In this document: piece after piece, positions 1 through 64,000 of the stretch
Position numbering within the stretch: position 1 is the first letter of the stretch
Layout: each line of letters begins with the position of its first letter
Source of the DNA: an uncultured Oscillospiraceae bacterium
GTDB lineage: Bacteria; Bacillota; Clostridia; Oscillospirales; Oscillospiraceae
Direction of reading: 5' to 3'
Assembly (NCBI GenBank): GCA_947629775.1
Contig: CANRFA010000002.1
Coordinates: forward strand, 1-64,000
Length of the DNA: 64,000 bases
Translations under genes and position numbers: made by a program
The notes under the pieces: generated by a model
What the model saw: only the letters and a program-made list of their open reading frames with translations
Told to the model about the DNA's origin: nothing
Databases searched by the model: none

Positions 1-1136
1 TCCGGGGTCATCTCCACCTGGACGTCCAGGGTGTCGGTGTGGTTGACCCGGTCCACGATGATCTGGTAGTTGGCCGGGTAGCCGTGGTTGAGCAGCACCG
101 TCTCGATCTGGGACGGGAAGACGTTGACGCCGCGGATGATGAGCATGTCGTCGGTGCGGCCCCTGGGCTTGGACATCTTCACGTGGGTGCGGCCGCAGGG
201 GCACTTCTCCCGGGTAAGGATGCAGATGTCCCGGGTGCGGTAGCGCAGCAGTGGGAAAGCTTCCTTGGTGATGGAGGTGAAGACCAGCTCGCCCTGGGAG
301 CCCTCCGGCAGGACCTCGCCGGTCTGGGGATCGATGATTTCGGCGATGAAATGGTCCTCGTTGATGTGCATGCCGGTCTGGGCGGAGCACTCAAAGGAGA
401 CGCCGGGGCCGGAGATCTCGGTCAGGCCATAGATGTCGTAGGCCTTGATGCCCAGCGTATTCTGAATATCCTGGCGCATTTCCTCGGACCAGGCTTCCGC
501 GCCGAAGATGCCGGCCTTCAGGGGGATCTGATCCGGGGTGTATCCCATTTCTTTCATGGTTTCGCCGATGTACGCCGCGTAGGAGGGAGTGCAGCAGAGA
601 ATGGTGGCGTGCAGATCCATGATGAACATGATCTGGCGCTCCGTGTTGCCGGAAGAGGTGGGGATGGTCAGACAGCCAACCTTATGGGAGCCGCCATTGA
701 GACCGGGGCCGCCGGTGAACAGACCATAGCCATAGGAGACCTGGCACACGTCCTCGTTGGTACCGCCGGCGGCCACAATGGCCCGGGCGCAGCACTCGTC
801 CCAGAGGTCGATGTCGTGCTGGGTGTAGAAGGCCACCACCCGCTTGCCGGTGGTGCCGGAGGTGGACTGGATGCGCACGCAGTCCTTCAGAGGACGGGCC
901 AGCAGGCCGTAGGGATAGGCGTCCCGCAGATCCGCCTTGGAGAGGAAGGGCAGCTTGTACAGGTCCTCCGTGGACTTTATATCGTCCGGTGTAACGCCCT
1001 TTTCTTCCATCTTCCTGCGGTAATAGGGGACGTTGTCCCAGACGTTGCGGACCTGCCTGACCAGGCGCTCGTCCTGCCAGGCTTTGATCTGCTCTCTCGA
1101 AGCGGTCTCGATTTCAGGCTGGTAATATCTTTCCAT
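1..1136 (-). CDS. paaK: Phenylacetate-CoA ligase family protein (3' end outside window)
   Basis: An aryl-acid:CoA ligase of the adenylate-forming family; it would activate phenylacetate, indoleacetate or similar acids with ATP and CoA in the cytoplasm. 378 residues are visible of the roughly 430 usual for the family, so the C-terminal ~50 lie outside. The ATP-binding loop STSGTTGKRVVAFY is near residues 91-104 and the adenylate motif YDIYGLTEISGPG near 232-244. The ATG at 1136 follows AAAGGA at a good distance. It is the last gene of the yerC-iorA-iorB-crcB-paaK run, 111 bp after crcB. Indolepyruvate oxidoreductase yields aryl-acetyl-CoA, so a neighbouring ligase running reversibly, giving the free acid and ATP, fits aromatic amino-acid fermentation. 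The exact acid is not predictable. Confidence 0.9.
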   Translation of the reverse strand, partial: MERYYQPEIETASREQIKAWQDERLVRQVRNVWDNVPYYRRKMEEKGVTPDDIKSTEDLYKLPFLSKADLRDAYPYGLLARPLKDCVRIQSTSGTTGKRVVAFYTQHDIDLWDECCARAIVAAGGTNEDVCQVSYGYGLFTGGPGLNGGSHKVGCLTIPTSSGNTERQIMFIMDLHATILCCTPSYAAYIGETMKEMGYTPDQIPLKAGIFGAEAWSEEMRQDIQNTLGIKAYDIYGLTEISGPGVSFECSAQTGMHINEDHFIAEIIDPQTGEVLPEGSQGELVFTSITKEAFPLLRYRTRDICILTREKCPCGRTHVKMSKPRGRTDDMLIIRGVNVFPSQIETVLLNHGYPANYQIIVDRVNHTDTLDVQVEMTP

Positions 1137-1247
1137 GGGGGATCAGTCCTTTCGTGTGAAAAAAGTTACAGGGGGAAATCCATGACCTGCGCGGACAGGG
1201 GAGCGGGTCAGGCCGGAAGAGAAGCGTCAGCCGGACCCGAAGCGGGG

Positions 1248-1628
1248 TTACAGGGAGGGAATTCTGCGGCTCAGCTGGAGACCGGCGGCCACGCCCAGCA
1301 GGCACAGGCCGACGCTCAGCGCGGCGTAAAGCCCGCCGGTCAGCAGTTTCCGTTCCTCCAGGAGACGCAGCGTCTCCAGAGAAAACGTGGAAAAAGTGGT
1401 GAAGCCTCCGCATACGCCGGTGCGCCAGAAGAGGTTTGCCCGGGAAGAGAGAACATCCCGGGAAGCCAGACCGGCCACAAACCCGATCAGAAGGGCGCCC
1501 AGCAGATTGGTAAACAGGGTGGCGAGGGGGAAGGAACTCTTCAGAGGGAGCAGGCTGATCCCGTAGCGGCATATCGCGCCCAGCCCTCCCCCCAGGCCAA
1601 CGGCCAGCAGATCCAAGGCTTCAGGCAT
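1248..1628 (-). CDS. crcB: Fluoride ion channel/exporter CrcB (FluC)
   Basis: A small membrane protein of the Fluc family, which exports fluoride passively as a dual-topology dimer. It has 126 residues, the normal length, and four hydrophobic segments. Family signatures are visible: GGGLGAICRY near 13-22, the polar-track Asn in NLLGALLIGF near 41-50, and the sodium-site/Phe-box motif GVCGGFTTFSTFS near 71-83. The ATG at 1628 lies inside the end of iorB (8-bp overlap), so translation is probably coupled. No fluoride riboswitch is seen directly upstream. A fluoride exporter between iorB and paaK is unexpected; it may simply be carried by the operon. Single-copy Fluc proteins form homodimers, which this one probably does. 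Confidence 0.93.
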   Translation of the reverse strand: MPEALDLLAVGLGGGLGAICRYGISLLPLKSSFPLATLFTNLLGALLIGFVAGLASRDVLSSRANLFWRTGVCGGFTTFSTFSLETLRLLEERKLLTGGLYAALSVGLCLLGVAAGLQLSRRIPSL

Positions 1629-2193
1629 CCCGGCCCAGGGTAAAGGCCTTCCGGTTCAGTTCCAGGAACTTCGCAGGCACAACCGCCTCGATGGCCTCCT
1701 GCCAGGCGGAGTCCGGGGCACCGAAGTAGTGGGACAGGCGGCCCAGCAGTACCAGATTCACCGCTTTGCTGCTGCCTGCCTGATTGGCCAGAGCCAGGCA
1801 GTCCAGGGCGTCCACCTTCGCGCCGGTGGCCTTCATCTTTTCCACCAGATTCTCCGGATAGGCGGCGGCGCCGGTGATGACGGGCATGGGATCGATCTGC
1901 TGGGTGGAGGTGACGATTTGTCCGTCGGGCTTCAGCCAGTTCAGCCAGCGGGCGGCCTCCAGCAGCTCGAAGGAGACGATGAAGTCGGCCTCGCCCCGGT
2001 CAATGACGGGGGAGCTGACCCGGTCGCCGTAGCGCACATAGGTCACCACGCTGCCGCCCCGCTGGGACATGCCGTGGACCTCGGATACCTTGACATCGTA
2101 GCCCTGCTCCATGAGCAGATGGCCCAGCAGCTTGGAGGCCAGCAGGGAACCCTGCCCGCCCACGCCGACAATCATGACGTTTTTCGTTTCCAT
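1621..2193 (-). CDS. iorB: Indolepyruvate ferredoxin oxidoreductase, beta subunit
   Basis: The gamma/beta-type subunit of the 2-oxoacid:ferredoxin oxidoreductase that oxidatively decarboxylates indolepyruvate, phenylpyruvate and hydroxyphenylpyruvate to aryl-acetyl-CoA with reduced ferredoxin. 190 residues, the typical length. The N-terminus carries the Rossmann-like GVGGQGSLLASKLLG (about 11-25) and the family stretch EVHGMSQRGGSVVTYVRYG. It lies 3 bp after iorA and overlaps crcB by 8 bp, so the genes are co-translated. The partner iorA supplies the TPP and Fe-S domains. The ferredoxin at 61710 could accept the electrons, though nothing in the sequence links the two directly. Confidence 0.94.
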   Translation of the reverse strand: METKNVMIVGVGGQGSLLASKLLGHLLMEQGYDVKVSEVHGMSQRGGSVVTYVRYGDRVSSPVIDRGEADFIVSFELLEAARWLNWLKPDGQIVTSTQQIDPMPVITGAAAYPENLVEKMKATGAKVDALDCLALANQAGSSKAVNLVLLGRLSHYFGAPDSAWQEAIEAVVPAKFLELNRKAFTLGRDA

Positions 2194-2196
2194 AAC

Positions 2197-3942
2197 TTAA
2201 CCCTCCTTCGCAGTGCTGTGGAAGGCGCCGAAGGCGCACAGCTGCTCGCACACGCCGCAGCCCACACACTGGGTGGCATCCACCACCGCCTTGCCGTTCT
2301 TCATGGAGATGGCAGGGCAGCCGATGCGCATGCAGGACTTACAGCCCCGGCAGCGCTCGGGATCCACCGCCAGGGGGGCCTTGTGCTTCACATACTTCAG
2401 AAGGGCGCAGGGACGGCGGCTGATGATGACGGAGGGTTCCTTTGCGGCCAGCTCTTCCTTTACGGCGGTGTCGCAGGCCTTCAGGTCGTAGGGATCCACC
2501 ACCCGGACCCGCTGAAAGCCCATGGCCCGGCACAGAGATTCCAGATCGATCTTTCCGGCGGGTTCGCCCTTGATGTTGTAGCCGGTGGTGGGGTTCTGCT
2601 GGTGGCCCGTCATGCCGGTGATGGAGTTGTCCAGTATGATGACGGTGGAGTTGGACTGGTTGTAAGCGATGTTTGCCAGACCGGTCATGCCGGAGTGCAT
2701 GAAGGTGGAGTCGCCGATGACGGCCACGGTCTTTCCTTCGCTCTCCTCGCCCCGGGCCTTGTTGAAGCCGTGAATGGCGGAGATGGAAGCACCCATGCAC
2801 AGGGTCATCTCCATGGCGGCCAGCGGGGCCACGGCGCCCAAGGTGTAGCAGCCGATATCGCCGAGAACCGTGCACCGGTTCTTATGTAAGGTGTAGAAGA
2901 GACCGCGGTGGGGGCAGCCGGCGCACATGACAGGAGGACGGTTGGGAATCGTCTCTTCCAGAGACAGACCCGATTCGTGTGGAATGCCCAGTTTCTCCGC
3001 CACGATGGTCTGGCTCAGCTCGCCCAGGGGAGAGAAGAGATCCTTGCCCACGGGGGAGAGACCCAGCTCCCGGCAGAAGGCCTCGATGAAGCCGTCCAGT
3101 TCCTCGACAACCACCAGCTGCTCCACGGAAGCGGCGAAGTCCCGGATCTTCCGCTCCGGCATGGGCCATACCATTCCCAGTTTGAGGATGGGGAAGCGGT
3201 CTCCGCAGACCTCTTTGACGTACTGATAGCTGGTGGAGGAGGTGATGATGCCCCGGCTGTGGTCGTCGCCGGGCTCCACGCGGTTGATGTCCGCGGTCTC
3301 CGCCCAGGCGGCCAGCTTCCGGGTCCGTTCTTCCACGACAGGGTGGCGGCGGATGGCGTTGCCGGGCATCATGACATATTTTCCGATGTTCTTCTCGTAG
3401 GGTTTCGGAGGAATCTCCGCACGGGGAGAGGTTTCCACGAGAGACTGAGAGTGGGCCACCCGGGTGCACATCTTCAGCAGAACCGGGGTATCGAACTGCT
3501 CGGACAGTTCATAGGCCAGCTTCGCAAAGCCCAGGGCCTCCGAAGAGTCCGAAGGCTCCAGCATGGGCAGTTTGGCGGCGCGGGCGTAGTGGCGGGAGTC
3601 CTGTTCGTTCTGGGAGGAATGCATACCGGCGTCATCTGCGACGGCGATCACCATGCCGGCGTTGACGCCGGTGTAGGAGACGGTGAACAGGGGATCGGCG
3701 GCCACATTCAGGCCCACATGCTTCATGCCGCAGAAGCTCCGCGTTCCGGCCAGGCAGGCGCCGAAGGCCGTCTCCATGGCGACCTTCTCGTTGGGGGCCC
3801 ACTCGCAGTAGATTTCGCTGAAGCGGGCGGCTTCCTCCGTGATTTCGGTGCTGGGCGTGCCCGGGTAGCTGGAAATAACGCCAACTCCGGCCTCGTACAG
3901 CCCGCGGGCAACGGCGGCGTTGCCCAGCATCAGTTGTTTCAT
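2197..3942 (-). CDS. iorA: Indolepyruvate ferredoxin oxidoreductase, alpha subunit
   Basis: The large catalytic subunit (581 aa) of the TPP- and CoA-dependent oxidoreductase for aromatic 2-oxoacids. In order: an N-terminal pyrimidine-binding domain with SSYPGTPSTEITEEA (about 24-38) and the Glu of NEKVAMETAFG; a linker domain; a TPP-binding domain with GDIGCYTLG and GDSTFMHSGMTGLANIAYNQ; and a C-terminal ferredoxin domain with CRGCKSCMRIGCP and CVGCGVCEQLCAFG for two [4Fe-4S] clusters. The frame is open further upstream, but the ATG at 3942 has an AGGGAT-like site, begins with the family N-terminus MKQLMLGNAAVARG, and avoids overlap with yerC. It sits 23 bp after yerC and 3 bp before iorB. 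Confidence 0.95.
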   Translation of the reverse strand: MKQLMLGNAAVARGLYEAGVGVISSYPGTPSTEITEEAARFSEIYCEWAPNEKVAMETAFGACLAGTRSFCGMKHVGLNVAADPLFTVSYTGVNAGMVIAVADDAGMHSSQNEQDSRHYARAAKLPMLEPSDSSEALGFAKLAYELSEQFDTPVLLKMCTRVAHSQSLVETSPRAEIPPKPYEKNIGKYVMMPGNAIRRHPVVEERTRKLAAWAETADINRVEPGDDHSRGIITSSTSYQYVKEVCGDRFPILKLGMVWPMPERKIRDFAASVEQLVVVEELDGFIEAFCRELGLSPVGKDLFSPLGELSQTIVAEKLGIPHESGLSLEETIPNRPPVMCAGCPHRGLFYTLHKNRCTVLGDIGCYTLGAVAPLAAMEMTLCMGASISAIHGFNKARGEESEGKTVAVIGDSTFMHSGMTGLANIAYNQSNSTVIILDNSITGMTGHQQNPTTGYNIKGEPAGKIDLESLCRAMGFQRVRVVDPYDLKACDTAVKEELAAKEPSVIISRRPCALLKYVKHKAPLAVDPERCRGCKSCMRIGCPAISMKNGKAVVDATQCVGCGVCEQLCAFGAFHSTAKEG

Positions 3943-3965
3943 GGGGATCCCTGCTTTCTTCCGTA

Positions 3966-4316
3966 TTATGAACCTGCCTGGAGGTCCTGTTCCGGCCGGT
4001 CCGGTTCGCTCCGTCCGGCGTCGGCGCCCCGCTCCCGGGCGATGACCTCCTGCATGACGCCGCCGGCGCCGTTGTCCAGCATGGACCGGCGGACCCGGCT
4101 GATGGTGGCGCTGCTGGCCCCGGTCTTCTCCAGAATGTCCAGGTAGACCAGCCCCTGCTGCAGGTAGACCGCCACATCGAACCGCTGCTCCATGGAGCGC
4201 AGTTCGGTGGGAGTACACAGGTCTTCAAAAAAGCGACAGCACTCTTCCAGGTTCCTGAGCCTGAGGATGGTTTCGTAGAGGGCCATACTGCGTTCGCGGT
4301 GTCCTGCCTTTGCCAT
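3966..4316 (-). CDS. yerC: TrpR-like repressor of the YerC/YecD family
   Basis: A 116-residue helical protein of the TrpR/YerC superfamily. The conserved core is LRNLEECCRFFEDLCTPTEL (about 20-39), then MEQRFDVAVYLQQG, then a helix-turn-helix reading ASSATISRVRRSML (about 67-80). The last ~25 residues are polar and probably disordered. ATG 4316 follows GGAG at 8 bp. It is the first gene of the aromatic oxoacid operon (iorA 23 bp downstream), so a local, probably autoregulatory, role is likely. Whether it senses tryptophan is unknown: YerC proteins are related to TrpR, but their ligands are poorly characterised. Confidence 0.88.
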   Translation of the reverse strand: MAKAGHRERSMALYETILRLRNLEECCRFFEDLCTPTELRSMEQRFDVAVYLQQGLVYLDILEKTGASSATISRVRRSMLDNGAGGVMQEVIARERGADAGRSEPDRPEQDLQAGS

Positions 4317-4372
4317 GGGCTATCGCTCCATTCGTTTTCGGTCTGTCGGGCTGCTCCGCAGCCTGCCCCTTA

Positions 4373-4401
4373 AATATAACACCTTAAAGTGTGAAAGTAA
4401 A
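4373..4401 (-). promoter_or_regulatory. Promoter of the yerC-ior operon with a dyad in its spacer
   Basis: On the minus strand, TTTACT (4401-4396), 17 bp, then TATATT (4378-4373), about 57 bp before the yerC ATG. The spacer contains the near-palindrome ACACCTTAAAGTGT at 4379-4392, with matching ends ACAC/GTGT and a TTAA centre. A dyad between -35 and -10 is a classic repressor site. YerC is the obvious candidate protein, but this is inference. Confidence 0.5.
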
Positions 4402-4462
4402 CAGGAATTTTCAGATTACTCCAGATTCTGGAGATTCCGGCATGAAAACCGGTTTTCCCCGC

Positions 4463-4491
4463 TTGACAGCCGGGCCGGGATGGGGTATCAT
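4463..4491 (+). promoter_or_regulatory. Promoter of the acyl-CoA ligase gene
   Basis: TTGACA at 4463-4468, a 17-bp spacer, and TATCAT at 4486-4491. This is a near-consensus housekeeping promoter pointing toward the ligase gene, which starts about 50 bp downstream. Confidence 0.75.
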
Positions 4492-4546
4492 TCACTTTAC
4501 CGGTTTAAAGGATCAAACCAGTAAAGTAAGAGTTCAGGAAAGGAAC

Positions 4547-6196
4547 GTGTCGAACGCCATGCCCATTACCGATCTGCTGGAGCGCAACAGCAAGCTGTAC
4601 GGCGACGAGGTCGCCCTGGTAGAAATCAACCCAGAGGTCCAGGAAGTCCAGAGGGTGACCTGGAAGGAATACGAACTGATTCAGCCCGTCAATCCCATGC
4701 CCTACCGCCGGGAGATCACCTGGTCCGTGTTTGACGAGAAGGCCAACCGGGTCGCCAACCTGCTGATGAGCCGCGGAATCCGGAAGGGCCAGAAGGTCGC
4801 CATCCTGCTGATGAACTGTCTGGAATGGCTGCCCATCTACTTCGGCATACTGAAGGCCGGAGCCATCGCCGTTCCTCTGAATTTCCGCTACACTGCGGAG
4901 GAGATCGAGTACTGCGTCAAGCTGGCGGACGCCGACGTGCTCTTCTTCGGCCCGGCTTTTATCGGCCGCGTGGAGAGCATCGTGGGCAGCATCGGCCGGG
5001 ATCGTCTGCTGTTCTTTGTGGGCGAGACCCTCAGTCCTACCTTCGCCGAGGACTACCACCTGGCGGCGGCCAACTGCTCCAGCGTGGCCCCCAAGGTTCT
5101 CATCGAGGACGACGACGAGGCCGCAATCTACTACTCCTCCGGCACCACCGGTTTCCCTAAGGCCATCCTTCTCAAGCACCAGGCTCTGTCCCAGTCTGCC
5201 CATCTGGAGGCCGTTCACCACAGAACCACCCACGAGGACGTCTTCCTCTGCATCCCGCCCCTCTATCATACGGGCGCCAAGATGCACTGGTTCGGCTCCC
5301 TCTACACCGGCAGCAAGGCCGTTCTGCTGAAGGGCAACACCCCCAAGGCGGTCTTTGACGCCGTGTCCCAGGAGAAGTGCACCATCGTCTGGCTGCTGGT
5401 GCCCTGGGCTCAGGATATCCTGGCGGCTCTGGATCGGGGCGAACTGAAGATGGAGGACTACCAGCTCTCCCAGTGGCGGCTGATGCACATCGGCGCCCAG
5501 CCGGTTCCCCCCTCCCTGATCCGGCACTGGTTGAGCTACTTCCCCAACCACCTGTACGACACCAACTACGGTCTCTCCGAGTCCACCGGTCCGGGCTGCG
5601 TGCATCTTGGCCTGGAGAACGTCCACAAGGTGGGCGCCATCGGCGTGCCCGGTTTCGGGTGGAAAGTGAAGATCGTGGACGAGAACGATCAGATCGTAAA
5701 GCAGGGAGACGTGGGCGAGCTGTGCGTCCAGGGCCCCGGCGTCATGGTGTGCTATTACCACAACCCGGAGGCCACGGCCGAGGTTCTGAAGGACGGCTGG
5801 CTCCATACGGGAGACATGGCCCGGCAGGACGAGGATGGCTTCATCTTCCTGGTGGACAGGAAGAAGGACGTGGTCATCTCCGGCGGGGAGAACATCTATC
5901 CGGTGCAGATTGAAGACTTCCTGGCGGCCTGCCCCAAGGTGCACGATGTGGCGGTCATCGGACTGCCGGACCGGCGGTTGGGCGAGATCGCCGCCGCCAT
6001 CATCCAGGTGAAGGAGGGCATGACCTGCACGGAGGAGGAGATCAACGACTTCTGCCTGGGACTGCCCCGCTACAAGCGGCCCCGGAAGATCATCTTTGCC
6101 CATGTGCCCCGTAATGCGACCGGCAAGATCGAGAAGCCCAAACTGCGGGAGCAGTACTGCGGCGTAAGGCTGGTGGAGGCTCAGAACCGGGCCTGA
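4547..6196 (+). CDS. Class I adenylate-forming acyl-CoA ligase
   Basis: A 549-residue AMP-dependent synthetase/ligase of the fatty or aryl acyl-CoA synthetase type. All core motifs are present: YYSSGTTGFPKA (ATP loop), YGLSESTG, GWLHTGD, DRKKDVVISGGENIYP (hinge and CoA tunnel) and the catalytic lysine motif PRNATGKIEKPKLR near the C-terminus. The GTG at 4547 is preferred because AGGA at 4536-4539 is 7 bp away; an ATG at 4559 would leave the site too far. An upstream in-frame ATG at 4391 lies before the promoter and is rejected. It is divergent from the yerC-ior operon, so a role with aryl or branched acids is plausible. Motifs alone do not give the substrate. Confidence 0.88.
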   Translation: MSNAMPITDLLERNSKLYGDEVALVEINPEVQEVQRVTWKEYELIQPVNPMPYRREITWSVFDEKANRVANLLMSRGIRKGQKVAILLMNCLEWLPIYFGILKAGAIAVPLNFRYTAEEIEYCVKLADADVLFFGPAFIGRVESIVGSIGRDRLLFFVGETLSPTFAEDYHLAAANCSSVAPKVLIEDDDEAAIYYSSGTTGFPKAILLKHQALSQSAHLEAVHHRTTHEDVFLCIPPLYHTGAKMHWFGSLYTGSKAVLLKGNTPKAVFDAVSQEKCTIVWLLVPWAQDILAALDRGELKMEDYQLSQWRLMHIGAQPVPPSLIRHWLSYFPNHLYDTNYGLSESTGPGCVHLGLENVHKVGAIGVPGFGWKVKIVDENDQIVKQGDVGELCVQGPGVMVCYYHNPEATAEVLKDGWLHTGDMARQDEDGFIFLVDRKKDVVISGGENIYPVQIEDFLAACPKVHDVAVIGLPDRRLGEIAAAIIQVKEGMTCTEEEINDFCLGLPRYKRPRKIIFAHVPRNATGKIEKPKLREQYCGVRLVEAQNRA

Positions 6197-6239
6197 GGAA
6201 ATACAGGAGACACGGAAATCCGATTCTTTCGTCCTTTTC

Positions 6240-6285
6240 GGGGCGGGAATCCGGCTGCGGCCGGGTTTCCGCCCCGTTGTGTTTC
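6240..6285 (+). terminator. Probable terminator of the acyl-CoA ligase gene
   Basis: GC-rich arms at 6240-6255 and 6260-6275 form a 16-bp hairpin with two wobble pairs, followed by a weak T-containing stretch (GTTGTGTTTCC). The missing clean T-run keeps confidence moderate. Confidence 0.45.
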
Positions 6286-6302
6286 CGCTCGGGGCGTATG
6301 AG

Positions 6303-6345
6303 GACAGAAAAAGAGCGGGGAACCGGCGCACTGCCGGTTCCCCGC
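6303..6345 (-). terminator. Intrinsic terminator of the uvrC-rsmD-coaD group
   Basis: A 13-bp perfect stem (6315-6327 with 6333-6345, 5-nt loop). On the minus strand it is followed by CTCTTTTTCT. It lies 30 bp after the stop of the last gene in the group. Confidence 0.85.
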
Positions 6346-6375
6346 CCCGGAACGGGCTGGGAGAAATGCGAAAGC

Positions 6376-6900
6376 TCAGTCTTCGTCCGCCGCCGCGTTG
6401 TACATGGAGCGGGGGGCGGATCCGCCGGAGGAGGGAGCGCCCATGCCGGCGGCGGAGCGGAAGCGGACCCGGGATTTTTTGATCTCGTCATAGGCCTCCG
6501 CCACCGCTTCTTCCGTGCGGCGCAGAGCGTCCTCGCAGTATTCGTGGGCGGAGATCTTCAGCTCCCGGGAGCGCTGTTCGGCCTGCTGCATCATCTCGTT
6601 GGCCCGGGCCTTGGCCTGCTGATAGATGGCCTCTGCGGCCAGAAGCTGCTTGGCCCGGTCCTCGGCGGTCTTCCGGATGGAGTCCGCTTCCCGCTTGGCG
6701 GAGGCGATCATATCCACCCGGTTGGCGACCAGTTTTTTGGCTTCGTTCAGTTCCATGGGGAACTGACTGCGGATGTCATCGATCAGGTCCAGGGCCCGAT
6801 CCCGCTCGATGACGCACTTGTCGGAGGCAAAAGGAGCGTTTTTCGCTTCATCGATCATCTCGAAGAGCATATCCAGTAATTCGTCTACGCCGCTGGCCAT
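6376..6900 (-). CDS. Coiled-coil protein of unknown function (ATPase subunit H-like)
   Basis: A 174-residue, strongly helical, charged protein with no signal peptide or membrane segment. Residues ~45-135 are rich in Ala, Glu, Lys, Arg and Gln in heptad-like order (for example AEDRAKQLLAAEAIYQQAKA), which predicts a long coiled coil. The last ~30 residues are Gly/Ser/Ala-rich and probably disordered. Such proteins are often labelled vacuolar ATPase subunit H-like or DivIVA-like from coiled-coil similarity alone; no ATPase operon is present. It lies 4 bp after coaD at the end of the uvrC-rsmD-coaD group. I do not assign a function; a cell-division or envelope scaffold is one possibility. Confidence 0.7.
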   Translation of the reverse strand: MASGVDELLDMLFEMIDEAKNAPFASDKCVIERDRALDLIDDIRSQFPMELNEAKKLVANRVDMIASAKREADSIRKTAEDRAKQLLAAEAIYQQAKARANEMMQQAEQRSRELKISAHEYCEDALRRTEEAVAEAYDEIKKSRVRFRSAAGMGAPSSGGSAPRSMYNAAADED

Positions 6901-6904
6901 GGGT

Positions 6905-7402
6905 TCAGCCTTCCTTTCCTTGAATGATTCTCATACGCCGGGCTACGTCTTCCTCGATCTCCGGGGGGACGAAACCGGCCAGATTGGCTCCGTAGCGGGC
7001 CATTTCCTTGACGATGGTGGAGCTGAGGTAGGTATAGCGGTCGCTGGAGGCCAGGAACATGGTCTCCAGCTGGGGATTCAGTTTCCGGTTGATGACCGCC
7101 ATCTGCACTTCCTGTTCGTAGTCGGAGACCGCGCGCAGACCCTTGACCACGACCGTGGCGCCCCGGCGTCTGGCGTAGGAGGCCAGCAGTTCGTTGGAGC
7201 GGTCCACCTCCACGTTGGGGAGGTTGCCGGTCACCCGACGGAGAAGGTCCGCTCTCTCCTCCGGGGTAAACATGCCCTGCTTTGCGGAGTTGACCATTAC
7301 ACAGACGATGAGCTGATCGAAGCAGGAGGCGGCACGCCGGATGATGTTCAGGTGTCCGAGGGTCACCGGATCGAAGCTTCCGGGGTAGATGGCGATGCTC
7401 AT
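6905..7402 (-). CDS. coaD: Phosphopantetheine adenylyltransferase
   Basis: Transfers AMP from ATP to 4'-phosphopantetheine to make dephospho-CoA, the penultimate step of coenzyme A synthesis. 165 residues, the family's usual length. The nucleotidyltransferase signature is visible at the start: YPGSFDPVTLGHLNIIRRA, including the TxGH motif. The C-terminal adenylate site has SSTIVKEMARYGANLAGFVP, the ISSS-x-R/K equivalent. ATG 7402 overlaps the end of rsmD by 4 bp (ATGA), the rsmD-coaD arrangement widely conserved in Firmicutes. Confidence 0.96.
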   Translation of the reverse strand: MSIAIYPGSFDPVTLGHLNIIRRAASCFDQLIVCVMVNSAKQGMFTPEERADLLRRVTGNLPNVEVDRSNELLASYARRRGATVVVKGLRAVSDYEQEVQMAVINRKLNPQLETMFLASSDRYTYLSSTIVKEMARYGANLAGFVPPEIEEDVARRMRIIQGKEG

Positions 7403-7959
7403 AGTATTTCTCCCGCTCTCTGACGGCGGCAGAGGGTCAGCCTGATCTTGCCGTACCGATAATCTCTCCCCCAGACGTAAGGGGGGTCTACGGAGGGCAT
7501 GATGCGGTCCGCAGCAGTCTCACAGACCATTATACCATTATCATGGAGAATGTCAAACGCAAGGATGCCCTGAATGCTCTGCTCCAGGAGATCGGTGTGG
7601 TAGGGGGGATCCAGGAAGATGAGATCGAATTTCTGCCGGCAGGAGGCAAGAAAGGCGAGGGAATCCCCCTGGATGACCTGGGCCCGGTCGGTGTAGCGGC
7701 ACAGCGCCAGATTATCCCTTATGACGTCGATTGCCTCTTTGCGCTGGTCCACGAAGACGCAGAATTCCGCGGTCCGGGAGAGAGCTTCGATGCCGAGCTG
7801 ACCGGTGCCGGCGAAGAGGTCCAGCACCCGGCGCCCTTCGACGTCGAACTGAATGATGTTGAACAGGGCTTCCTTTACTTTATCCGTGGTGGGGCGGGTA
7901 TCCATGCCCGGGAGTTCCTTCAGCTTCCGGCCACGGGCTTGCCCTGAGATGACGCGCAT
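7399..7959 (-). CDS. rsmD: 16S rRNA (guanine966-N2)-methyltransferase RsmD
   Basis: A SAM-dependent methyltransferase that modifies G966 of 16S rRNA in the small subunit. 186 residues. The N-terminus MRVISGQARGRKL and the element RPTTDKVKEALFNII are typical. The SAM-binding motif is VLDLFAGTGQLGIEALSR, and the catalytic N6/N2-methyltransferase motif is DLIFLDPPY. It overlaps uvrC by 40 bp at its 5' end and coaD by 4 bp at its 3' end, so it is almost certainly co-translated with both. Confidence 0.95.
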   Translation of the reverse strand: MRVISGQARGRKLKELPGMDTRPTTDKVKEALFNIIQFDVEGRRVLDLFAGTGQLGIEALSRTAEFCVFVDQRKEAIDVIRDNLALCRYTDRAQVIQGDSLAFLASCRQKFDLIFLDPPYHTDLLEQSIQGILAFDILHDNGIMVCETAADRIMPSVDPPYVWGRDYRYGKIRLTLCRRQRAGEIL

Positions 7960-9800
7960 AGGGGTTCTTCCTTTCCTTCCGCTGGCTGCGGGTGAAAATA
8001 CTGATAGACCGCCTGGGCGGTGCGGCTGTCCACCGCCTGACGCAGCTGGTCCGGCGTAGCGGCCCGGATGGCTTTGATGGTGCCGAAGCGGCGCAGCAGC
8101 TGGCTGCGACGCTTTTCGCCTACGCCGGGAATCCGGTCCAGAACAGAGGTCTTCACGTGGCCGGTCTGCAGCTGGCGGTGGTATTCGATGGCGAAGCGGT
8201 GGGTTTCCTCCTGGATCTGGCCGATGAGGGAGAAGACGGCGGGCACGGCCTGGATGCCGATTTCCCGGCCGTCCGGATGGACCAGAGCACGGGTACGGTG
8301 GCGGTCGTCCTTGACCATGCCGTAGGCGGGGATCTCCAGCCCCATGGTGTCCAGCACCCGTCTGGCCACCCGCACATGTTCCAGACCGCCGTCGATGAGC
8401 AGCAGATCAGGGCGGCCGGAAAACTTTTCATCCCCGTCCAGAAACCGACGGAAACGGCGCTTCAGCACCTGTTCCATGGAGGCGTAGTCGTCGGGGCCCG
8501 CCATGTCCTTGAGCTTAAAGCGGCGGTAGTCCTTTTTCAGAGGCTTTCCGTCCGCATAGACCACCATGGAGGCCACGATGTCGCTGGCGCCCTGGTTGGA
8601 GATGTCGTAGGATTCCATGCGCCGGGGCGGTCCCTCCAGCGCCAGCATGCGACCCAGCAGTTCCAGGAGACGGTTCTGGTGCTCTTCCCGGGTGGTGGCA
8701 CGCTCCACTTCCTCCCGGGCGTTCTGGTTGGCCAGACGCACCAGGTCCATCTTGGCGCCCCGCTGGGGCGTGACCAGGTCCACTTTGTGGTTTCCCTGTT
8801 CGGAGAGCATGCGGGTCAGGGGCACCCGGTCCGGAAGTTCGCAGGGCAGAAGAATCTGCCGGGGCAGCCTGGGCCTGTCCACATAGTATGCCCGGACCAG
8901 AGAGGAGAACACGCTTTCTTCGTCCTCCTCCATGGGGGTTTCCATGAGACTGTAGTCCTTGGCGGTCAGGTCGCCGGAGATGTAGTGCAGAACCACAAAG
9001 CAGCTCTTCGCCGTGCCCCGGCAGAAGCCGGTAACGTCTGTGTCCGCCAGCGATCCCGCCACCACTTTCTGGCGCTGGTTCAGCAGTTCGATGGCCTTCA
9101 GCCGGTCCCGGATTTCCGCGGCCTGCTCGAAGCGCAGTTCCTCGGCGGCCCGTTCCATGTCTGCAGTCAGGTTCTTCTGAACGTCCGCGAAGCGCCCCTC
9201 CAGCAGGGAGACCGCCTGGGAGATGGCCTGGGTGTGCCGCTCTTCCAGGTCCGCGCTGCGGCAGTAGCCGTCGCACTTGCCCATGTGGAAATTGAGACAG
9301 GGCCGCTCCTTTCCGATATCCCGGGGGAATTTCCGCCGGCAGGTGGGCAGGCGCAGGGCGGCCTGCAGGGCGTCGATGATGGCCTGGGTGTTGTGACGGC
9401 TGGCGTAGGGGCCGAAGTAGCGGGCTCCGTCTTCCGCCGGCTTCGAGGCCAGGGAGAAGCGGGGATAGGGCTCCCGGGAGAGCCGGATATAGGGGTAGCC
9501 CTTATCATCTTTGAGCAGGATGTTGTACCGGGGCTGATGGCGCTTGATCAGCGAGCACTCCAGGACCAGGGCCTCGAACTCCGAGTCGGCGATGATCACG
9601 TCGAAGTGGTCGATCTGGGAAACCATGGCCCGGGTTTTCTCCGTGTGGGCGGCGGAATCCTGGAAGTACTGGCTGACCCGGTTCTTCAGAGCCTTGGCCT
9701 TGCCCACGTAGATGACCGTGTTGCGGCTGTCCTGCATGATGTAGACACCGGGTTTCAGAGGGAGGGAGAGGGCCTTTTCCTTCAGTTCGTCAAAAGTCAC
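7920..9800 (-). CDS. uvrC: Excinuclease ABC subunit C
   Basis: The dual-incision nuclease of nucleotide excision repair; it cuts either side of a lesion after UvrA2B loading. 626 residues, near the usual ~600. Order: GIY-YIG domain (GVYIMQDSRNTVIYVGKAK, about 18-36) for the 3' cut; a Cys-rich segment (CRRKFPRDIGKERPCLNFHMGKCDGYC split by a short spacer); a UVR motif near 205-240 for UvrB contact; an RNase H-like domain for the 5' cut (SYDISNQG and LLIDGG); and a C-terminal helix-hairpin-helix pair (DRIPGVGEKRRSQLLRRFG). The rsmD start lies inside its 3' end. It is preceded by the ptsH terminator, so it has its own transcription start. Confidence 0.96.
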   Translation of the reverse strand: MTFDELKEKALSLPLKPGVYIMQDSRNTVIYVGKAKALKNRVSQYFQDSAAHTEKTRAMVSQIDHFDVIIADSEFEALVLECSLIKRHQPRYNILLKDDKGYPYIRLSREPYPRFSLASKPAEDGARYFGPYASRHNTQAIIDALQAALRLPTCRRKFPRDIGKERPCLNFHMGKCDGYCRSADLEERHTQAISQAVSLLEGRFADVQKNLTADMERAAEELRFEQAAEIRDRLKAIELLNQRQKVVAGSLADTDVTGFCRGTAKSCFVVLHYISGDLTAKDYSLMETPMEEDEESVFSSLVRAYYVDRPRLPRQILLPCELPDRVPLTRMLSEQGNHKVDLVTPQRGAKMDLVRLANQNAREEVERATTREEHQNRLLELLGRMLALEGPPRRMESYDISNQGASDIVASMVVYADGKPLKKDYRRFKLKDMAGPDDYASMEQVLKRRFRRFLDGDEKFSGRPDLLLIDGGLEHVRVARRVLDTMGLEIPAYGMVKDDRHRTRALVHPDGREIGIQAVPAVFSLIGQIQEETHRFAIEYHRQLQTGHVKTSVLDRIPGVGEKRRSQLLRRFGTIKAIRAATPDQLRQAVDSRTAQAVYQYFHPQPAEGKEEPLCASSQGKPVAGS

Positions 9801-9821
9801 GATAGCCTCCTTGCGAATAGC

Positions 9822-9854
9822 AAAAAAAGCGCCGCATACGCGACGCCCTTTTTT
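9822..9854. terminator. Bidirectional terminator after ptsH
   Basis: A7, GCGCCGC, ATAC, GCGACGC, CC, T6: a 7-bp stem with one wobble and T-runs on both strands. It ends the HPr transcript, whose stop is 9864. Confidence 0.85.
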
Positions 9855-9863
9855 GCAGACAGC

Positions 9864-10127
9864 TTACTCGGAAAAATCAGAGGAGATCATCTTGTACAGT
9901 GCCTCGACCGCTTCCTTCTCGTCCGCGCCGTCAGCGATCAGCCGGATGGGGGTCCCCTTGACGATACCCAGGGAGAGAACGCCCAACAGGCTCTTGGCAT
10001 TTACCTTGCGCTCCTCTTTCTCGACCCAGATGGAGCTCTTGTACTCGTTGGCCTTCTGGATGAAGAACGTAGCGGGCCTGGCGTGCAGACCGACCTGGTT
10101 GTTTACGACTGCTTCCTGACTATACAT
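9864..10127 (-). CDS. ptsH: Phosphocarrier protein HPr
   Basis: The small histidine phosphocarrier of the PEP:sugar phosphotransferase system. It carries phosphate from enzyme I to sugar-specific EIIA and, when Ser-phosphorylated, acts in carbon catabolite control. 87 residues. The active-site histidine is in NQVGLHARPATFF (about 9-21) and the regulatory serine in KSLLGVLSLGI (near 46). Having the histidine makes HPr more likely than the Crh paralogue. The start chosen is ATG 10127 after GGAGGT; the longer frame reaches into the promoter. It is a single-gene transcript with its own promoter and terminator; enzyme I is not in this window. Confidence 0.93.
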   Translation of the reverse strand: MYSQEAVVNNQVGLHARPATFFIQKANEYKSSIWVEKEERKVNAKSLLGVLSLGIVKGTPIRLIADGADEKEAVEALYKMISSDFSE

Positions 10128-10163
10128 ACGCCGTACCTCCGAATCGTCGTAATGTGTAAGGAT

Positions 10164-10193
10164 AGGATACCATTTAAAACCCGATTGCGTCAA
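10164..10193 (-). promoter_or_regulatory. Promoter of ptsH
   Basis: On the minus strand, TTGACG (10193-10188), an 18-bp spacer, and TATCCT (10169-10164), 37 bp before the HPr ATG. Confidence 0.6.
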
Positions 10194-10351
10194 TGTCAAT
10201 TTCCACAAAAGTTACAGAGCTTTTTCACAAAAATTGGGGCTGGCGCCCGGGCAAAATTATGCAGGATTCTTCCCTGGATGCCGGAAAGCGCCGGCGGGGA
10301 GCGGGGCGGGCGGGATTCTGGCCCCATTCCCGCCCGCTTCGGCGCTCCGGG

Positions 10352-12721
10352 TTACTTCAGCTCCGCGACCGTGACGCCGTCCTCGCCCTCGCCGTAGCGG
10401 CCCGGGCGGAAGGACTTCACGTAGCGGCTGCGGCGCAGGTAGTTGCGGACCGCGGTGCGGACCGCGCCGGTGCCCTTGCCGTGGATGATAGTGACGGTCT
10501 CCAGCTTCCCGAGGACAGCGGTGTCCAGGAAGCGCTCCAGAACCAGTATGGCCTCGTCGGTCATCATGCCCCGCAGATCCACCTGAGAGGGGGTGGCGGC
10601 GGCGCGCAGGGTATGCTGGGCCCGGGAGATGACGCGGCGGGTCTCCTTCTGCGTTTCGGTCTCCCCTTCGATGACCCGTACCTCCTCCTGGCGGGCGGTG
10701 ATCCTGAGAATCCCGGCCTGCAGCTGCAGGGAGCCGTCCTTGCTGACGCTGATCACGGTGGCCCGGGTGCCCATGGAGACCAGCTCCACGGTGTCTCCGG
10801 CTTTGGCCGGACGTGTGGACGGCGGCGCCTCCTCTTCCACAGCTCCGCCGCGGAGGTTCCGCTCCGCCTCGTTGAGCAGCCGGCGGGCTTCCGCCCGCCC
10901 CTCGTTGACCTGCTGCCAGTCCAGACGGTCCTGCTTTTTCTGCAGCTCCTTCAGCTGGCTGACGGCCAGGTCGCTGGCGGTGCGGGCTTCCTCGATGATG
11001 GAGCGCGCCTCGGCCTGGGCCTTTTCCACCACTTTGGAGCGCTCCTCCTCCAGCTTCTTCCGGTACTCCCGGGCCTTTTCCGCGGACTGCTCCATCTCCT
11101 GGCGCAGCCGCCTGGCCTCGTCCCGGTCGTGTTCCATCTCCTGCCGCTGCAGGTCCAGGCGGGTGAGCACGTCCTCAAAGCGCACGTTCTCCGCGTTGAG
11201 GCGCTCGGCGGCCCGGGTGATGATGTGCTCGGACAGTCCCAGACGGCGGGAGATGGCGAAGGCGTTGGACTTGCCGGGGATGCCCATGACCAGCCGATAG
11301 GTGGGAGCCAGGGTATCCACGTCAAACTCGCAGGAGGCGTTTTCCACCCCTTCCGTGGTCATGGCGTAGACCTTCAGCTCGGCGTAGTGTGTGGTGGCGG
11401 CCACCCGGGCGCCCAGGCTGCGGGTTTCCTCAATGATGGCGGCGGCCAGAGCGGCGCCCTCTACGGGGTCCGTGCCGGCGCCCAGCTCGTCGAAGAGAAC
11501 GAGGGAGTTTTCGTCCGCTTCCCGCAGAATGCCCACGATGTTCGTCATGTGGGAGGAGAAGGTGGAGAGGTTCTGGGCGATGGACTGTTCGTCGCCGATA
11601 TCCGCCAGCACCCGGGTGAAGACACGGACGGTGGAGTCGTCCCGGGCGGGGATGTGAAGGCCGCACTGGGCCATGAGCGTAATGAGGCCCATGGTCTTCA
11701 GGGTGACCGTCTTGCCGCCGGTGTTGGGGCCGGTGATCACCAGGGTATCAAAAGTGTCTCCCAGAGAGAGGTCGTTGGGGACCGCCGTTTTGGGGTCCAG
11801 CAGGGGGTGACGGGCCCCCCTCAGATTGAGCGCCCGGGTGGAGAGCTTCGGCTGGATGCACTCCAGCTTCACGGAGAGCTGGGCCCGGGCGAAGATGGAG
11901 TCCAGCCAGATCAGCAGCTGGTAGTCCTCGGCGATGTCCTCCCGGTGGGTGGCGCAGTCGTCCGACAGTTCCGCCAGGATGCGGTCGATCTCCTTCTTTT
12001 CCAGGGCGGTCAGTTCCTGCAGCTCGTTGTTGGCCTTGACCACGCCCATGGGCTCGATGAAGTAGGTGGAGCCGGTGGCGGACACGTCGTGGGTGAGGCC
12101 AGGAATGTTGCCCCGGTGTTCGGCCTTGACGGGAACCACGTAGCGGTCCTTGCGGATGGTAATGAGGGACTCCTGCAGGTATTTTGCCTGGCTGGAGGAG
12201 ATCAGCTTCTGGAGAATGTCCCGGATTTTCGCCTGGGTGGCCCGCATGCGCCGGCGGATGGAGGCCAGCTCGGAGCTGGCCGAGTCGGCGATTTCGTCCA
12301 CGGCCAGGATGGAACCGGTGATCTTGTCCTCCAGAAAGCGGATGGGGGTCAGAGAGCGGAAGAGGTGGGAGATGGGGGTCTTCTCCTCGCCGGCTCCATA
12401 AGCGGCCACGCTGCGGGTGGTGGAGAGCAGGGAGGCGATATCCAGCAGTTCCCGGGTGTTGAGGGTGCCGCCCATCTGGGCCCGCTGCAGGGAGTCGGCC
12501 ACCGGCCGGATTCCGGAGAGGGGCGGAGAGCCCTGGAGCACCAGCATGTGCAGGGCGGCGGAGGTCTCCTGCTGGGCCCGCTCCACGTCTTCCGGATCGG
12601 TCATGGGGCGCAGGGCCCGGGCCCGCTCCTGTCCCTCCTCGGTGGCTGCGCAGTCGGCCAGCAGGTCCAGGACCCGGGGCAGTTCCAGCGTGTGGATGGA
12701 TTTTTCAAAGAGATCGCTCAT
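10352..12721 (-). CDS. mutS2: Endonuclease MutS2
   Basis: A MutS-family ATPase with a C-terminal Smr nuclease domain. It suppresses homologous recombination in some bacteria and rescues collided ribosomes in B. subtilis. 789 residues. Order: core and lever helices; ATPase with Walker A ITGPNTGGKTVTLKTMGL and Walker B LVLFDELGAGTDP; a long coiled coil rich in Glu/Arg; then the Smr domain VDLRGMMTDEAILVLERFLD and IIHGKGTGAVRTAVRNYL. The MutS mismatch-recognition domain is absent, as expected. The start is set at ATG 12721 because the family begins LFEKSIHTLELPRVLDLL here. No good ribosome site is visible, and 42 more in-frame codons run back to 12847 across the presumed promoter. Confidence 0.94.
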   Translation of the reverse strand: MSDLFEKSIHTLELPRVLDLLADCAATEEGQERARALRPMTDPEDVERAQQETSAALHMLVLQGSPPLSGIRPVADSLQRAQMGGTLNTRELLDIASLLSTTRSVAAYGAGEEKTPISHLFRSLTPIRFLEDKITGSILAVDEIADSASSELASIRRRMRATQAKIRDILQKLISSSQAKYLQESLITIRKDRYVVPVKAEHRGNIPGLTHDVSATGSTYFIEPMGVVKANNELQELTALEKKEIDRILAELSDDCATHREDIAEDYQLLIWLDSIFARAQLSVKLECIQPKLSTRALNLRGARHPLLDPKTAVPNDLSLGDTFDTLVITGPNTGGKTVTLKTMGLITLMAQCGLHIPARDDSTVRVFTRVLADIGDEQSIAQNLSTFSSHMTNIVGILREADENSLVLFDELGAGTDPVEGAALAAAIIEETRSLGARVAATTHYAELKVYAMTTEGVENASCEFDVDTLAPTYRLVMGIPGKSNAFAISRRLGLSEHIITRAAERLNAENVRFEDVLTRLDLQRQEMEHDRDEARRLRQEMEQSAEKAREYRKKLEEERSKVVEKAQAEARSIIEEARTASDLAVSQLKELQKKQDRLDWQQVNEGRAEARRLLNEAERNLRGGAVEEEAPPSTRPAKAGDTVELVSMGTRATVISVSKDGSLQLQAGILRITARQEEVRVIEGETETQKETRRVISRAQHTLRAAATPSQVDLRGMMTDEAILVLERFLDTAVLGKLETVTIIHGKGTGAVRTAVRNYLRRSRYVKSFRPGRYGEGEDGVTVAELK

Positions 12722-12865
12722 AAGGATGGCGTACGGCCCATGACCCGGGGTCCGGGGAGAACCGGCGCCTTTCGCTCCCTTCTGTACCGGTTGGATGAAT
12801 TCTATTCTCGCACAGAATGTCCGCTTTGACAAGATGTTTTTTGCCATCTTTCCGGGCGGAGACGC

Positions 12866-12897
12866 GGAAAGCCCGCGGAGGCGGGTTCCGCGGGCTA
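12866..12897 (-). terminator. Terminator of the GHKL kinase gene
   Basis: A 10-bp perfect stem (12870-12879 with 12887-12896) whose first arm includes the kinase stop codon. A short TTTCC follows on the minus strand. Confidence 0.55.
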
Positions 12898-14571
12898 TTT
12901 GAGGGTGAGCGTGGTCCGGACCATAAAGCGGTCCGTGGTCCGGCCGATCTCCAGGGGGCCTCCATAGCGGGAGGCGATGAGGCGCATCTGGGCCACGCCG
13001 AAGCCGTGCTGGCCCGCATCCGGTTTGGTACTCTGCAGGTTGCCGGAGGCGTCCAGGGACAGATGGCCGTCGTAGCTGTTTTCGCAGCGGATTTCCACTA
13101 CGTTCTGATGGTTGCTGATGGAGAAGGAAACCTGGCGCTGTTCCGGCGGAACGTGAGAGGCCGCCTCCAGGGCGTTATCCAGCATGTTCATCAACAGGGA
13201 ACAGAGGTCTCCTTCGTCGATGGACAGCTGCTCCGAGATGGGGGCGGTGGCCTGGAAGTCGATGCCCAGCTCGTTGGCCCGGGCAGCGGCGTTCTGCAGA
13301 ATGGCGTTGACGGCGAAGTGCTTGCTGTACTGTCGCGGCAACAGTCGGGTCAGATTGAGGTTCATCTGCTCCAGAAACTGCTTCAGCCCGTCCAGGTCCT
13401 CCTGCTGGACCAGGAGGGAGATGGCGGTCAGCTGGTTTTTCCACTCGTGGCGCATGGACGACATGTTCTGGATGCTCTGCTCGATGGTGTGGTAGTTCTC
13501 CATGATCATGCGGTTGCGCAGGGAAAGGGCGTTCCTTTCGCTGCGGATGGACAGCTGGCTGCGAACCAGGTCGAACGCGGCGATGGCGGCGCAGGCCATG
13601 GTCAGGCAGGTGTTGAGGAGAAGCAGAAGGGCCCACGGGGATCCCCGGGAGATGGCGCGGATGGTATCCTGCACGGAAAGGGAAAAGATACCGCCGGTCA
13701 GGGAAGAGCCTGCGTAGCGGAGGGCCAGCGCGGCGAGGGCCCAGGCGGCCATCCGGGCAAGGGGGCGCCAGATGTTTTTCCGCCGGTTGAGAAAGAGGTA
13801 GAGCGCCGTCAGGAAAACCGGCACCAGAGAGAAGCGGAAGGAACTGGTGAGACGATAGACGGAATCGGGGAGAAACAGATATCCGGACTGCAGGGAGAGT
13901 TCCCGCAGGAAGTTGAGCAGAAAGACAGCTGCCAGCAGCAGAGAGCTCCAGACGGGAACCTCCATGGCCAGACTGACCAGAAAGAGACCCAGAACCAGCA
14001 GGAACCCCAGGGCGTAGGCACCGGCCGGAAGCGCGTAATGGTTGGACGAACCGAACCAGAAGAGCTGGTTGGTGGAGTCGCTGGTGAACCGGGCGTAGGT
14101 GGGAAGGGCGGCCGTCATGGGATCTGCGGGGACGATTTCCAGAGCAATGGTACTGCCGGCTTTGTCCGCAGGGAGCGTAATATTGAGGAGCTGAAAGTCA
14201 TGGGGCTGTCCCATGTCCATGGAAGAGACCTCGCAGTACAGTTCCCCGTCCAGAAAGACAGCGACCGATGCGTCCACATAGTTCATCAGGAGGTACCCGT
14301 CGTAATCGTAAAGTTCCGGCATGTCCTCCAGGTTGGGGAGCGTTCCCTCCACGAAGATGGTATCTCCCTCCTCGCAGTTCCACTCCGCCGGATCCCCATA
14401 CAGGTCGAAGGGCCGACGGTTTCCTTCCGGGTCGATGATTTCGCAGCGGTCCCACGTTATATAGTCCAGAATGGGCGAAAGGGATGTGGAGAACCGGCTG
14501 CAGACAGAGAGAATGGCGATGACAGCGAGGACGAACAGCAAAGCGCAGACGGTAAGCCTTGGTTTCTTCAT
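12895..14571 (-). CDS. Membrane sensor histidine kinase with GHKL ATPase domain
   Basis: A 558-residue sensor kinase. The N-terminus has one membrane anchor (about 6-25), then ~170 extracellular residues resembling a 7TMR-DISM-type jelly roll (YGDPAEWNCEEGDTIFVEG). About seven hydrophobic segments follow between ~180 and 335. The cytoplasmic part has a dimerisation/phosphoacceptor stretch SMRHEWKNQLTAI (His near 380), an N-box LLMNMLDNALEAA, and a G-box HGFGVAQMRLIASRYGG. This is the HPK10-like (AgrC/citrate) subclass. No response regulator lies next to it. It has its own promoter and terminator. The ligand is unknown; the extracellular fold suggests a small carbohydrate or similar soluble signal. 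Confidence 0.85.
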   Translation of the reverse strand: MKKPRLTVCALLFVLAVIAILSVCSRFSTSLSPILDYITWDRCEIIDPEGNRRPFDLYGDPAEWNCEEGDTIFVEGTLPNLEDMPELYDYDGYLLMNYVDASVAVFLDGELYCEVSSMDMGQPHDFQLLNITLPADKAGSTIALEIVPADPMTAALPTYARFTSDSTNQLFWFGSSNHYALPAGAYALGFLLVLGLFLVSLAMEVPVWSSLLLAAVFLLNFLRELSLQSGYLFLPDSVYRLTSSFRFSLVPVFLTALYLFLNRRKNIWRPLARMAAWALAALALRYAGSSLTGGIFSLSVQDTIRAISRGSPWALLLLLNTCLTMACAAIAAFDLVRSQLSIRSERNALSLRNRMIMENYHTIEQSIQNMSSMRHEWKNQLTAISLLVQQEDLDGLKQFLEQMNLNLTRLLPRQYSKHFAVNAILQNAAARANELGIDFQATAPISEQLSIDEGDLCSLLMNMLDNALEAASHVPPEQRQVSFSISNHQNVVEIRCENSYDGHLSLDASGNLQSTKPDAGQHGFGVAQMRLIASRYGGPLEIGRTTDRFMVRTTLTLK

Positions 14572-14591
14572 GGACAGCCCTCCCTCTCTTC

Positions 14592-14620
14592 AGCATAGCA
14601 GAAGAGCGCCGAAACTGCAA
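14592..14620 (-). promoter_or_regulatory. Promoter of the GHKL kinase gene
   Basis: On the minus strand, TTGCAG (14620-14615), 17 bp, TATGCT (14597-14592), about 20 bp before the ATG. Confidence 0.6.
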
Positions 14621-14654
14621 GGGCAAATTCGGACCGGGACAAAGGGGGCTGGAA

Positions 14655-14692
14655 CAGGAAAAGGCGGACAGCGGTCTGAACCGCTGTCCGCC
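14655..14692 (-). terminator. Terminator of the sodium/amino-acid symporter gene
   Basis: A 12-bp perfect stem (14663-14674 with 14681-14692, 6-nt loop) followed on the minus strand by TTTTCC, 10 bp after the symporter stop. Confidence 0.85.
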
Positions 14693-14702
14693 CGGGAAAG
14701 GC

Positions 14703-16106
14703 TTATTTTTTGATCTTGCCGAAGTAATCGCTGGTGAGTTTGGTGACCACACCGGACAGCAGCAGCAGGGCGATCAGGTTGGGGATGGCCATGGCGCCGT
14801 TGAGGGTGTCGGAGATGTCCCACATGAGCTTGCCGGAGCCCGTGGCGCCGACCACGCAGACCACGATGAAGATGAGTTTATAGATCAGGGTGACGGTCTT
14901 GTTGTTGTTGGTCAGATAGCCCCAGCACTGTACGCCGTAGTAGCTCCAGCTGATGATGGTGGAGAGGGCGAAGAACAGCAGGCTGATCTGAATGATGGTG
15001 CCGCCGATGCTGCCGGGCAGGATGGAGTTGAAGGCGGCCACGGCCGCGGCTCCGTTGGAGGGGAACTCGGCGGGTACGCCATTGCCCAGCTCCATGCCGG
15101 AGAGGACGACGGTCAGGCAGGTGATGGTGCAGATGATGATGGTGTCCACGAAGACCTCGAAGACACCCCAGATGGCCTGCTCCACAGGCTCTTCGGTGGA
15201 GGAGGCGGAGTGGGCGATGGGGGCGGAGCCCAGACCGGCTTCGTTGGAGAAGACGCCGCGGGCGAAGCCCTGGCGGATGGCGACCATGAAGGCGTAGCCG
15301 AAGACGCCGCCGCCGACAGCCCGCATGCTGAACGCGCTGGCGAAGATCTGGGCGAACGCGGCGGGAACTTCCGTGATGCGCAGGATGATGACCAGGATGC
15401 CGGCGATGATGAAGAAGCAGGACATGAAGGGCACCAGGTAGGAAGTCACGGTGCCGATGCGCTTGACGCCGCCCACGATGACGATGGCGACGATGGCCGC
15501 CAGCACGACGCCGATGATCACGCGGCTGGAGAAACTGTCAGACATGCCGGTGAGGCCGAGGACGGCGCCGGCGATCTCGCTGGACTGGGAGATGTTGCCG
15601 ATGCCGAAGGAAGCCAGACCGCCGAGCACGGCGAAGATGGCCGCCAGCCAGCCCCAGCCCTTGCCCAGGCCGTTGCGGATGTAGTACATGGGACCGCCGC
15701 TGTGGGAACCGTCTTCGGCGGTCTCGCGGTAGCGCATGGCGAGGGCGATCTCGCTGTACTTGGTGCACATGCCGAAGAAGGCGGAGACCCACATCCAGAA
15801 CGCTGCGCCAGGGCCGCCGACAAAGACCGCGCCGGTGACGCCGGCGATGTTACCGGTGCCGACCGTGCCGGCCAGAGCGGTGGTCATGGCCTGGAAGGGG
15901 GTCAGGGTGTTCTCGCTTTTTTTGGTTTTGTCGGACTTCTTGAAGACCGAGCCGATGGTGTGCTTCATGATCCAGGGGAACCAGCGCACCTGGATGAACC
16001 CTGTCCGGATGGTCAGGAAGACGCCTGTGCCAACCAGCAGGGCCAGCATGATCGGGCCCCATACAAAGCCATTGATCGCGCTGTTGATGCTTTCAATCAT
16101 TTCCAT
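14703..16106 (-). CDS. Sodium:alanine/glycine symporter, AGCS family
   Basis: A secondary transporter of the alanine-or-glycine:cation symporter family (AlsT/AgcS type) in the cytoplasmic membrane. 467 residues with about 11 hydrophobic segments. Family landmarks: TALAGTVGTGNIAGVTGAVF (substrate and sodium site, about 75-95), GPGAAFWMWVSAFFGMCTKY, GGPMYYIRNGLG and GVFSNEAGLGSAPIAHS. ATG 16106 is 10 bp after GGAGGG; the longer open frame runs into the riboswitch. Glycine is the probable substrate because a tandem glycine riboswitch controls the gene. No glycine cleavage genes are adjacent. Confidence 0.93.
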   Translation of the reverse strand: MEMIESINSAINGFVWGPIMLALLVGTGVFLTIRTGFIQVRWFPWIMKHTIGSVFKKSDKTKKSENTLTPFQAMTTALAGTVGTGNIAGVTGAVFVGGPGAAFWMWVSAFFGMCTKYSEIALAMRYRETAEDGSHSGGPMYYIRNGLGKGWGWLAAIFAVLGGLASFGIGNISQSSEIAGAVLGLTGMSDSFSSRVIIGVVLAAIVAIVIVGGVKRIGTVTSYLVPFMSCFFIIAGILVIILRITEVPAAFAQIFASAFSMRAVGGGVFGYAFMVAIRQGFARGVFSNEAGLGSAPIAHSASSTEEPVEQAIWGVFEVFVDTIIICTITCLTVVLSGMELGNGVPAEFPSNGAAAVAAFNSILPGSIGGTIIQISLLFFALSTIISWSYYGVQCWGYLTNNNKTVTLIYKLIFIVVCVVGATGSGKLMWDISDTLNGAMAIPNLIALLLLSGVVTKLTSDYFGKIKK

Positions 16107-16152
16107 TACTTCATTTCCCTCCATTTTCGGGGCAGAACCTGAAAACGGCACA

Positions 16153-16191
16153 GAAAAAGGGGGCGCGGCCCAAAGCGCCGTACTCCCCTTT
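16153..16191 (-). terminator. Riboswitch-controlled terminator before the symporter
   Basis: On the minus strand, AAAGGGG, a short bulge, GGCGC, loop, GCGCC, CCCTTTTT. It sits between the glycine aptamers and the symporter start, the expected place for the expression platform. Confidence 0.65.
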
Positions 16192-16234
16192 GAGAACGGA
16201 GTGGTTTCGGGGAGAACACACAAACTCCCCTTAC

Positions 16235-16430
16235 ACGCCTCTGTCCTTTTGCCTGAGAGTTTGGCGGCAGGATATGCCGCTTGCACCTTCGGCCCCCTCG
16301 CGTGGAGGGCGTCTCCAGAGTGCCATCCGTCTGCAGTCTGCTTACCTGTGAGCGTTACACCATCGGTGGGCCATCCACCCCTGCGGGGGGATGCGCCGCT
16401 TTCCTGCGGACATCGTCTGGCCGGTTTCGT
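16235..16430 (-). ncRNA. Tandem glycine riboswitch
   Basis: The downstream aptamer is very clear on the minus strand. GGAGAC (near 16312) is followed by GCCGAAGGTGCAAGC and then by ACTCTCAGGCAAAAGGACAG (about 16260-16241), the hallmark conserved core. Upstream lies a second, more divergent copy with CCGATGGTGTAA and CGCTCACAGGTAAGCAGAC (about 16366-16336). Two aptamers followed by a terminator hairpin form the usual glycine-sensing arrangement. In catabolic or uptake genes glycine can switch expression on, or off for importers; the sign here cannot be read with certainty. It controls the AGCS symporter. Confidence 0.9.
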
Positions 16431-16448
16431 GTTCCTGATATGGCGACC

Positions 16449-16477
16449 ATTATAACCCGGTCCGCTCCGGAATGCAA
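16449..16477 (-). promoter_or_regulatory. Promoter of the glycine riboswitch-symporter transcript
   Basis: On the minus strand, TTGCAT (16477-16472), 17 bp, TATAAT (16454-16449). Transcription would start just before the first aptamer. Confidence 0.8.
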
Positions 16478-16679
16478 GCAGGAAAAAACGGGCGCCTCCT
16501 GGATTGGGCAAAATGGTGTCAAAATGGAAACGCAGCCTGGGTACCACTACATATTGTGGAAACGTAACAGGATAACCACTGGATATGGTGGTGTGGGAAA
16601 AAGGAGCTGGAAATTTGCGGGTCGGGGGCGATAACCTGACCGACGGCAACAGGAAAAACAGGAAAAAATTTGTGCATTC
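16478..16679. other. Intergenic stretch without recognised gene
   Basis: About 200 bp between the riboswitch promoter and the Smr gene's stop. It is AT-richer than the surroundings. It has short inverted repeats (CCAC near 16548 with GTGG near 16556, and CCAC near 16576 with GGTGG near 16586). No coding frame, clear terminator or RNA motif was recognised. Confidence 0.4.
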
Positions 16680-17030
16680 CTACAAAAGGATGAAGGTGAC
16701 CCCGTTGTTGTGCCGCTCCAGATCCCGATCCCGGCGCAGCTCGTCGCAGATCCGAAAGGCGGAGAGGGTGTCCTCGCTGAAGATGGAGAACTCCTCGCCG
16801 GGGATGAAGCCTCGGATCTCCCTGCGCTTCTGCAGCCTGCCCAGGTAGGCCCGGGCCTCCACCCGGATGCGACCCCCGGCCCCGGAGGAGCCATAGCCGT
16901 GGATGATTTTGAGGACGCGGCAGCCCAGGTGACGGCTGTGGTGGATCTCGAAGGTCAGCTGGCGGATGGCCTGGTCAGCCCGGGGCATGCCCCGCTCCAG
17001 GTTCACTTCCCGCAGAGTGCTCTCCATCAT
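16680..17030 (-). CDS. Stand-alone Smr-domain protein
   Basis: A 116-residue protein that is essentially an Smr domain, the small MutS-related fold with nuclease or RNA-binding activity. The landmarks are VNLERGMPRADQAIRQLTFE (in place of LDLHG at the start) and VLKIIHGYGSSGAGGRIRVE (equivalent to IIHGKG-G). The initial LDLHG is altered to VNLERG, which may affect catalysis. ATG 17030 overlaps the preceding gene by 4 bp (ATGA) after GGGAGG, which settles the start over a longer frame. It is the last gene of a cluster with two membrane proteins. Function is unassigned; the longer MutS2 with its own Smr domain is at 10352. Confidence 0.8.
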   Translation of the reverse strand: MMESTLREVNLERGMPRADQAIRQLTFEIHHSRHLGCRVLKIIHGYGSSGAGGRIRVEARAYLGRLQKRREIRGFIPGEEFSIFSEDTLSAFRICDELRRDRDLERHNNGVTFILL

Positions 17031-17749
17031 GCGTTCCCTCCCTGACGGCCCGGGCAGGAGGGGGCTGGAGGCGGAGTCTCCTTCCGGCGGCGGCCGGCCA
17101 GCAGATCGGCGGCGATGAGAATGGCGCACCAGAAGACCACCAGTCCCAGAATGAGAAGGGCGCAGTTGCGGAAGAAGTCTTCGGGCAGGATGAGGATCAC
17201 GGGGTCCGTGGTCCAGTCGAAGATCCAGTTGGTCTTGCCGGGGAAAAAGATGGAGTGGAAGACCGTGAAGGCCCGGTCAAAGTCCAGGGCGGCCAGCCCT
17301 CCGATCACCAGAAAGGCAGTGCCCAGGCCGGCGGCGGCCCAGAATCCGGGGCCCCGGCCCAGCAGGCGGGCGGGTTTCCGGTGGAGCAGACGGCAGGCCA
17401 GGCAGCAGAGCAGCAGCAGAGGGACCACGCACACCAGAATCTTCAGGTCCAGCAGGAAGAGGACCTTCACATCGGCGAAGTGGGAGGCGCCGGATTCGGA
17501 GAAAGGGAGAACGCCGGCGGCGAAATCGGGCCGTTGCCCCAGGCAGAAGTCCATCACCTGGTCGAAGGCCTCCCGGATCTGATCGGCGGTGAGAGCGGTG
17601 TACTCGGGCAGGTGGAGAGCCTCAATATGGGCGTAGTAGAAGGGGCGGCACAGCAGCGGCACGGCGACCGCCCCGGAGAGGATCAGCAGGGCGGTCAGGA
17701 TGGCATAGACAACGGAAGCCAGACGGCTTTCCCGGAAGTCCGGATTCAT
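17027..17749 (-). CDS. Integral membrane protein, TIGR01906 family
   Basis: A 240-residue membrane protein with about four hydrophobic segments (near 10-35, 95-120, 135-160 and 195-220) and a large extracytoplasmic loop after the first. Features recalling the TIGR01906 family include the loop motif FSESGASHFADVKVLFLLD and the Tyr/His-rich segment RPFYYAHIEALHLPEYTALT. The family is common in Firmicutes and has no established function. It overlaps the upstream and downstream genes by 4 bp each (ATGA), so three genes are translationally coupled. Confidence 0.7.
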   Translation of the reverse strand: MNPDFRESRLASVVYAILTALLILSGAVAVPLLCRPFYYAHIEALHLPEYTALTADQIREAFDQVMDFCLGQRPDFAAGVLPFSESGASHFADVKVLFLLDLKILVCVVPLLLLCCLACRLLHRKPARLLGRGPGFWAAAGLGTAFLVIGGLAALDFDRAFTVFHSIFFPGKTNWIFDWTTDPVILILPEDFFRNCALLILGLVVFWCAILIAADLLAGRRRKETPPPAPSCPGRQGGNA

Positions 17750-18414
17750 GAAAGATCACATTCTTTCCAGACAGGATGGGCGGAGAGGACGATCAGGACC
17801 TGGGCCGGCAGATAGAACAGCCACATGCCCACCCGCACCGGTTCCCGGAGAACGGCGGGAATCAGGTCGGGCTGGTTGAACGCTCCCACGCACAGGTCGC
17901 AGCAGAGGAAGAGGGCGAGGCCGGCGGAGAAGAGCCGCATGGCGGGACTTTTCAGCCGGAAACTCAGCGCAACGTTGCAGAAGAAGTTCAGAAAGTAGAA
18001 GAGAGCCAGCAGATTGACTCCGTTCAGAAGGTTCAGGGCCCGCAGCAGCAGGGGAGCGGCCAGCAGCAGAAGAAGCCGCAGAGGCCACAGGGTGTGCCCG
18101 CCGGTGGCTCCGTACAGGCGGATCAGGTACAGGGCCTGGACCACGCAGAAGAGGGCGATGCCCGTCGCGTAGGAGCGGTCCAGCAGCAGCAGGAAGGTAT
18201 CCGCCCCCAGGGTGAAGAACAGGGCGGCGCCCACCAGAGGATCGCCGCCCCGGGCGCACTCCGCCAGGGCGAAGAGCAGACAGAGGACGATGGAGGCGTA
18301 CTTGAGCAGCGTGGTCTCTCCGTGACGGAGATCCAGAGCGAGGAAAACCAGCCAGATGACGCTCTGGAGGGCCAGGAAGAGAACCACATCGGGGTGACGG
18401 AGCATACGCTTCAT
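17746..18414 (-). CDS. Multi-spanning membrane protein, YhhN-like (unassigned)
   Basis: A 222-residue, very hydrophobic protein with about eight predicted spans and few charged residues outside loops, ending in a short cytoplasmic tail. The repeated pattern (LALAECARGGDPLVGAALFF, ADTFLLLLDRSY) resembles the YhhN/TMEM86 lysoplasmalogenase-like fold, but the resemblance is weak. ATG 18414 follows GGAAGGAG at about 8 bp; longer frames are rejected. It is first in a coupled trio with the TIGR01906 protein and the Smr protein, 17 bp after the LtaS-like gene. A lipid-related role fits that neighbour but is not shown. Confidence 0.6.
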   Translation of the reverse strand: MKRMLRHPDVVLFLALQSVIWLVFLALDLRHGETTLLKYASIVLCLLFALAECARGGDPLVGAALFFTLGADTFLLLLDRSYATGIALFCVVQALYLIRLYGATGGHTLWPLRLLLLLAAPLLLRALNLLNGVNLLALFYFLNFFCNVALSFRLKSPAMRLFSAGLALFLCCDLCVGAFNQPDLIPAVLREPVRVGMWLFYLPAQVLIVLSAHPVWKECDLS

Positions 18415-18431
18415 GGGAAGGCTCCTTCCGG

Positions 18432-20528
18432 TCAGGGATCCCGGCTGTTTTCGGGCCGGTCGTCCCGGTTCCAGGGAGGATTCTGCAGCAGAGAGGAGAG
18501 AATGGAACTGTCCTCCCGGGGCGGTCCGTTCAGCACAAGCCGGTAGTAGTCGTTGTCCAGGATGAAGGCGGAGAAGGCCACCCGGTTCTGGACTTCCGCC
18601 ATCAGGGAGGCGGTGCTGTCCTCGTCCGGCTCGGAGCCGTCCCAGGTGGTGAACAGGTTCTCCGAGGAGTTGTAGCGCCCCCTGGTGCACAGGAAGCTGT
18701 AGTCGGAAAAGATGACCATGCCTGGTTCGTTGGAGAGAATATCCTCCCCCATGATGAGCCGGGAATCGTACTCCAGGCCAAAGAGGTTGGAGAGAGTGGG
18801 CATGATGTCCAGACTGGAGCAGGCCTTCTGGACCCGGGTGGGGGTCTCCATGCCGGCGGACCAGAGGATGAGGGTGTTGCGATAGATTTCGTAGACCGGG
18901 TCCACCTCGTGGCCCAGCAGCTCGCTGTATTCTTCGTCGGTCAGCCCGTAGGGATAGTGATCCGCGGAGAGGACGATGACGGTGTCCTCCAGCTTTCCCG
19001 CCTCCTCCAGCTGGGACAGAAGGCTCTCCATGGCCAGTTCCAGTTCCTGCTGGCAGGCCAGATAGCAGCGGACGCTGTCGCTGTAAGGAAGGTTCGCCAC
19101 CTCGTCCCAGTGCTTCCGGGACATGGCGTTCTCTTCCAGGTTGTAGTTCAGATGGCCGCTCACGGTCAGATAGTAGACCATGAAGTGGTCCTCGTGGACG
19201 AAGCGGGGCACGGTGACCTCCATCATCTCCTCGTCGGAGGCTGGAAATTCATTTCCGGATGCCAGCTCCAGTCCCTGGCCCAGGGCCTGGTAGTCATAGC
19301 CCATGTTGGGATGGGAGCGGTCCCGGTCGTAGTAGTTGTAGAGGTAGTCGTGGAAGGCCATGGTGGTGTAGCCCCGCTTCCGGAACTGGGTGCCCAGGGC
19401 GAAGGGCATGTAGTTTTCGGAGGAGCGGGAGTAGCTCCACACCCCGGATTTGGGAATCAGACCGGTGGTGGTGACGTACTCTCCATCCGAGGTGGACACG
19501 CCCCAGAGCGGGGTGTAGAAGTTGTCGCAGAGAATGCCCTCGTGAGACAGCTTCCACAGGGCGGGGGTGCGTTCCGGGTCCAGAATCGGGGTGGAGAAGG
19601 CCTCTGCCACGATCCATATGAGGTTTTTTCCCTCGAAGGCACCGGTCCATTCGTTTTTCGGCGTGGGCTGGCGCTGCTGGAACCAGCGGTGGGCCGCCAG
19701 AAGATCCTCGTCCTTCTCGTCTTCCATCAGGGACTCAAAGTCGATGTCCATGATGTGATAAGAGTCCGCCGGGTAGACGTCCTCCTGCAGAGGATCTTCC
19801 GGGACCGGACGGTCCGAGAGGGGACGGCGCCACTTGGTCAGATGGCGCAGATTGGGGTCGTCCGGCTCGATGCCGAAGAGCACCCGCCGCACCTCCAGAT
19901 GGGTCTGGGTCAGCATGCCGAAGGTCTGGGCCTCCAGCACGGGGGCGGCGGCCCGGGTGTAGAGGTAGCGCAGGGAGAGGGTTCCTCCCCCGCAGAGGAG
20001 GACGATACCCAGGGTAAAAAGCTGTACGCAGGCGGCCAGAACGGCCCAGCGGAGCCGGGGCAGGGCGAAGGATACCTCCCGAATCAGCCGGCCTCGCAGA
20101 AAGACGGAGAGCAGGAAGGGAAGAACCATCATCAGCACGGGGAACCAGTTCAGGGCCAGTTCGCCCCCCGCCATGCCCCCGAAGGACCTGGCCACCATCG
20201 CCATTTTGGTGATGGAGAAGAGGGTCAGGAAGGTTTTGAACAGGTGGTAGTAGACAATCTGGGCGCCCATCCACAGCGAGACGACGCCGGTGCAGAGGGG
20301 AAGGAGCAGCCGTCCCCGCCGGGGCGTGACCCCGGCGCAGAGCAGACCCAGAAGCAGGGCGAAAGGAAGGGAAAACAGGAAGGTGAAAATCAGTCCCTGG
20401 GGGGTGAGAGCGTGGAAGCAGTAGAGCTTCAGAAAGAGTTCCTCGTAGCAGATCACGGCGAGGAAGAAGAGGGAGGGGCGGAGAAGAGGACGGCACCGCT
20501 CCCGGGTAAGCCATCGGTACAGACGCAT
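18432..20528 (-). CDS. LtaS-like membrane sulfatase/phosphoglycerol transferase
   Basis: 698 residues: five membrane spans in the first ~190 residues, then a long linker and an extracellular sulfatase-fold domain. It resembles lipoteichoic acid synthase, which moves glycerol-phosphate from phosphatidylglycerol to a growing polymer. Active-site elements are visible: the acidic metal ligand in VAEAFSTPILD, the nucleophile-region threonine in STSDGEYVTTTGL, and the metal pair in VLSADHYPYG. The start at ATG 20528 has GGAGGTGAT in front; an earlier frame adds only 11 residues. No dedicated glycolipid anchor gene is adjacent. The family also includes enzymes that decorate other glycans, so the polymer is not certain. 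Confidence 0.85.
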   Translation of the reverse strand: MRLYRWLTRERCRPLLRPSLFFLAVICYEELFLKLYCFHALTPQGLIFTFLFSLPFALLLGLLCAGVTPRRGRLLLPLCTGVVSLWMGAQIVYYHLFKTFLTLFSITKMAMVARSFGGMAGGELALNWFPVLMMVLPFLLSVFLRGRLIREVSFALPRLRWAVLAACVQLFTLGIVLLCGGGTLSLRYLYTRAAAPVLEAQTFGMLTQTHLEVRRVLFGIEPDDPNLRHLTKWRRPLSDRPVPEDPLQEDVYPADSYHIMDIDFESLMEDEKDEDLLAAHRWFQQRQPTPKNEWTGAFEGKNLIWIVAEAFSTPILDPERTPALWKLSHEGILCDNFYTPLWGVSTSDGEYVTTTGLIPKSGVWSYSRSSENYMPFALGTQFRKRGYTTMAFHDYLYNYYDRDRSHPNMGYDYQALGQGLELASGNEFPASDEEMMEVTVPRFVHEDHFMVYYLTVSGHLNYNLEENAMSRKHWDEVANLPYSDSVRCYLACQQELELAMESLLSQLEEAGKLEDTVIVLSADHYPYGLTDEEYSELLGHEVDPVYEIYRNTLILWSAGMETPTRVQKACSSLDIMPTLSNLFGLEYDSRLIMGEDILSNEPGMVIFSDYSFLCTRGRYNSSENLFTTWDGSEPDEDSTASLMAEVQNRVAFSAFILDNDYYRLVLNGPPREDSSILSSLLQNPPWNRDDRPENSRDP

Positions 20529-20636
20529 GGGGAGATCACCTCCAGGTGTGGTCTGGGCCATGATACACCGGGCAGACCGCGAAATTCATGAACAAAATCT
20601 TAAATTTCTCTTCAGAATGGCCGGCAGGGCCGGAGC

Positions 20637-21701
20637 TCAGTCTGTAAGCAGCAGTGCCCAGCAGGTTCCATAGGGGGAGGAGGGGCTGACCACATGGCCC
20701 ACGCCCAGCTTCCGCAGCTCCGGCGTGAGAATGTTTGCCCGATGCCCGGAGGACTCCATCCAGGCCCGGACCACTTCCTCCGGCGTGCGCTGTCCGGCCG
20801 CAGGGTTCTCTGCCGCCCGGGTGCAGACAATGCCGGCGTCGTCCAGAACCGTAAAGCAGTCCCGCCCGTCAGGACGGTCCCGGGAGAAATTCTGCGCCAG
20901 TTCTTCCGCCCGGACCTGGGCTGCGGCGCAGAGCGCCTCATTCAGGATCAGAGCCGGACAGTTTTCCCGGGCGCGTTCCAGGTTGACAAGCCGCAGAACC
21001 TCCTGCCGGTAAGCGGTCAGGGTATCTTCGGCGCTGGCGGTTCCCGTTCCGGGAAGCGTTTCCCCGGTGCGGTACGAGTACATCCGGCAGAGGATGACGG
21101 CTGCTTCGGCCCGGGTCATGGTGCGCTCCCCGTTGAACCGCCCCTGTTCGTCCCCCTGAAGGAGTCCGGCGCTGTAACAGGCCAGAACCGCCTCCCGATA
21201 CTTCTGCGGGATCCGATCCCAATCCGCAATCTGTCCGTCCCCGGAGAGGTCCGCCGGGGCGGATACTCCGGAGTTGCAGAGGACGAGGGCCATCTCCTGG
21301 CGGGAGAGGGGCGTTTCCGCCCCGCACTGCCTCCAGTCTCCGCTGCCCGGGGGATCCATGGCCGCCAGCAGCTGCGTGCCGGAGAGCATGCCGGTAAAGA
21401 GGGCGGCGTTGCAGTAGGGGTCGTACCAGCGGAGGGCGGAAGAGACATACAGCTGTACGGTTTCCGGACAGAACATGCGGGTGAGCAGAGTCAGAAAGTC
21501 GCTCCAGGCCATCTTCTGCTCCGGAGCGAAGGAGCCGTTGCCGGTGCCCTGAATCCAGCCACGGGAAGCGGCGGCCTCCACGGCGTCGGCGTACCAGGCC
21601 CCGGCGGGAACGTCCGGAAAGCGTCCGGCGGCGAAAGAGGGAAGCGTGGCGGAAACCAGCAGGGAAAGCGCGAGCAGAAGGGCAGCGGATCGGTACTTCA
21701 T
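20637..21701 (-). CDS. Secreted SLH-CAP domain protein (copy 1)
   Basis: A 354-residue exported surface protein. It has a signal peptide (residues 1-25, ending PSFAAG), then S-layer homology repeats starting FPDVPAGAWYADAVEAAASR and continuing to ~210, which bind secondary cell-wall polymer. A C-terminal CAP (SCP/PR1, YkwD-like) domain follows at ~230-354. CAP motifs: LVNLERARENCPALILNEAL, AAQVRAEEL, and the HRANIL core. Reported activities of bacterial CAP proteins vary, so none is claimed. It follows its paralogue by 44 bp, and its ATG has AAAGGAGGT. It is part of a surface-protein block with the LtaS-like gene downstream. Confidence 0.9.
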   Translation of the reverse strand: MKYRSAALLLALSLLVSATLPSFAAGRFPDVPAGAWYADAVEAAASRGWIQGTGNGSFAPEQKMAWSDFLTLLTRMFCPETVQLYVSSALRWYDPYCNAALFTGMLSGTQLLAAMDPPGSGDWRQCGAETPLSRQEMALVLCNSGVSAPADLSGDGQIADWDRIPQKYREAVLACYSAGLLQGDEQGRFNGERTMTRAEAAVILCRMYSYRTGETLPGTGTASAEDTLTAYRQEVLRLVNLERARENCPALILNEALCAAAQVRAEELAQNFSRDRPDGRDCFTVLDDAGIVCTRAAENPAAGQRTPEEVVRAWMESSGHRANILTPELRKLGVGHVVSPSSPYGTCWALLLTD

Positions 21702-21745
21702 AGGAGACCTCCTTTGTCACAGACGCTCCCGGGGAGAAATCGGGG

Positions 21746-22798
21746 TCAGCCGGTAAAGAGCTGGACCCAGAAGGCGCGTTTTCCCAGGACCACGCAGCCC
21801 ACTCCCAGATAGCGGAAGGCGGGATCCAGAATGTTGACCCGGTGGTCCGGCGAGTTCATCCAGCCGTCTACCACTTCGGCGGGGGTATCGTAGCCCCGGG
21901 CGATGTTTTCTCCGGCGGTACCCCGGAGAATGCCCAGGGAGTCCAGGACAGTGAAGCAGCCGCTGCCGTCCGGACGGGTGTGCTCGAAAAGTTCCGTGAT
22001 CTCGTCGGCTCGGATCTGGGCGGCCGCACAGAGCCGCGGGTCCGGCTCCAGGGCGCGCAGGCCCGCTTCGGCCCGCCGCTGGTTGACCAGCCGCAGCACG
22101 TCCGCCTGGAGACCGGCCAGGACATCCTCCGGCAATGGATCCGTCTGCAGAAGCTCCCCGGTCACGGTTTCCCAGAGCCGGCAGAGAACGGCGGCGGCCT
22201 GGGCCCGGTCCACGGTGTCCGTGCCGTTGAAGCGGCCATCTCCGGTGTCCCGGAGCAGACCGGCCTCGAAACAGACCGTAACCGCGGCGCGGAAGCGGGG
22301 CGGGATGGCGTCCCGATCGATGATTTCGGAGGGTACCTCCGCGGAGGAGTTCTCCGGGGCCTTCCCCCGCAGCCGAAGCGCGTTGAAGAGCATCTGAGCC
22401 ATGTCCAGGCGGTTCAGAGGACCGGAGGCTCCGGCCTGTTCCCAGTTTCCTCCGCTGGCCTGCAGCCGCAGGAGCAGATCCGTACCCTCCAGAAGTCCCG
22501 CATGGAGAGCGGCGTCGCAGGATTCCCGGTACCAGGGATCCGAGATGGCGGAGGTCAGGTCCGGGAAGAGAGAGCGGACCAGGAGGGTGAGAAATTCGTG
22601 GCAGCCCAGGGTCCGGTTGGGGACAAAGGTGCCGTCGCCCACGCCCAGCATCCATCCCCGCTCCGCGGCGGTTTCCACGGCCCGGTAGTACCAGGCGCCC
22701 CGGGAGACGTCCGGAAAGACCTGGGTGGCACAGGCGGCACGGGGCGAAGGGAGGAGCAGAACCAGAGCGGCGGCAAGCGCGACCGGACGGCGTTTCAA
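21746..22798 (-). CDS. Secreted SLH-CAP domain protein (copy 2)
   Basis: 350 residues with the same architecture as the next gene: signal peptide (1-24, ending ACATQ), SLH repeats beginning FPDVSRGAWYYRAVETAAERGWMLGV split across two motifs, and a C-terminal CAP domain (LVNQRRAEAGLRALEPDPRL, AAQIRADEI, HRVNILDP). The two copies are diverged, so the duplication is not recent. It is transcribed first, from the promoter at 22865-22893. The CAP histidine of the family is kept in HTRPDGSGCFTVLD, where copy 1 has SRDRPDGRDCFTVLD; this could separate their activities. Confidence 0.9.
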   Translation of the reverse strand: MKRRPVALAAALVLLLPSPRAACATQVFPDVSRGAWYYRAVETAAERGWMLGVGDGTFVPNRTLGCHEFLTLLVRSLFPDLTSAISDPWYRESCDAALHAGLLEGTDLLLRLQASGGNWEQAGASGPLNRLDMAQMLFNALRLRGKAPENSSAEVPSEIIDRDAIPPRFRAAVTVCFEAGLLRDTGDGRFNGTDTVDRAQAAAVLCRLWETVTGELLQTDPLPEDVLAGLQADVLRLVNQRRAEAGLRALEPDPRLCAAAQIRADEITELFEHTRPDGSGCFTVLDSLGILRGTAGENIARGYDTPAEVVDGWMNSPDHRVNILDPAFRYLGVGCVVLGKRAFWVQLFTG

Positions 22799-22864
22799 GG
22801 GAAGGACCTCCTTGGGGCGGGGAGCCCGGATATGGAAAAGAGCGCAGTGACGGACATCCCTGCC

Positions 22865-22893
22865 AGTATAGCACCGGAAAGGAAATCCGTCAA
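22865..22893 (-). promoter_or_regulatory. Promoter of the SLH-CAP gene pair
   Basis: On the minus strand, TTGACG (22893-22888), 17 bp, TATACT (22870-22865), 67 bp before the first ATG. Confidence 0.75.
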
Positions 22894-22970
22894 TCTTACG
22901 AAAACACAGGGCAAAACGGGGCGGTCTGTGCGCCGGAATGCGTCTTTTTCACAAAAAGGGCGGGAATCTC

Positions 22971-22999
22971 TTCTCAGGAGGGGAAATCTGTGCTAGACT
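22971..22999 (+). promoter_or_regulatory. Promoter of the MATE gene at 23036
   Basis: TTCTCA (22971-22976), 17 bp, TAGACT (22994-22999), with TG one base before the -10 (extended -10). Confidence 0.55.
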
Positions 23000-23035
23000 G
23001 CGGAATATATTCCGGCGAAAGGAAGGCGGAGGGCT

Positions 23036-24442
23036 TTGGCCGCGCTGACACCGCAGAAGAAAAACGATTTTTCGCAGGGGAGTATTCCCCGCAACATCAT
23101 GGGGCTGGCCCTGCCGATGACGGCGGCCCAGCTGGTGAACGTGCTCTACAGCCTGGTGGACCGGATCTATCTGGGTCGGCTTCCCGGCAGCAGCCACCTG
23201 GCCCTGACGGGCATCGGCATCACCATGCCCATCATTTCCATCATTATGGCCTTTGCCAACCTGTGCGGGACCGGCGGCGCTCCTCTGTGCTCCATCGACC
23301 GGGGCAAGGGGGACGATGAAGATGCGGAGCGCATCATGGGCAACGCCTTTGCCCTGCTGCTCCTTCTGGGTGTGGTCCTCACCGCCGTCTTTCTGATCTG
23401 GAAGGAGCCCATCCTCTATCTCTTCGGGGCCAGCGACGCGACCTTCCCCTATGCGGACGGATACATGACCATCTACCTGACGGGAACGCTGTTCGTCATG
23501 ATCAGTCTGGGCATGAATCCCTTCATCAGCGCCCAGGGGTTCGGGCGCACGGGCATGTTCACGGTGGTGCTGGGCGCGGTGGTGAACATCGTGCTGGATC
23601 CCATCTTCATCTTTGACTTCGGCCTGGGGATGGGAATCCGGGGAGCCGCCCTGGCCACTGTCATCTCCCAGGGGCTGTCCGCCATCTGGGTGCTCTGGTT
23701 TCTGTTGGGGAAGCGGGCGATTCTCCGCCTGCGGCTGCCCTTCATCCGCCTGAATCTGAACCAGACAAAGGAGATTGTGGCGCTGGGCCTCTCCGGATTC
23801 TGCATGAACATGACCAACAGTCTGGTGCAGGTGGTGTGCAACGCCACCCTCAAGGTGTATGGCGGGGATCTCTATGTGGGCGTCATGACCATCATCAACT
23901 CCCTGCGGGAAGTCTTCTTCATGCCGGTCCATGGGATGAACAACGGGGCCCAGCCTGTGGAGGGCTACAACTATGGGGCCCGGCTCTACGGCAGGGTGCG
24001 GGAGTCCATTCGCTTTGCGGGGGCCCTTACCATCGGCTATGCCGGTTTCTTCTGGGCGGTGGCCATGCTGTTCCCGGAACTGCTGATCCGTATCTTCAAC
24101 AGCGAGCCGGAGATCATCGCCGCCGGCGTGCCGGCGCTGCGGATCTACTTCGCCCTCTTCATTCCCATGTCCCTGCAGACGGCGGGTCAGTCCGCCTTTG
24201 TGGGTCTGAGCCGGGCAAAACAGGCCATTTTCTTCTCCCTTTTCCGTAAGGTGGTCATCAACGCTCCGCTGACGGTGATCCTGCCCGCTCTGGGTATGGG
24301 CGCCACCGGGGTCTTTGTGGCGGAGGCCATTTCCCAGCTGGTGGGCGGCCTGGCCTGCTTCGTTACCATGTGTCTGACCCTCTACCGTCCGCTGTGTTTC
24401 CTGAAAGACGGAGAGGAACCGCCGGCGAAGTGGCGGCATTAG
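23036..24442 (+). CDS. MATE family efflux transporter
   Basis: A 468-residue multidrug and toxin extrusion family transporter: 12 predicted spans in two pseudo-symmetric halves, exporting cationic compounds with sodium or protons. The family N-terminus is GSIPRNIMGLALPMTAAQLV followed by VLYSLVDRIYLG. The second half begins near MNNGAQPVEGYNYGAR. Translation probably starts at TTG 23036 with GGAAGG upstream; no ATG is available at the correct N-terminus. It is a monocistronic gene, convergent with dnaE, with no regulator adjacent, unlike the second MATE at 55885. Substrate unknown. Confidence 0.9.
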   Translation: MAALTPQKKNDFSQGSIPRNIMGLALPMTAAQLVNVLYSLVDRIYLGRLPGSSHLALTGIGITMPIISIIMAFANLCGTGGAPLCSIDRGKGDDEDAERIMGNAFALLLLLGVVLTAVFLIWKEPILYLFGASDATFPYADGYMTIYLTGTLFVMISLGMNPFISAQGFGRTGMFTVVLGAVVNIVLDPIFIFDFGLGMGIRGAALATVISQGLSAIWVLWFLLGKRAILRLRLPFIRLNLNQTKEIVALGLSGFCMNMTNSLVQVVCNATLKVYGGDLYVGVMTIINSLREVFFMPVHGMNNGAQPVEGYNYGARLYGRVRESIRFAGALTIGYAGFFWAVAMLFPELLIRIFNSEPEIIAAGVPALRIYFALFIPMSLQTAGQSAFVGLSRAKQAIFFSLFRKVVINAPLTVILPALGMGATGVFVAEAISQLVGGLACFVTMCLTLYRPLCFLKDGEEPPAKWRH

Positions 24443-24468
24443 TGATTCAGTGATATTGTTTCTGTGTG

Positions 24469-24500
24469 ACGGGGCGGGGCCATGGAAGCTCCGCCCCGTT
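24469..24500 (+). terminator. Probable terminator of the MATE gene
   Basis: Arms at 24471-24480 and 24489-24498 pair with one mismatch; GTTTCC follows. It lies 27 bp after the MATE stop. Confidence 0.5.
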
Positions 24501-24562
24501 TCCGCGCTTCGGGAGAATGGAACGCGGAGAGGGCCGGAACCCTCTCCGCGGAGCGCGGGAGA

Positions 24563-27500
24563 CTATTTGAGCACCACATTGCTGCTCCCCAGCTTCTGGC
24601 GCAGTTCTTCCAGAAGAGCATTGTGGAAGAGGCAGGTGGTGGTGAGACGCTTTCGGGTATCCCGGAAGAAGAGGATGCACTGGTTTCGACCGGGGAAGAA
24701 GGAGAGGATCAGGGAAACCCGGCGGAAGAGCGGGTCGGCCTGGCTGGGCAGCTGCAGGTAGAGGCGGCTGGCCGCGGAACCGGTGCCCGCCGGCGGGGGC
24801 GGTTCGGAGGGACGGAACGGAGCGGAAGCCTGGGAAGAGGAGCGGGAAGAAGCGGGGGCCGGCGTGGAAGACCGGGAATACGACCGGGCCGGAGGTTCGT
24901 CCCAGGGAATCGGTTCGCTGGGGGCCTGGACGGGTGCGGGACCTTCCAGAGACTGCAGGGAATCCACCATCAGCTGAGGGGCCTTTTCATCCCGCACGGA
25001 GATTTTGCCGACCGCCGCCAGGATGGCGTTGTCGTGGAGAATATCGGCGCTTGCGTCCAGAACCCGGGCGAAACAGAGAGCCTCCAGGGAGCCGGTTTCG
25101 TCTTCCAGCGTCACATAGGACATGGGCGTATTGTTGCGGGTCATGCGGGAATGGGAGGCGGTGACCACGCCGGCGATGGTCAGGCGCTGGTTGTCCTGGT
25201 AGATCCGGGGGCCGTCCTCCCTGGCAAAATCCGCCAGCAGGCTCCCGATGGGGACCGCCCCCAGACGGCGGACGGCGTCCTTGTAATGTTCCATGGGATG
25301 ACCGGAGAGGTAGAGGCCGGTGACTTCCCGCTCCATGCGGATCATCTCCTGGGGTGTGAACTCCGGAAGATCCGGCAGTTCCACGTCCGGCAGAGCGCTC
25401 TCGCCGGTGGGGGTGCTCATGCTGAAGAGGTTCATCTGCCCCTCCAGATTGTGTCTGCGGGTTACCACCAGGTTGTCCAGCACCTGCCCGAAGACGTTGA
25501 TCAGCTGGGAACGGCGGCAGCCCATGTGGTCGAAGGCGCCGCTCTTGATGAGACTCTCCAGTACCCGGCGGTTCAGGTCGTGGTCCATCATCCGGGAGCA
25601 GAAGTCCAGGAACCCGGTGAAGGGACCGCCCAGTTTCCGCTCTTCCAGCAGGCCCTGAATCACGGGACGTCCCACGCCCTTGAGGGCCACCAGGCCGAAG
25701 CGGATTCCCCCCGGTACCACGGTGAAGTCGGCGTCGGACTCGTTCACGTCCGGCGGCAGCAGTGCGATACCCATGTTGCGGCATTCGGTGATGTACTCCG
25801 CGATCTTTTCCGAAGAGCCCAGGACGGAGGTGAGCAGGGCGGCCATGTACTCCTTCGGGTAGTGGCATTTGAACCAGGCGGTCTGGTAGGCCACGATGGC
25901 GTAGCAGACGGAGTGAGCCTTGTTGAAGGCGTACTCGGCGAAGGCGTCGATCTCCGCGTAGATGGCCTTGGCGGCCTCCTCGCTGACCCCGTTGGCTACG
26001 CAGCCGGGGATGTTGCGCTCCGGATCGCCGTAGATGAAGGAGACCTGTTCCTTTTCGATCTCCGCACGCTTCTTTTTGCTCATGGCCCGGCGGACCATGT
26101 CGGCCTGTCCCAGGGAGTAGCCGGCCAGCTGCTGGAAGATCTGCAGGACCTGCTCCTGGTAGACGATGCAGCCGTAAGTGACGGAGAGAATGGGAATCAG
26201 CTTGGGATCCTTGTAGGTCACCATGCTGGGGTTCTGCTTACAGGCGACAAAGCGGGGGATGGAGTCCATGGGACCGGGGCGGTAGAGGGCGATGATGGCG
26301 CAGATGTCCTCGATGCTCTGGGGCTTGAGGCTGGTGCATACGCCGGTCATGCCGGTGGATTCCATCTGGAAGATGCCGGAGGTGCGCCCGTCGGACAGCA
26401 TGCGGTAGACGGCCGGGTCGTCTTCCGGGATCTGAGAGAGCTGGAAGCCGGGATTGCGCCGGCGGACCATCTGTACGGCGTCGTCCAGAATCGTCAGGTT
26501 CCGAAGCCCCAGGAAGTCCATTTTCAGAAGCCCCAGTTCTTCCAGGGTGGTCATGATGTACTGTGTCACCGGGGTGCCGTCGTTGGTGGCCAGGGGGACG
26601 TAATCCACCACCGGCAGCCGGGTAATGACCACGCCGGCGGCGTGGGTGGAGGTGTTGCGGGGCATGCCCTCCAGAGCCATGGCCATATCCACGATGCGCT
26701 TTACCTGGGGATCTCCGTCGTAGGCGTCTTTGAAGGGCTTGGAGAGGTTCAGACAGTCCTTCAGGGTGATATGCAGAGCCCCCGGCCCGCTGGGGATCTT
26801 CTTGGCCAGAGCGTCTGCGTCGCTGTAAGGGTAATTCATCACCCGGGCCACGTCCCGGATGGCGGCCCGGGCCATCATGGTGCCGAAGGTCACGATCTGG
26901 GCGACGTGGTCCGCGCCGTATTTCCGGGTGACGTAATCGATGACCTCCTGCCGGCGACGGATGCAGAAGTCGATGTCGATATCGGGCATGGTCACCCGGG
27001 CGGGATTCAGGAAGCGTTCGAAGTAGAGTCCGTAGCGCATGGGTTCCACATCGGTGATGTTCAGGCAGTAGGAGACCATGGAGCCGGCGGCGGAGCCGCG
27101 GCCCGGACCCACGGGGATGCCGTTGCTTTTGGCGAAGGCGATGAAGTCGGAGACAATGAGGAAGTAGTCCACGAAGCCCATGCGGCGGATCATGTCCATC
27201 TCAAACTGCAGCCGCTTCTGATACTCTTCCGAGGCACCGGGATAGCGGCGGCGGAAGCCCTCCCGGCACAGATGGTCGAAGTAGGCGTCGCTGCTGGTCC
27301 AGCCCTCCGGCAGCTGGAAGGCGGGCAGGTGGTGGACGCCGAACTGAAAGTCCACGTTGCACAGTTCCGCGATCTTCGCGGTGTTGTCGATGGCCTCCGG
27401 ACACCAGGGAAAGAGGGCGCGCATCTCCTCTTCGGACTTGACGTAGAACTCTTTGGAGGCGAAGCGCATCCGGTTGGGGTCGTCCAGGGTTTTTCCGGTC

Positions 27501-28177
27501 TGGATGCACAGGAGTACGTCCTGCATCTCAGCGTCCTGCTGGCGCAGGTAGTGGGCGTCGTTGGTGGCGATCAGAGGAATCCCGGTCTCCTCGTGCAGCC
27601 GCAGCAGTTCCGCGTTGACCTGCTTCTGTTCGGCGATGCCATGGTCCTGCATCTCCAGGTAGTAGCCGTCCTCCCCGAACAGATCCCGCATTTCCAGGGC
27701 GAACCGCTTCGCCTCCTCGTAGCGCCCGTTCAGCAGCAGACGGGGCAGCTCGCCGGCGAGGCAGGCGGAGCAGGCGATGAGCCCGGAGGCGTGCTGCCGC
27801 AGCAGGTCCATGTCGATCCGGGGCCTGTTGTAGAAACCCTCCAGGTAGGCCTGGGAGACCATGTAGGACAGATTCCGGTAGCCCTCCTCGTTGCGGCACA
27901 GGAGCACCAGATGCCGGGACTCCCAGTCCAGTTCGCGGACCTTCTGGAAGCGGGTCCGGCCCCGGGGAGCCACGTAGACTTCGCAGCCGATGATGGGTTT
28001 GACCCCCGCCTTTTTGCAGGAGCGGTAGAAGTCGATGACGCCGTACATACAGCCGTGGTCTGTGATGGCGACCGCCGTCTGCCCCAGACTCCGGACGTAT
28101 TCCGGAAGCTGCTTAATGCGACAGGCGCCGTCCAGCAGTGAGAATTCCGTATGGAGATGCAGGTGGACAAAGGACAT
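24563..28177 (-). CDS. dnaE: DNA polymerase III alpha subunit (DnaE)
   Basis: The replicative-family C polymerase. 1204 residues. Order: PHP domain at the start (VHLHLHTEFSLLDGACRI, about 4-21, with intact metal-binding histidines); palm with the catalytic acidic motif MPDIDIDFCIRRR near 395; thumb and fingers (AYQTAWFKCHYPKEYMAALL near 770); helix-hairpin-helix (FGLVALKGVG); OB-fold (LTIAGVVTASHSRMTRNNTP); then a Pro/Ser/Ala-rich linker of ~60 residues and a short C-terminal domain. Low-GC Firmicutes usually pair DnaE with PolC; PolC is not in this window. ATG 28177 has AAAGGAGGT. It is the distal gene of the murB-to-dnaE series, all on the same strand. Confidence 0.96.
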   Translation of the reverse strand: MSFVHLHLHTEFSLLDGACRIKQLPEYVRSLGQTAVAITDHGCMYGVIDFYRSCKKAGVKPIIGCEVYVAPRGRTRFQKVRELDWESRHLVLLCRNEEGYRNLSYMVSQAYLEGFYNRPRIDMDLLRQHASGLIACSACLAGELPRLLLNGRYEEAKRFALEMRDLFGEDGYYLEMQDHGIAEQKQVNAELLRLHEETGIPLIATNDAHYLRQQDAEMQDVLLCIQTGKTLDDPNRMRFASKEFYVKSEEEMRALFPWCPEAIDNTAKIAELCNVDFQFGVHHLPAFQLPEGWTSSDAYFDHLCREGFRRRYPGASEEYQKRLQFEMDMIRRMGFVDYFLIVSDFIAFAKSNGIPVGPGRGSAAGSMVSYCLNITDVEPMRYGLYFERFLNPARVTMPDIDIDFCIRRRQEVIDYVTRKYGADHVAQIVTFGTMMARAAIRDVARVMNYPYSDADALAKKIPSGPGALHITLKDCLNLSKPFKDAYDGDPQVKRIVDMAMALEGMPRNTSTHAAGVVITRLPVVDYVPLATNDGTPVTQYIMTTLEELGLLKMDFLGLRNLTILDDAVQMVRRRNPGFQLSQIPEDDPAVYRMLSDGRTSGIFQMESTGMTGVCTSLKPQSIEDICAIIALYRPGPMDSIPRFVACKQNPSMVTYKDPKLIPILSVTYGCIVYQEQVLQIFQQLAGYSLGQADMVRRAMSKKKRAEIEKEQVSFIYGDPERNIPGCVANGVSEEAAKAIYAEIDAFAEYAFNKAHSVCYAIVAYQTAWFKCHYPKEYMAALLTSVLGSSEKIAEYITECRNMGIALLPPDVNESDADFTVVPGGIRFGLVALKGVGRPVIQGLLEERKLGGPFTGFLDFCSRMMDHDLNRRVLESLIKSGAFDHMGCRRSQLINVFGQVLDNLVVTRRHNLEGQMNLFSMSTPTGESALPDVELPDLPEFTPQEMIRMEREVTGLYLSGHPMEHYKDAVRRLGAVPIGSLLADFAREDGPRIYQDNQRLTIAGVVTASHSRMTRNNTPMSYVTLEDETGSLEALCFARVLDASADILHDNAILAAVGKISVRDEKAPQLMVDSLQSLEGPAPVQAPSEPIPWDEPPARSYSRSSTPAPASSRSSSQASAPFRPSEPPPPAGTGSAASRLYLQLPSQADPLFRRVSLILSFFPGRNQCILFFRDTRKRLTTTCLFHNALLEELRQKLGSSNVVLK

Positions 28178-28282
28178 GGGAAAACCTCCTTTTCGTGTGG
28201 TTGGGAGAGGGGGCGGGAACGACAAAGGCGCAGGGGAAATCCCTGCGTCCTGGTCGGAAGATGCGATATGGGGAAAGGGCTG

Positions 28283-28783
28283 TCAGATTCCGGCACGGTT
28301 CGGGGAATTTCCCGCCTGACGCAGCGCCTCGCCTGTCAGGCGGTAGAGGGTCCAGTCCGCCAGGGGCGTCGCCCCCATGCGTTTTGTGTAAAAGTCGATG
28401 GATGGTCGGTTCCAGTCCAGGCAGGCCCATTCGAGACGCGGACAGCCCCGCTCCACGGCCACCCGGGCCACCTCTTCCAGAAGGGCCCTGCCGTATCCCC
28501 GACCCCGGAAGGCGGGGAGGATGAAGAGGTCCTCCAGGTAGAGGCCGGCCTTGCCGTGGAAGGTGGAGAAGTTGTGGAAGAAAAGGGCGTATCCCACCTC
28601 TTTCCCCTCCACCACAGGGAAGATTACTTCCGCTTTCTGCCGCCGGAAGATCCATTCCCGAAGGATATCCGGGGTGGCGGTGACCTGGTCCTCCATCTGT
28701 TCATAGCGGGCCAGCGCGCGGATGAAGTCCAGAAGAAGGGTCTCGTCCCCGGGGACCGCGGGACGGAAGGAGCACTCGGGCAA
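28283..28783 (-). CDS. GNAT family N-acetyltransferase
   Basis: A 166-residue acetyl-CoA-dependent acyltransferase. The acetyl-CoA loop is LFILPAFRGRGYGRALLEEV (about 91-110), and the beta-bulge region LEWACLDWNRPSIDFYTKRM follows. The N-terminal FRPAVPGDETLLLDFIRALA and overall pattern resemble the diamine/thialysine acetyltransferase branch (SSAT-like), which acetylates polyamines or related amines, but the substrate cannot be settled from motifs. It lies between the small membrane protein gene and dnaE with short gaps. Confidence 0.87.
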   Translation of the reverse strand: MPECSFRPAVPGDETLLLDFIRALARYEQMEDQVTATPDILREWIFRRQKAEVIFPVVEGKEVGYALFFHNFSTFHGKAGLYLEDLFILPAFRGRGYGRALLEEVARVAVERGCPRLEWACLDWNRPSIDFYTKRMGATPLADWTLYRLTGEALRQAGNSPNRAGI

Positions 28784-28818
28784 GGGAAATTCCTCCTTGT
28801 TCGGGCCTTGGCGGGGCC

Positions 28819-29271
28819 TCAGAGATATTTTTTTGGCAGGGGCAGACTCTCCAGAAAGGACATGGCGGCCTCGAAGTTCCGGGCCTCCCGCCAGGATGCG
28901 GGAATCACGGCCAGAACCCGATTCCCCTTCTGCAGCCGGGCGGCCACGTCCTGCAGCCCCAGACCCGCGGTCCAGCGGCGACGGGAGCGGCTGCGGCGCA
29001 GAAGCAGCAGATCCGCGTCCGCATAGAGGCAGACCGTGCGGGAGAAGGGCACAGAGACGATGAGCCGGTCCTCTTTCAGGGTAATGACGCAGCGCTTCTG
29101 GTACTGAAAGAGCAGGAGCGAACCCGCCAGGGCCAGCGCGCCGGCGGCCGCCGGAAGCGGAAGCCCCGCGGCGGCGCCCAGCACCAGGGCCAGCAGGGAG
29201 AAGAAGGAGAGAAACATGGCGGGCAGCACCAGGACGGCCTCCGGAGGCCGCAGTTCAATGGGCGGCCGCAT
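28819..29271 (-). CDS. Small membrane protein overlapping whiA (unassigned)
   Basis: A 150-residue protein with two adjacent hydrophobic segments (about 14-55), then a soluble Arg-rich part (LLLLRRSRSRRRW) and a C-terminal ~40 residues that may form a small PH-like or beta domain. I do not recognise the family. It starts 17 bp inside the end of whiA, so it is probably co-expressed with it. It is placed between whiA and the acetyltransferase in an otherwise conserved cluster. Codon use matches the neighbours, which argues for a real gene. Confidence 0.6.
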   Translation of the reverse strand: MRPPIELRPPEAVLVLPAMFLSFFSLLALVLGAAAGLPLPAAAGALALAGSLLLFQYQKRCVITLKEDRLIVSVPFSRTVCLYADADLLLLRRSRSRRRWTAGLGLQDVAARLQKGNRVLAVIPASWREARNFEAAMSFLESLPLPKKYL

Positions 29272-30169
29272 CCGACTGTCCTTCCCGGCTCAGCTCCAGC
29301 AGCTTGCGCAGCCGGTGGTTGAATGCGGATTTGGAGACGGGCGGGTCGCAGCGCTCGGCCAGCTGGGCCAGGGTTTCCGATGGATGTTCCCGCCGCAGCC
29401 GGGCGGCCTCCCGCAGCTTGTCCGGCAGCTTTTCCAGTTCTCCCCGAGCTTCCAGACGGGCGATGGCCCTGCGGTGAGCGAAGGCGGCCTCCACCGCCTT
29501 GTCCACATTGGCGGCGTCGCAGTTGACCCGGCGGTTGACGCTGCCCCGGAGGTCCTTCTCCAGGCGGGTGGACATGAGTTCCATGGCGCTCAAAGGGGCC
29601 CCGATGGCGGTGAGAAAGTCCGCCACCCGGTCGCTCTGCTTGAAATAGATGATGGCGCAGCCCTTCCGGCGGCCCAGCTTGGGCTCCTGGTTCATCTCCC
29701 ACATGAGGGCCTTCATCTCCCGCCCCACGCTCAGGTGGGTGGTGGTCAGCTCCAGGTGGTAGCTGCGCAGGGGGTCCGTGACGGAACCGCCGGAGAGAAA
29801 GCAGCCCCGAAGGAACGCGGCCTTGCAGCAGTCTTCTTCCAGGACGGCAAAGTTGATGTGGTGGGCCAGATCGCCCGGATCCCGGCCATAGACGTCGAGA
29901 ATGGAGTGCACTTTGAGGGAATCCGTCATACGGAAGATCTTTTTCCCGTCCGCCCCCTCGGGAAGGGCGTCGAAGGAGAGGCGAAAGGCCTTGCGGAAGA
30001 GAGTCGGAAGACGGCCGGCAAAAGCGTCGTTCTCCGTGACGATCCGGATTTCGTCTGCGGAAAAGGTATTGCCGCACAGAAGAACCCCGTAGGCCTCGGC
30101 CTGGGCGCAGCACTTGCGGGAGACGGAAAGGCGGCACAGCTCGTTTTTCACCCGCTCGGAAAAGGTCAC
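29255..30169 (-). CDS. whiA: DNA-binding protein WhiA
   Basis: 304 residues. WhiA proteins join a LAGLIDADG homing-endonuclease-like domain, catalytically inert, to a C-terminal helix-turn-helix; they control sporulation septation in actinomycetes and influence division and chromosome segregation in Firmicutes. N-terminal WhiA motifs: FSERVKNELCRLSVSRKCC, GVLLCGNTFSADE and CFLSGGSVTDP. The C-terminal HTH reads HPSETLAQLAERCDPPVSKS followed by NHRLRKLLELS. It is 4 bp after yvcK, the classic rapZ-yvcK-whiA order. Confidence 0.96.
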   Translation of the reverse strand: MTFSERVKNELCRLSVSRKCCAQAEAYGVLLCGNTFSADEIRIVTENDAFAGRLPTLFRKAFRLSFDALPEGADGKKIFRMTDSLKVHSILDVYGRDPGDLAHHINFAVLEEDCCKAAFLRGCFLSGGSVTDPLRSYHLELTTTHLSVGREMKALMWEMNQEPKLGRRKGCAIIYFKQSDRVADFLTAIGAPLSAMELMSTRLEKDLRGSVNRRVNCDAANVDKAVEAAFAHRRAIARLEARGELEKLPDKLREAARLRREHPSETLAQLAERCDPPVSKSAFNHRLRKLLELSREGQSDAAAH

Positions 30170-30173
30170 CTCG

Positions 30174-31214
30174 TTACACCTCCAGAATGTACCTCCGCTT
30201 GCCCCGGAAGATGCGTACGGCCCGCTGGCGGTAGATGGCGAGGATGGCCTCGGCCAGCCGGTCCGGGTCGTGGCGGGCGAAGCTGCCCGACGGATCCGCC
30301 ACCGGGCACTCTACCAGAGCCAGCCCCATAGCCTCGATGCGCTCCCGGTCCAGTGGCAGGGGAACGGCGTCCTCCTGCCGGTACCGGTCCAGCAGGTCCG
30401 GCTGTACGGGGGCGGAGTTGGCCAGACAGATGTCCACCAGTCCCGGTTCCCCGTGGGAGAGAAGGGCCTCCAGGTGGTCTCCGGCGGTGTAGCCTTCCGT
30501 CTCTCCGTCCTGGGTCATGATGTTGCAGATGTAGATTTTGGGCGCGCGGGCCTGGACGATGGCGTCCGAGACGCCGTCCACCAGCAGATTGGGAATGATG
30601 CTGGTGTAGAGACTGCCGGGGCCCAGCAGAATCAGGTCCGCCTCCGCGATGGCCTCCAGGGCGGCGGGCAGGGGAGCGGGGCGGGGCGGAATGAGCTCCA
30701 CCCGCTGAATACGGCAGTCCTGCTCCTTTTTGAAGCTGAAGATGCGGGATTCGCCCACCACCCGGGTTCCGTTTTCAAAGATGGCCTCCAGCTGCACGTC
30801 GGCGCTGGTGACGGGAATTACCTTGCCCGTGATGGCGAGAACCTGGCTCATCTCGGTGACCGCTTCCTCGAAGGAGCCGGTGATGCCGTTGAGAGCGGCC
30901 AGGATCAGGTTGCCGAAACTCTGGCCAGCCAGGGAGCCTTCCGTGAAGCGGTATGTCAGCAGTTTCTGCATGATGGGCTCCGTGTTGGCCAGCGCCTCCA
31001 TGCAGTGGCGGATGTCTCCCGGGGGAGGCATGCCGATGTCCCGGCGCAGCATGCCGGAGCCGCCCCCGTCGTCGGCGACCGTGACGATGGCGGTCAGATT
31101 CTTTGTGTACTTCTTCAGACCCCGCAGCATGGTGGACAGGCCCGTGCCGCCGCCAACGGCGACGATCTTCGGACCCCGCTCCCACTGCTGCAGGGACGGA
31201 TATGATGTCGGCAT
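30174..31214 (-). CDS. yvcK: YvcK/CofD-like gluconeogenesis factor
   Basis: 346 residues of the CofD-like nucleotide-sugar-binding fold. YvcK in B. subtilis is needed for growth on gluconeogenic carbon and for cell-shape control, and it binds UDP-sugars. Motifs: KIVAVGGGTGLSTMLRGLKK (about 16-35), VADDGGGSGMLRRD, GDIRHCMEALA and LGPGSLYTSIIPNLLVDG. ATG 31214 follows GAGGTAA at about 8 bp. It is third in the murB-rapZ-yvcK-whiA run, next to peptidoglycan and RNA-decay regulators, consistent with a role in cell-wall precursor flux. Confidence 0.95.
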   Translation of the reverse strand: MPTSYPSLQQWERGPKIVAVGGGTGLSTMLRGLKKYTKNLTAIVTVADDGGGSGMLRRDIGMPPPGDIRHCMEALANTEPIMQKLLTYRFTEGSLAGQSFGNLILAALNGITGSFEEAVTEMSQVLAITGKVIPVTSADVQLEAIFENGTRVVGESRIFSFKKEQDCRIQRVELIPPRPAPLPAALEAIAEADLILLGPGSLYTSIIPNLLVDGVSDAIVQARAPKIYICNIMTQDGETEGYTAGDHLEALLSHGEPGLVDICLANSAPVQPDLLDRYRQEDAVPLPLDRERIEAMGLALVECPVADPSGSFARHDPDRLAEAILAIYRQRAVRIFRGKRRYILEV

Positions 31215-31266
31215 ATGCCGTTACCTCGTTCCTTGCGATCTTATTCCGGGCGAAGGCCCGGGGAAA

Positions 31267-32130
31267 TCAGGAGCGGCCCAGATCCCGATGGCTCTCGTTT
31301 ACTGTCCAGCCGGCGGCGCGGATGTCCTCCGCCAGGGCGTGGGCGATGGCCACCGAGCGGTGATGGCCGCCGGTACAGCCCACGGAGAGCACCAGAGCGG
31401 TCTTTCCCTCCTCTTCGTAACGGGGGAGAAGCCAGGAGAGCAGGTTCCAGGTGCGCTGCAGGAATTCGCCGGTGGCGGGGCTGGCGAAGACATAGTCCCG
31501 CACCGGAGCGTCCAGACCCGTATGGGTCCGAAGTTCCGCCACATAGAAGGGATTGGGCAGGAAGCGGACGTCCAGCACCAGGTCGGATTCCATGGGAATG
31601 CCGTGTTTGAAGCCGAAGGAAATCACCTTGACGTCCATGCGTCCGTCTGCCCCTCCCGGCCGTCCGAAGAGACGGCGCAGTTCTCCCTTCAGCTTGGCCG
31701 TCGAAAGGTTGGTGGTGTTGACGATGTAGTCGGCCCGTTCCCGGACCGGGGCGAGCATCCTCCACTCCATGGCGAGGGCAGCTTCCAGACTGGTCGCGCT
31801 GCCCTCCAGGGGGTGGGAGCGGCGGGATTCCTTGTAGCGCTGGATGATGACCTTGGGATCCGCCTCCATGAAGAGGATCCGGCAGGGGCACTTCATTTTT
31901 TCCAGGCTGTCCAGGGCGTGAAAGAGTCCCTCGAAACTGGTGCCGCTGCGGATGTCCGTGACCAGGGCCACCCGGTCGTATTCTCCGGTGCCCGCCATGC
32001 CCAGTTCGGCGAACTTGGGAATCAGAGGGGCGGGGAGATTGTCCACGCAGAAGAAGTTCATGTCCTCCATGAAAGAGGCGGCCTTGCTTTTGCCGGCTCC
32101 GGAGACGCCGGTGATGATGACAAATTCCAT
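31267..32130 (-). CDS. rapZ: RNase adapter/nucleotide-binding protein RapZ (YvcJ)
   Basis: 287-residue P-loop protein. RapZ in E. coli binds glucosamine-6-phosphate and directs RNase E to GlmZ; YvcJ in B. subtilis hydrolyses GTP/ATP and affects competence. Walker A is ITGVSGAGKSKAA (about 6-18). The N-terminal family motif MNFFCVDNLPAPLIPKF follows, and the C-terminal domain carries SFGFKHGIP, DVRFLPNPFYV and VGCTGGHHRSV (about 246-256). It lies 102 bp after murB and 52 bp before yvcK, as in many Firmicutes. Confidence 0.95.
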   Translation of the reverse strand: MEFVIITGVSGAGKSKAASFMEDMNFFCVDNLPAPLIPKFAELGMAGTGEYDRVALVTDIRSGTSFEGLFHALDSLEKMKCPCRILFMEADPKVIIQRYKESRRSHPLEGSATSLEAALAMEWRMLAPVRERADYIVNTTNLSTAKLKGELRRLFGRPGGADGRMDVKVISFGFKHGIPMESDLVLDVRFLPNPFYVAELRTHTGLDAPVRDYVFASPATGEFLQRTWNLLSWLLPRYEEEGKTALVLSVGCTGGHHRSVAIAHALAEDIRAAGWTVNESHRDLGRS

Positions 32131-32232
32131 CCCTGATTCTCTCCTTTGTCGGGTGGGTGACGGCGGAATTTCCCCGGGTTCGGGGAGACCGGAGCGTCAC
32201 GGGTGCGGCTTCTGTCTTCTTTCCGGACCGGG

Positions 32233-33168
32233 TTACTCCGTCCGGGCGGGGGAGATTCCCACCCCGAGCAGCCGGATCTCCAGTTCCAGTTCCACGCCGG
32301 TCTGGCTGCGGACACGCCGGCGGATTTCCTCCACCAGCTCCAGGACGTCCCGGCAGGTGGCGCCGCCCCGGTTGATCACGAAACCCGCGTGCTTTTCGGA
32401 GACCTGGGCGCCGCCCACGGACAGGCCCTTGAGACCGCAGCGGTCGATGAGGGCGGCGGCAAAGTGGCCGGAGGGGCGTTTGAAGGTGCTGCCGGCGCTG
32501 GGATACTCCAGGGGCTGTTTCTCCCGCCGGCGGATGGCCAGATCGTCCATTTTTCCCTGGATGGCAGCCGGATCGCCCTCGGACAGGGTAAAGTCCGCCG
32601 CAAGAATGAGGCGGGAGCCGTCCGTAAAGGCGCTGCGGCGGTATCCCAGGGCGCATTGCGCCGCCGGGATCTCCGCCCGGGACCCGTCCGGATTCAGGAC
32701 GGAGACAGAGCGCAGGACCTGGACGATCTCCCCGCCGTAGGCGCCGGCGTTCATGGTAACGGCGCCGCCCACCGTACCGGGGATGCCGTGAGCGAACTCC
32801 AGCCCCGTCAGTTTCCGCTCCAGCGCGGCCACCGCCAGCTGGGCCAGGGAGAGGCCCGCCCCCGCCCGCAGAATTCCGGGCTCCGGCGAAGAGACGGAGC
32901 GGTCGCTGCAGCGCACCACAAAGCCGTCGTAGCCCTCATCCGAGACCAGCAGATTGGTGCCGTTGCCCAGAAAGAAGGGGACGACGCCCGCTTCCCGGGC
33001 GGCGGTAACCGCAACGCGGGCCTGGTCCGGGTCCGCGGGCAGCGCCATCAGCCGGGCGGGACCGCCGATGCGAAACGAGGTGTGGCGGCTCATGGGTTCC
33101 TGCTCCCGCAGTTCCAGGGCGGGGCAGAGACGCTTCAGGGTATCGCGCAGGGAGGCGATGTGATCCAT
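32233..33168 (-). CDS. murB: UDP-N-acetylmuramate dehydrogenase
   Basis: An FAD enzyme that reduces UDP-GlcNAc-enolpyruvate to UDP-MurNAc with NADPH in the cytoplasmic stage of peptidoglycan synthesis. 311 residues. FAD/substrate motifs: HTSFRIGGPARLM (about 29-41), LGNGTNLLVSDEGYDGFVV, and GIPGTVGGAVTMNAGAYGGE. The catalytic serine lies in PSAGSTFKRPSGHFAAALID and the glutamate in SEKHAGFVINRGGAT. The short insertion pattern suits the type II enzymes of Gram-positives. ATG 33168 has GGAGG. It heads the same-strand series to dnaE. Confidence 0.95.
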   Translation of the reverse strand: MDHIASLRDTLKRLCPALELREQEPMSRHTSFRIGGPARLMALPADPDQARVAVTAAREAGVVPFFLGNGTNLLVSDEGYDGFVVRCSDRSVSSPEPGILRAGAGLSLAQLAVAALERKLTGLEFAHGIPGTVGGAVTMNAGAYGGEIVQVLRSVSVLNPDGSRAEIPAAQCALGYRRSAFTDGSRLILAADFTLSEGDPAAIQGKMDDLAIRRREKQPLEYPSAGSTFKRPSGHFAAALIDRCGLKGLSVGGAQVSEKHAGFVINRGGATCRDVLELVEEIRRRVRSQTGVELELEIRLLGVGISPARTE

Positions 33169-33224
33169 GGACGTTCCTCCAGTCTTCCGACCGCCGAGAC
33201 CGGCCGGGACAGTTTCGTTGCTTC

Positions 33225-33233
33225 ATTATAGCA
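33225..33233 (-). promoter_or_regulatory. Extended -10 element before murB
   Basis: On the minus strand, TGCTATAAT (33233-33225), a consensus -10 with TG extension, 57 bp before the murB ATG. No convincing -35 is seen. Confidence 0.5.
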
Positions 33234-33274
33234 AAGTTCCCCGGAAAAAAGAAGAGGCAAATTCGGTCCGGCGG

Positions 33275-34393
33275 TCAACGGGCCAGCCGGGCGAAGAGCC
33301 GGACCGCCAGGGGAATCAGAGGGTCCGGAAAGTCGTAGTCCGGCGTATGCAGGGCGGGGCAGGTTTCTCCGCTGCCCAGATAGAAGATGGCGCCGGGGAG
33401 CCGGCGGGTGTACCACCCGAAGTCCTCGGAGGCCCGGAAGAGATCCCGGTACGGCACGGTGGGGATGCCTTCGGCCCGGGCTGCCTCCAGCACCCGTGCG
33501 GCGCAGGGAGCGTGGTTGCAGGTGGCGGGGAAGGTGTCCTCCCGCTCCACAGACAGAGCCAGCCCCTCCCGTCGGGCCTCTTCGCGGGCCAGGGTTTCCA
33601 CCTGCGTCAGCAGGCGCTGAAATTCCTCTTCCCGCTCCCCGCGGACTGTGAGCAGCAGTTCTCCATAGCCGGCGCTGGTACCGAAGGCCCGCTCTCCCAC
33701 ATTCACCTGGATGACGGTGACCAGCGCCAGTCCCTTCCAGCGCTCCGGCGCGGTCAGGGACGGCAGAGCGGTGATTACCCGGGCGATGGCCAGAGCCGGA
33801 TTGCGGCCGTCTTCCGGATATGATGCGTGGCTCTTGCGGCCGGTGAAACGGAGGACGAGGCCGGTGGAAGCGGGCTGGGCGGGTCCCTCCGGGACGCACA
33901 CCGTGCCCAGGGGCAGGCCGGGCAGGTTATGGCAGCCGTAGATCTCCCCCACGCCCAGCCGCACCAGGACCTCCACGCATTCTTTTGCGCCCTGTCCGGT
34001 CTCCTCGGCGTGTTGGAAGACCAGATACACATCCCGGCCGGGAGGATTCCGGTCCAGTTCCAGCCCCAAAGCTGCCAGAGAGGCGCTGTGGCCGTCATGG
34101 CCGCACTTGTGGGCCGCGCCCGGACAGCGGGAGGCGTAGGGGACCAGAGCCGGATCTTCCTCCACCGGAACGGCGTCCATGTCCGCCCGGAAGGCGATGG
34201 GCGGCCGGCGGGGATCCGTCCCCCGGCAGAGGACGCAGAACCAGCGCCCCTGGTCCAGAAGCTCCAGACGGGAGCCGGCCCTGAGAAAGTTCATCAGACG
34301 CTCTTTTGTATGCTGTTCTCCCAGGGAAAGCTCCGGATTCCGATGCAGCTGATGGCGCAGCTCCACCGCCTTCCGGTACAGGTTCTCATCCAT
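33275..34393 (-). CDS. M20 family metallopeptidase/amidohydrolase
   Basis: A 372-residue di-zinc amidohydrolase of the M20D type (hippurate or N-acyl amino-acid hydrolases, IAA-amino acid hydrolase-like), cytoplasmic. Metal ligands and catalytic residues: ADMDAVPVEED, the HKCGHDGHSA motif (about 95-104), the EETGQGAKE pair, and the C-terminal LHTPDYDFPD. The dimerisation domain lies in the middle (~185-295). ATG 34393 follows AAAGGGG at 8 bp; the GTG nine bases upstream is too close to that site. It is a single gene with its own extended -10 promoter. Substrate unknown. Confidence 0.9.
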   Translation of the reverse strand: MDENLYRKAVELRHQLHRNPELSLGEQHTKERLMNFLRAGSRLELLDQGRWFCVLCRGTDPRRPPIAFRADMDAVPVEEDPALVPYASRCPGAAHKCGHDGHSASLAALGLELDRNPPGRDVYLVFQHAEETGQGAKECVEVLVRLGVGEIYGCHNLPGLPLGTVCVPEGPAQPASTGLVLRFTGRKSHASYPEDGRNPALAIARVITALPSLTAPERWKGLALVTVIQVNVGERAFGTSAGYGELLLTVRGEREEEFQRLLTQVETLAREEARREGLALSVEREDTFPATCNHAPCAARVLEAARAEGIPTVPYRDLFRASEDFGWYTRRLPGAIFYLGSGETCPALHTPDYDFPDPLIPLAVRLFARLAR

Positions 34394-34418
34394 GATTTTC
34401 ACCCCTTTCGCTGCTCCC

Positions 34419-34427
34419 AGTATAGCA
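34419..34427 (-). promoter_or_regulatory. Extended -10 element before the M20 peptidase
   Basis: On the minus strand, TGCTATACT (34427-34419), 26 bp before the ATG; no convincing -35. Confidence 0.45.
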
Positions 34428-34454
34428 CAGAAGGCGGGACCGGGCGCGGAATTT

Positions 34455-35198
34455 TTACGCCTGTCCCTCTTCCGGTGGCTGGCGCCCTTCTTCGATCATC
34501 CTGTGCAGGCAGGCCAGGGCGTCCGAGAGACCGCCGATGCGGTCGATGAGCCCCAGCTGGACCGCCTCTTCTCCGTAGATGATGCTGCCCACATCGGCGG
34601 CCAGTTCCCCGGTCTGCAGCATGAGGCGGGTGAGGTCCTCCCGCCGGATGTGGGAGTTGGCGGTGATGAAACGCACAATGCGCTCCTGAATGCGCTCAAA
34701 GTAGCTGAAGGTCTGAGGCACCCCGATGACCAGGCCGTTGAGGCGCACCGGATGAACGGTCATGGCGGCGGAGGGGGCGATGAAGGAGCAGCGGGCGGAG
34801 ACCGCCAGCGGCACCCCGATGGAGTGGCTGCCTCCCAGCACCAGGGAGACCGTGGGGGTGGACATGGAGGCGACCAGCTCGGCGATGGCAAGCCCCGCCT
34901 CCACGTCGCCGCCGGCGTTGTTGAGCAGGATCAGAACCCCGTCCACCTGGTCGCTCTCCTCCAGCGTGGCCAGCAGGGGGAGAATGTGTTCGTACTTGGT
35001 GCTCTTGCAGGCGGGAGGCAGCAGCTGGTGCCCCTCGATCTGCCCCACGATGGTGAGCACATAGATGGTGCGGTTTCCGGCGCGGACCAGGCTCGCGCCC
35101 AGGTCCAGAATGCTCCGCAGCTGCTGGTCCCGGGTTTCCGGGCTTTCTCCCGGATTCTCCCGGGGATCCTCTTCCGGAGCGGGTACGGTTACGTCCAT
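34455..35198 (-). CDS. tepA: ClpP-class serine protease TepA
   Basis: 247 residues of the ClpP/crotonase fold. TepA (translocation-enhancing protein) of B. subtilis is a ClpP-like peptidase linked to protein export. Core motifs: VDGVLILLNNAGGDVEAGLA, the nucleophile region LVLGGSHSIGVPLAVS (Ser near 147), the histidine region MTVHPVRLNGLVIGVPQTF, and YGEEAVQLGLIDRIGG. The first ~35 residues are acidic, Pro-rich and probably unstructured. ATG 35198 is 9 bp after AAGGAGG, excluding a longer frame. The rpmF terminator lies between this gene and rpmF. Confidence 0.9.
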   Translation of the reverse strand: MDVTVPAPEEDPRENPGESPETRDQQLRSILDLGASLVRAGNRTIYVLTIVGQIEGHQLLPPACKSTKYEHILPLLATLEESDQVDGVLILLNNAGGDVEAGLAIAELVASMSTPTVSLVLGGSHSIGVPLAVSARCSFIAPSAAMTVHPVRLNGLVIGVPQTFSYFERIQERIVRFITANSHIRREDLTRLMLQTGELAADVGSIIYGEEAVQLGLIDRIGGLSDALACLHRMIEEGRQPPEEGQA

Positions 35199-35266
35199 GG
35201 GTACATTCCTCCTTATTCTGTGGAGGTAGGATGTACCCGGCGGCGGCTGTTTACTCCGCGGGGCGC

Positions 35267-35303
35267 AAAAAAACACACCGCCGGAACCGGACGGTGTGTT
35301 TTT
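35267..35303. terminator. Bidirectional terminator after rpmF
   Basis: ACACACCG (35273-35280) pairs with CGGTGTGT (35292-35299), with an inner CCGG/CCGG stem and A/T runs on both sides. It ends the yceD-rpmF transcript. Confidence 0.85.
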
Positions 35304-35309
35304 CTGTCA

Positions 35310-35507
35310 TCACTGCTGCTTCTGCTGCGCCTCAGGCTGGCCAAAGGTATGGCCATTGTAGGTCATGCAGCTGGAGCACATACGATGAGGCAGCCGGAAA
35401 GCCCCGCATTTCGGGCAGGCTACGAGGCCGGGAGTGGCCAGCTTCCAGTGGGAGTTGCGCCGCTTGTCCCGCCGTGCCTTGGAAGTCTTTCTCTTGGGTA
35501 CCGCCAT
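35310..35507 (-). CDS. rpmF: 50S ribosomal protein L32
   Basis: A 65-residue zinc-ribbon ribosomal protein. N-terminus [18 protein letters not shown] is typical of bL32; zinc ligands are in ACPKCGAF and [12 protein letters not shown]. All four cysteines are present, so this is the zinc-binding (C+) form. ATG 35507 after AAGGAGGTG fixes the start; three earlier codons are rejected. It follows yceD by 57 bp, the standard yceD-rpmF pair. Confidence 0.97.
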
Positions 35508-35564
35508 GAATGACACCTCCTTCGGTTTGCGCCTGGCAGAGCGCGTATGTGTCCCTCAGCATCA

Positions 35565-36056
35565 TCAATCCAACAGCTGCGACAGGGCCGCCCATCTGGG
35601 GTCCGTCTCAGGCCGGCACCCGCAGGGGCCATCGTTGAGATTGGCTCCACACCTGGGGCACAGCCCTTTGCAGTCGTTTGAGCAAAGGATCTTCGTATCC
35701 ATGGCGAGAACGAAGGCGGTGGTGACCACCTCGTCCAGATCCAGTTCCGTTCCGTCCAGCAGGAGAATGTCGTCGTTCTCTTCGTTCTCAAGTTCCTGGG
35801 CCACCAGACTGTCCAGGGGGACGGTCTTTTCCCGGGTCAGGGGTCTGCCGCAGCGGTCGCAGGTCAGTTCCAGCTCGGAGCGGGCGGTTCCTTCCAGAAC
35901 CAGAGCGCCCGCATGGTTGGTTACCCTGCCCTCGGCCACCACCGGATGGACGATGGGGCGCCTTCCGTAGAAGTCGAGCCCCGAGAGGTCCAGCTCGTAC
36001 CGGAAGGACCTGCTGGCATTGGGGGTGTGGATGATATCCTGCAGTTCCAGACGCAT
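35565..36056 (-). CDS. yceD: YceD family protein (DUF177), ribosome-associated
   Basis: 163 residues. YceD/DUF177 genes nearly always precede rpmF; in plants and bacteria the protein is linked to 23S rRNA accumulation. Zinc-like cysteine clusters are visible: LTCDRCGRPL (about 86-95) and CSNDCKGLCPRCGANL (about 135-150). The C-terminus carries the family's DPRWAALSQLLD. ATG 36056 has GGAGGAG; longer frames cross the promoter. It is transcribed from a strong promoter divergent from the pseudouridine synthase gene. Confidence 0.9.
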   Translation of the reverse strand: MRLELQDIIHTPNASRSFRYELDLSGLDFYGRRPIVHPVVAEGRVTNHAGALVLEGTARSELELTCDRCGRPLTREKTVPLDSLVAQELENEENDDILLLDGTELDLDEVVTTAFVLAMDTKILCSNDCKGLCPRCGANLNDGPCGCRPETDPRWAALSQLLD

Positions 36057-36104
36057 CAGCTTCTCCTCCGGTCCGTTTTCGCCTCGTGCCATGGCACACG
36101 GAGT

Positions 36105-36133
36105 ATTATATAGAAGCGGGTGGGGAAAGTCAA
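36105..36133 (-). promoter_or_regulatory. Promoter of yceD-rpmF
   Basis: On the minus strand, TTGACT (36133-36128), 17 bp, TATAAT (36110-36105). Near-consensus, fitting a ribosomal protein gene. Confidence 0.85.
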
Positions 36134-36163
36134 ACCCTTTTTTACGTTGACAAACCCTTTTTT
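36131..36163. repeat. Two 13-bp direct repeats between divergent promoters
   Basis: CAAACCCTTTTTT occurs at 36131-36143 and again at 36151-36163, exactly 20 bp apart, spanning the -35 regions of both divergent promoters. Two turns of helix separate them. It could be a regulator site or an accident of the shared promoter geometry. Confidence 0.6.
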
Positions 36164-36175
36164 TTGTGGTCAAAT
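36147..36175 (+). promoter_or_regulatory. Promoter of the RluA-type gene
   Basis: TTGACA (36147-36152), 17 bp, TCAAAT (36170-36175), 45 bp before the ATG. Confidence 0.55.
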
Positions 36176-36219
36176 CAGGGAGACGGGCGCCCGGGACGCC
36201 CGGGAGAGGAGCGCGGATC

Positions 36220-37197
36220 ATGAAGGAGTATACCATCGGGCGCAATGACGCCGGTCAGCGGCTGGACCGCTGGCTGGCCAAGGCGGTGCCCCTGCTGCCT
36301 GCCCCGCTGGCCCAGAAGTATATCCGGCTCAAGCGGGTGAAACGCAATGGCCGGGGAGCGAAGCGGGACGACCGCCTGCAGGAGGGAGACCGCCTGCAGC
36401 TGTACATCAACGACGAATTCTTCGAAACGCCCGCTCCGGAGAACGCATACCTCAGCGTCTGGCAGCCGAAGCTGGAGATCCTCTACGAAGATGATCAGAT
36501 CCTGCTGCTGAACAAGCGGCCGGGTCAGGTGGTTCATCCGGATGAGGAGGAGCGGGTGAATACCCTGCTGACTCATCTGCAGGCATGGCTGTACCAGAAG
36601 GGGGAGTGGAAGCCCCGGGAGGAGAACTCCTTCGCGCCCGCCCTCTGCAACCGCATCGACCGCAATACCGGCGGCATTGTGATCGCGGCCAAGACGGCGG
36701 AGGCTCTGCGGGTGATGAATGAGAAGATCCGGAACCGGGAAGTGGACAAGTACTACCTGTGCGTGGTCCACGGGACGCCCAGCCCCCGGGAAGGAAAGCT
36801 GGAGGGGTGGATCTTCAAGGATTCCGTCCGCCGGCAGGTCTATGTCCGCAGCCGGCCGGAACCGGGGGCCCGCAGCGCCGCGACCCTCTACCGGACGCTG
36901 GCCAGCCGCAACGGACTCTCCCTGGTGGAGTGCCGTCTCCTGACCGGACGGACCCACCAGATCCGGGCTCAGATGGCCGCCGCCGGCTGGCCCCTGCTGG
37001 GGGACGGCAAGTACGGACGGGAGGACCGGAGCATAAACCGCCGGGGGCAGGCTCTGTACTCCTATAAACTGACCTTCTCCTTTTCCTCGGAGGCCGGTCC
37101 CCTGGAACATCTCCGGGGCCGCAGCTTCCAGGTGCCCCAGGTGGACTTCGCCGAGGAGCTGTTCCCGGGGGTGGTGAATCCGCCAGAAGAGGGCTGA
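36220..37197 (+). CDS. RluA family pseudouridine synthase
   Basis: Isomerises uridine to pseudouridine in rRNA or tRNA. 325 residues: N-terminal S4-like RNA-binding domain (about 10-70), then the catalytic domain with NRIDRNTGGIVIAAKTAEA (catalytic Asp near 150), and LTGRTHQIRAQMAAAGWPLL. The N-terminus GRNDAGQRLDRWLAKAVP is typical of the RluC/D group. ATG 36220 follows GAGAGGAG. The particular RNA position (RluC-like or RluD-like) cannot be assigned by eye. Confidence 0.9.
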   Translation: MKEYTIGRNDAGQRLDRWLAKAVPLLPAPLAQKYIRLKRVKRNGRGAKRDDRLQEGDRLQLYINDEFFETPAPENAYLSVWQPKLEILYEDDQILLLNKRPGQVVHPDEEERVNTLLTHLQAWLYQKGEWKPREENSFAPALCNRIDRNTGGIVIAAKTAEALRVMNEKIRNREVDKYYLCVVHGTPSPREGKLEGWIFKDSVRRQVYVRSRPEPGARSAATLYRTLASRNGLSLVECRLLTGRTHQIRAQMAAAGWPLLGDGKYGREDRSINRRGQALYSYKLTFSFSSEAGPLEHLRGRSFQVPQVDFAEELFPGVVNPPEEG

Positions 37198-37312
37198 GGA
37201 TCCGGCTTCAGAGAAGATGGCCGGCCCCGACCCGGGTGGTTCTCCACCTGTTTCCACCGGTTTGCTCCACCCGATTTCCCGGAACGCGGAAGAAACGGGA
37301 GGGAAAGAGCGG

Positions 37313-37341
37313 TTGACAATCCGATACAGGGGCACTAAAAT
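37313..37341 (+). promoter_or_regulatory. Promoter of the tatD transcript
   Basis: TTGACA (37313-37318), 17 bp, TAAAAT (37336-37341). The predicted start near 37348 is ~213 nt before tatD, giving a long leader. Confidence 0.75.
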
Positions 37342-37347
37342 GGGGAG

Positions 37348-37560
37348 CATCCGTCCGAAACGCGCCGGAGGGGCCTTTTCTGCGGCTGAGCGTCCCTGGC
37401 CTGTGCCCGGAACCGGTGAACGGCTCCGGCTCCCGCAGCCAGCTGGCCAGACGATATATATTAAGGTAAGGGGCCGGAAACGGACCGCCTGTTTGCCCGC
37501 GGTCCTGCCCCTGCCTGCCGGGCGACGCGACGGAAGAAACCCGATCGAGGAGGCTGTTTC
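37348..37560 (+). other. Long structured 5' leader of tatD, unassigned
   Basis: About 213 nt between promoter and tatD ATG with no plausible frame. Two hairpins are visible. One spans 37379-37437, with outer CTGCGG/CCGCAG arms and an inner GGAACCG pairing to CGGCTCC. The other is a perfect 7-bp stem (GGACCGC with GCGGTCC, near 37483-37506). An AT-rich spacer GATATATATTAAGG separates them. No T-run follows either, so they do not look like terminators. I do not recognise a known riboswitch class. The ribosome site CGAGGAGG precedes the ATG. Confidence 0.4.
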
Positions 37561-38334
37561 ATGCACGTGTTCGACACCCATGCCCACTATGACTCCGGGG
37601 CCTTCAACGCCGACCGCATGGAGGTGCTGGCTGGCCTGCCGGAGAAGGGAGTGGACCTGGTTCTCAATCCCGGCTGCGACCTGGAGACCTCCCGCATCGC
37701 GGTGTCTCTGGCGGAGCAGTTCCCCTATGTGTACGCGGCTGTGGGCTTCCATCCCTCGGACTGCGCCCCCTGGTCCACGGAGGCCCGGGAGGAGCTGCGC
37801 CAGCTGGCCTTGGGCTGCCCGAAGGTGAAGGCCATCGGGGAGATCGGGCTGGACTACCACTGGAAGGACAATCCCCCCAAAGAGTTCCAGAAGCAGGTTT
37901 TCCACGCCCAGCTGGAGCTGGCGGAGGAACTGGGGCTGCCGGTCATTGTCCACGACCGGGAGGCCCACGGGGACTGTCTGGAGGTTGTCCGCAGCCACCC
38001 CAATGTGACCGGCGTTTACCACTGCTATTCCGGCAGTGTGGAGGATGCGAAGACCCTGGTGAAGCTGGGCTGGATGCTGTCCTTCACCGGCGTTGTGACC
38101 TACCCCAACGTCCGCAAGGAGCTGGAAGTGATCCGCTGGCTGCCCATGGAGCGGATCATGATCGAGACCGACTCTCCCTATCTGACTCCGGTGCCCTTCC
38201 GCAAGAAGCGCAACGACTCCGGCTATGTCTACCGGGTGGCGGAGACCATCGCCCGGGAGAAGGAGATGGACCCGGACGAGGTAGCCCGCATTACCATGGA
38301 GAACGGAAAGCGCTTTTTCCGCATTGATGTCTGA
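37561..38334 (+). CDS. tatD: TatD family metal-dependent deoxyribonuclease
   Basis: 257-residue TIM-barrel amidohydrolase-like nuclease acting on DNA ends or D-aminoacylated products. Metal ligands: the opening FDTHAHYDSG (His-x-His), GEIGLDYHW (Glu near 94), VIVHDREAHGD, YHCYSGS and ETDSPYLTPVP (Asp near 203). Length and motifs are standard. It is transcribed from a long leader and is followed after 19 bp by its linked radical SAM gene. Confidence 0.94.
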   Translation: MHVFDTHAHYDSGAFNADRMEVLAGLPEKGVDLVLNPGCDLETSRIAVSLAEQFPYVYAAVGFHPSDCAPWSTEAREELRQLALGCPKVKAIGEIGLDYHWKDNPPKEFQKQVFHAQLELAEELGLPVIVHDREAHGDCLEVVRSHPNVTGVYHCYSGSVEDAKTLVKLGWMLSFTGVVTYPNVRKELEVIRWLPMERIMIETDSPYLTPVPFRKKRNDSGYVYRVAETIAREKEMDPDEVARITMENGKRFFRIDV

Positions 38335-38353
38335 AGAGGGAGGCAATCGCGCC

Positions 38354-38974
38354 ATGACCATTACCTATGAATACGAAGGCGCCCTGTATGTCAATCTGAC
38401 CAACCGCTGCAACTGCAACTGCGTCTTCTGCCTGCGCCACGGAAAGGCCCAGGGCTCCATCTATACGGAGGACTCCCTGTGGCTGGAGCGGGAGCCCACC
38501 CGGGAGGAGGCTCTGGCGGACTTCCTGCGCCGGGATGTCCCCTCGTACCGGGAGATCGTCTTCTGCGGATACGGAGAGCCCACCTGCCGCATGGACGATC
38601 TGCTCTGGCTGGTGGACCGGCTGAAGGAGACGTACGGGTCAAATCTGCCCCCGGTGCGCATCAACACGAACGGCCACGCGAACCTGATCCACGGCCGGGA
38701 TGTGTGTCCGGAGCTGAAGGGGCGCATCGACACCCTCTCCATCTCGCTCAACGCCTCCACGGCGGCGGAGTACACCGCCATCTGCCGTCCGATCCAGGGG
38801 GAGAAGGCCTATCAGGCGATGCTGGACTTTGCCGCCGAGGCGGTGAACTATGTGCCCCGGGTGGTTTTCACCATCGTGGACAAGGACAAGAGCCCGGAGG
38901 AGATCGAGGCCTGCCGCGCCATCGCCCGGGAGCGGGGGGTGGAGCTGCGCATCCGCAGCTATATCGATTCCTGA
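38354..38974 (+). CDS. TatD-linked radical SAM protein
   Basis: 206 residues, a compact radical SAM enzyme that would cleave S-adenosylmethionine with a [4Fe-4S] cluster. The cluster motif is NRCNCNCVFCLRHG near residues 18-31 (CxxxCxxC). The SAM-binding GYGEPT (about 80-85) and INTNGHANLIHG follow. It lacks a long C-terminal domain. The genomic link to tatD is a known family trait (the TatD-associated group), but the substrate and product are not established as far as I know. ATG 38354 follows GGGAGG. Confidence 0.85.
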   Translation: MTITYEYEGALYVNLTNRCNCNCVFCLRHGKAQGSIYTEDSLWLEREPTREEALADFLRRDVPSYREIVFCGYGEPTCRMDDLLWLVDRLKETYGSNLPPVRINTNGHANLIHGRDVCPELKGRIDTLSISLNASTAAEYTAICRPIQGEKAYQAMLDFAAEAVNYVPRVVFTIVDKDKSPEEIEACRAIARERGVELRIRSYIDS

Positions 38975-39035
38975 GAGGTGCAGGCCACGCTCCGGAAAGA
39001 TTCTTCCAAAGTTTCCGTTTTGCAGGAAATGGTGG

Positions 39036-39063
39036 TTGACAGCATGCGGAAAGGTGCTATAAT
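39036..39063 (+). promoter_or_regulatory. Promoter of the SAM-I riboswitch-metK transcript
   Basis: TTGACA (39036-39041), 16 bp, TATAAT (39058-39063). Consensus elements, 19 bp before the riboswitch. Confidence 0.88.
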
Positions 39064-39081
39064 GGAAAGCCGACAACCGAA

Positions 39082-39197
39082 TACCTTATCCAGAGCAGCG
39101 GAGGGACCGGCCCCATGAAGCTGCGGCAACCTGCCCGGCGGGAGACGCCAGGGTAAGGTGCCAAATCCGGCGGAGAAGTTCGCAAAGATGAGGGTGT
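39082..39197 (+). ncRNA. SAM-I (S-box) riboswitch
   Basis: Conserved S-box blocks appear in order: CTTATCCAGAGCAG at the 5' side of P1/P2, GGAGGGACCGGCCC, ATGAAGCTGCGGCAACC, AGGTGCCAAATCC, and AAGATGAG at the 3' side. Binding SAM should favour the adjacent terminator and switch metK off when SAM is plentiful. Confidence 0.96.
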
Positions 39198-39207
39198 ATG
39201 AAGACAC

Positions 39208-39238
39208 AGCGCTCCGCCCTCCCGCGGAGCGCTTTTTC
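39208..39238 (+). terminator. SAM-I riboswitch terminator
   Basis: AGCGCTCCGC (39208-39217) pairs with GCGGAGCGCT (39224-39233), followed by TTTTCC; the expression platform before metK. Confidence 0.92.
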
Positions 39239-39270
39239 CTGCCCTGAACGAAAGAAAGGAAAGAATCTCT

Positions 39271-40455
39271 ATGTCGAAAAGACTGTTTACCTCGGAATCG
39301 GTCACGGAAGGGCATCCGGACAAGATCTGCGACCAGATCTCGGACGCAATCCTGGACGCCATCCTGAAGAAGGATCCCCAGGCCCGGGTGGCCTGCGAGA
39401 CCACCGCATCCACCGGCCTCATCCACATCATGGGGGAGATCACCACCTCCTGCTACGTGGATATCCCCGGCATCGCCCGGGGCGTAGTGCGGGATATCGG
39501 CTACGACCGGGCCAAGTTCGGCTTTGACTGCGACACCTGCGCGGTCATCACCAACATTGACGACCAGTCCCCTGACATCGCTGTGGGGGTCAACCAGTCC
39601 CTGGAGTCCCGGGAGGGAACCATGTCGGACGGCCTGGACGTGGGCGCCGGCGACCAGGGCATGATGTTCGGATACGCCTGCGACGAGACAGAGGAACTGA
39701 TGCCCCTGCCCATCTCCCTGGCCCACAAACTGGCCATGCGCCTCACCGCCGTGCGCAAGGAGAAGCTGGTGGACTATCTGCGGCCGGATGGCAAGACGCA
39801 GGTGACTGTGGAGTACGGCGAGGACGGAGAGCCGAAGCGGCTGGATACCATCGTCATCTCCACCCAGCATGCCCCGGAGGCCTCTTTGGAGCAGATCCGG
39901 AAGGACCTGGTGAAGCTGGTGATTACGCCCACCGTTCCGGCGGAACTGCTGGATGAGCAGACCAGGATCTTTGTCAATCCCACCGGCCGCTTCGTGGTGG
40001 GCGGTCCCCAGGGTGATTCCGGCCTCACGGGGCGGAAGATCATCGTGGATACCTACGGCGGAAGCGCGCCCCACGGCGGCGGCGCCTTCTCCGGCAAGGA
40101 TCCCACCAAGGTGGACCGCTCCGCCGCCTACGCCGCCCGCTGGGTGGCGAAGACCGTGGTGGCGGCCGGTCTGGCCCGCCGCTGCCAGGTGCAGCTGGCC
40201 TACGCCATCGGGGTGGCCCGTCCGGTTTCCGTGCGGGTGGATACCTTCGGCACCGGGAACGTGCCGGATGAGAAGCTGGAGCAGGCCGTGGAGAAGACCT
40301 TCGACCTGCGTCCCGCCGCCATCATCCGGGATCTGGACCTGCGCCGGCCCATCTACCGGCCCCTGGCCGCCTACGGCCACTTCGGCCGCACGGATCTGGA
40401 TCTGCCCTGGGAGCGCTGCGACCGGGTGGAGACCCTGAAGGGTTTCCTGGCCTGA
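39271..40455 (+). CDS. metK: S-adenosylmethionine synthetase
   Basis: Makes SAM from methionine and ATP with release of phosphate and pyrophosphate. 394 residues. Signatures: [20 protein letters not shown] (about 5-24), [12 protein letters not shown] (about 126-137), and the phosphate-binding loop [16 protein letters not shown] (about 269-284). It is a complete gene, controlled by the SAM-I riboswitch immediately upstream, so its product closes the feedback loop. Confidence 0.97.
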
Positions 40456-40480
40456 GCGGCGGAAAACCGGCAGGTTTCCC

Positions 40481-40509
40481 TTGCCTTTTCCCGGACGGTC
40501 CTATATAAT
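40481..40509 (+). promoter_or_regulatory. Promoter of prfB
   Basis: TTGCCT (40481-40486), 17 bp, TATAAT (40504-40509), 65 bp before the ATG. Confidence 0.75.
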
Positions 40510-40574
40510 GAGGAACTGACGCAACAGGAGAACCGGAAACCCCGGACAGCCGGGCATGAAACAGGAGTGAAAAC

Positions 40575-41696
40575 ATGCTTCAATTTGACGAGTACAAGGT
40601 AAAACTCAACAACCTGGTTCCCGCCCTGGAGGAGCTGGCAAAGGCTCTGGACCTGGAGGCGGCGGCCCAGGAACTGGACATGCTGCAGGCGGAGTCCTCC
40701 GCCGACGGCTTCTGGGATAATCTGGCCAAGGCCCAGAAGGTACAGCAGCGCATCAAGGTCCTGCAGGACAAGGTGGACCGCCAGAAGAAACGGCAGACCC
40801 AGTGGGACGACATGATGGCGCTGTGCGAGATGGGCAACGAGTTCGAGGACGAATCTCTGCTGCCCGAACTGGAGGAGAGCTTTCTCGCTCTGAAGGAGGA
40901 CATGGAGAAGGCCCGGCTGGAGACCCTGCTGACGGGCCAGTACGACGCCTCCAACGTGATTCTGACCATCCATCCGGGCGCCGGCGGCACGGAGGCCCAG
41001 GACTGGGCCCAGATGCTCTACCGGATGTACACCCGCTGGACGGAGCGGCGGGGCTTCACGTATCAGATCATGGACTATCAGGAGTGCGACGACGCCGGCA
41101 TCAAGTCCGCCACCATCCGGGTGGAGGGAGAGAACGCCTACGGCTACATGCGGGGCGAGCACGGAGTGCACCGCCTGGTGCGGGTGTCCCCCTTTGACGC
41201 CAACGCCCGCCGCCACACTTCCTTTGCCTCCGTGGAGGTCATGCCGGACCTGCCGGAGGACGTGGAGGTGGAGATCCGCCCGGAGGATATCGAGATGCAG
41301 GTCTACCGGGCCAGCGGCGCCGGCGGACAGCACGTCAACAAGACCTCCTCGGCGGTGCGCCTCATCCACAAGCCCACCGGCATTGTGGTGGCCAGCCAGC
41401 AGGAGCGCTCCCAGTTCCAGAACAAGGATAACTGCATGAAGATGCTCCGGGCCCGCCTGGTGGAACTGCAGATGCGGGAGAAGGCGGCCACCATCTCGGA
41501 TCTGAAGGGCGTACAGCTGCAGATCGAGTGGGGCAGCCAGATCCGCTCCTATGTCTTCATGCCCTACCAGCTGGTGAAGGACAACCGCACCGGCTATGAG
41601 ACCAGCAACATCGGCGCCGTCATGGACGGCGACCTGGACGGCTTTGTCAACGCCTATCTGACCTGCGAAGCCACAGGCACCCTGAACACAAAGTGA
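40575..41696 (+). CDS. prfB: Peptide chain release factor 2
   Basis: Recognises UGA and UAA stop codons and triggers peptidyl-tRNA hydrolysis. 373 residues. The codon-recognition tripeptide SPF lies in VRVSPFDANARRH, and the hydrolysis motif is GAGGQHVNKTSSAV. Unusually for RF2, the gene is one continuous frame. The N-terminal region through KALDLEAAAQELDM has no in-frame UGA, so the programmed +1 frameshift used by many bacteria for autoregulation is absent. ATG 40575 follows AGGAG at 8 bp. Confidence 0.95.
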   Translation: MLQFDEYKVKLNNLVPALEELAKALDLEAAAQELDMLQAESSADGFWDNLAKAQKVQQRIKVLQDKVDRQKKRQTQWDDMMALCEMGNEFEDESLLPELEESFLALKEDMEKARLETLLTGQYDASNVILTIHPGAGGTEAQDWAQMLYRMYTRWTERRGFTYQIMDYQECDDAGIKSATIRVEGENAYGYMRGEHGVHRLVRVSPFDANARRHTSFASVEVMPDLPEDVEVEIRPEDIEMQVYRASGAGGQHVNKTSSAVRLIHKPTGIVVASQQERSQFQNKDNCMKMLRARLVELQMREKAATISDLKGVQLQIEWGSQIRSYVFMPYQLVKDNRTGYETSNIGAVMDGDLDGFVNAYLTCEATGTLNTK

Positions 41697-41702
41697 TTTC
41701 CG

Positions 41703-41739
41703 GCGGACAGTTCTCGCAGCTGTCCGCTTTCCTTTCCTT
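41703..41739 (+). terminator. Terminator of prfB
   Basis: GCGGACAG (41703-41710) pairs with CTGTCCGC (41720-41727), then TTTCCTTTCCTT. Confidence 0.8.
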
Positions 41740-41747
41740 AATGTTTC

Positions 41748-41776
41748 TTGTCACCGCCCGGAATTCATGCTATACT
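41748..41776 (+). promoter_or_regulatory. Promoter of the AIM24-family gene
   Basis: TTGTCA (41748-41753), 17 bp, TATACT (41771-41776), 61 bp before the ATG. Confidence 0.75.
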
Positions 41777-41836
41777 GAACAGGTAAATTCTGCCTGACAT
41801 ACACGGGGAGGGCAGTTCCGGAAAGGCGGTAAGAGT

Positions 41837-42514
41837 ATGAAGTACGAAATCCAGGGCGAACCCATGCCGGTGGTCATCTGCCACCTCGAGAGCGGGGAGA
41901 GCATGATCAACGAGAGCGGCTCCATGGTGTGGATGAGCCCCAACATGGAGATGCAGACCACGGCGGGCGGCGTCGGCAAGGCCTTCGGGCGGATGTTCAC
42001 CGGCGAGAAGATGTTCCAGAACATCTATACGGCCAAGGACGGTCCCGGAATGATCGCCTTCGCCTGCAGCTTCCCCGGTTCTATCCGTGCGGTGCGCGTG
42101 ACCCCGGATTCCCCCGTTGTGGTGCAGAAGTCCGGCTTCCTGGCAGCCGAGCAGGGCGTGGAGCTGTCTGTGTTCTTCCAGAAGAAGGGCATGGCGGGCT
42201 TCTTCGGCGGCGAGGGTTTCCTGATGCAGAAGGTCTCCGGCAACGGCATCGTCTTCCTGGAGTTCGACGGCTCCGTCGTGGAGTATGACCTGCAGGCGGG
42301 CGAGAAGCTGGTCGTCGACAGCGGCAACCTGGCCATGATCGACGCCACCTGCGGCATCGACGTGCAGACGGTGAAGGGCGTGAAGAACGTGCTCTTCGGC
42401 GGCGAAGGTCTCTTCAACACTGTCGTCACCGGTCCGGGCAAGGTGGTTCTCCAGACCATGCCTTTGTCCACCTTCGCGGGCGCCATCGCCTCCAGGATCC
42501 CCAACAAGGGCTGA
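41837..42514 (+). CDS. AIM24/TIGR00266 family protein
   Basis: 225 residues, a soluble all-beta protein (triple-stranded beta-helix fold) with many Gly and Val residues, of the TIGR00266/AIM24 family. Typical stretches: MINESGSMVWMSPNMEMQT, GGVGKAFGRMFTGEKMFQN, and the C-terminal IDVQTVKGVKNVLFGGEGLF. No catalytic residues are known; a mitochondrial homologue affects inner-membrane organisation, and the bacterial role is not defined. It is monocistronic with its own promoter and a strong terminator. Confidence 0.88.
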   Translation: MKYEIQGEPMPVVICHLESGESMINESGSMVWMSPNMEMQTTAGGVGKAFGRMFTGEKMFQNIYTAKDGPGMIAFACSFPGSIRAVRVTPDSPVVVQKSGFLAAEQGVELSVFFQKKGMAGFFGGEGFLMQKVSGNGIVFLEFDGSVVEYDLQAGEKLVVDSGNLAMIDATCGIDVQTVKGVKNVLFGGEGLFNTVVTGPGKVVLQTMPLSTFAGAIASRIPNKG

Positions 42515-42545
42515 GAACGGCTTTCGGCCGGACATACACAGGGAA

Positions 42546-42587
42546 AAAGGGACGCTTCCTTCCGGAGGGCGTCCCTTTCCCTTTTTC
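42546..42587 (+). terminator. Terminator of the AIM24-family gene
   Basis: AAAGGGACGC (42546-42555) pairs with GCGTCCCTTT (42569-42578), followed by CCCTTTTT. Confidence 0.88.
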
Positions 42588-42692
42588 TGCGCTCCCCTCC
42601 CGTCGCGGACCGCCCGCCCGGGCCGGCGCCAGCCGGCGTGCTTCGTGCAGATTGCACAGTTCACCCCCTGCGGTTTTGTACAGGATGCCGGC

Positions 42693-42722
42693 TTGACGGG
42701 AAGAGGAATGGAAGGGTATACT
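42693..42722 (+). promoter_or_regulatory. Promoter of the SLH-PstS-like gene
   Basis: TTGACG (42693-42698), 18 bp, TATACT (42717-42722), 49 bp before the ATG. Confidence 0.7.
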
Positions 42723-42771
42723 GAGAGCATAAAAGGTAGTCATATGTCTACCTTGAACAGGAGGGATCTGT

Positions 42772-44601
42772 ATGAAAAACAGGGGACGGAACATCCTGTC
42801 CTTCGTCCTGGCGGCCTGCCTTGCGCTGACGCTGGTTGTGCCCGGCGCCTCGGCGGCCCCGGCGGAAACGTCGGAGGCGTGGCGCCGGACCGAGCCGGGC
42901 GGCGCCTATGTCACAACGCGGGTTTACTGCCCGGGATGGGAAGAGATGGACTGGGCGGAGACGCAGAAACTTGCCGTGCGCTACGCGGACACAAAGGAGC
43001 CTGTGGCGCTGACCAGCGAATTCTACCAGGGGTGGCTGTTTGCCACGGTGCCCGCGAACCAGGCGGACCGGCCTCTGGAGGCGTTTTCCGGCGAGCCCGC
43101 GCAGTTTGCGGATGCGTTTACCCGCTGGGACGGCCATGAGGCCTACGATCCCCCTATGGGGACCGACGAGCTGAACCTGCGGGGACTTCTGAACGGGGAT
43201 GGCAGCGGAAATCTCAATGCCAGCCATGTTCTGAGCCGGGCCGAGGCCTTCGCCCTGGCCGTGCGGATGCTATCCCTGCAGCCGGCGGGCGATCCGGGGT
43301 TTGCGGATGTGAAGCAGGGGGACTGGTACCATGACATCGCCTCCGCCAGCCGGGCGGCGGGACTGGCCGCGGCGGCGGAGACCTTCCGGCCGGGAGACAT
43401 GGTGACCCGGGGCGAGATGACGGTGCTTCTGTATCGGGCGCTGAAGGCCATCGGGTGGATCAGCGCGCCGGAGGGGACCGTGGAGGATCTGGACCTGGTG
43501 GACGCGGAGCAGATTCCGGACTGGGCTCTGGAGGCGTATCTGGCGCTGCAGAAGAAGAACATCCCGGTGGTGGACGAGATTGAGACCGGGGAGCTCGACG
43601 GGGAAGGAATTCCGAAGACGGTGCCCCGGGCCAACTGGTCCGTGCCCTGCACCCGGGAGGATGCCATCCTCATGGTCTATGAGGCTCAGCGGTATGTGCC
43701 CTGGTATCCCACCCAGCTGGCCATCGACTGGGGATTTGACAGGGAGATGCCGGTGATTGACGGTTCCACCTCCACGCTGCCCTATTCCCAGGCGGTCTAC
43801 GGGGCCCTCTTCTACAATTCCACCAGCCATCCCCAGTATCCGGAGAAGAACTCCAAGAGCTTCTACTCCTATGACCGTCTGATCCGGGGCGAGGCGGATA
43901 TCCTCTTTGCCTCCACGAACCCCACGGAGGACACCGTGAAGAAGGCGGAGGAGGCCGGCGTGACGCTGGAGCAGACACCCATGGCCCTGGACGGCATGGT
44001 GTTCTTCACCAACAGTGACAACCCGGTGGACAATCTGACCATGGAGCAGATCCGGAAGATCTACGTGGAGAACGCCTATGACAACTGGAATCAGCTGGGA
44101 GGTCCGGACGCGACCTTCGTCCCCTACTGCCGCAACCGGGACAGCGGCAGCCAGGCCCAGATGGAGCAGTTCTTCCTGGGGGATCAGGAGATCCACCCGG
44201 ACATCCTGCGGGAGACCACGTCCACCAGCATGCAGTCCGTGCTGACGGATGTCTGGAACGCCGGCAAACCCGCCGCAGAGGGACCCGGAGGCACCACTGT
44301 GCCGCCCACCTGGGCCCTGGGGTACAGTATCTACTACTATTATCAGGGCGCCAGCATGATCCTGCTGCCGGACAATGTTCTCAAACTTCTGAAGGTGGAA
44401 GGCGTCCTGCCAGATGATCAGACCCTGGCGGACGGAAGCTACCCGCTGGCCGGGTACAACTACACCGTAGTGCGGGGCGACTCCCCGGAGAACTCCCTGG
44501 CCCGGCGCATGGCGGCCTTCATGCTCAGCGAGGAGGGGCAGAACTGCGTGAGCAACGCGGGCTTCGGCAGACTGCCGGAGAAGGCGGATCCTTCCGCGTA
44601 A
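42772..44601 (+). CDS. Secreted SLH protein fused to a PstS-like binding domain
   Basis: 609 residues, exported: signal peptide 1-28 (LVVPGASAAPAET). The first half holds S-layer homology repeats (for example FADVKQGDWYHDIASASRAA near 178-197, and GDMVTRGEMTVLLYRAL) that would tether it to the wall. Residues ~325-605 resemble a phosphate-type periplasmic binding domain (PBP2): MPVIDGSTSTLPYSQAVYGA, the FASTNPTEDTVKKAEEAG segment, LDGMVFFTNSDNPVDNLTME, and the ligand loop RNRDSGSQAQMEQF. No pst transporter genes are adjacent and no lipobox Cys is visible. A phosphate or other anion receptor on the wall, or a structural derivative, are both possible. Confidence 0.8.
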   Translation: MKNRGRNILSFVLAACLALTLVVPGASAAPAETSEAWRRTEPGGAYVTTRVYCPGWEEMDWAETQKLAVRYADTKEPVALTSEFYQGWLFATVPANQADRPLEAFSGEPAQFADAFTRWDGHEAYDPPMGTDELNLRGLLNGDGSGNLNASHVLSRAEAFALAVRMLSLQPAGDPGFADVKQGDWYHDIASASRAAGLAAAAETFRPGDMVTRGEMTVLLYRALKAIGWISAPEGTVEDLDLVDAEQIPDWALEAYLALQKKNIPVVDEIETGELDGEGIPKTVPRANWSVPCTREDAILMVYEAQRYVPWYPTQLAIDWGFDREMPVIDGSTSTLPYSQAVYGALFYNSTSHPQYPEKNSKSFYSYDRLIRGEADILFASTNPTEDTVKKAEEAGVTLEQTPMALDGMVFFTNSDNPVDNLTMEQIRKIYVENAYDNWNQLGGPDATFVPYCRNRDSGSQAQMEQFFLGDQEIHPDILRETTSTSMQSVLTDVWNAGKPAAEGPGGTTVPPTWALGYSIYYYYQGASMILLPDNVLKLLKVEGVLPDDQTLADGSYPLAGYNYTVVRGDSPENSLARRMAAFMLSEEGQNCVSNAGFGRLPEKADPSA

Positions 44602-44673
44602 GAAGAAATGACAGACGGGCGGACCGGTTTGCAGCCGGCCCGCCCGCTTTCCGGGTATGGAACTCCCTTCGGG

Positions 44674-44715
44674 CAGAAAGAAAGGCGGGAAGCCGGCAGA
44701 GACCGGTTTCCCGCC
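44674..44715 (-). terminator. Terminator of gap
   Basis: A 13-bp stem with one wobble (44684-44696 with 44703-44715), then TTTCTTTCTG on the minus strand. Confidence 0.8.
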
Positions 44716-44761
44716 TGGGAACGCGTATATCGATACGGCTTCCGGGAAGAAGGACTGAAAA

Positions 44762-45799
<1,038 letters not shown>

Positions 45800-45825
45800 T
45801 CAGAGAGTTGCCAGGGTTCTCTATC

Positions 45826-45854
45826 ATTATAACCCGAACCGGCCGGCTTGGGAA
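45826..45854 (-). promoter_or_regulatory. Promoter of gap
   Basis: On the minus strand, TTCCCA (45854-45849), 17 bp, TATAAT (45831-45826), 51 bp before the ATG. Confidence 0.65.
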
Positions 45855-45958
45855 GTGCGGGCTTTTCGATAAATGCATGAAATTTCCGTATGATTCAGGC
45901 CGCTTTTCGGGTTTTTGACGGTTGCCGGGGCCCCGCAGGATTTTTTTCCGGCGCCCCC

Positions 45959-45988
45959 TTGACAGCCTCCCGTCCCCGGGTGTAAGAT
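45959..45988 (+). promoter_or_regulatory. Promoter of the T-box-trp operon
   Basis: TTGACA (45959-45964), 18 bp, TAAGAT (45983-45988) with TG one base upstream. Confidence 0.75.
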
Positions 45989-46009
45989 GTGGCAAACCGA
46001 ATAACCAAA

Positions 46010-46290
46010 CCGATGAAGTGAAGATAACGTCTGTTGTGCCCTCACAGAGAGTCCGGGCGGCTGAGAGCCGGGCAGAACGCAGGCAGGCAAATGGATCACG
46101 GAGGGTGCAAGGAACGGTTCCCGGGAGGGGACTCAGTATTCTGCAACGTGTGGGCATACGTCAGTTGCCGGGAGTATGTCGGTACTCCGCTGAGCGTGCG
46201 GCTCCCTTGGAGCCGTGAATCAAGGTGGCACCGCGAGCTTATACCGCTCGTCCTTGACGATTTGAGTCAGGGACGGGTGTTTTTTTATTC
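46010..46290 (+). ncRNA. Tryptophan T-box leader with terminator
   Basis: A T-box riboswitch that senses uncharged tRNA. The T-box core AAGGTGGCACCGCG is at 46222-46235. Upstream, stem I carries AAGTGAAG, AGAGAG and GGCTGAGAG elements. The specifier trinucleotide is UGG followed by A at 46092-46095, which reads tryptophan. The antiterminator bulge UGGC should pair with a tRNA 3' end GCCA, and bacterial tRNA-Trp has discriminator G73, so the two readings agree. The terminator is CGTCCTTGAC / GTCAGGGACG (46250-46276) then TTTTTTT. Uncharged tRNA-Trp should prevent termination and raise trp expression. Confidence 0.95.
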
Positions 46291-46316
46291 CCGTCCCGAA
46301 AAAGGAGGACGATTCC

Positions 46317-47798
46317 ATGTACTATCCCACGCTGAAGGAGGCCAGGGCCAGGGCGGCCGCGGGGCCCTTCCGCAAAATCCCCATCAGCAAGGAGATCCTC
46401 TCCGATTTCACCACCCCCATCCAGGTTCTGCGGGTGCTGCGCAACGTCAGCAGCCACTGCTTCCTCCTGGAGTCCGCGGAGGACAGCCAGCAGTGGGGGC
46501 GCTACACTTTCCTGGGCTTCGAGCCCACGCTGGAGGTGACCTGTACGGACGGCGCGCTGCAGATGAAGTACGAAGATGGCCGGGTGGTCCGCTCCCGGAC
46601 GGAGCATCCCGGGCAGGCCCTGCGGGAGCTGGTGGAGGCCAACCGCAGCCCTCGGATCGAGGGCCTTCCGCCCTTTACCGGCGGTCTGGTGGGCTACTTC
46701 TCCTACGACTACATCAAGTATGCCGAGCCCACGCTGGTGCTGGACGCGAAGGACGAAGAGGGCTTCCAGGACATGGACCTGATGCTCTTCGACAAGGTGG
46801 TGGCCTTTGACAACTACCGGCAGAAGATGATCCTGGTGGTCAGCGCGGATGCGGAGGACCTGGACACATCTTATCCCGCCGCCTGCGCGGAGCTGGAGCG
46901 GATGGCGGAGCTGATCCGCCATGGAGAGCCCCAGCCTCGGGTGCGGGCGAAGCTCACCACGCCCATCCGGGCTCTCTTTGACAAAGAGTCCTACTGCGCC
47001 ATGGTGGAAAAGGGGAAGCACTACATCCGGGAGGGAGACATCTTTCAGGTGGTGCTCTCCAACCGGCTGGAGGCGGGCTTCGAGGGATCCCTGCTGGATG
47101 TCTACCGCATTCTGCGAACCACGAACCCCTCTCCCTACATGTTCTATTTCACCAGCGACGACATCGAGCTGGCGGGGGCCTCTCCCGAGACACTGGTGAA
47201 ACTGGAGGACGGCGTCCTCCATACCTTCCCTCTGGCGGGAACCCGCCCCCGTGGCGCGACGCCGGAGGAGGACCAGGCCCTGGAGCGGGAACTGCTGGCG
47301 GATGAGAAGGAGCTGGCGGAGCATAACATGCTGGTGGATCTGGGCCGCAACGACATCGGCCGCATCAGCGCCTTCGGCACGGTGAAGGTGGAGAAGTACC
47401 TGTCCGTGCTGCGCTTCTCCCACGTGATGCACATCGGCTCCACGGTGCGGGGAGAGATCCGGCAGGATAAGGACGCCGTGGACGCGGTGGACTCCATCCT
47501 GCCGGCCGGCACCCTGTCCGGCGCCCCCAAGTTCCGGGCCTGCCAGATCATCAACGAGCTGGAGAACAACAAGCGGGGCGTCTACGGCGGCGCCGTAGGC
47601 TACCTGGACTTTACCGGCAATCTGGATACCTGCATCGCCATCCGCCTGGCCTTTCAGAAAAACGGCCGGGTCTTCATCCGGGCGGGAGCCGGCATTGTGG
47701 CGGACTCCGTGCCGGAGAACGAATACCAGGAGTGCCTGAACAAGGCCATGGCCGTGGTTCGGGCCCTGGAGACGGCGGGAAAGGGGAGAGACCTGTGA
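46317..47798 (+). CDS. trpE: Anthranilate synthase component I
   Basis: Converts chorismate with ammonia from TrpG to anthranilate, the first committed step to tryptophan. 493 residues. N-terminal tryptophan-binding region (LLESAEDSQQWGRYTFLGFE; feedback Ser in LLESAED), and chorismate-site motifs such as FYFTSDDIELAGASPETLVK split, GTRPRGATPEEDQALERELL, and GRNDIGRIS. The C-terminal region carries GAGIVADSVPENEYQECLNK. ATG 46317 follows AAAGGAGG. It ends in a 4-bp overlap with trpG. Confidence 0.95.
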   Translation: MYYPTLKEARARAAAGPFRKIPISKEILSDFTTPIQVLRVLRNVSSHCFLLESAEDSQQWGRYTFLGFEPTLEVTCTDGALQMKYEDGRVVRSRTEHPGQALRELVEANRSPRIEGLPPFTGGLVGYFSYDYIKYAEPTLVLDAKDEEGFQDMDLMLFDKVVAFDNYRQKMILVVSADAEDLDTSYPAACAELERMAELIRHGEPQPRVRAKLTTPIRALFDKESYCAMVEKGKHYIREGDIFQVVLSNRLEAGFEGSLLDVYRILRTTNPSPYMFYFTSDDIELAGASPETLVKLEDGVLHTFPLAGTRPRGATPEEDQALERELLADEKELAEHNMLVDLGRNDIGRISAFGTVKVEKYLSVLRFSHVMHIGSTVRGEIRQDKDAVDAVDSILPAGTLSGAPKFRACQIINELENNKRGVYGGAVGYLDFTGNLDTCIAIRLAFQKNGRVFIRAGAGIVADSVPENEYQECLNKAMAVVRALETAGKGRDL

Positions 47799-48376
47799 TT
47801 CTTCTGATCGACAACTACGACAGCTTTTCCTACAACCTCTACCAGCTGGTGGGGGCTCTGAACCCGGACATCCGGGTCATGCGCAACGACGACACCCTGG
47901 ACCCGGCGGATCTCCTGGCGCTCCATCCCTCCCATCTGATTCTTTCTCCGGGTCCCGGCCGTCCGGCGGACGCCGGCATCTGCGAGCGGGCCGTCCGGGA
48001 GCTGGCGGGACAGCTTCCCATTCTGGGGGTCTGCCTGGGTCATCAGGCCATCTGCGAGGCCTTCGGCGGCACCATCACCTACGCCCGCAGACTGATGCAC
48101 GGCAAGCCCTCCATGATGACCCTGGACCGGGACTGCCCCCTCTTCCGGGGACTTCCCGAGACCATTTCCGCAGCCCGCTACCACTCTCTGGCCGCCCCCG
48201 AGGACCGGCTGCCCGCCTGCCTGAAGGTGACCGCCCGCACGGCGGAGGGCGAAGTCATGGCGGTGGCCCACAGGGAGTACCCGGTCTATGGGCTGCAGTT
48301 CCATCCCGAATCCATTCTTACCCCTGACGGGTCGCAGATACTCAAAAACTTTCTGGAGGTTATGAACCATGATTAA
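47795..48376 (+). CDS. trpG: Anthranilate synthase component II (glutamine amidotransferase)
   Basis: Supplies ammonia from glutamine to TrpE. 193 residues, class I amidotransferase: start [19 protein letters not shown], the oxyanion/nucleophile motif [15 protein letters not shown] (Cys near 78), and the catalytic HPES of [15 protein letters not shown]. Translation probably begins at GTG 47795, overlapping the trpE stop by 4 bp (GTGA). In some bacteria TrpG also serves PabA; here it lies in the trp operon. It overlaps trpD by 8 bp. Confidence 0.94.
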
Positions 48377-49394
48377 GGAAGCCATCGTCAAGATCGTCAG
48401 CAAGGAGGATCTGAGCTACGACGAAGCCTATACCGTCATGAACGAGATCATGAGCGGCGAGACCACTCAGACCCAGAACGCCGCCTTCCTGGCGGCCCTG
48501 TCCACCAAGAGCGCCCGGGCGGAGACCAGCGACGAGATCGCCGGCTGCGCCGCCGCCATGCGCTCCCACGCCCTGGCGGTAAAGACCGATATCCCCATCT
48601 TCGAGATTGTGGGAACCGGCGGCGACGGCGCCCACAGCTTCAACATCTCCACCACCTCCGCCCTGGTGGCTGCCGCCGGCGGCATGAAGGTGGGCAAGCA
48701 CGGCAACCGGGCCGCTTCCTCCCAGTGCGGCACGGCGGACTGCCTGGAGGCCCTGGGCGTCAACATCCAGCAGAGCCCGGAGCGCTGCGTGGAACTGCTG
48801 AACGAGGTGGGCATGTGCTTCTTCTTCGCCCAGAAGTATCACACCTCCATGAAGTACGTGGGCGCCATCCGCAAGGAGCTGGGTTTCCGCACGGTCTTCA
48901 ACATCCTGGGCCCCCTGACCAACCCGGGCAGCCCCAAAACCATGCTGCTGGGCGTCTATGACGGCTATCTGGTGGAGCCCCTCGCTCAGGTTCTCATCAG
49001 CCTTGGCGTGGAGCGGGGCATGGTGGTCTACGGAACCGATAAGCTGGACGAGATCTCCCTGAGCGCGCCCACTCAGGTGTGCGAGTTCAAGGACGGCTGG
49101 TTCCGTTCCTACACGATCACCCCCGAGGAGCTGGGCCTCACCCGCTGCGCCAAGAGCGACCTGGTGGGCGGTTCTCCGGCGGAGAACGCGGCCATCGTGA
49201 GGGAGATCCTGGCAGGCCAGGCCGGCCCCAAGCGGGACGCCGTGCTGATGAACGCCGGCGCGGCCCTGTACCTGGGCGGCAAGGCGGAGTCCTGGAAGGA
49301 CGGCGTGGCCCTGGCGGCGGAGCTCATCGACTCCGGTAAGGCCGCCGCGGTGCTGGAGAAGTTCATCGAGGTATCCAACCGCCCGGAGGCGTAA
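48369..49394 (+). CDS. trpD: Anthranilate phosphoribosyltransferase
   Basis: Adds PRPP to anthranilate to give phosphoribosyl-anthranilate. 341 residues. PRPP-binding motif [20 protein letters not shown] (about 78-97), then the loop [20 protein letters not shown] (about 107-126), and [11 protein letters not shown]. Standard length, with a GGAGGT site. It lies directly between trpG and trpC. Confidence 0.96.
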
Positions 49395-49399
49395 GGACC

Positions 49400-50188
49400 A
49401 TGACCATTCTGGACCAGCTGGCGGACCACGCCCGCCGCCGGGTAGCGGCGGACCGGGAGAGGATCAGCCTGGAGGCCATGCGGGAGCTGGCGGCACAGGG
49501 CGGGGCGGCGGACGGCGCAGCCTTCGCCGCCGCCTTGGGCCGGCCCGGCCTCTCCTTTATCTGCGAAGTGAAGCGGGCCTCTCCCTCCAGGGGGCTCATC
49601 GCCCCGGAGTTCCCCTACCGGGAGATCGCCCGCAGCTACGAGGAGGCCGGCGCGGACGCCGTTTCCTGCCTGACGGAGCCGAAGTGGTTCCTGGGGTCGG
49701 ATCAGATCTTTCGGGAGATCCGGTCGGAGATTGCCCTGCCCATGCTGCGCAAGGACTTTACGGTGGACGAATACCAGATTCTCCAGGCGAAGACCATGGG
49801 GGCCAACGCCGTGCTCCTGATCTGCGCCATTCTGGATACGAAGACCGTGGAGCGGTATCTGGAACTCTGCGGGTCCCTGGGACTGGCGGCCCTGGTGGAG
49901 ACCCACAACGAGGCGGAGATCGACTCCGCCCTCTCCGCCGGAGCGAAGATTCTGGGGGTCAACAACCGCAATCTGAAGGACTTTTCCGTGGACTTCTCCA
50001 ACGCCGCCCGGCTGCGGGACCGGATTCCTCCGGAGGTGCTCTATGTGGCGGAGAGCGGCGTCACCGGTCCGGAGGATGCCGCCGCGCTGAAGAAGATCGG
50101 GGCGGACGCGGTGCTCATGGGCGAGGTGCTCATGCGCGCCCGGGATAAAAAGGGCCTGCTGGCGGCCATGCGGGAGGCGGCGCAATGA
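49400..50188 (+). CDS. trpC: Indole-3-glycerol phosphate synthase
   Basis: Closes the indole ring from carboxyphenylamino-deoxyribulose phosphate. 262 residues, a single-domain TIM barrel. Catalytic motifs: SFICEVKRASPSRGLI (about 53-68), LRKDFTVDEYQI, LVETHNEAEIDSAL, GVNNRNLKDF and AESGVTGPEDAAAL. It starts 5 bp after trpD and overlaps trpF by 4 bp (ATGA). Confidence 0.96.
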   Translation: MTILDQLADHARRRVAADRERISLEAMRELAAQGGAADGAAFAAALGRPGLSFICEVKRASPSRGLIAPEFPYREIARSYEEAGADAVSCLTEPKWFLGSDQIFREIRSEIALPMLRKDFTVDEYQILQAKTMGANAVLLICAILDTKTVERYLELCGSLGLAALVETHNEAEIDSALSAGAKILGVNNRNLKDFSVDFSNAARLRDRIPPEVLYVAESGVTGPEDAAALKKIGADAVLMGEVLMRARDKKGLLAAMREAAQ

Positions 50189-50790
50189 CGAAGATCAAGA
50201 TCTGCGGCCTGTACCGTCCGGAGGACATCCGGGCGGTAAACGAAGCGGGACCGGACTTGTGCGGCTTCATTGTTCACTTTCCCCGCAGCCACCGCAGTCT
50301 GGAGCCGGACCGGGTGCGGGAACTGCGCCGGGGACTGCGGGAAGGCATCACACCGGTGGGAGTTTTTGTGGACCAGCCGGCGGAATACGTGGCGGAGCTC
50401 CTGAAGGACAATACCCTGTCTGTGGCTCAGCTCCACGGTCACGAGGACGAGGACTACATCGCCCGGCTGCGGGCCCTGGCCCCCGGACATCCCATCTGGA
50501 AGGCCTTCAAAGTGCGCACACAGGAGGACCTGGCGGCGGCCAACGCCTCGTCGGCGGACTGTGTGCTGCTGGATAACGGCTACGGCACCGGACAGGTGTT
50601 TGACTGGACCCTGGCGGGAGGGATTACCCGCCCCTTCCTGCTGGCGGGCGGCCTGACGCCGGAAAATATTCCCCAGGCGGTGGCGCAGCTTCACCCCATG
50701 GGACTGGATATTTCCAGCGGGGTGGAGACGGAAAAGCGGAAGGATCCGGACAAGATACAGGCGGCGGTAGCCGCCGCACGAAAGGAATGA
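50185..50790 (+). CDS. trpF: Phosphoribosylanthranilate isomerase
   Basis: Isomerises phosphoribosyl-anthranilate to CdRP. 201-residue TIM barrel. Start [20 protein letters not shown] with the catalytic Cys in KICGL; substrate loop [20 protein letters not shown]; phosphate site [14 protein letters not shown] and the C-terminal [20 protein letters not shown] (catalytic Asp). It is a separate gene here, not fused to trpC as in enterics. It overlaps trpC and trpB by 4 bp each. Confidence 0.95.
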
Positions 50791-51980
50791 GCACAGTGTC
50801 CAAGGGACGCTTTGGCATCCACGGCGGGCAGTACATGCCTGAGACCCTGATGAACGCGGTCATCGAGCTGGAGGAGGCCTACAATCACTACAAGGACGAT
50901 CCGGAGTTCAACCGGGAACTGACGGAGCTCTTTAACGAATATGCGGGACGGCCCTCCCGTCTGTATTTCGCGAAGCGCATGACGGAGGATCTGGGCGGGG
51001 CGAAGATCTACCTCAAGCGGGAGGATCTGAACCACACCGGCGCCCATAAGATCAACAACGTGCTGGGACAGGCCCTGCTGGCGAAGAAGATGGGCAAGAC
51101 CCGTCTCATCGCCGAAACCGGCGCGGGACAGCACGGCGTGGCCACCGCTACCGCCGCTGCCCTCCTGGATATGGAGTGCGTGGTATTCATGGGGGAGGAG
51201 GACACCCGCCGCCAGGCCCTGAACGTCTACAAGATGCGGCTGCTGGGGTCCAAAGTGGTGCCCGTGACCACCGGGACCGCTACCCTGAAAGACGCTGTCT
51301 CCGAGGCCATGCGGGAGTGGACCTCCCGTATCGCGGATACCCATTACTGCCTGGGGTCCGTCATGGGCCCCCATCCCTTCCCCACCATCGTCCGGGATTT
51401 CCAGTCTGTCATCTCCCGGGAGATTAAACAGCAGCTGCTGGAGAAAGAAGGCCGGCTGCCGGACGCCGTTCTGGCCTGTGTGGGCGGCGGCTCCAACGCC
51501 ATCGGCGCCTTCTACCACTTCATCCAGGATCCCTCCGTGCGGCTCATCGGATGCGAGGCCGCCGGACGGGGCGTGGACACCTTTGAGACCGCGGCGACCA
51601 TCGCCACCGGACGGCTTGGCATCTTCCACGGCATGAAGAGCTATTTCTGCCAGGACGAATACGGCCAGATCGCCCCGGTGTACTCCATCTCCGCCGGCCT
51701 GGACTACCCGGGCATCGGACCGGAGCACGCCTGGCTGCACGACATCGGCCGGGCGCAGTATGTGCCCATCACGGACGAGCAGGCGGTGGACGCCTTCGAA
51801 TACATGAGCCGCCTGGAGGGAATCATCCCCGCCATCGAGTCGGCCCACGCCGTGGCCTATGCCCGGGAACTGGCGCCCACCATGGAGCGGGATCAGATCA
51901 TTGTCATCAACATCTCCGGCCGGGGCGACAAGGACTGCGCCGCCATCGCCCGCTACAGAGGGGAGGAGCTTGCAGAATGA
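50787..51980 (+). CDS. trpB: Tryptophan synthase beta subunit
   Basis: A PLP enzyme joining indole and serine to tryptophan. 397 residues. PLP lysine is in [20 protein letters not shown] (Lys near 89). Other motifs: [36 protein letters not shown], and a C-terminal [15 protein letters not shown]. This is the TrpB1-type sequence normally paired with TrpA. It overlaps trpF and trpA by 4 bp each. Confidence 0.97.
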
Positions 51981-52753
51981 GCCGTATTCAGGAAGCCTTT
52001 GCCGCCGGTAAGGCCTTTATCCCCTTCATCACCTGTGGGGATCCGGATCTGGAGACCACGGCCGCTGCCGTGCGGGCCATGGCCCGTGCCGGCGCCAGTC
52101 TCATCGAACTGGGCATTCCCTTTTCGGATCCCACCGCGGAAGGCCCGGTCATCCAGGCCGCCAATGTGCGCTCCCTCAGCGCCGGCACCACCACAGATAA
52201 GATTTTTGACCTGGTACAGGATCTGCGCCGGGATGTGACCATCCCCATGGTCTTCATGACCTACGCCAATGTGGTATTCTCCTACGGGATGGACCGCTTC
52301 CTGTCCCGGGCCGCGGAAGTGGGGATGGACGGCCTCATCCTGCCGGACGTGCCCTTTGAGGAGAAAGAGGAATTCGCCCCCGCCTGCCGGGAGCACGGCC
52401 TGGAGCTGATCTCCCTGATCGCTCCCACCTCGGAAGGGCGTATTGCCAGCATCGCCGCCGCCGCCGAGGGCTTTGTCTACTGCGTCTCCTCTCTGGGCGT
52501 CACCGGTGTGCGCAGCGTGATCACTACGGATATCGGGGCCATGGTGGCCCTGGTGCGCAAGGCGAACCCGACCATTCCCTGCGCCGTGGGCTTTGGCATT
52601 TCCACGCCGGAGCAGGCGAAGAAGATGGCGGGACTCTCGGACGGCGCCATTGTGGGCAGCGCCATCGTGAAGCTGATGGCTCAGTACGGCCGGGAGGCCG
52701 TGCCCCATGTGGAGGCCTATGTCCGCAGCATGGTGGAAGCCGTAAAGAGCTGA
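51977..52753 (+). CDS. trpA: Tryptophan synthase alpha subunit
   Basis: Cleaves indole-glycerol phosphate to indole, which is channelled to TrpB. 258-residue TIM barrel. Catalytic glutamate in [20 protein letters not shown] (about 34-53), catalytic aspartate in [17 protein letters not shown] and [16 protein letters not shown], and the phosphate site [18 protein letters not shown]. Last gene of the operon; the following ~200 bp hold only GC-rich hairpins without a clear T-run terminator. Confidence 0.97.
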
Positions 52754-52956
52754 TCCTGCCCGCGAAGCGGACCGTTTCCGGGAGAAGCGGGGCCGTCCCC
52801 CGGACCGTGGAATGATCCTGCGGGGCGGGGCCGATCCGGTCCCGCCCCGCCTGCGGTCCGACGGTACGGCCGCAACGGGAACCGCCGGAGCAGGAAGACA
52901 GATGCCGGATCCCCCGGGAAACAGGGAAGGCCGGCGGATCGGGAGGAGGATCGGAC

Positions 52957-53610
52957 TTGAAGCGCAGCGCCTATGTCCCCCGGCTGCTGGAACTGACGCT
53001 TGGTCAGTTCTTTACTGCGCTTGGGGTCGTCTTCATGCTGCAGGCCAACCTGGGTCTGGAGCCGTGGAGCGTTCTGCAACAGGGCCTCCACCATGCCCTG
53101 GGGATCTCCTTCGGGACGGCGGTTGTGGTGGTCAGTACCTCCATCATCCTCCTGGATCTTCTGCTGGGGGAGCGCATCGGGCTGGGGATGGTGTTCAGCG
53201 CCCTGCTCTGCGGGCCCATCATCGACGTTATTACCGCTCTGGACCGGATTCCGCAGCAGACGAAGCTGCTGCCTGGTCTGGCCTTTCTGCTGCTGGGGCT
53301 GGAGCTGCTGGCCTTCGGAACCTGGCTGAGCATGAAGGTGGGACTCGGGTGTGGAGCCCGGGACGCCCTGATGGTGGCCATGGCCAGGCGGACCGGAATC
53401 ACGGTGGGGATCTGCCGGGTGACCTCGGAGCTGACCGCCACCCTTCTGGGCTGGCTGCTGGGAGGCCAGGTGGGAATCGGGACCATTGTGAGTGCGGCGG
53501 GGATCGGAGCGCTGATTGAGCTCAATTTCCGTCTGCTGCGCTACCAGGCGTTGGAGGAGAAGCACGAGTACCTCTCGGATACCTTCCGCCATCTTGTCCT
53601 GAGGCGGTGA
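52957..53610 (+). CDS. YczE/YitT-like integral membrane protein
   Basis: 217 residues with about five spans. It matches the YczE/YyaS/YitT type: start RLLELTLGQFFTALGVVFML, then ANLGLEPWSVLQQGLHHALG, and LGCGARDALMVAMARRTGIT. The role of these proteins is not established; YczE is linked to surfactin and bacillaene production in Bacillus. The start appears to be TTG 52957 with GGGAGGAGG at 7 bp. It lies between the trp operon and the LacI gene with which it converges. Whether it reads through from the trp operon is unclear. Confidence 0.75.
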   Translation: MKRSAYVPRLLELTLGQFFTALGVVFMLQANLGLEPWSVLQQGLHHALGISFGTAVVVVSTSIILLDLLLGERIGLGMVFSALLCGPIIDVITALDRIPQQTKLLPGLAFLLLGLELLAFGTWLSMKVGLGCGARDALMVAMARRTGITVGICRVTSELTATLLGWLLGGQVGIGTIVSAAGIGALIELNFRLLRYQALEEKHEYLSDTFRHLVLRR

Positions 53611-53684
53611 ACCTGCCCCCGCAGGGAAAACCCCACGGCAGGTGTTGGATGCATGGCAGAGGAAACGAATTTTCGAAAAGAAGA

Positions 53685-53714
53685 ACCCCCGGAGCAGACC
53701 CCGGGGGTATTTTC
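53685..53714. terminator. Bidirectional terminator between the YczE-like and LacI genes
   Basis: ACCCCCGG (53685-53692) pairs with CCGGGGGT (53701-53708), 8-nt loop. ATTTTC follows on the plus strand and TTCTTCTTTTC on the minus strand. Confidence 0.8.
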
Positions 53715-54723
53715 ATGGCAGAAAGCTGCCGCGCAGCTGCACCAGAGGCTCCAGCGTGACGCGGACGGGTGTCTCCGGCCGTTCCCGCAGCAGGCGGAAC
53801 ATGGTGGTTACAACGGTCCGGTCCAGTTCCGGGGGAACGGAGACGCAGCTGACAGGAGGATGGAGGAACTCCATGGCCTCCGGGTCCTGCTCTCCCACGC
53901 ACAGGAGCTCCACGTCATCGGGAACCCGGACGCCCCGGTTCAGCAGCGCCTGGAGACAGCCCTGGACCATGCGGTCGCTTTCACAGAAGAGGACAGGCGG
54001 CAGGTGTTCCGCCTGGACGAAGCGCTCTGCGGCTCTGGCACCGCCGACGATGGTGTCCGGCCCGGAGAAGATGCGCTCTGCGGGCACCGGGATCCCGTTT
54101 TCGTTGCAGACCTGCAGGAAGGCGGCGACACGTTCCGATGTCTCTGCGCCCCGCGCCTCCGTGCAGATCACCGCGCAGGACCGGCAGCCCTTCCGGACCA
54201 GCAGATCCGCTGCGACGGCGCCCAGCCGGTCGTCCCGGACGCCTGCGGAGGACCAGCGGTCGCTTTCCCGGTTCAGCAGCAGTACGGGAACCGGAAGTTC
54301 CTTACCCTCCAGTTGCTCCAGTTCCCGCCCGTTCGTAGTCTCCAGAATGACGCCTGCGTATTGCCGGCACAGCGCGGGTTCCAGGGCATCCTCCAGGTGT
54401 CCGCCGGCATAGAGCCGCACGGACAGTCTGCAGCCGGGATTTTCCTCCCGCAGAACGCTCTGGAGCCGGGAGAGACGGATCCCAAGGAGGTCCGGCCGGT
54501 ACTCGAGCGGCCAGCAGAGCCCGAGGACCGGCCGGGGTTCGTTCGGCTTGCGCAGCAGGCGGGCCGCCTGATTGGGGACATAGTGCAGCTGTTCCATGGC
54601 GCGCTGCACCCGCTGTATGGTTTCCCGGGAGATCCGGCGCTCTACTGCCTGACCGTTGAGGATGATGGAGACCGTTGTGGGAGAGACGCCAGCCAGCTTC
54701 GCGACATCGCTCTGAGTGGGCAT
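53713..54723 (-). CDS. LacI family transcriptional regulator
   Basis: 336 residues: N-terminal helix-turn-helix SDVAKLAGVSPTTVSIILNG (about 5-24), hinge helix YVPNQAARLLRKP (about 48-60), and a C-terminal periplasmic-binding-like sensor domain (for example YAGVILETTNGRELEQLEG and PPVLFCESDRMVQGCLQALL). ATG 54723 has GGGAGGAGG; a 33-residue extension upstream covers the promoter region and is rejected. No sugar-uptake genes flank it, so its target is likely elsewhere or is itself. It has a consensus promoter. Confidence 0.88.
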   Translation of the reverse strand: MPTQSDVAKLAGVSPTTVSIILNGQAVERRISRETIQRVQRAMEQLHYVPNQAARLLRKPNEPRPVLGLCWPLEYRPDLLGIRLSRLQSVLREENPGCRLSVRLYAGGHLEDALEPALCRQYAGVILETTNGRELEQLEGKELPVPVLLLNRESDRWSSAGVRDDRLGAVAADLLVRKGCRSCAVICTEARGAETSERVAAFLQVCNENGIPVPAERIFSGPDTIVGGARAAERFVQAEHLPPVLFCESDRMVQGCLQALLNRGVRVPDDVELLCVGEQDPEAMEFLHPPVSCVSVPPELDRTVVTTMFRLLRERPETPVRVTLEPLVQLRGSFLP

Positions 54724-54790
54724 ATGACTTTCCTCCTCCCGAGGCCGGAGTTCCGGCGCAGGCCGATAATATCCTTTTCCTTCCGTTTCC

Positions 54791-54818
54791 ATTATAACGA
54801 ACTGGAACGATCTGTCAA
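54791..54818 (-). promoter_or_regulatory. Promoter of the LacI regulator gene
   Basis: On the minus strand, TTGACA (54818-54813), 16 bp, TATAAT (54796-54791), both consensus, 67 bp before the ATG. The region from 54819 to 55012 upstream shows no gene. Confidence 0.85.
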
Positions 54819-55012
54819 TCAATCTGCCTTAAATGGTATCAACAGGGTTGGCATGTTCTCCTGCACAGAACCGATAAAAGGACGGAAACAGGAGGTTTAG
54901 CGGGAGAAAGCGGAAGATGCAACGTTAAACCTATGGAGAACAATGGAGGACTCCGCAGTCGGGCCACACAGCCTGTGCGCGGGAGACAGGAAGAAATACC
55001 GCCGCTGAGAGC

Positions 55013-55046
55013 GGACAAAGGGGCCGGAACGGTGTGTTCCGGCCCC
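55013..55046 (-). terminator. Terminator of the MATE-MerR operon
   Basis: An 11-bp perfect stem (55020-55030 with 55036-55046) followed by TTTGTCC on the minus strand. Confidence 0.75.
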
Positions 55047-55055
55047 TGAAATTCC

Positions 55056-55895
55056 TTATGGCTGTCCGGCGGGTTCCACCGGAATCCGGATCTCCGTGAT
55101 GTACAGATCCGGGTTGTCTGTGAGTCCCTGGTCGATGAGGGTAACCTCCAGGGAGGGGCCGGAGGGAGTCAGGCGTTCCTGCGACACGCGTTTCATCAGG
55201 CGGGCGTACCAGGGGGCCGCCTGAACATGGGTGCCCACGAAGCGCACGGTGAGACAGGTCTGCTCCGGAACGTGGACCACCTCTCCCAGGTAATCCTCCT
55301 CGGGGTCCAGCAGCAGATAAACGTGATCGTAGACCGAGTATTCGCCCCGCAGCAACCGCTCCGGATTGATGCCCACCCCGATCTTCCCCAGAAAGATCAT
55401 GGCCTCGGGCTGTCGGCTCTCCAGCTGGCGGATGGAGGGCTCCAGGTCCAGTCCGTCCGATGTGATGGTCAGAGGGCCAGGGACGGAGGCCAGCCGCCGG
55501 GGCGGAACCGGCCCCAGAGAGATTTCCCCCGGATGGGAGGAGGCGGCGTCCTCCAGCTGCCGCAGGCGGTTGTCCACCTTCTGCCGGAGGATCTCCAGGT
55601 TGTGCTGCTTTTCTTCGATGCGGCTCTGCTGCTGGCGCAGAAGGATCCGGATCCGGTCCAGATCCCGGCTGGCGAGAAACTCCGCGATGTCGTCCAGCGG
55701 CGTGTCCAGCAGTCGCAGGTAGCGGATGGTGTTGAGGCACTCGAACTGCCTGGTACTGTAGTAGCGGTAGCCCGTTACGGGGTCCGTGTACTCCGGAGTC
55801 AGCAGGCCCCTGGCTTCGTAGAACCGCAGAGCGCTGATGCTGAGTCCGAAGAGCCGGGATACCTGCCCGATGCGAAAGAGATCCTTACGTTCCAA
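55056..55895 (-). CDS. MerR family regulator with GyrI-like effector domain (BmrR type)
   Basis: 279 residues: MerR helix-turn-helix IGQVSRLFGLSISALRFYEA (about 9-28), with GLLTPEYTDPVTGYRYYST; a long dimerisation coiled coil (~75-115: DLDRIRILLRQQQSRIEEKQ); then a C-terminal GyrI/AraC-effector-like domain for binding drugs (~140-270). No cysteine cluster for metals is present. It overlaps the end of the MATE gene by 11 bp, so it is co-expressed. The promoter upstream has the 19-bp spacer typical of MerR control, implying autoregulation and drug-induced efflux. Confidence 0.88.
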   Translation of the reverse strand: MERKDLFRIGQVSRLFGLSISALRFYEARGLLTPEYTDPVTGYRYYSTRQFECLNTIRYLRLLDTPLDDIAEFLASRDLDRIRILLRQQQSRIEEKQHNLEILRQKVDNRLRQLEDAASSHPGEISLGPVPPRRLASVPGPLTITSDGLDLEPSIRQLESRQPEAMIFLGKIGVGINPERLLRGEYSVYDHVYLLLDPEEDYLGEVVHVPEQTCLTVRFVGTHVQAAPWYARLMKRVSQERLTPSGPSLEVTLIDQGLTDNPDLYITEIRIPVEPAGQP

Positions 55896-57243
55896 GGGGC
55901 GTTCCCTCCTGAGACTGCCGGCGCCGCAGCCAGGTATAAGCGATCAGACAGACGAGGACGGAGACTCCGGAGCCGGTGGCGGTGGCCAGCCCCATGGGCA
56001 GCAGAGTCTGCGGGAAGAAGCGGGAGGCCGCCCAGGCCAGGGGAACCCGGGCCAGGCAGATGGAGATCACATTGTGCAGGAAGGAGAGTCCGGAGCGGTT
56101 GCAGGCGCAGAAGTAGCCGCTGAAGCAGAAGTGGACGCCGGCCAGCACGCAGTCCCAGACATAGCCCCGCAGGTACTGCCCGCCGGCGATCATCACGCCG
56201 ATGTCTTTGTCCCGGACAAAGAGTCCCACCATGGGTTCCGCGGCGAACTGAACCACAAAGGCCACGCAGAGCCCGAAACTCACCGCAATGCGGATGGCGT
56301 AGAGAAGGGTCTGGCGGGCGCGCTGCAGCTGCCCAGCCCCCAGGTTCTGGGCGCAGAGGGCGGAGACGGTGGAGAGCATGGAGGAGGGGACCAGGAAGAG
56401 GAAGGAGATGATCTTCTCCACGATGCCTACGGCGGCGGAGTCGGTGAGGCCCCGGCTGTTGGCGATGGCGGTGATGATCAGGAAAGAGATCTGAATGAAG
56501 CCGTCCTGAGCTGCCACCGGCAGCCCCACGGCGAGCAGGCCGCACATCACGTCCGCCCGGGGCCGGAGGTGTTCCCGGCGCAGGGAGATCCCGGAGTGGC
56601 TGCGGCGGATGACCGCCAGGGAGACCACGACGCTGATGGCCTGGGCCAGAACGGTGCCCAGAGCGGCGCCGGCGGGCCCCATCCGCAGGCATCCGATAAA
56701 CAGGAAGTCCAAGGCAATGTTGGCGGCGCAGGCCACGGCCACAAAGTACATGGGGCTTCTGGAGTCTCCCAGCCCCCGGAAGATGGAGGCGATGACGTTG
56801 TAGGCGGTGATGAAGGGAATGCCCAGGAAGCAGATGGTGAGGTAGGTGGAGGCTCCATCTACCGCTTCCTCCGGCGTGCGGACCAGCAGGGCGACGGGCC
56901 GGGCCAGAGTGGTCAGCACGACCGTGAGAACCAGGGCCAGGCCGAGAAAGAGGGTGACGGTGTTGCCGATGGAGCGGGAGGTCTCCTCGTCCTGGCGGGC
57001 TCCCACGCAGCGTCCGATGCGCACGGTGGAACCCATGGCGAGTCCCACGAGCATGACGGTGAGCATGTGCATCACCTGGCTGCCGATGGCCACGGCGGTG
57101 GTGCTGGCGACCGGGTCAAAGCGCCCGATGATGTACAGATCCGCCATGCCGTACAGGGTCTGGAGAAAGTAGGAGAGGAGATAGGGCAGCGAGAAGGAGA
57201 GAATGGTCCGGGAAACACTGCCGGTAGTGAGATTTTTCTGCAT
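55885..57243 (-). CDS. MATE family multidrug transporter
   Basis: About 452 residues and 12 spans, of the same superfamily as the transporter at 23036 but a distant paralogue. Typical N-terminal motif SVSRTILSFSLPYLLSYFLQ, and later FRGLGDSRSPMYFVAVACAA, MCGLLAVGLPVAAQDGFIQI and SALCAQNLGAGQLQRARQTL. The start is taken at ATG 57243, 12 bp after GGAAGG; an ATG 12 bp upstream sits directly against that site. It is first in the MATE-MerR operon, so the MerR-type regulator probably senses its export substrates. Confidence 0.9.
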   Translation of the reverse strand: MQKNLTTGSVSRTILSFSLPYLLSYFLQTLYGMADLYIIGRFDPVASTTAVAIGSQVMHMLTVMLVGLAMGSTVRIGRCVGARQDEETSRSIGNTVTLFLGLALVLTVVLTTLARPVALLVRTPEEAVDGASTYLTICFLGIPFITAYNVIASIFRGLGDSRSPMYFVAVACAANIALDFLFIGCLRMGPAGAALGTVLAQAISVVVSLAVIRRSHSGISLRREHLRPRADVMCGLLAVGLPVAAQDGFIQISFLIITAIANSRGLTDSAAVGIVEKIISFLFLVPSSMLSTVSALCAQNLGAGQLQRARQTLLYAIRIAVSFGLCVAFVVQFAAEPMVGLFVRDKDIGVMIAGGQYLRGYVWDCVLAGVHFCFSGYFCACNRSGLSFLHNVISICLARVPLAWAASRFFPQTLLPMGLATATGSGVSVLVCLIAYTWLRRRQSQEGTPLGT

Positions 57244-57294
57244 GTGGCGGCACATCCTTCCGGGCCGCCGGGCTTCCGGCGGCGGAGCTGTCCT

Positions 57295-57325
57295 ATTCTA
57301 AACTCTATAGCAGGTTGAGAGTCAA
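57295..57325 (-). promoter_or_regulatory. MerR-type promoter with 19-bp spacer
   Basis: On the minus strand, TTGACT (57325-57320), a 19-bp spacer, TAGAAT (57300-57295). The spacer has ACTCT and AGAGT arms separated by 11 bp, an inverted repeat centred between -35 and -10. The long spacer with a dyad is the recognised architecture for MerR activators. Confidence 0.85.
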
Positions 57326-57355
57326 GAGGCCGGCAAAATTTTTTTAAATTCATGG

Positions 57356-57384
57356 TTGACAGGGGCGGAGAACTGTGTTAATAT
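57356..57384 (+). promoter_or_regulatory. Promoter of the leader peptide-metY transcript
   Basis: TTGACA (57356-57361), 17 bp, TAATAT (57379-57384). An inverted repeat begins at its last base. Confidence 0.8.
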
Positions 57385-57408
57385 ACCAACCAACCCGGTA
57401 GGTTGATA
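57384..57408. promoter_or_regulatory. Inverted-repeat operator overlapping the metY start site
   Basis: TACCAACC (57384-57391), a 9-bp spacer, GGTTGATA (57401-57408); seven of eight arm positions match. It covers the expected transcription start, the usual place for a repressor. A CymR-like Rrf2 regulator or another sulfur regulator is a possibility only. Confidence 0.55.
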
Positions 57409-57431
57409 CCTTTGAAAGGAGGGGAAGCGGA

Positions 57432-57542
57432 ATGAAGAACGATTTTCTGGAGTACATCCGCAATAACTTCCGCTGCGGTCGAATGTGCAACGCCCGGACT
57501 GTCTGTGAGGCCGGACGCGCTCTGCCGCGCCCTCGGGGATGA
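57432..57542 (+). CDS. 36-residue Cys-containing leader peptide
   Basis: A short frame with an excellent ribosome site (GAAAGGAGGGG then ATG 57432). The peptide begins MKNDFLEYIRNNFRCG and has Cys codons at positions 15, 19 and 25 (57474, 57486 and 57504), with a Met codon at 18 next to Cys 19. The downstream half is Arg/Pro-rich and ends at TGA 57540-57542. Its codons 21-24 overlap the 5' arm of an RNA hairpin that competes with a terminator. It lies between the metY promoter and metY, so it looks like a regulatory leader peptide sensing cysteine (or Met/Cys) supply. It could also be a small functional peptide. Confidence 0.6.
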   Translation: MKNDFLEYIRNNFRCGRMCNARTVCEAGRALPRPRG

Positions 57543-57604
57543 ACCCTCTCCGGGAGAATGCCATGCCTTACACAGTCCGGGTGCCCCCAGGCCTCGGGCT
57601 TTTT
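57493..57604 (+). terminator. Attenuator: competing antiterminator and terminator before metY
   Basis: CCCGGACTGT (57493-57502) can pair perfectly with ACAGTCCGGG (57572-57581). Alternatively AGTCCGGG (57574-57581) pairs with CTCGGGCT (57593-57600, two wobbles), directly followed by TTTT. The two structures share 57574-57581 and are mutually exclusive. The direction of ribosome control is inferred and not settled. Confidence 0.55.
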
Positions 57605-57651
57605 CCATGCCCCGAATGATACAAATCGGATTTTAAAGGAGAATTATTACC

Positions 57652-58935
57652 ATAAGTAATTACAGATTTGAGACCCTGCAGCTCCATGTCGGCCAGGAGC
57701 AGGCGGACCCCGCCACGGATTCCCGGGCGGTGCCCATCTATCAGACCACCAGCTATGTCTTCCACAACTCTGCCCACGCCGCCGCCCGCTTCGGACTGGC
57801 GGACTCCGGCAACATCTACGGCCGGCTGACCAACTCCACGCAGGACGTGCTGGAGAAGCGCCTGACCGCGCTGGAGGGCGGCGTGGCGGCTCTGGCCACC
57901 GCGTCCGGCGCCGCCGCCATCACCTACACGATTCAGGCCCTGGCCCAGGCGGGGGATCACATTGTCGCCCAGAAGACCATCTACGGTGGCAGCTACAACC
58001 TGCTGGCCCACACCCTGCCTCAGTTCGGTGTGAGCACCACCTTCGTAAATGCCCACGATCTGGCTGAGGTGGAGGGGGCCATCCAGGACAACACGAAGGC
58101 CATCTATCTGGAGACCCTGGGCAACCCCAACAGCGATATTCCGGATATCGACGCCATCGCGGCCATCGCCCATAAGCACGGCCTGCCTCTGGTGATCGAC
58201 AACACCTTCGGCACCCCCTACCTCATCCGGCCCATCGAGCACGGCGCGGACATCGTGGTCCACTCTGCCACCAAGTTCATCGGCGGACACGGCACCACCC
58301 TGGGCGGCATCATCGTCGACTCCGGAAAGTTCGACTGGAAGGCCAGCGGGAAGTACGCCCCCATCGCGGAAGCCAATCCCAGCTATCACGGCATCTCCTT
58401 CGTGGACGCCGTGGGCCCCGCCGCTTTTGTCACGTACATCCGGGCCATCCTCCTGCGGGATACCGGCGCCACCATCTCCCCCTTCAACGCCTTCCTGCTC
58501 CTGCAGGGCGTGGAGACCCTGTCCCTGCGGCTGGACCGTCACGTGGAGAACACGAAGAAGGTGGTGGAGTTCCTGGCGAACCATCCCCAGGTGGAGCACG
58601 TCAATCACCCCAGTCTCCCGAACCATCCGGACCACGCCCTCTACGAGAAGTACTTCCCCAACGGCGGCGGTTCCATCTTCACCTTCGAGATCAAAGGCGG
58701 CCAGGAGGAGGCCCATAAGTTTATCGACAGCCTGGAGATCTTCTCCCTGCTGGCCAACGTGGCGGATGTGAAGTCTCTGGTGATCCACCCCGCCACCACC
58801 ACCCACTCCCAGCTCTCTCCCGAGGAACTGGAGGATCAGGGCATCCACCCCAATACGATCCGCCTGTCCATCGGCACGGAGCACATCGACGACATCCTGG
58901 AGGACCTGGAGAAGGGTTTCGCCGCCATCCGCTGA
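57652..58935 (+). CDS. metY: O-acetylhomoserine sulfhydrylase (start codon ATA or downstream GTG)
   Basis: A Cys/Met metabolism PLP enzyme, most like O-acetylhomoserine aminocarboxypropyltransferase, which makes homocysteine from O-acetylhomoserine and sulfide. From 57652 it is 427 residues, the normal length. Family N-terminus is kept ([20 protein letters not shown]), then [14 protein letters not shown], and the PLP lysine in [17 protein letters not shown]. The C-terminus ends [20 protein letters not shown]. The usual first Met is replaced by ATA at 57652, 10 bp after AAAGGAG. In-frame ATT codons also exist at 57643 and 57646. The first conventional in-frame start is GTG 57730, which would delete 26 conserved residues. 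Confidence 0.88.
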
Positions 58936-59033
58936 GGTTCTCTGTTCCCTGCCTTCTTCCGGTGGAAGACGGACGGTGATGTTCCGCACCTCCGGTTTCC
59001 TGCCGTCCTGTCCGCACACCGGGGATGGCCATG

Positions 59034-59079
59034 GAAAAACGCGCCCGGATTCCCTTTTGCGCAGGGGTCCGGGCGCGTT
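59034..59079. terminator. Shared terminator between metY and clpC
   Basis: A 12-bp stem AACGCGCCCGGA / TCCGGGCGCGTT (59038-59049 with 59068-59079), with T-rich ends on both strands (TTTTT on the minus strand). It serves convergent metY and clpC. Confidence 0.8.
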
Positions 59080-59083
59080 CCGT

Positions 59084-61528
59084 TTACGCGGAGCGGGAGG
59101 AACGGACCGGCTGAAGGGCCAGGGTTCCGTCCTGGAGCGTCAGCCGCAGGGCATCCCCCGGGCCCAGTTCGCCGGACAGAAGGAGATCGGCGGCCGGATC
59201 CTCCACAAGACGGGTTACCGCCCGGCGCAGAGGGCGGGCACCCTGTTCACGGCTTCCCTCCCGGGCCAGCCGCCGTACTGCCTCTTCGGGAGCGTCCAGC
59301 GTGACTCCGTGGGCGGCAAGCCGCACTTCCGCCTCCCGGAGCAGACTGCGGGCAATGGAGGTCAGAGCGTTCGGGCTCAGGGGATGGAAGACCAGAAGGG
59401 CGTCCAGTCGGTTGAGAAACTCCGGGGAAAAGGCGGCGGAGGCGTCCCGGAGGACTTCCTTCTCCACCTCTTCCCGGGCGGCGTCCCCGCCGGGGGAGAA
59501 GCCCAGCCGCTGCTCCCGGGCAAACCGGCGGGCTCCCAGGTTGGAGGTCATGATAAGGATGGTATTGCGGAAGTCCGTACGCCGGCCTTGGGCGTCCGTG
59601 AGAACCCCTTCTTCCATGACCTGCAGCAGAAGGGACCAGATGTCCCGGTGGGCCTTCTCCAGTTCGTCCAGCAGTACCACGGACCAGGGACTGCGGCGCA
59701 CCCGCTCCGTAAGCTGTCCGCCCTCTTCGTGGCCAACGTAACCCGGCGGAGAACCCAGCAGGCGGGAAACGGAGTGGGACTCCATATACTCGGACATGTC
59801 GAAACGCAGCAGAGCGTCTTCGCTGCCGAAGAGGGTGGCGGCCAGGGCCCGGCACAGCTGGGTCTTGCCTACGCCGGTGGGACCCAGCAGGAGAAAACAG
59901 CCGGCGGGGCGCCGGGGATCCCGCAGCCCCAGACGGCCGCGGCGGATGGCCTGGGCTACCGTCCGCACTGCCGGGTCCTGGCCCAGAATCCGCTGCCGCA
60001 GGGTCTCTTCCAGGGTTCGCAGGGCCTCCCGGTCCGCCTCGTCCGGATCCGTAACGGGTACGCCGGTCCACTGGGAGAGAACCTGCCGGATATGGCAAGG
60101 TTCCACCCGACGGGGGCCCTGGGTGGAGAGCCAGCGGCTGCGTTCCTGATGGAGCTGACGGCGGAAGCTGTCTTCGGCATCCCGATAGAGGGCCGCCTGC
60201 TCGAAGTCCTGGTCCTGGATGGCCCGGTTCAGCTGACGGCCCGCCTGGGCCGCCCGTTCCTCCAGGGTTTTCAGTTCGGCTGGCAGGGTACGCCGGGCCA
60301 GCCGGGCCAGGGAAGCGGCTTCGTCTACCAGATCGATGGCCTTGTCCGGCAGAAACCGCTGGGGGAGGTAGCGTATGGAGAGGTCCACCGCCGCCTCCAG
60401 AGCGTCGTCCGTAATGGTCAGCCGGTGGTGGGTTTCATAGCGGCTGCGCAGCCCCTTGAGGATGGCCAGGGAATGTTCACGGTCCGGTTCCCGGACCGTG
60501 ACGGGCTGAAAGCGGCGCTCCAGGGCGGCGTCCTTCTCGATGTGCCGGCGGTACTCTTCCAGCGTAGTGGCCCCGATGACCTGAAATTCGCCCCGGGCCA
60601 GGGCGGGTTTCAGAATGTTGGAGGCGTCGATGGCTCCTTCTGCGGAGCCGGCCCCCACAATGGTGTGCAGTTCGTCCAGGAAGAGGATCACGTTGCCGGC
60701 CCGTCGGACCTCTTCCAGAACCCGCTTCAGCTTTTCCTCAAACTCGCCCCGGTACTTGGTGCCCGCCACCATGGCGGACAGATCCAGCGCGCAGATCCGA
60801 CGGTCCAGCAGGTGGGCGGGAGCGGTCTGCTCTGCGATGGCCAGGGCCAGACCCTCCACTACGGCGGTTTTACCCACCCCGGGCTCTCCGATCAGGGCAG
60901 GGTTGTTTTTCGTGCGGCGGGAGAGGATACGGATCACCCGGTCCAGTTCCGCCTCCCGCCCGATCACCGGGTCCAGACGTCCCTCCGCGGCCATGCGGGT
61001 CAGGTCCCTGGCGCACTGGTCCAGCTGACGGGTTTCCTGCCCGGCGCGCCCGTCGCCCTCCCGGGGACGGGTGCGGGAGTAAGGCAGTTCCTCGCCCCCA
61101 AGAGAGGCGGAGACGCAGCGGTAGAGTCCCCTCCGATCGATGCCGCAGTCCCCCAGCAGGCGAACGGCGGAGCAGTCCGGGGCATCCAGCAGCCCCAGCA
61201 GCAGATGTTCGGAGTTGATGAGCCGCTGGCCCAGCCGACGGCTCTCTCCCACGGCGCTCTGAATGGCCTGGCAGCAGGAGGGCGTCAGCCCCTGCTGGAG
61301 AGAGCGGACAGGAACTCCCACCCCTACCCGCTGGGCGATGGCTGCCTCCAGGACGGAGGCCCCCGCACCGGAGCGACGCAGGGCGCAGGATGCGGGGCTG
61401 AACTCCTGGCCCGCCAGGGCCAGAAGCAGGTGTTCGCTGCCCACGTAGCTGTGCCCGAGACGGGCGGCGTGGTCCCGGGCCAGGCGGATGGCGGAGAGGG
61501 CCGTGGAGGTAAAACGGCGTTCTTCCAT
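59084..61528 (-). CDS. clpC: ClpC-type AAA+ unfoldase
   Basis: 814 residues. ClpC unfolds proteins for ClpP. Order: N-terminal Clp repeat domain (~1-145, FTSTALSAIRLARDHAARLG); first AAA+ with GEPGVGKTAVVEG and ILFLDELHTIVG; an M/UVR-type linker (DQDFEQAALYRDAEDSFRRQ); second AAA+ with LGPTGVGKTQLCRALAATLF and VVLLDELEKAH; arginine-finger region SPEFLNRLDALLVFHPLS. ATG 61528 follows GAGGTG. The usual ctsR-mcsA-mcsB genes are not upstream, so it is solitary here. Confidence 0.94.
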   Translation of the reverse strand: MEERRFTSTALSAIRLARDHAARLGHSYVGSEHLLLALAGQEFSPASCALRRSGAGASVLEAAIAQRVGVGVPVRSLQQGLTPSCCQAIQSAVGESRRLGQRLINSEHLLLGLLDAPDCSAVRLLGDCGIDRRGLYRCVSASLGGEELPYSRTRPREGDGRAGQETRQLDQCARDLTRMAAEGRLDPVIGREAELDRVIRILSRRTKNNPALIGEPGVGKTAVVEGLALAIAEQTAPAHLLDRRICALDLSAMVAGTKYRGEFEEKLKRVLEEVRRAGNVILFLDELHTIVGAGSAEGAIDASNILKPALARGEFQVIGATTLEEYRRHIEKDAALERRFQPVTVREPDREHSLAILKGLRSRYETHHRLTITDDALEAAVDLSIRYLPQRFLPDKAIDLVDEAASLARLARRTLPAELKTLEERAAQAGRQLNRAIQDQDFEQAALYRDAEDSFRRQLHQERSRWLSTQGPRRVEPCHIRQVLSQWTGVPVTDPDEADREALRTLEETLRQRILGQDPAVRTVAQAIRRGRLGLRDPRRPAGCFLLLGPTGVGKTQLCRALAATLFGSEDALLRFDMSEYMESHSVSRLLGSPPGYVGHEEGGQLTERVRRSPWSVVLLDELEKAHRDIWSLLLQVMEEGVLTDAQGRRTDFRNTILIMTSNLGARRFAREQRLGFSPGGDAAREEVEKEVLRDASAAFSPEFLNRLDALLVFHPLSPNALTSIARSLLREAEVRLAAHGVTLDAPEEAVRRLAREGSREQGARPLRRAVTRLVEDPAADLLLSGELGPGDALRLTLQDGTLALQPVRSSRSA

Positions 61529-61651
61529 GTGATTCACCTCATAATGGTATGGAACTCCCCGGGAAAGGGTCGGAATCGGGCGGAAAGACCGCCTGTTCGG
61601 ACGCCTCCGGAAGGTCACCTGAAGCTTACCCGAAATTTCTGAAATTTAGCA

Positions 61652-61679
61652 TTGATTTTTCTCGATGATCTGTTAGAAT
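61652..61679 (+). promoter_or_regulatory. Promoter of the ferredoxin gene
   Basis: TTGATT (61652-61657), 16 bp, TAGAAT (61674-61679), 31 bp before the ATG. A GAAATTT pair (61632-61638, 61641-61647) lies just upstream. Confidence 0.65.
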
Positions 61680-61709
61680 AGGGGTACATTCTTAGGGAGG
61701 TGTACATCA

Positions 61710-61880
61710 ATGGCATATGTCATCGGCGATTCCTGCATCAGCTGCGGCTCCTGCGCGGATGCCTGCCCCGTCGGCGCGATCGCCCAGGGTGCGGATCACT
61801 ATGAGATCAACGCGGACGCCTGTCTGGACTGCGGCTCCTGCGCTGATACCTGCCCCATGAGCGCCATCGCTCAGGGCTGA
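61710..61880 (+). CDS. 2[4Fe-4S] ferredoxin
   Basis: 56 residues, a clostridial-type low-potential electron carrier. Two cluster motifs: CISCGSCADACPVGAIAQG (about 9-27) and CLDCGSCADTCPMSAIAQG (about 38-56), each CxxCxxCxxxCP. ATG 61710 follows GGGAGGTG. It is short and has an exact internal repeat from an ancient duplication. It is a monocistronic gene with strong promoter and terminator. It is a reasonable acceptor for pyruvate, indolepyruvate and other ferredoxin oxidoreductases. Confidence 0.96.
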   Translation: MAYVIGDSCISCGSCADACPVGAIAQGADHYEINADACLDCGSCADTCPMSAIAQG

Positions 61881-61891
61881 GTGTCCTGTAA

Positions 61892-61930
61892 AAAAGCAGC
61901 GTCGGTATGCCCGACGCTGCTTTTGTCTTT
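61892..61930. terminator. Bidirectional terminator after the ferredoxin gene
   Basis: A 14-bp stem AAAAGCAGCGTCGG / CCGACGCTGCTTTT (61892-61905 with 61911-61924). T-runs follow on both strands, serving the convergent SLH-GH25 gene also. Confidence 0.9.
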
Positions 61931-61944
61931 TCTGGGGTCTGCGT

Positions 61945-63459
61945 TTACTTCCGGTACTCGGAGAAATCCGTCAGACAGATATCCATATCCACTTTGCCGC
62001 TGATACCCGGTACCGTGCCGGAGCTGGAGTACTGCCACATCTGATACTTGTAGCGGAAACTGGAGGGCTTCCAGTTTTTCGTGTAGTGGGCCAGCCAGAA
62101 GGGCCAGTCCTGCAGGCGGGACAGATCCAGGTCCGCGTATACCTTGCTGGGGCTGCCATAGGTCATGGGCAGGTAACCCGCTTTCTCGATGGTACGGCAG
62201 AAAGCGATGGCGCAGCGGGTCATGACTTCGCCGCTGACGTTGTGGCTGCGGGAGTTGGACTTGCTGACCTCTTCCCAGTCAAAGACCACCGGGTAGGTGA
62301 CGTCGTAGTTCTCGATCCAGCGCAGCACCTGGTTGGCCTCTTCAATGGCCTCCTCCTCGGTAATGGCCTGGGAGAAGAAGTAGACGCCCACCTGAATGCC
62401 GTTGGCGAGGGCGTTCTCGATGTTGTAGCGGAAGGTGGAGTCCTGCTTGATGGTGGCGTACACATAGCCGCGGTAGCCACACCGGAGCATGGCGAAATCC
62501 ACGCCGGCGGCCTTGACCTTGGCCCAGTCGATCTTTTCCTGATAGGAAGAGACGTCTATGCCCTTGTAGCAGGGAACGGGATTCTGCTCATCCGGGTCCT
62601 CATACACCAGGAAGCCGCCCCTGGTCTTGAAATAATCCGAGTTATAGGGGTTGGACGGAATGGGCTTGGATTCGGGCTCCGGCTCGGGCTCAGGCTCCGG
62701 TTCGGGTTCGGGCTCGGGTTCCGGTTCCGGCTCCGGTTCCGGCTCAGGCTCGGGTTCCGGTTCAGGTTCCGGTTCGTCTGCGGGGGCCTCCAGGTAGGCG
62801 AAGTACCGGGAGAGCAGGACGACGGACTCGGCCTGGGTACAGATGCTCTGGGGAACAAAATCGCCGCTGTCCGTGCCGATTACCAGACCGGTGGAGTGCA
62901 GCCAGTTGACGGCTTCCTCTGCCCAGGAAGAGATCTTATCCTGATCCGGGAAGGGCTCGGGGGCCTTTTCGCCCTTTTTCGGCGTTACGGGGTCCGGAGA
63001 ACCCATGAAGTGCCACAGAATGACGGCGAACTGCTCCCGGGTGACGGGGTCTTCCGGGCCGAAGCGCTGTTCGCTGTAGCCTTCCATGATCTTCTGGCGC
63101 CAGACCCAGATGATGCCGCTGGTGTACCAGGAGCCGGGGTAGACGTCCTGATAGGGGTAATAGCGGGTGCCGGTCAGCTTGGGGTTGCCGACGGCGCCGT
63201 AGAAGGCAACGGCGATCTGGGCGCGGGTCATGGGTTCGTCCGGCTGGAAGCGCATGTGGTAGCTGGTGTTGATGAGCCCCCGGTTTTCACAGTCCTCCGC
63301 CGCTTCCGTGTACCAGGTGGAGCCGGAGGACGTCTGGGAGGCGCCTGTCTGTTCCAGGGTGGAATTGCCTGCGGCGAAAACGGGGGCCGTGGCGCTGAAG
63401 AGGGTGACTGCCGCCAGAAGAGCGGCCATGAGGGAGGATGGCGTTCTTTTTTTTCGCAT
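61945..63459 (-). CDS. Secreted SLH-GH25 lysozyme with a Pro-Glu linker
   Basis: 504 residues, exported: signal peptide 1-30 ([13 protein letters not shown]). Three SLH-type repeats (~45-225: [40 protein letters not shown], and [19 protein letters not shown]) anchor it to the wall. A linker of 17 Pro-Glu pairs follows (~229-263), then the GH25 (Chalaropsis-type) lysozyme domain: [20 protein letters not shown], and the catalytic DxE of [11 protein letters not shown], ending [20 protein letters not shown]. It would cut the beta-1,4 bonds of peptidoglycan at the cell surface. ATG 63459 follows AAAGGA. Confidence 0.93.
62671..62775 (-). repeat. Hexanucleotide-like repeat encoding a Pro-Glu linker
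   Basis: 17 consecutive Pro-Glu codon pairs plus one extra Glu codon. Codons vary (CCG, CCC, CCT with GAG, GAA), so the DNA is not a perfect tandem array. The protein repeat is a rigid, acidic spacer between wall-binding and catalytic modules. Confidence 0.9.
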
Positions 63460-63529
63460 TTTGATGTCCTTTCTCGGGGCTCCGTATGGGGCGGGCCCTG
63501 TGTGTGTATTCCGGGCCGGAGGTGCCCGG

Positions 63530-64000
63530 TCAGTGCTGATACTCAAACTCCAGGTCGTAGAGAGACACAATGTCCCCGTCCTGGATCCCCATTTCCTCCA
63601 GACGGTCGAAGAGGCCGGACTGGCGCAGAATCCGGTCGAACCAGTTGCGGCTCTCGAAGTCGGAGAAGTTGACATTGGCGATGAGACGCTGGATCCAGGG
63701 AGCCTCCACCACCCAGGTCTCATCATACCGTTCTATGCGCACCTCGCCCGAAGTGTCCACCTGGGGCTCCGGCGCCACATAGTCGGGGGCGTAGATTTCC
63801 ACCGGGGGCAGGCTCTGCAGTTCCCGGGCCGCCCGGCGCATGAGTTCGGACACTCCCCTGTGGGCCGCCGCCGAGATTTCGAAGACTTCCAGGCCCTTCT
63901 GTTCCACGTGGGCCCGGAAGCGCTCCAGCAGGGAGGGATCCGTGAGGATGTCCGTTTTGTTGGCCGCGACCAGCATCTTCCGGGCGGCCAGCTGAGGGGA
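63530..64000 (-). CDS. obg: GTPase Obg, C-terminal part (5' end outside window)
   Basis: 157 codons are visible from the window edge to the stop at 63530. The G4 motif NKTD (VAANKTDIL) and a G5-like [13 protein letters not shown] near the start, then the Obg C-terminal domain ([20 protein letters not shown] and [15 protein letters not shown]), identify Obg/CgtA rather than Era or EngA. Obg acts in late 50S ribosome assembly and stress control. The Obg fold and G1-G3 lie beyond the window. Confidence 0.9.

Follow-up and report, generated by a model that had tools for sequence, protein, structure and literature searches.

TnaC, ErmCL and SecM are arrest-peptide leaders, and in Arabidopsis a SAM-dependent nascent-peptide arrest at CGS1 controls methionine synthesis. 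The element described here, a short leader upstream of metY in an uncultured Oscillospiraceae bacterium and in its relatives, resembles TnaC, ErmCL, SecM and, in the part of its published account that was available, CliM of Clostridia, in its conserved nascent chain, its short ORF and the UGA that often follows the key residue; conserved residues (R10, N12, G16, R17 and M18) lie near the proposed stall site. As with ErmC, one type of the leader is predicted to open a hidden downstream ribosome site, which is not the output in our locus. We know of no motif common to the metY leader and TnaC, ErmCL, SecM or CliM, and the leader differs from these in its metY, metQ or metN context, in its fixed CGA codon, and in that its arrest is putative. 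With CGS1 it shares the control in cis of a methionine-pathway enzyme by a translated peptide, although the CGS1 arrest peptide lies within the enzyme, whereas the metY leader is a separate, upstream, bacterial ORF.

The leader also resembles the trp and his attenuators, and the cysS motif uORFC-8-2 of Rhodobacterales as far as the accessible portion of its account describes it (PMC8632094), in combining a leader ORF, sensor codons and a shared RNA arm. Conservation at the peptide level and a strong ribosome site suggest that the ORF before the operon is translated, and exclusive hairpins sharing an arm were found in our locus and in 26 others that were modelled, 19 loci being aligned. In contrast to the trp and his type, there is no run of sensor codons, but usually one internal Met codon after a fixed CGA, and scattered Cys codons; the peptide is strictly conserved; many members would use pairing with the downstream Shine-Dalgarno (SD) sequence as their output; and most loci antiterminate by default when the RNA is modelled free of ribosomes. 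We therefore assign the leader neither to the attenuators nor to the arrest leaders, as it has no sensor-codon run and its arrest is putative.

In the window, by which we mean the whole stretch of 64,000 nucleotides that was analysed, the gene downstream of the leader is metY, encoding O-acetylhomoserine sulfhydrylase (57652..58935; TIGR01326, 633 bits, above cut-off), which lies on the + strand, as do its promoter, leader and hairpins. Its ribosome site, read from the sequence, is AAAGGAGA (57635..57642). The start codon at 57652-57654 is ATA where the relatives that were read have ATG (ACCATAAGT vs ACCATGAGT); either the draft assembly is wrong here, or metY has a rare start codon by which its translation is lowered. 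A motif scan identified a candidate sigma-70-type promoter at 57356..57384 (TTGACA-17-TAATAT, with TG 5' of the -10; 0.5 expected from shuffles), a position which puts the leader close to the 5' end of the metY transcript. An inverted repeat, CAACC-CGGTA-GGTTG (57391..57405), lies by the expected transcript start and may be an operator or a 5' hairpin. Similar palindromes, of the type (TTAA)CCAAC-N5-7-GTTGG(TTAA), were read by eye upstream of the leader in L013, L033 and L045, just 3' of the -10, and look like candidate operators; leaderless metY copies have, around their -35, repeats like CCTATTGAC-N3-GTAGG that resemble operators as well.

The leader ORF, MKNDFLEYIRNNFRCGRMCNARTVCEAGRALPRPRG (57432..57542), has 36 codons and a UGA stop and belongs to a conserved family. 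It is preceded by the ribosome site GAAAGGAGG (57414..57422), 9 nt upstream of its ATG. Family alignment places the conserved core in codons 12-18 (N F R C G R M; 57465..57485), within which fall the UGC codon of Cys15 (57474..57476) and the CGA-AUG dicodon of Arg17-Met18 (57480..57485), constant across the family and our proposed sensor; the UGC codon of Cys19 (57486..57488) follows. Arg17 is the only one of the seven Arg codons of this leader to be CGA. The frame, its strong ribosome site and its Cys codons 15, 19 and 25 are thus as the preliminary description had reported them. The leader RNA folds more stably than shuffled sequences (z -2.7, 0/200 as good).

We investigated the distribution of the peptide, whose family-wide core is F..L.R.N[FYW]R[FCYN]GRM. 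The window peptide alone retrieved matches in 12/300 genomes of the family (E 0.001), and profile searches retrieved matches in 57/295 genomes of the order (E 0.01) and 27/341 of the class (E 0.001), the window's own genome being counted in each, while in a sample of the phylum the sole match among 299 genomes was the window's own (E 0.001). About 30 of the 57 matches in the order had loci and were read, the rest, including the weakest, being outside that reading. A DNA pattern recovered at least 119 stretches from named genomes, of which about a dozen look by eye like chance matches; the pattern behind our set of 153 loci misses the Y/W variants. Among 80 record titles listed, most were of Clostridia (Oscillospiraceae, Ruminococcus, Lachnospiraceae, Christensenella). 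N[FYW]R.GRM persists through changes of its codons, indicating selection at the peptide level. The peptide ends are variable, many copies stopping directly after GRM and others running on as GRMCRC, GRMCCC or a longer tail. In L183 the core and tail are duplicated in tandem within one leader (NFRCGRMCCSCSNS twice).

The expectation that relatives would carry a conserved short peptide before metY was borne out: the peptide is conserved, mostly before metY, and also before metQ and metN. By simple patterns, the next gene in the 153 loci was metY in 118, a lipoprotein gene in 11 and metN in 2, with none recognised in 22, and these 22 leader-like loci were left out of the class counts below. Profile scans of selected downstream genes identified MetQ/NlpA at L057, L059, L127, L164 and L188, and MetN at L049 and L180. 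The pattern labels are imperfect: L180 was called a lipoprotein gene from a wrong start and is MetN by profile, the lipoprotein label of L043 is doubtful, and L127, L164 and L188 had no label from patterns. The gene downstream of L037 gave a weak SsuA-like match and that of L190 only weak ABC-type matches, and an FAD protein gene lies 532 nt from L045. The L042 leader, with a GRMLSSR-type tail, precedes a URO-D/MtaA-like methyltransferase gene and not a methionine gene, and one genome (G221) has three leader copies, L044 before metY, and L038 and L045 before genes without a clear partner.

We could match the leader to no Rfam, Pfam or NCBIfam family. Rfam gave no match in window positions 50000-64000 at E up to 1, nor at the leader in 20 loci, and on these grounds a SAM riboswitch or T-box at metY was rejected. 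Pfam and NCBIfam scans of 14 of the 16 members of one peptide alignment (A1) gave only chance matches (best E 0.16 and 0.21). A full-text literature search, in a corpus from which bioRxiv and most subscription journals are absent, found no paper with the core peptide strings NFRFGRMC, NFRFGRM, NFRCGRM, NFRYGRM, RANFRFGR or RSNFRCGR; the titles and beginnings of abstracts listed contained nothing on a metY leader peptide, a coverage that does not amount to proof that it is unpublished. A single T-box was identified, in another locus (L166 3317-3569), some 2 kb 5' of where its leader starts (near 5516).

A SAM-I riboswitch (S-box, RF00162) does occur in the window, at 39083-39194 (78.2 bits), directly before metK (39271) and with a terminator-like hairpin; it is the only S-box match in this genome and, like the metY leader, serves a gene of the methionine cycle. 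S-box matches were found in 60 of the 70 genomes searched, 55 of them above the cut-off, and among the 31 S-box loci that we examined, metK follows in 29 (that of the window included), two have no assigned gene and none precedes metY. Since the S-boxes examined precede metK, metY seems to have a separate sensor. We rejected the idea that the leader replaces the S-box, as S-boxes are common both in genomes with a leader match and in those without.

Downstream of the core, two mutually exclusive hairpins can form. Arm A, the 5' arm of the antiterminator (CCCGGACTGT; 57493..57502), begins 10 nt and ends 19 nt downstream of the A of Met18, and pairs perfectly over 10 bp with arm C (ACAGTCCGGG; 57572..57581), as had first been reported. 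Alignment adds an inner antiterminator helix, in which strand B1 (GAGGC, one G-U included; 57507..57511) pairs with B2 (GCCTT; 57565..57569). Arm C is common to the antiterminator and to an intrinsic terminator at 57575..57604 (stem 57575-57599 followed by TTTTT at 57600-57604; -14.9 kcal/mol), so that folding bears out the terminator ending at 57604 and its use of the same 3' arm. A simple terminator scan missed it (0 found, 1.8 expected from shuffles).

The switch is present in 28 loci, that of the window included, which we call the terminator type. Nineteen of these were aligned (A4: 20 references left after excluding eight of the 28, minus L035, which is close to L036). The antiterminator is 91.1% paired in these 19 loci, with seven pairs changed on both sides (0/500 shuffles), whereas slid versions of the pairing are only 31-47% paired, and RNAalifold recovers it unaided. 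For the five base pairs of the terminator, pairing reaches 94.7%, but these are nearly invariant and hence show no covariation. Of the covariation proposed as a check on both hairpins, the antiterminator thus gave it and the terminator gave conservation instead. By comparative sequence evidence, the mutually exclusive hairpins before metY are a conserved leader.

We modelled the choice between the hairpins in 27 of the 28 loci (L135 was dropped) by masking the ribosome footprint and refolding the RNA, a result that depends on the footprint edge assumed (+10 to +16). At edge +15, the terminator probability in the window was 0.00 with no ribosome, 0.00 with codon 15 or 16 in the P site (P15, P16), 0.01 at P17, 0.99 at P18 and 0.00 with the ribosome at the stop codon; the corresponding means over 27 loci were 0.22, 0.18, 0.26, 0.66, 0.94 and 0.33. 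In the window, P18 gave 0.18 or less at edges +10 to +13 (0.02 or less at +10 to +12), and P19 gave 0.91 or more from edge +11. When AUG18 is in the A site (P17), the mean is 0.16-0.28 at edges +10 to +12 and 0.82 at +16, with the window at most 0.08 up to edge +15 and 0.85 at +16. The terminator wins without a ribosome in six of the 27 loci (L050, L070, L080, L098, L104 and L170) and is not the default in the other 21; L041 never forms it well. In the model, therefore, the window terminator would form once the ribosome covers codons from about 18-19 on.

These results bear on how a stall had been proposed to act. A modelled ribosome at codon 25 covers the antiterminator arm and gives the terminator, as suggested. 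A stall at codon 15 does leave that arm free, but without specificity, the empty leader and the ribosome at the stop codon giving the same value (0.00). The preliminary description could not say why the terminator should prevail at high cysteine; the model narrows this question to ribosomes over codons from about 18/19, without settling it.

The abrupt switch at codon 18 could also be read as an effector-dependent arrest with negative feedback, in which a pathway product (methionine, SAM, cysteine or homocysteine), bound in the exit tunnel by the ..R.NFR.GRM chain, would halt the ribosome when Met18 occupies its P site. Once arrested, the ribosome would cover arm A, giving the terminator and turning metY off, and a ribosome without effector would pass, leaving the antiterminator. 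The modelled values at edge +15, in the window (0.00-0.01 from P15 to P17, 0.99 at P18, 0.00 at the stop codon) and in the mean at P18, are those expected of such an arrest, as are the strong conservation of the peptide and the non-terminator default in 21/27 loci, which feedback control needs. UGA is found at TnaC-like termination arrests, and in our leaders it is commoner where the stop directly follows Met18 (24/28, vs 34/72 among later stops; p 6e-4). We nevertheless regard this reading, the main rival of the explanation that we prefer below, as the less likely of the two. With edges +10 to +13 the window still antiterminates at P18, SAM is already sensed by the S-box at metK, and two further observations, described below, stand against it: the sign of control in the second type of leader, and the additional CGA codons in the tails, which an arrest would leave unexplained.

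The 103 loci without the terminator switch form this second type, which is defined by the absence of the switch alone; a separate terminator may be present in a few members with long spacers (e.g. L182). Among the 94 second-type loci with metY, Met18 lies 49-107 nt upstream of the metY start in 90, and a match to the downstream ribosome site (GAAAGGAAA/G) is frequent in leader codons 12-16 (AAYTTCCGNTTYGG). The native duplexes averaged -8.31 kcal/mol, compared with -7.28 for cross-paired ones (87 pairs, 0/2000 permutations). The wobble base of N12 tracks the SD base (T/A 30, T/G 0, C/A 7, C/G 8; p 3e-5, kinship uncorrected), and a compensatory N12-SD pair was identified within one genus (L066 vs L063, L069 and L073). 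In 69/93 loci the SD is better hidden by the native codons than by synonymous replacements (p 1.6e-6, kinship uncorrected). The match is broken where Arg14 is AGA or AGG (11/98 loci) or residue 13 is Tyr or Trp.

We modelled the accessibility of the SD in 98 of the 103 loci, those with a distance of at least 110 being left out, and counted opening in 90 metY loci. Mean accessibility over the 98 loci was 0.28 without a ribosome, 0.49-0.54 from P11 to P18, about 0.45 at P19-P20 and 0.36-0.40 from P21, and a ribosome opens the SD by more than 0.1 in 63/90 loci and closes it in four. In the model, SD hiding is thus a feature of many second-type relatives, and is not universal. In three leaderless metY copies of one genus (L004, L010 and L015), the SD lies in a small local hairpin (e.g. 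GGGATATTTCCC directly before ATG).

The two outputs constrain where the ribosome would be held. At P18 and edge +15 neither sign fits both of them, and we rejected as general rules both that a stall is OFF in all members, the second type giving the opposite sign, and that a stall at P18 is ON in all members, which the terminator type does not bear out when the footprint edge is long. The arrest described above would meet the same difficulty, as a second-type ribosome at codon 18 would open the SD of the same gene. Because P18 at edge +15 gives the terminator in one type and SD opening in the other, agreement between the outputs requires that the ribosome halts no later than with AUG18 in its A site. 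A hold at or before CGA-AUG would be ON in both types, in the terminator type with the shorter footprints, and we consequently favour the sensing of Met- or Cys-tRNA starvation.

The codons of the core point to the same place. In an alignment of 22 rows (A3, some of them typed trimmed or altered), R10, N12, G16, R17 and M18 are invariant; L005, with Ile18, was the sole exception noted at Met18. Arg17 is CGA in 80/80 loci found by protein search (53 + 27), a count from which loci found by the DNA pattern, which itself required CGA at Arg17, were excluded, these being used for tails and structures. Other core Arg codons are seldom CGA (Arg14 10/46, Arg10 1/46), and its share of Arg codons elsewhere is 2-6% (34/1432 in downstream genes, 862/14508 in 718 long ORFs). 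In the tails after Met18, Arg codons are CGA in 30/40 cases before Cys or Met and in 2/101 before other residues (Fisher 9e-20, kinship uncorrected). The 30 cases, of which one (L183) is a duplication of the core, span 16 tripeptide contexts, and thus do not represent one inherited tail, kinship again uncorrected. Among the 718 control ORFs of at least 250 aa from the same loci, CGA was found in 45/539 Arg codons before Cys or Met, compared with 817/13969 before others, indicating that CGA before Cys or Met is not a general codon-pair habit of these loci; downstream genes alone (3/7) are too few to weigh. The rule is weaker in the head of the leader, before Met18, where Arg before Cys or Met is CGA in only 7/33. 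Three terminator-type leaders (L070, L080 and L170) have an extra CGA-AUG-UGA at their end.

CGA is decoded by the inosine form of the ACG anticodon, via inosine-adenine wobble. We found the Arg anticodons ACG, CCG, GCG, TCT and CCT, and no TCG, among the 19 tRNA loci scanned in the genome of the window, which are most but not all of its set, and so CGA should be read there by the inosine form of ACG. ARAGORN places a tRNA-Arg with anticodon GCG, unusual beside ACG, at L271 1671-1746 of this genome. In the Salmonella his leader, the available part of one study describes CGA as poorly translated (PMC4046918). We infer that CGA is a brake placed 5' of sulphur amino acid codons and, as CGA is fixed at Arg17 and precedes Cys and Met in the tails, that the sensor looks like CGA-AUG together with CGA-UGU dicodons.

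The constancy of CGA could instead reflect RNA pairing or an RNA-binding site (CGAAUG, CGAUGU) and not decoding, and by eye, uncounted, GAAUG or GAUGU could pair with spacer CAUUC or ACAUC in some second-type loci. This is very unlikely, given that AGA would preserve the GA-AUG pairing and yet occurs at Arg17 in 0/80 loci, and that terminator-type leaders keep CGA without that spacer pairing. Still less credible is a role of the peptide as a small trans-acting protein, with the RNA structures secondary. Strong residue conservation and good ribosome sites and start codons would be expected of such a protein, but many copies end at residue 18 (28/103), Met18 lies within 49-107 nt of the metY start in nearly all second-type metY loci (90/94), the RNA pairs with the downstream SD or the terminator, and the codon of Arg17 is fixed.

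Plain attenuation by cysteine, the mechanism originally suggested, would have a stall at Cys15, and not at Cys25, leave the antiterminator free. The modelled ribosome does keep the antiterminator at 15 and give the terminator at 25, Cys occupies position 15 in 23/28 terminator-type leaders (and 19 in 3/28), and in the second type it is very frequent at 19, 21 and 22 (57, 28 and 18 of 103). However, residue 15 is Cys in only 6/103 second-type leaders; across 131 loci, Phe occupies the position in 96, compared with 29 for Cys and 6 for Tyr, and 6/15 more distant copies have Asn; Cys codons are absent near the core of many leaders, 28/103 of the second type stopping right after Met18; and Cys15 alone gives no reason for the terminator to form when cysteine is plentiful. 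We consider this mechanism unlikely and find no support for Cys15 as the sensor in the form proposed, since residue 15 is more often Phe and the constant element is CGA-AUG (Arg17-Met18). The remainder of that proposal is supported: the leader is conserved, its hairpins are exclusive, and very probably it is ribosome-mediated and concerns sulphur amino acids.

That this is a real, conserved and ribosome-dependent regulatory leader we hold to be almost certain. The explanation that we prefer for its function, with a probability of roughly one half (about 0.48), is a cis-acting leader-peptide sensor of sulphur amino acid supply, in which a shortage of Met- or Cys-tRNA turns the gene on. The peptide family, the codon bias, the exclusive and covarying RNA structures and the gene context are shown by sequence; that tRNA charging is what is sensed, where the ribosome stalls and which sign the control has, we infer. 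The ribosome would meet the brake codon CGA directly before AUG18 and, in relatives, often again before UGU. When Met- or Cys-tRNA is short it would advance no further than codon 18 (with C15 or AUG18 in the A site), and the nascent chain ..R.NFR.G, which is conserved, probably helps to hold it there. Arm A of the window would then be free to pair with arm C once this is transcribed, no terminator would form and metY would be made. When both tRNAs are plentiful, ribosomes would run over codons of about 18-27 and cover arm A during transcription of arm C and the terminator, and transcription would stop at 57604. This OFF state needs ribosome traffic over arm A, since the window antiterminates without a ribosome or with one at the stop codon. 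In many relatives without a terminator, leader codons 12-16 would pair with the downstream SD, and a ribosome at codons 11-18 would open it. A ribosome past CGA-AUG would turn both outputs OFF, except in the stop-codon state of the terminator type. The placement of Cys codons, at 15 in the terminator type and at 19, 21 and 22 in the second, fits an output that is ON at or before the dicodon and OFF past it.

Several observations sit less easily with this sensor of tRNA supply. A leader usually has a single internal Met codon, those second-type leaders that end at Met18 have no Cys codon there, Arg codons before Cys or Met in the head are mostly not CGA, and the peptide is conserved beyond the need of a plain tRNA sensor. 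For a ribosome that has AUG18 in its A site, the terminator already reaches a mean probability of 0.66 at +15 and 0.82 at +16, and P18 at +15 gives the terminator in the model (mean 0.94, window 0.99) yet opens the SD in the second type. SD hiding is not universal (opening of more than 0.1 in 63/90; AGA or AGG at Arg14 in 11/98), the window model antiterminates with no ribosome or a stop-codon ribosome, and in 6/27 loci the terminator wins even when no ribosome is present. Kinship among the genomes also inflates the p values given above.

More broadly, and more tentatively, it is quite conceivable that these leaders sense methionine and cysteine across the class Clostridia, through dicodons in which CGA in the P site makes the ribosome hypersensitive to the loss of that particular charged tRNA, with two unrelated outputs, and alongside the S-boxes of metK. 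The sensor would be a slow codon directly before Met and Cys codons, which seems to detect a shortage of these amino acids. If true, this would add a codon-level rule, of a brake codon 5' of a sensor codon, that is directly testable and can be searched for in other leaders, and the natural pair of outputs on one sensor means that the sign of control can be settled by comparison. It would also explain how methionine synthesis and uptake are controlled in many gut Clostridia, which among the matches listed are mostly known from metagenome assemblies only.
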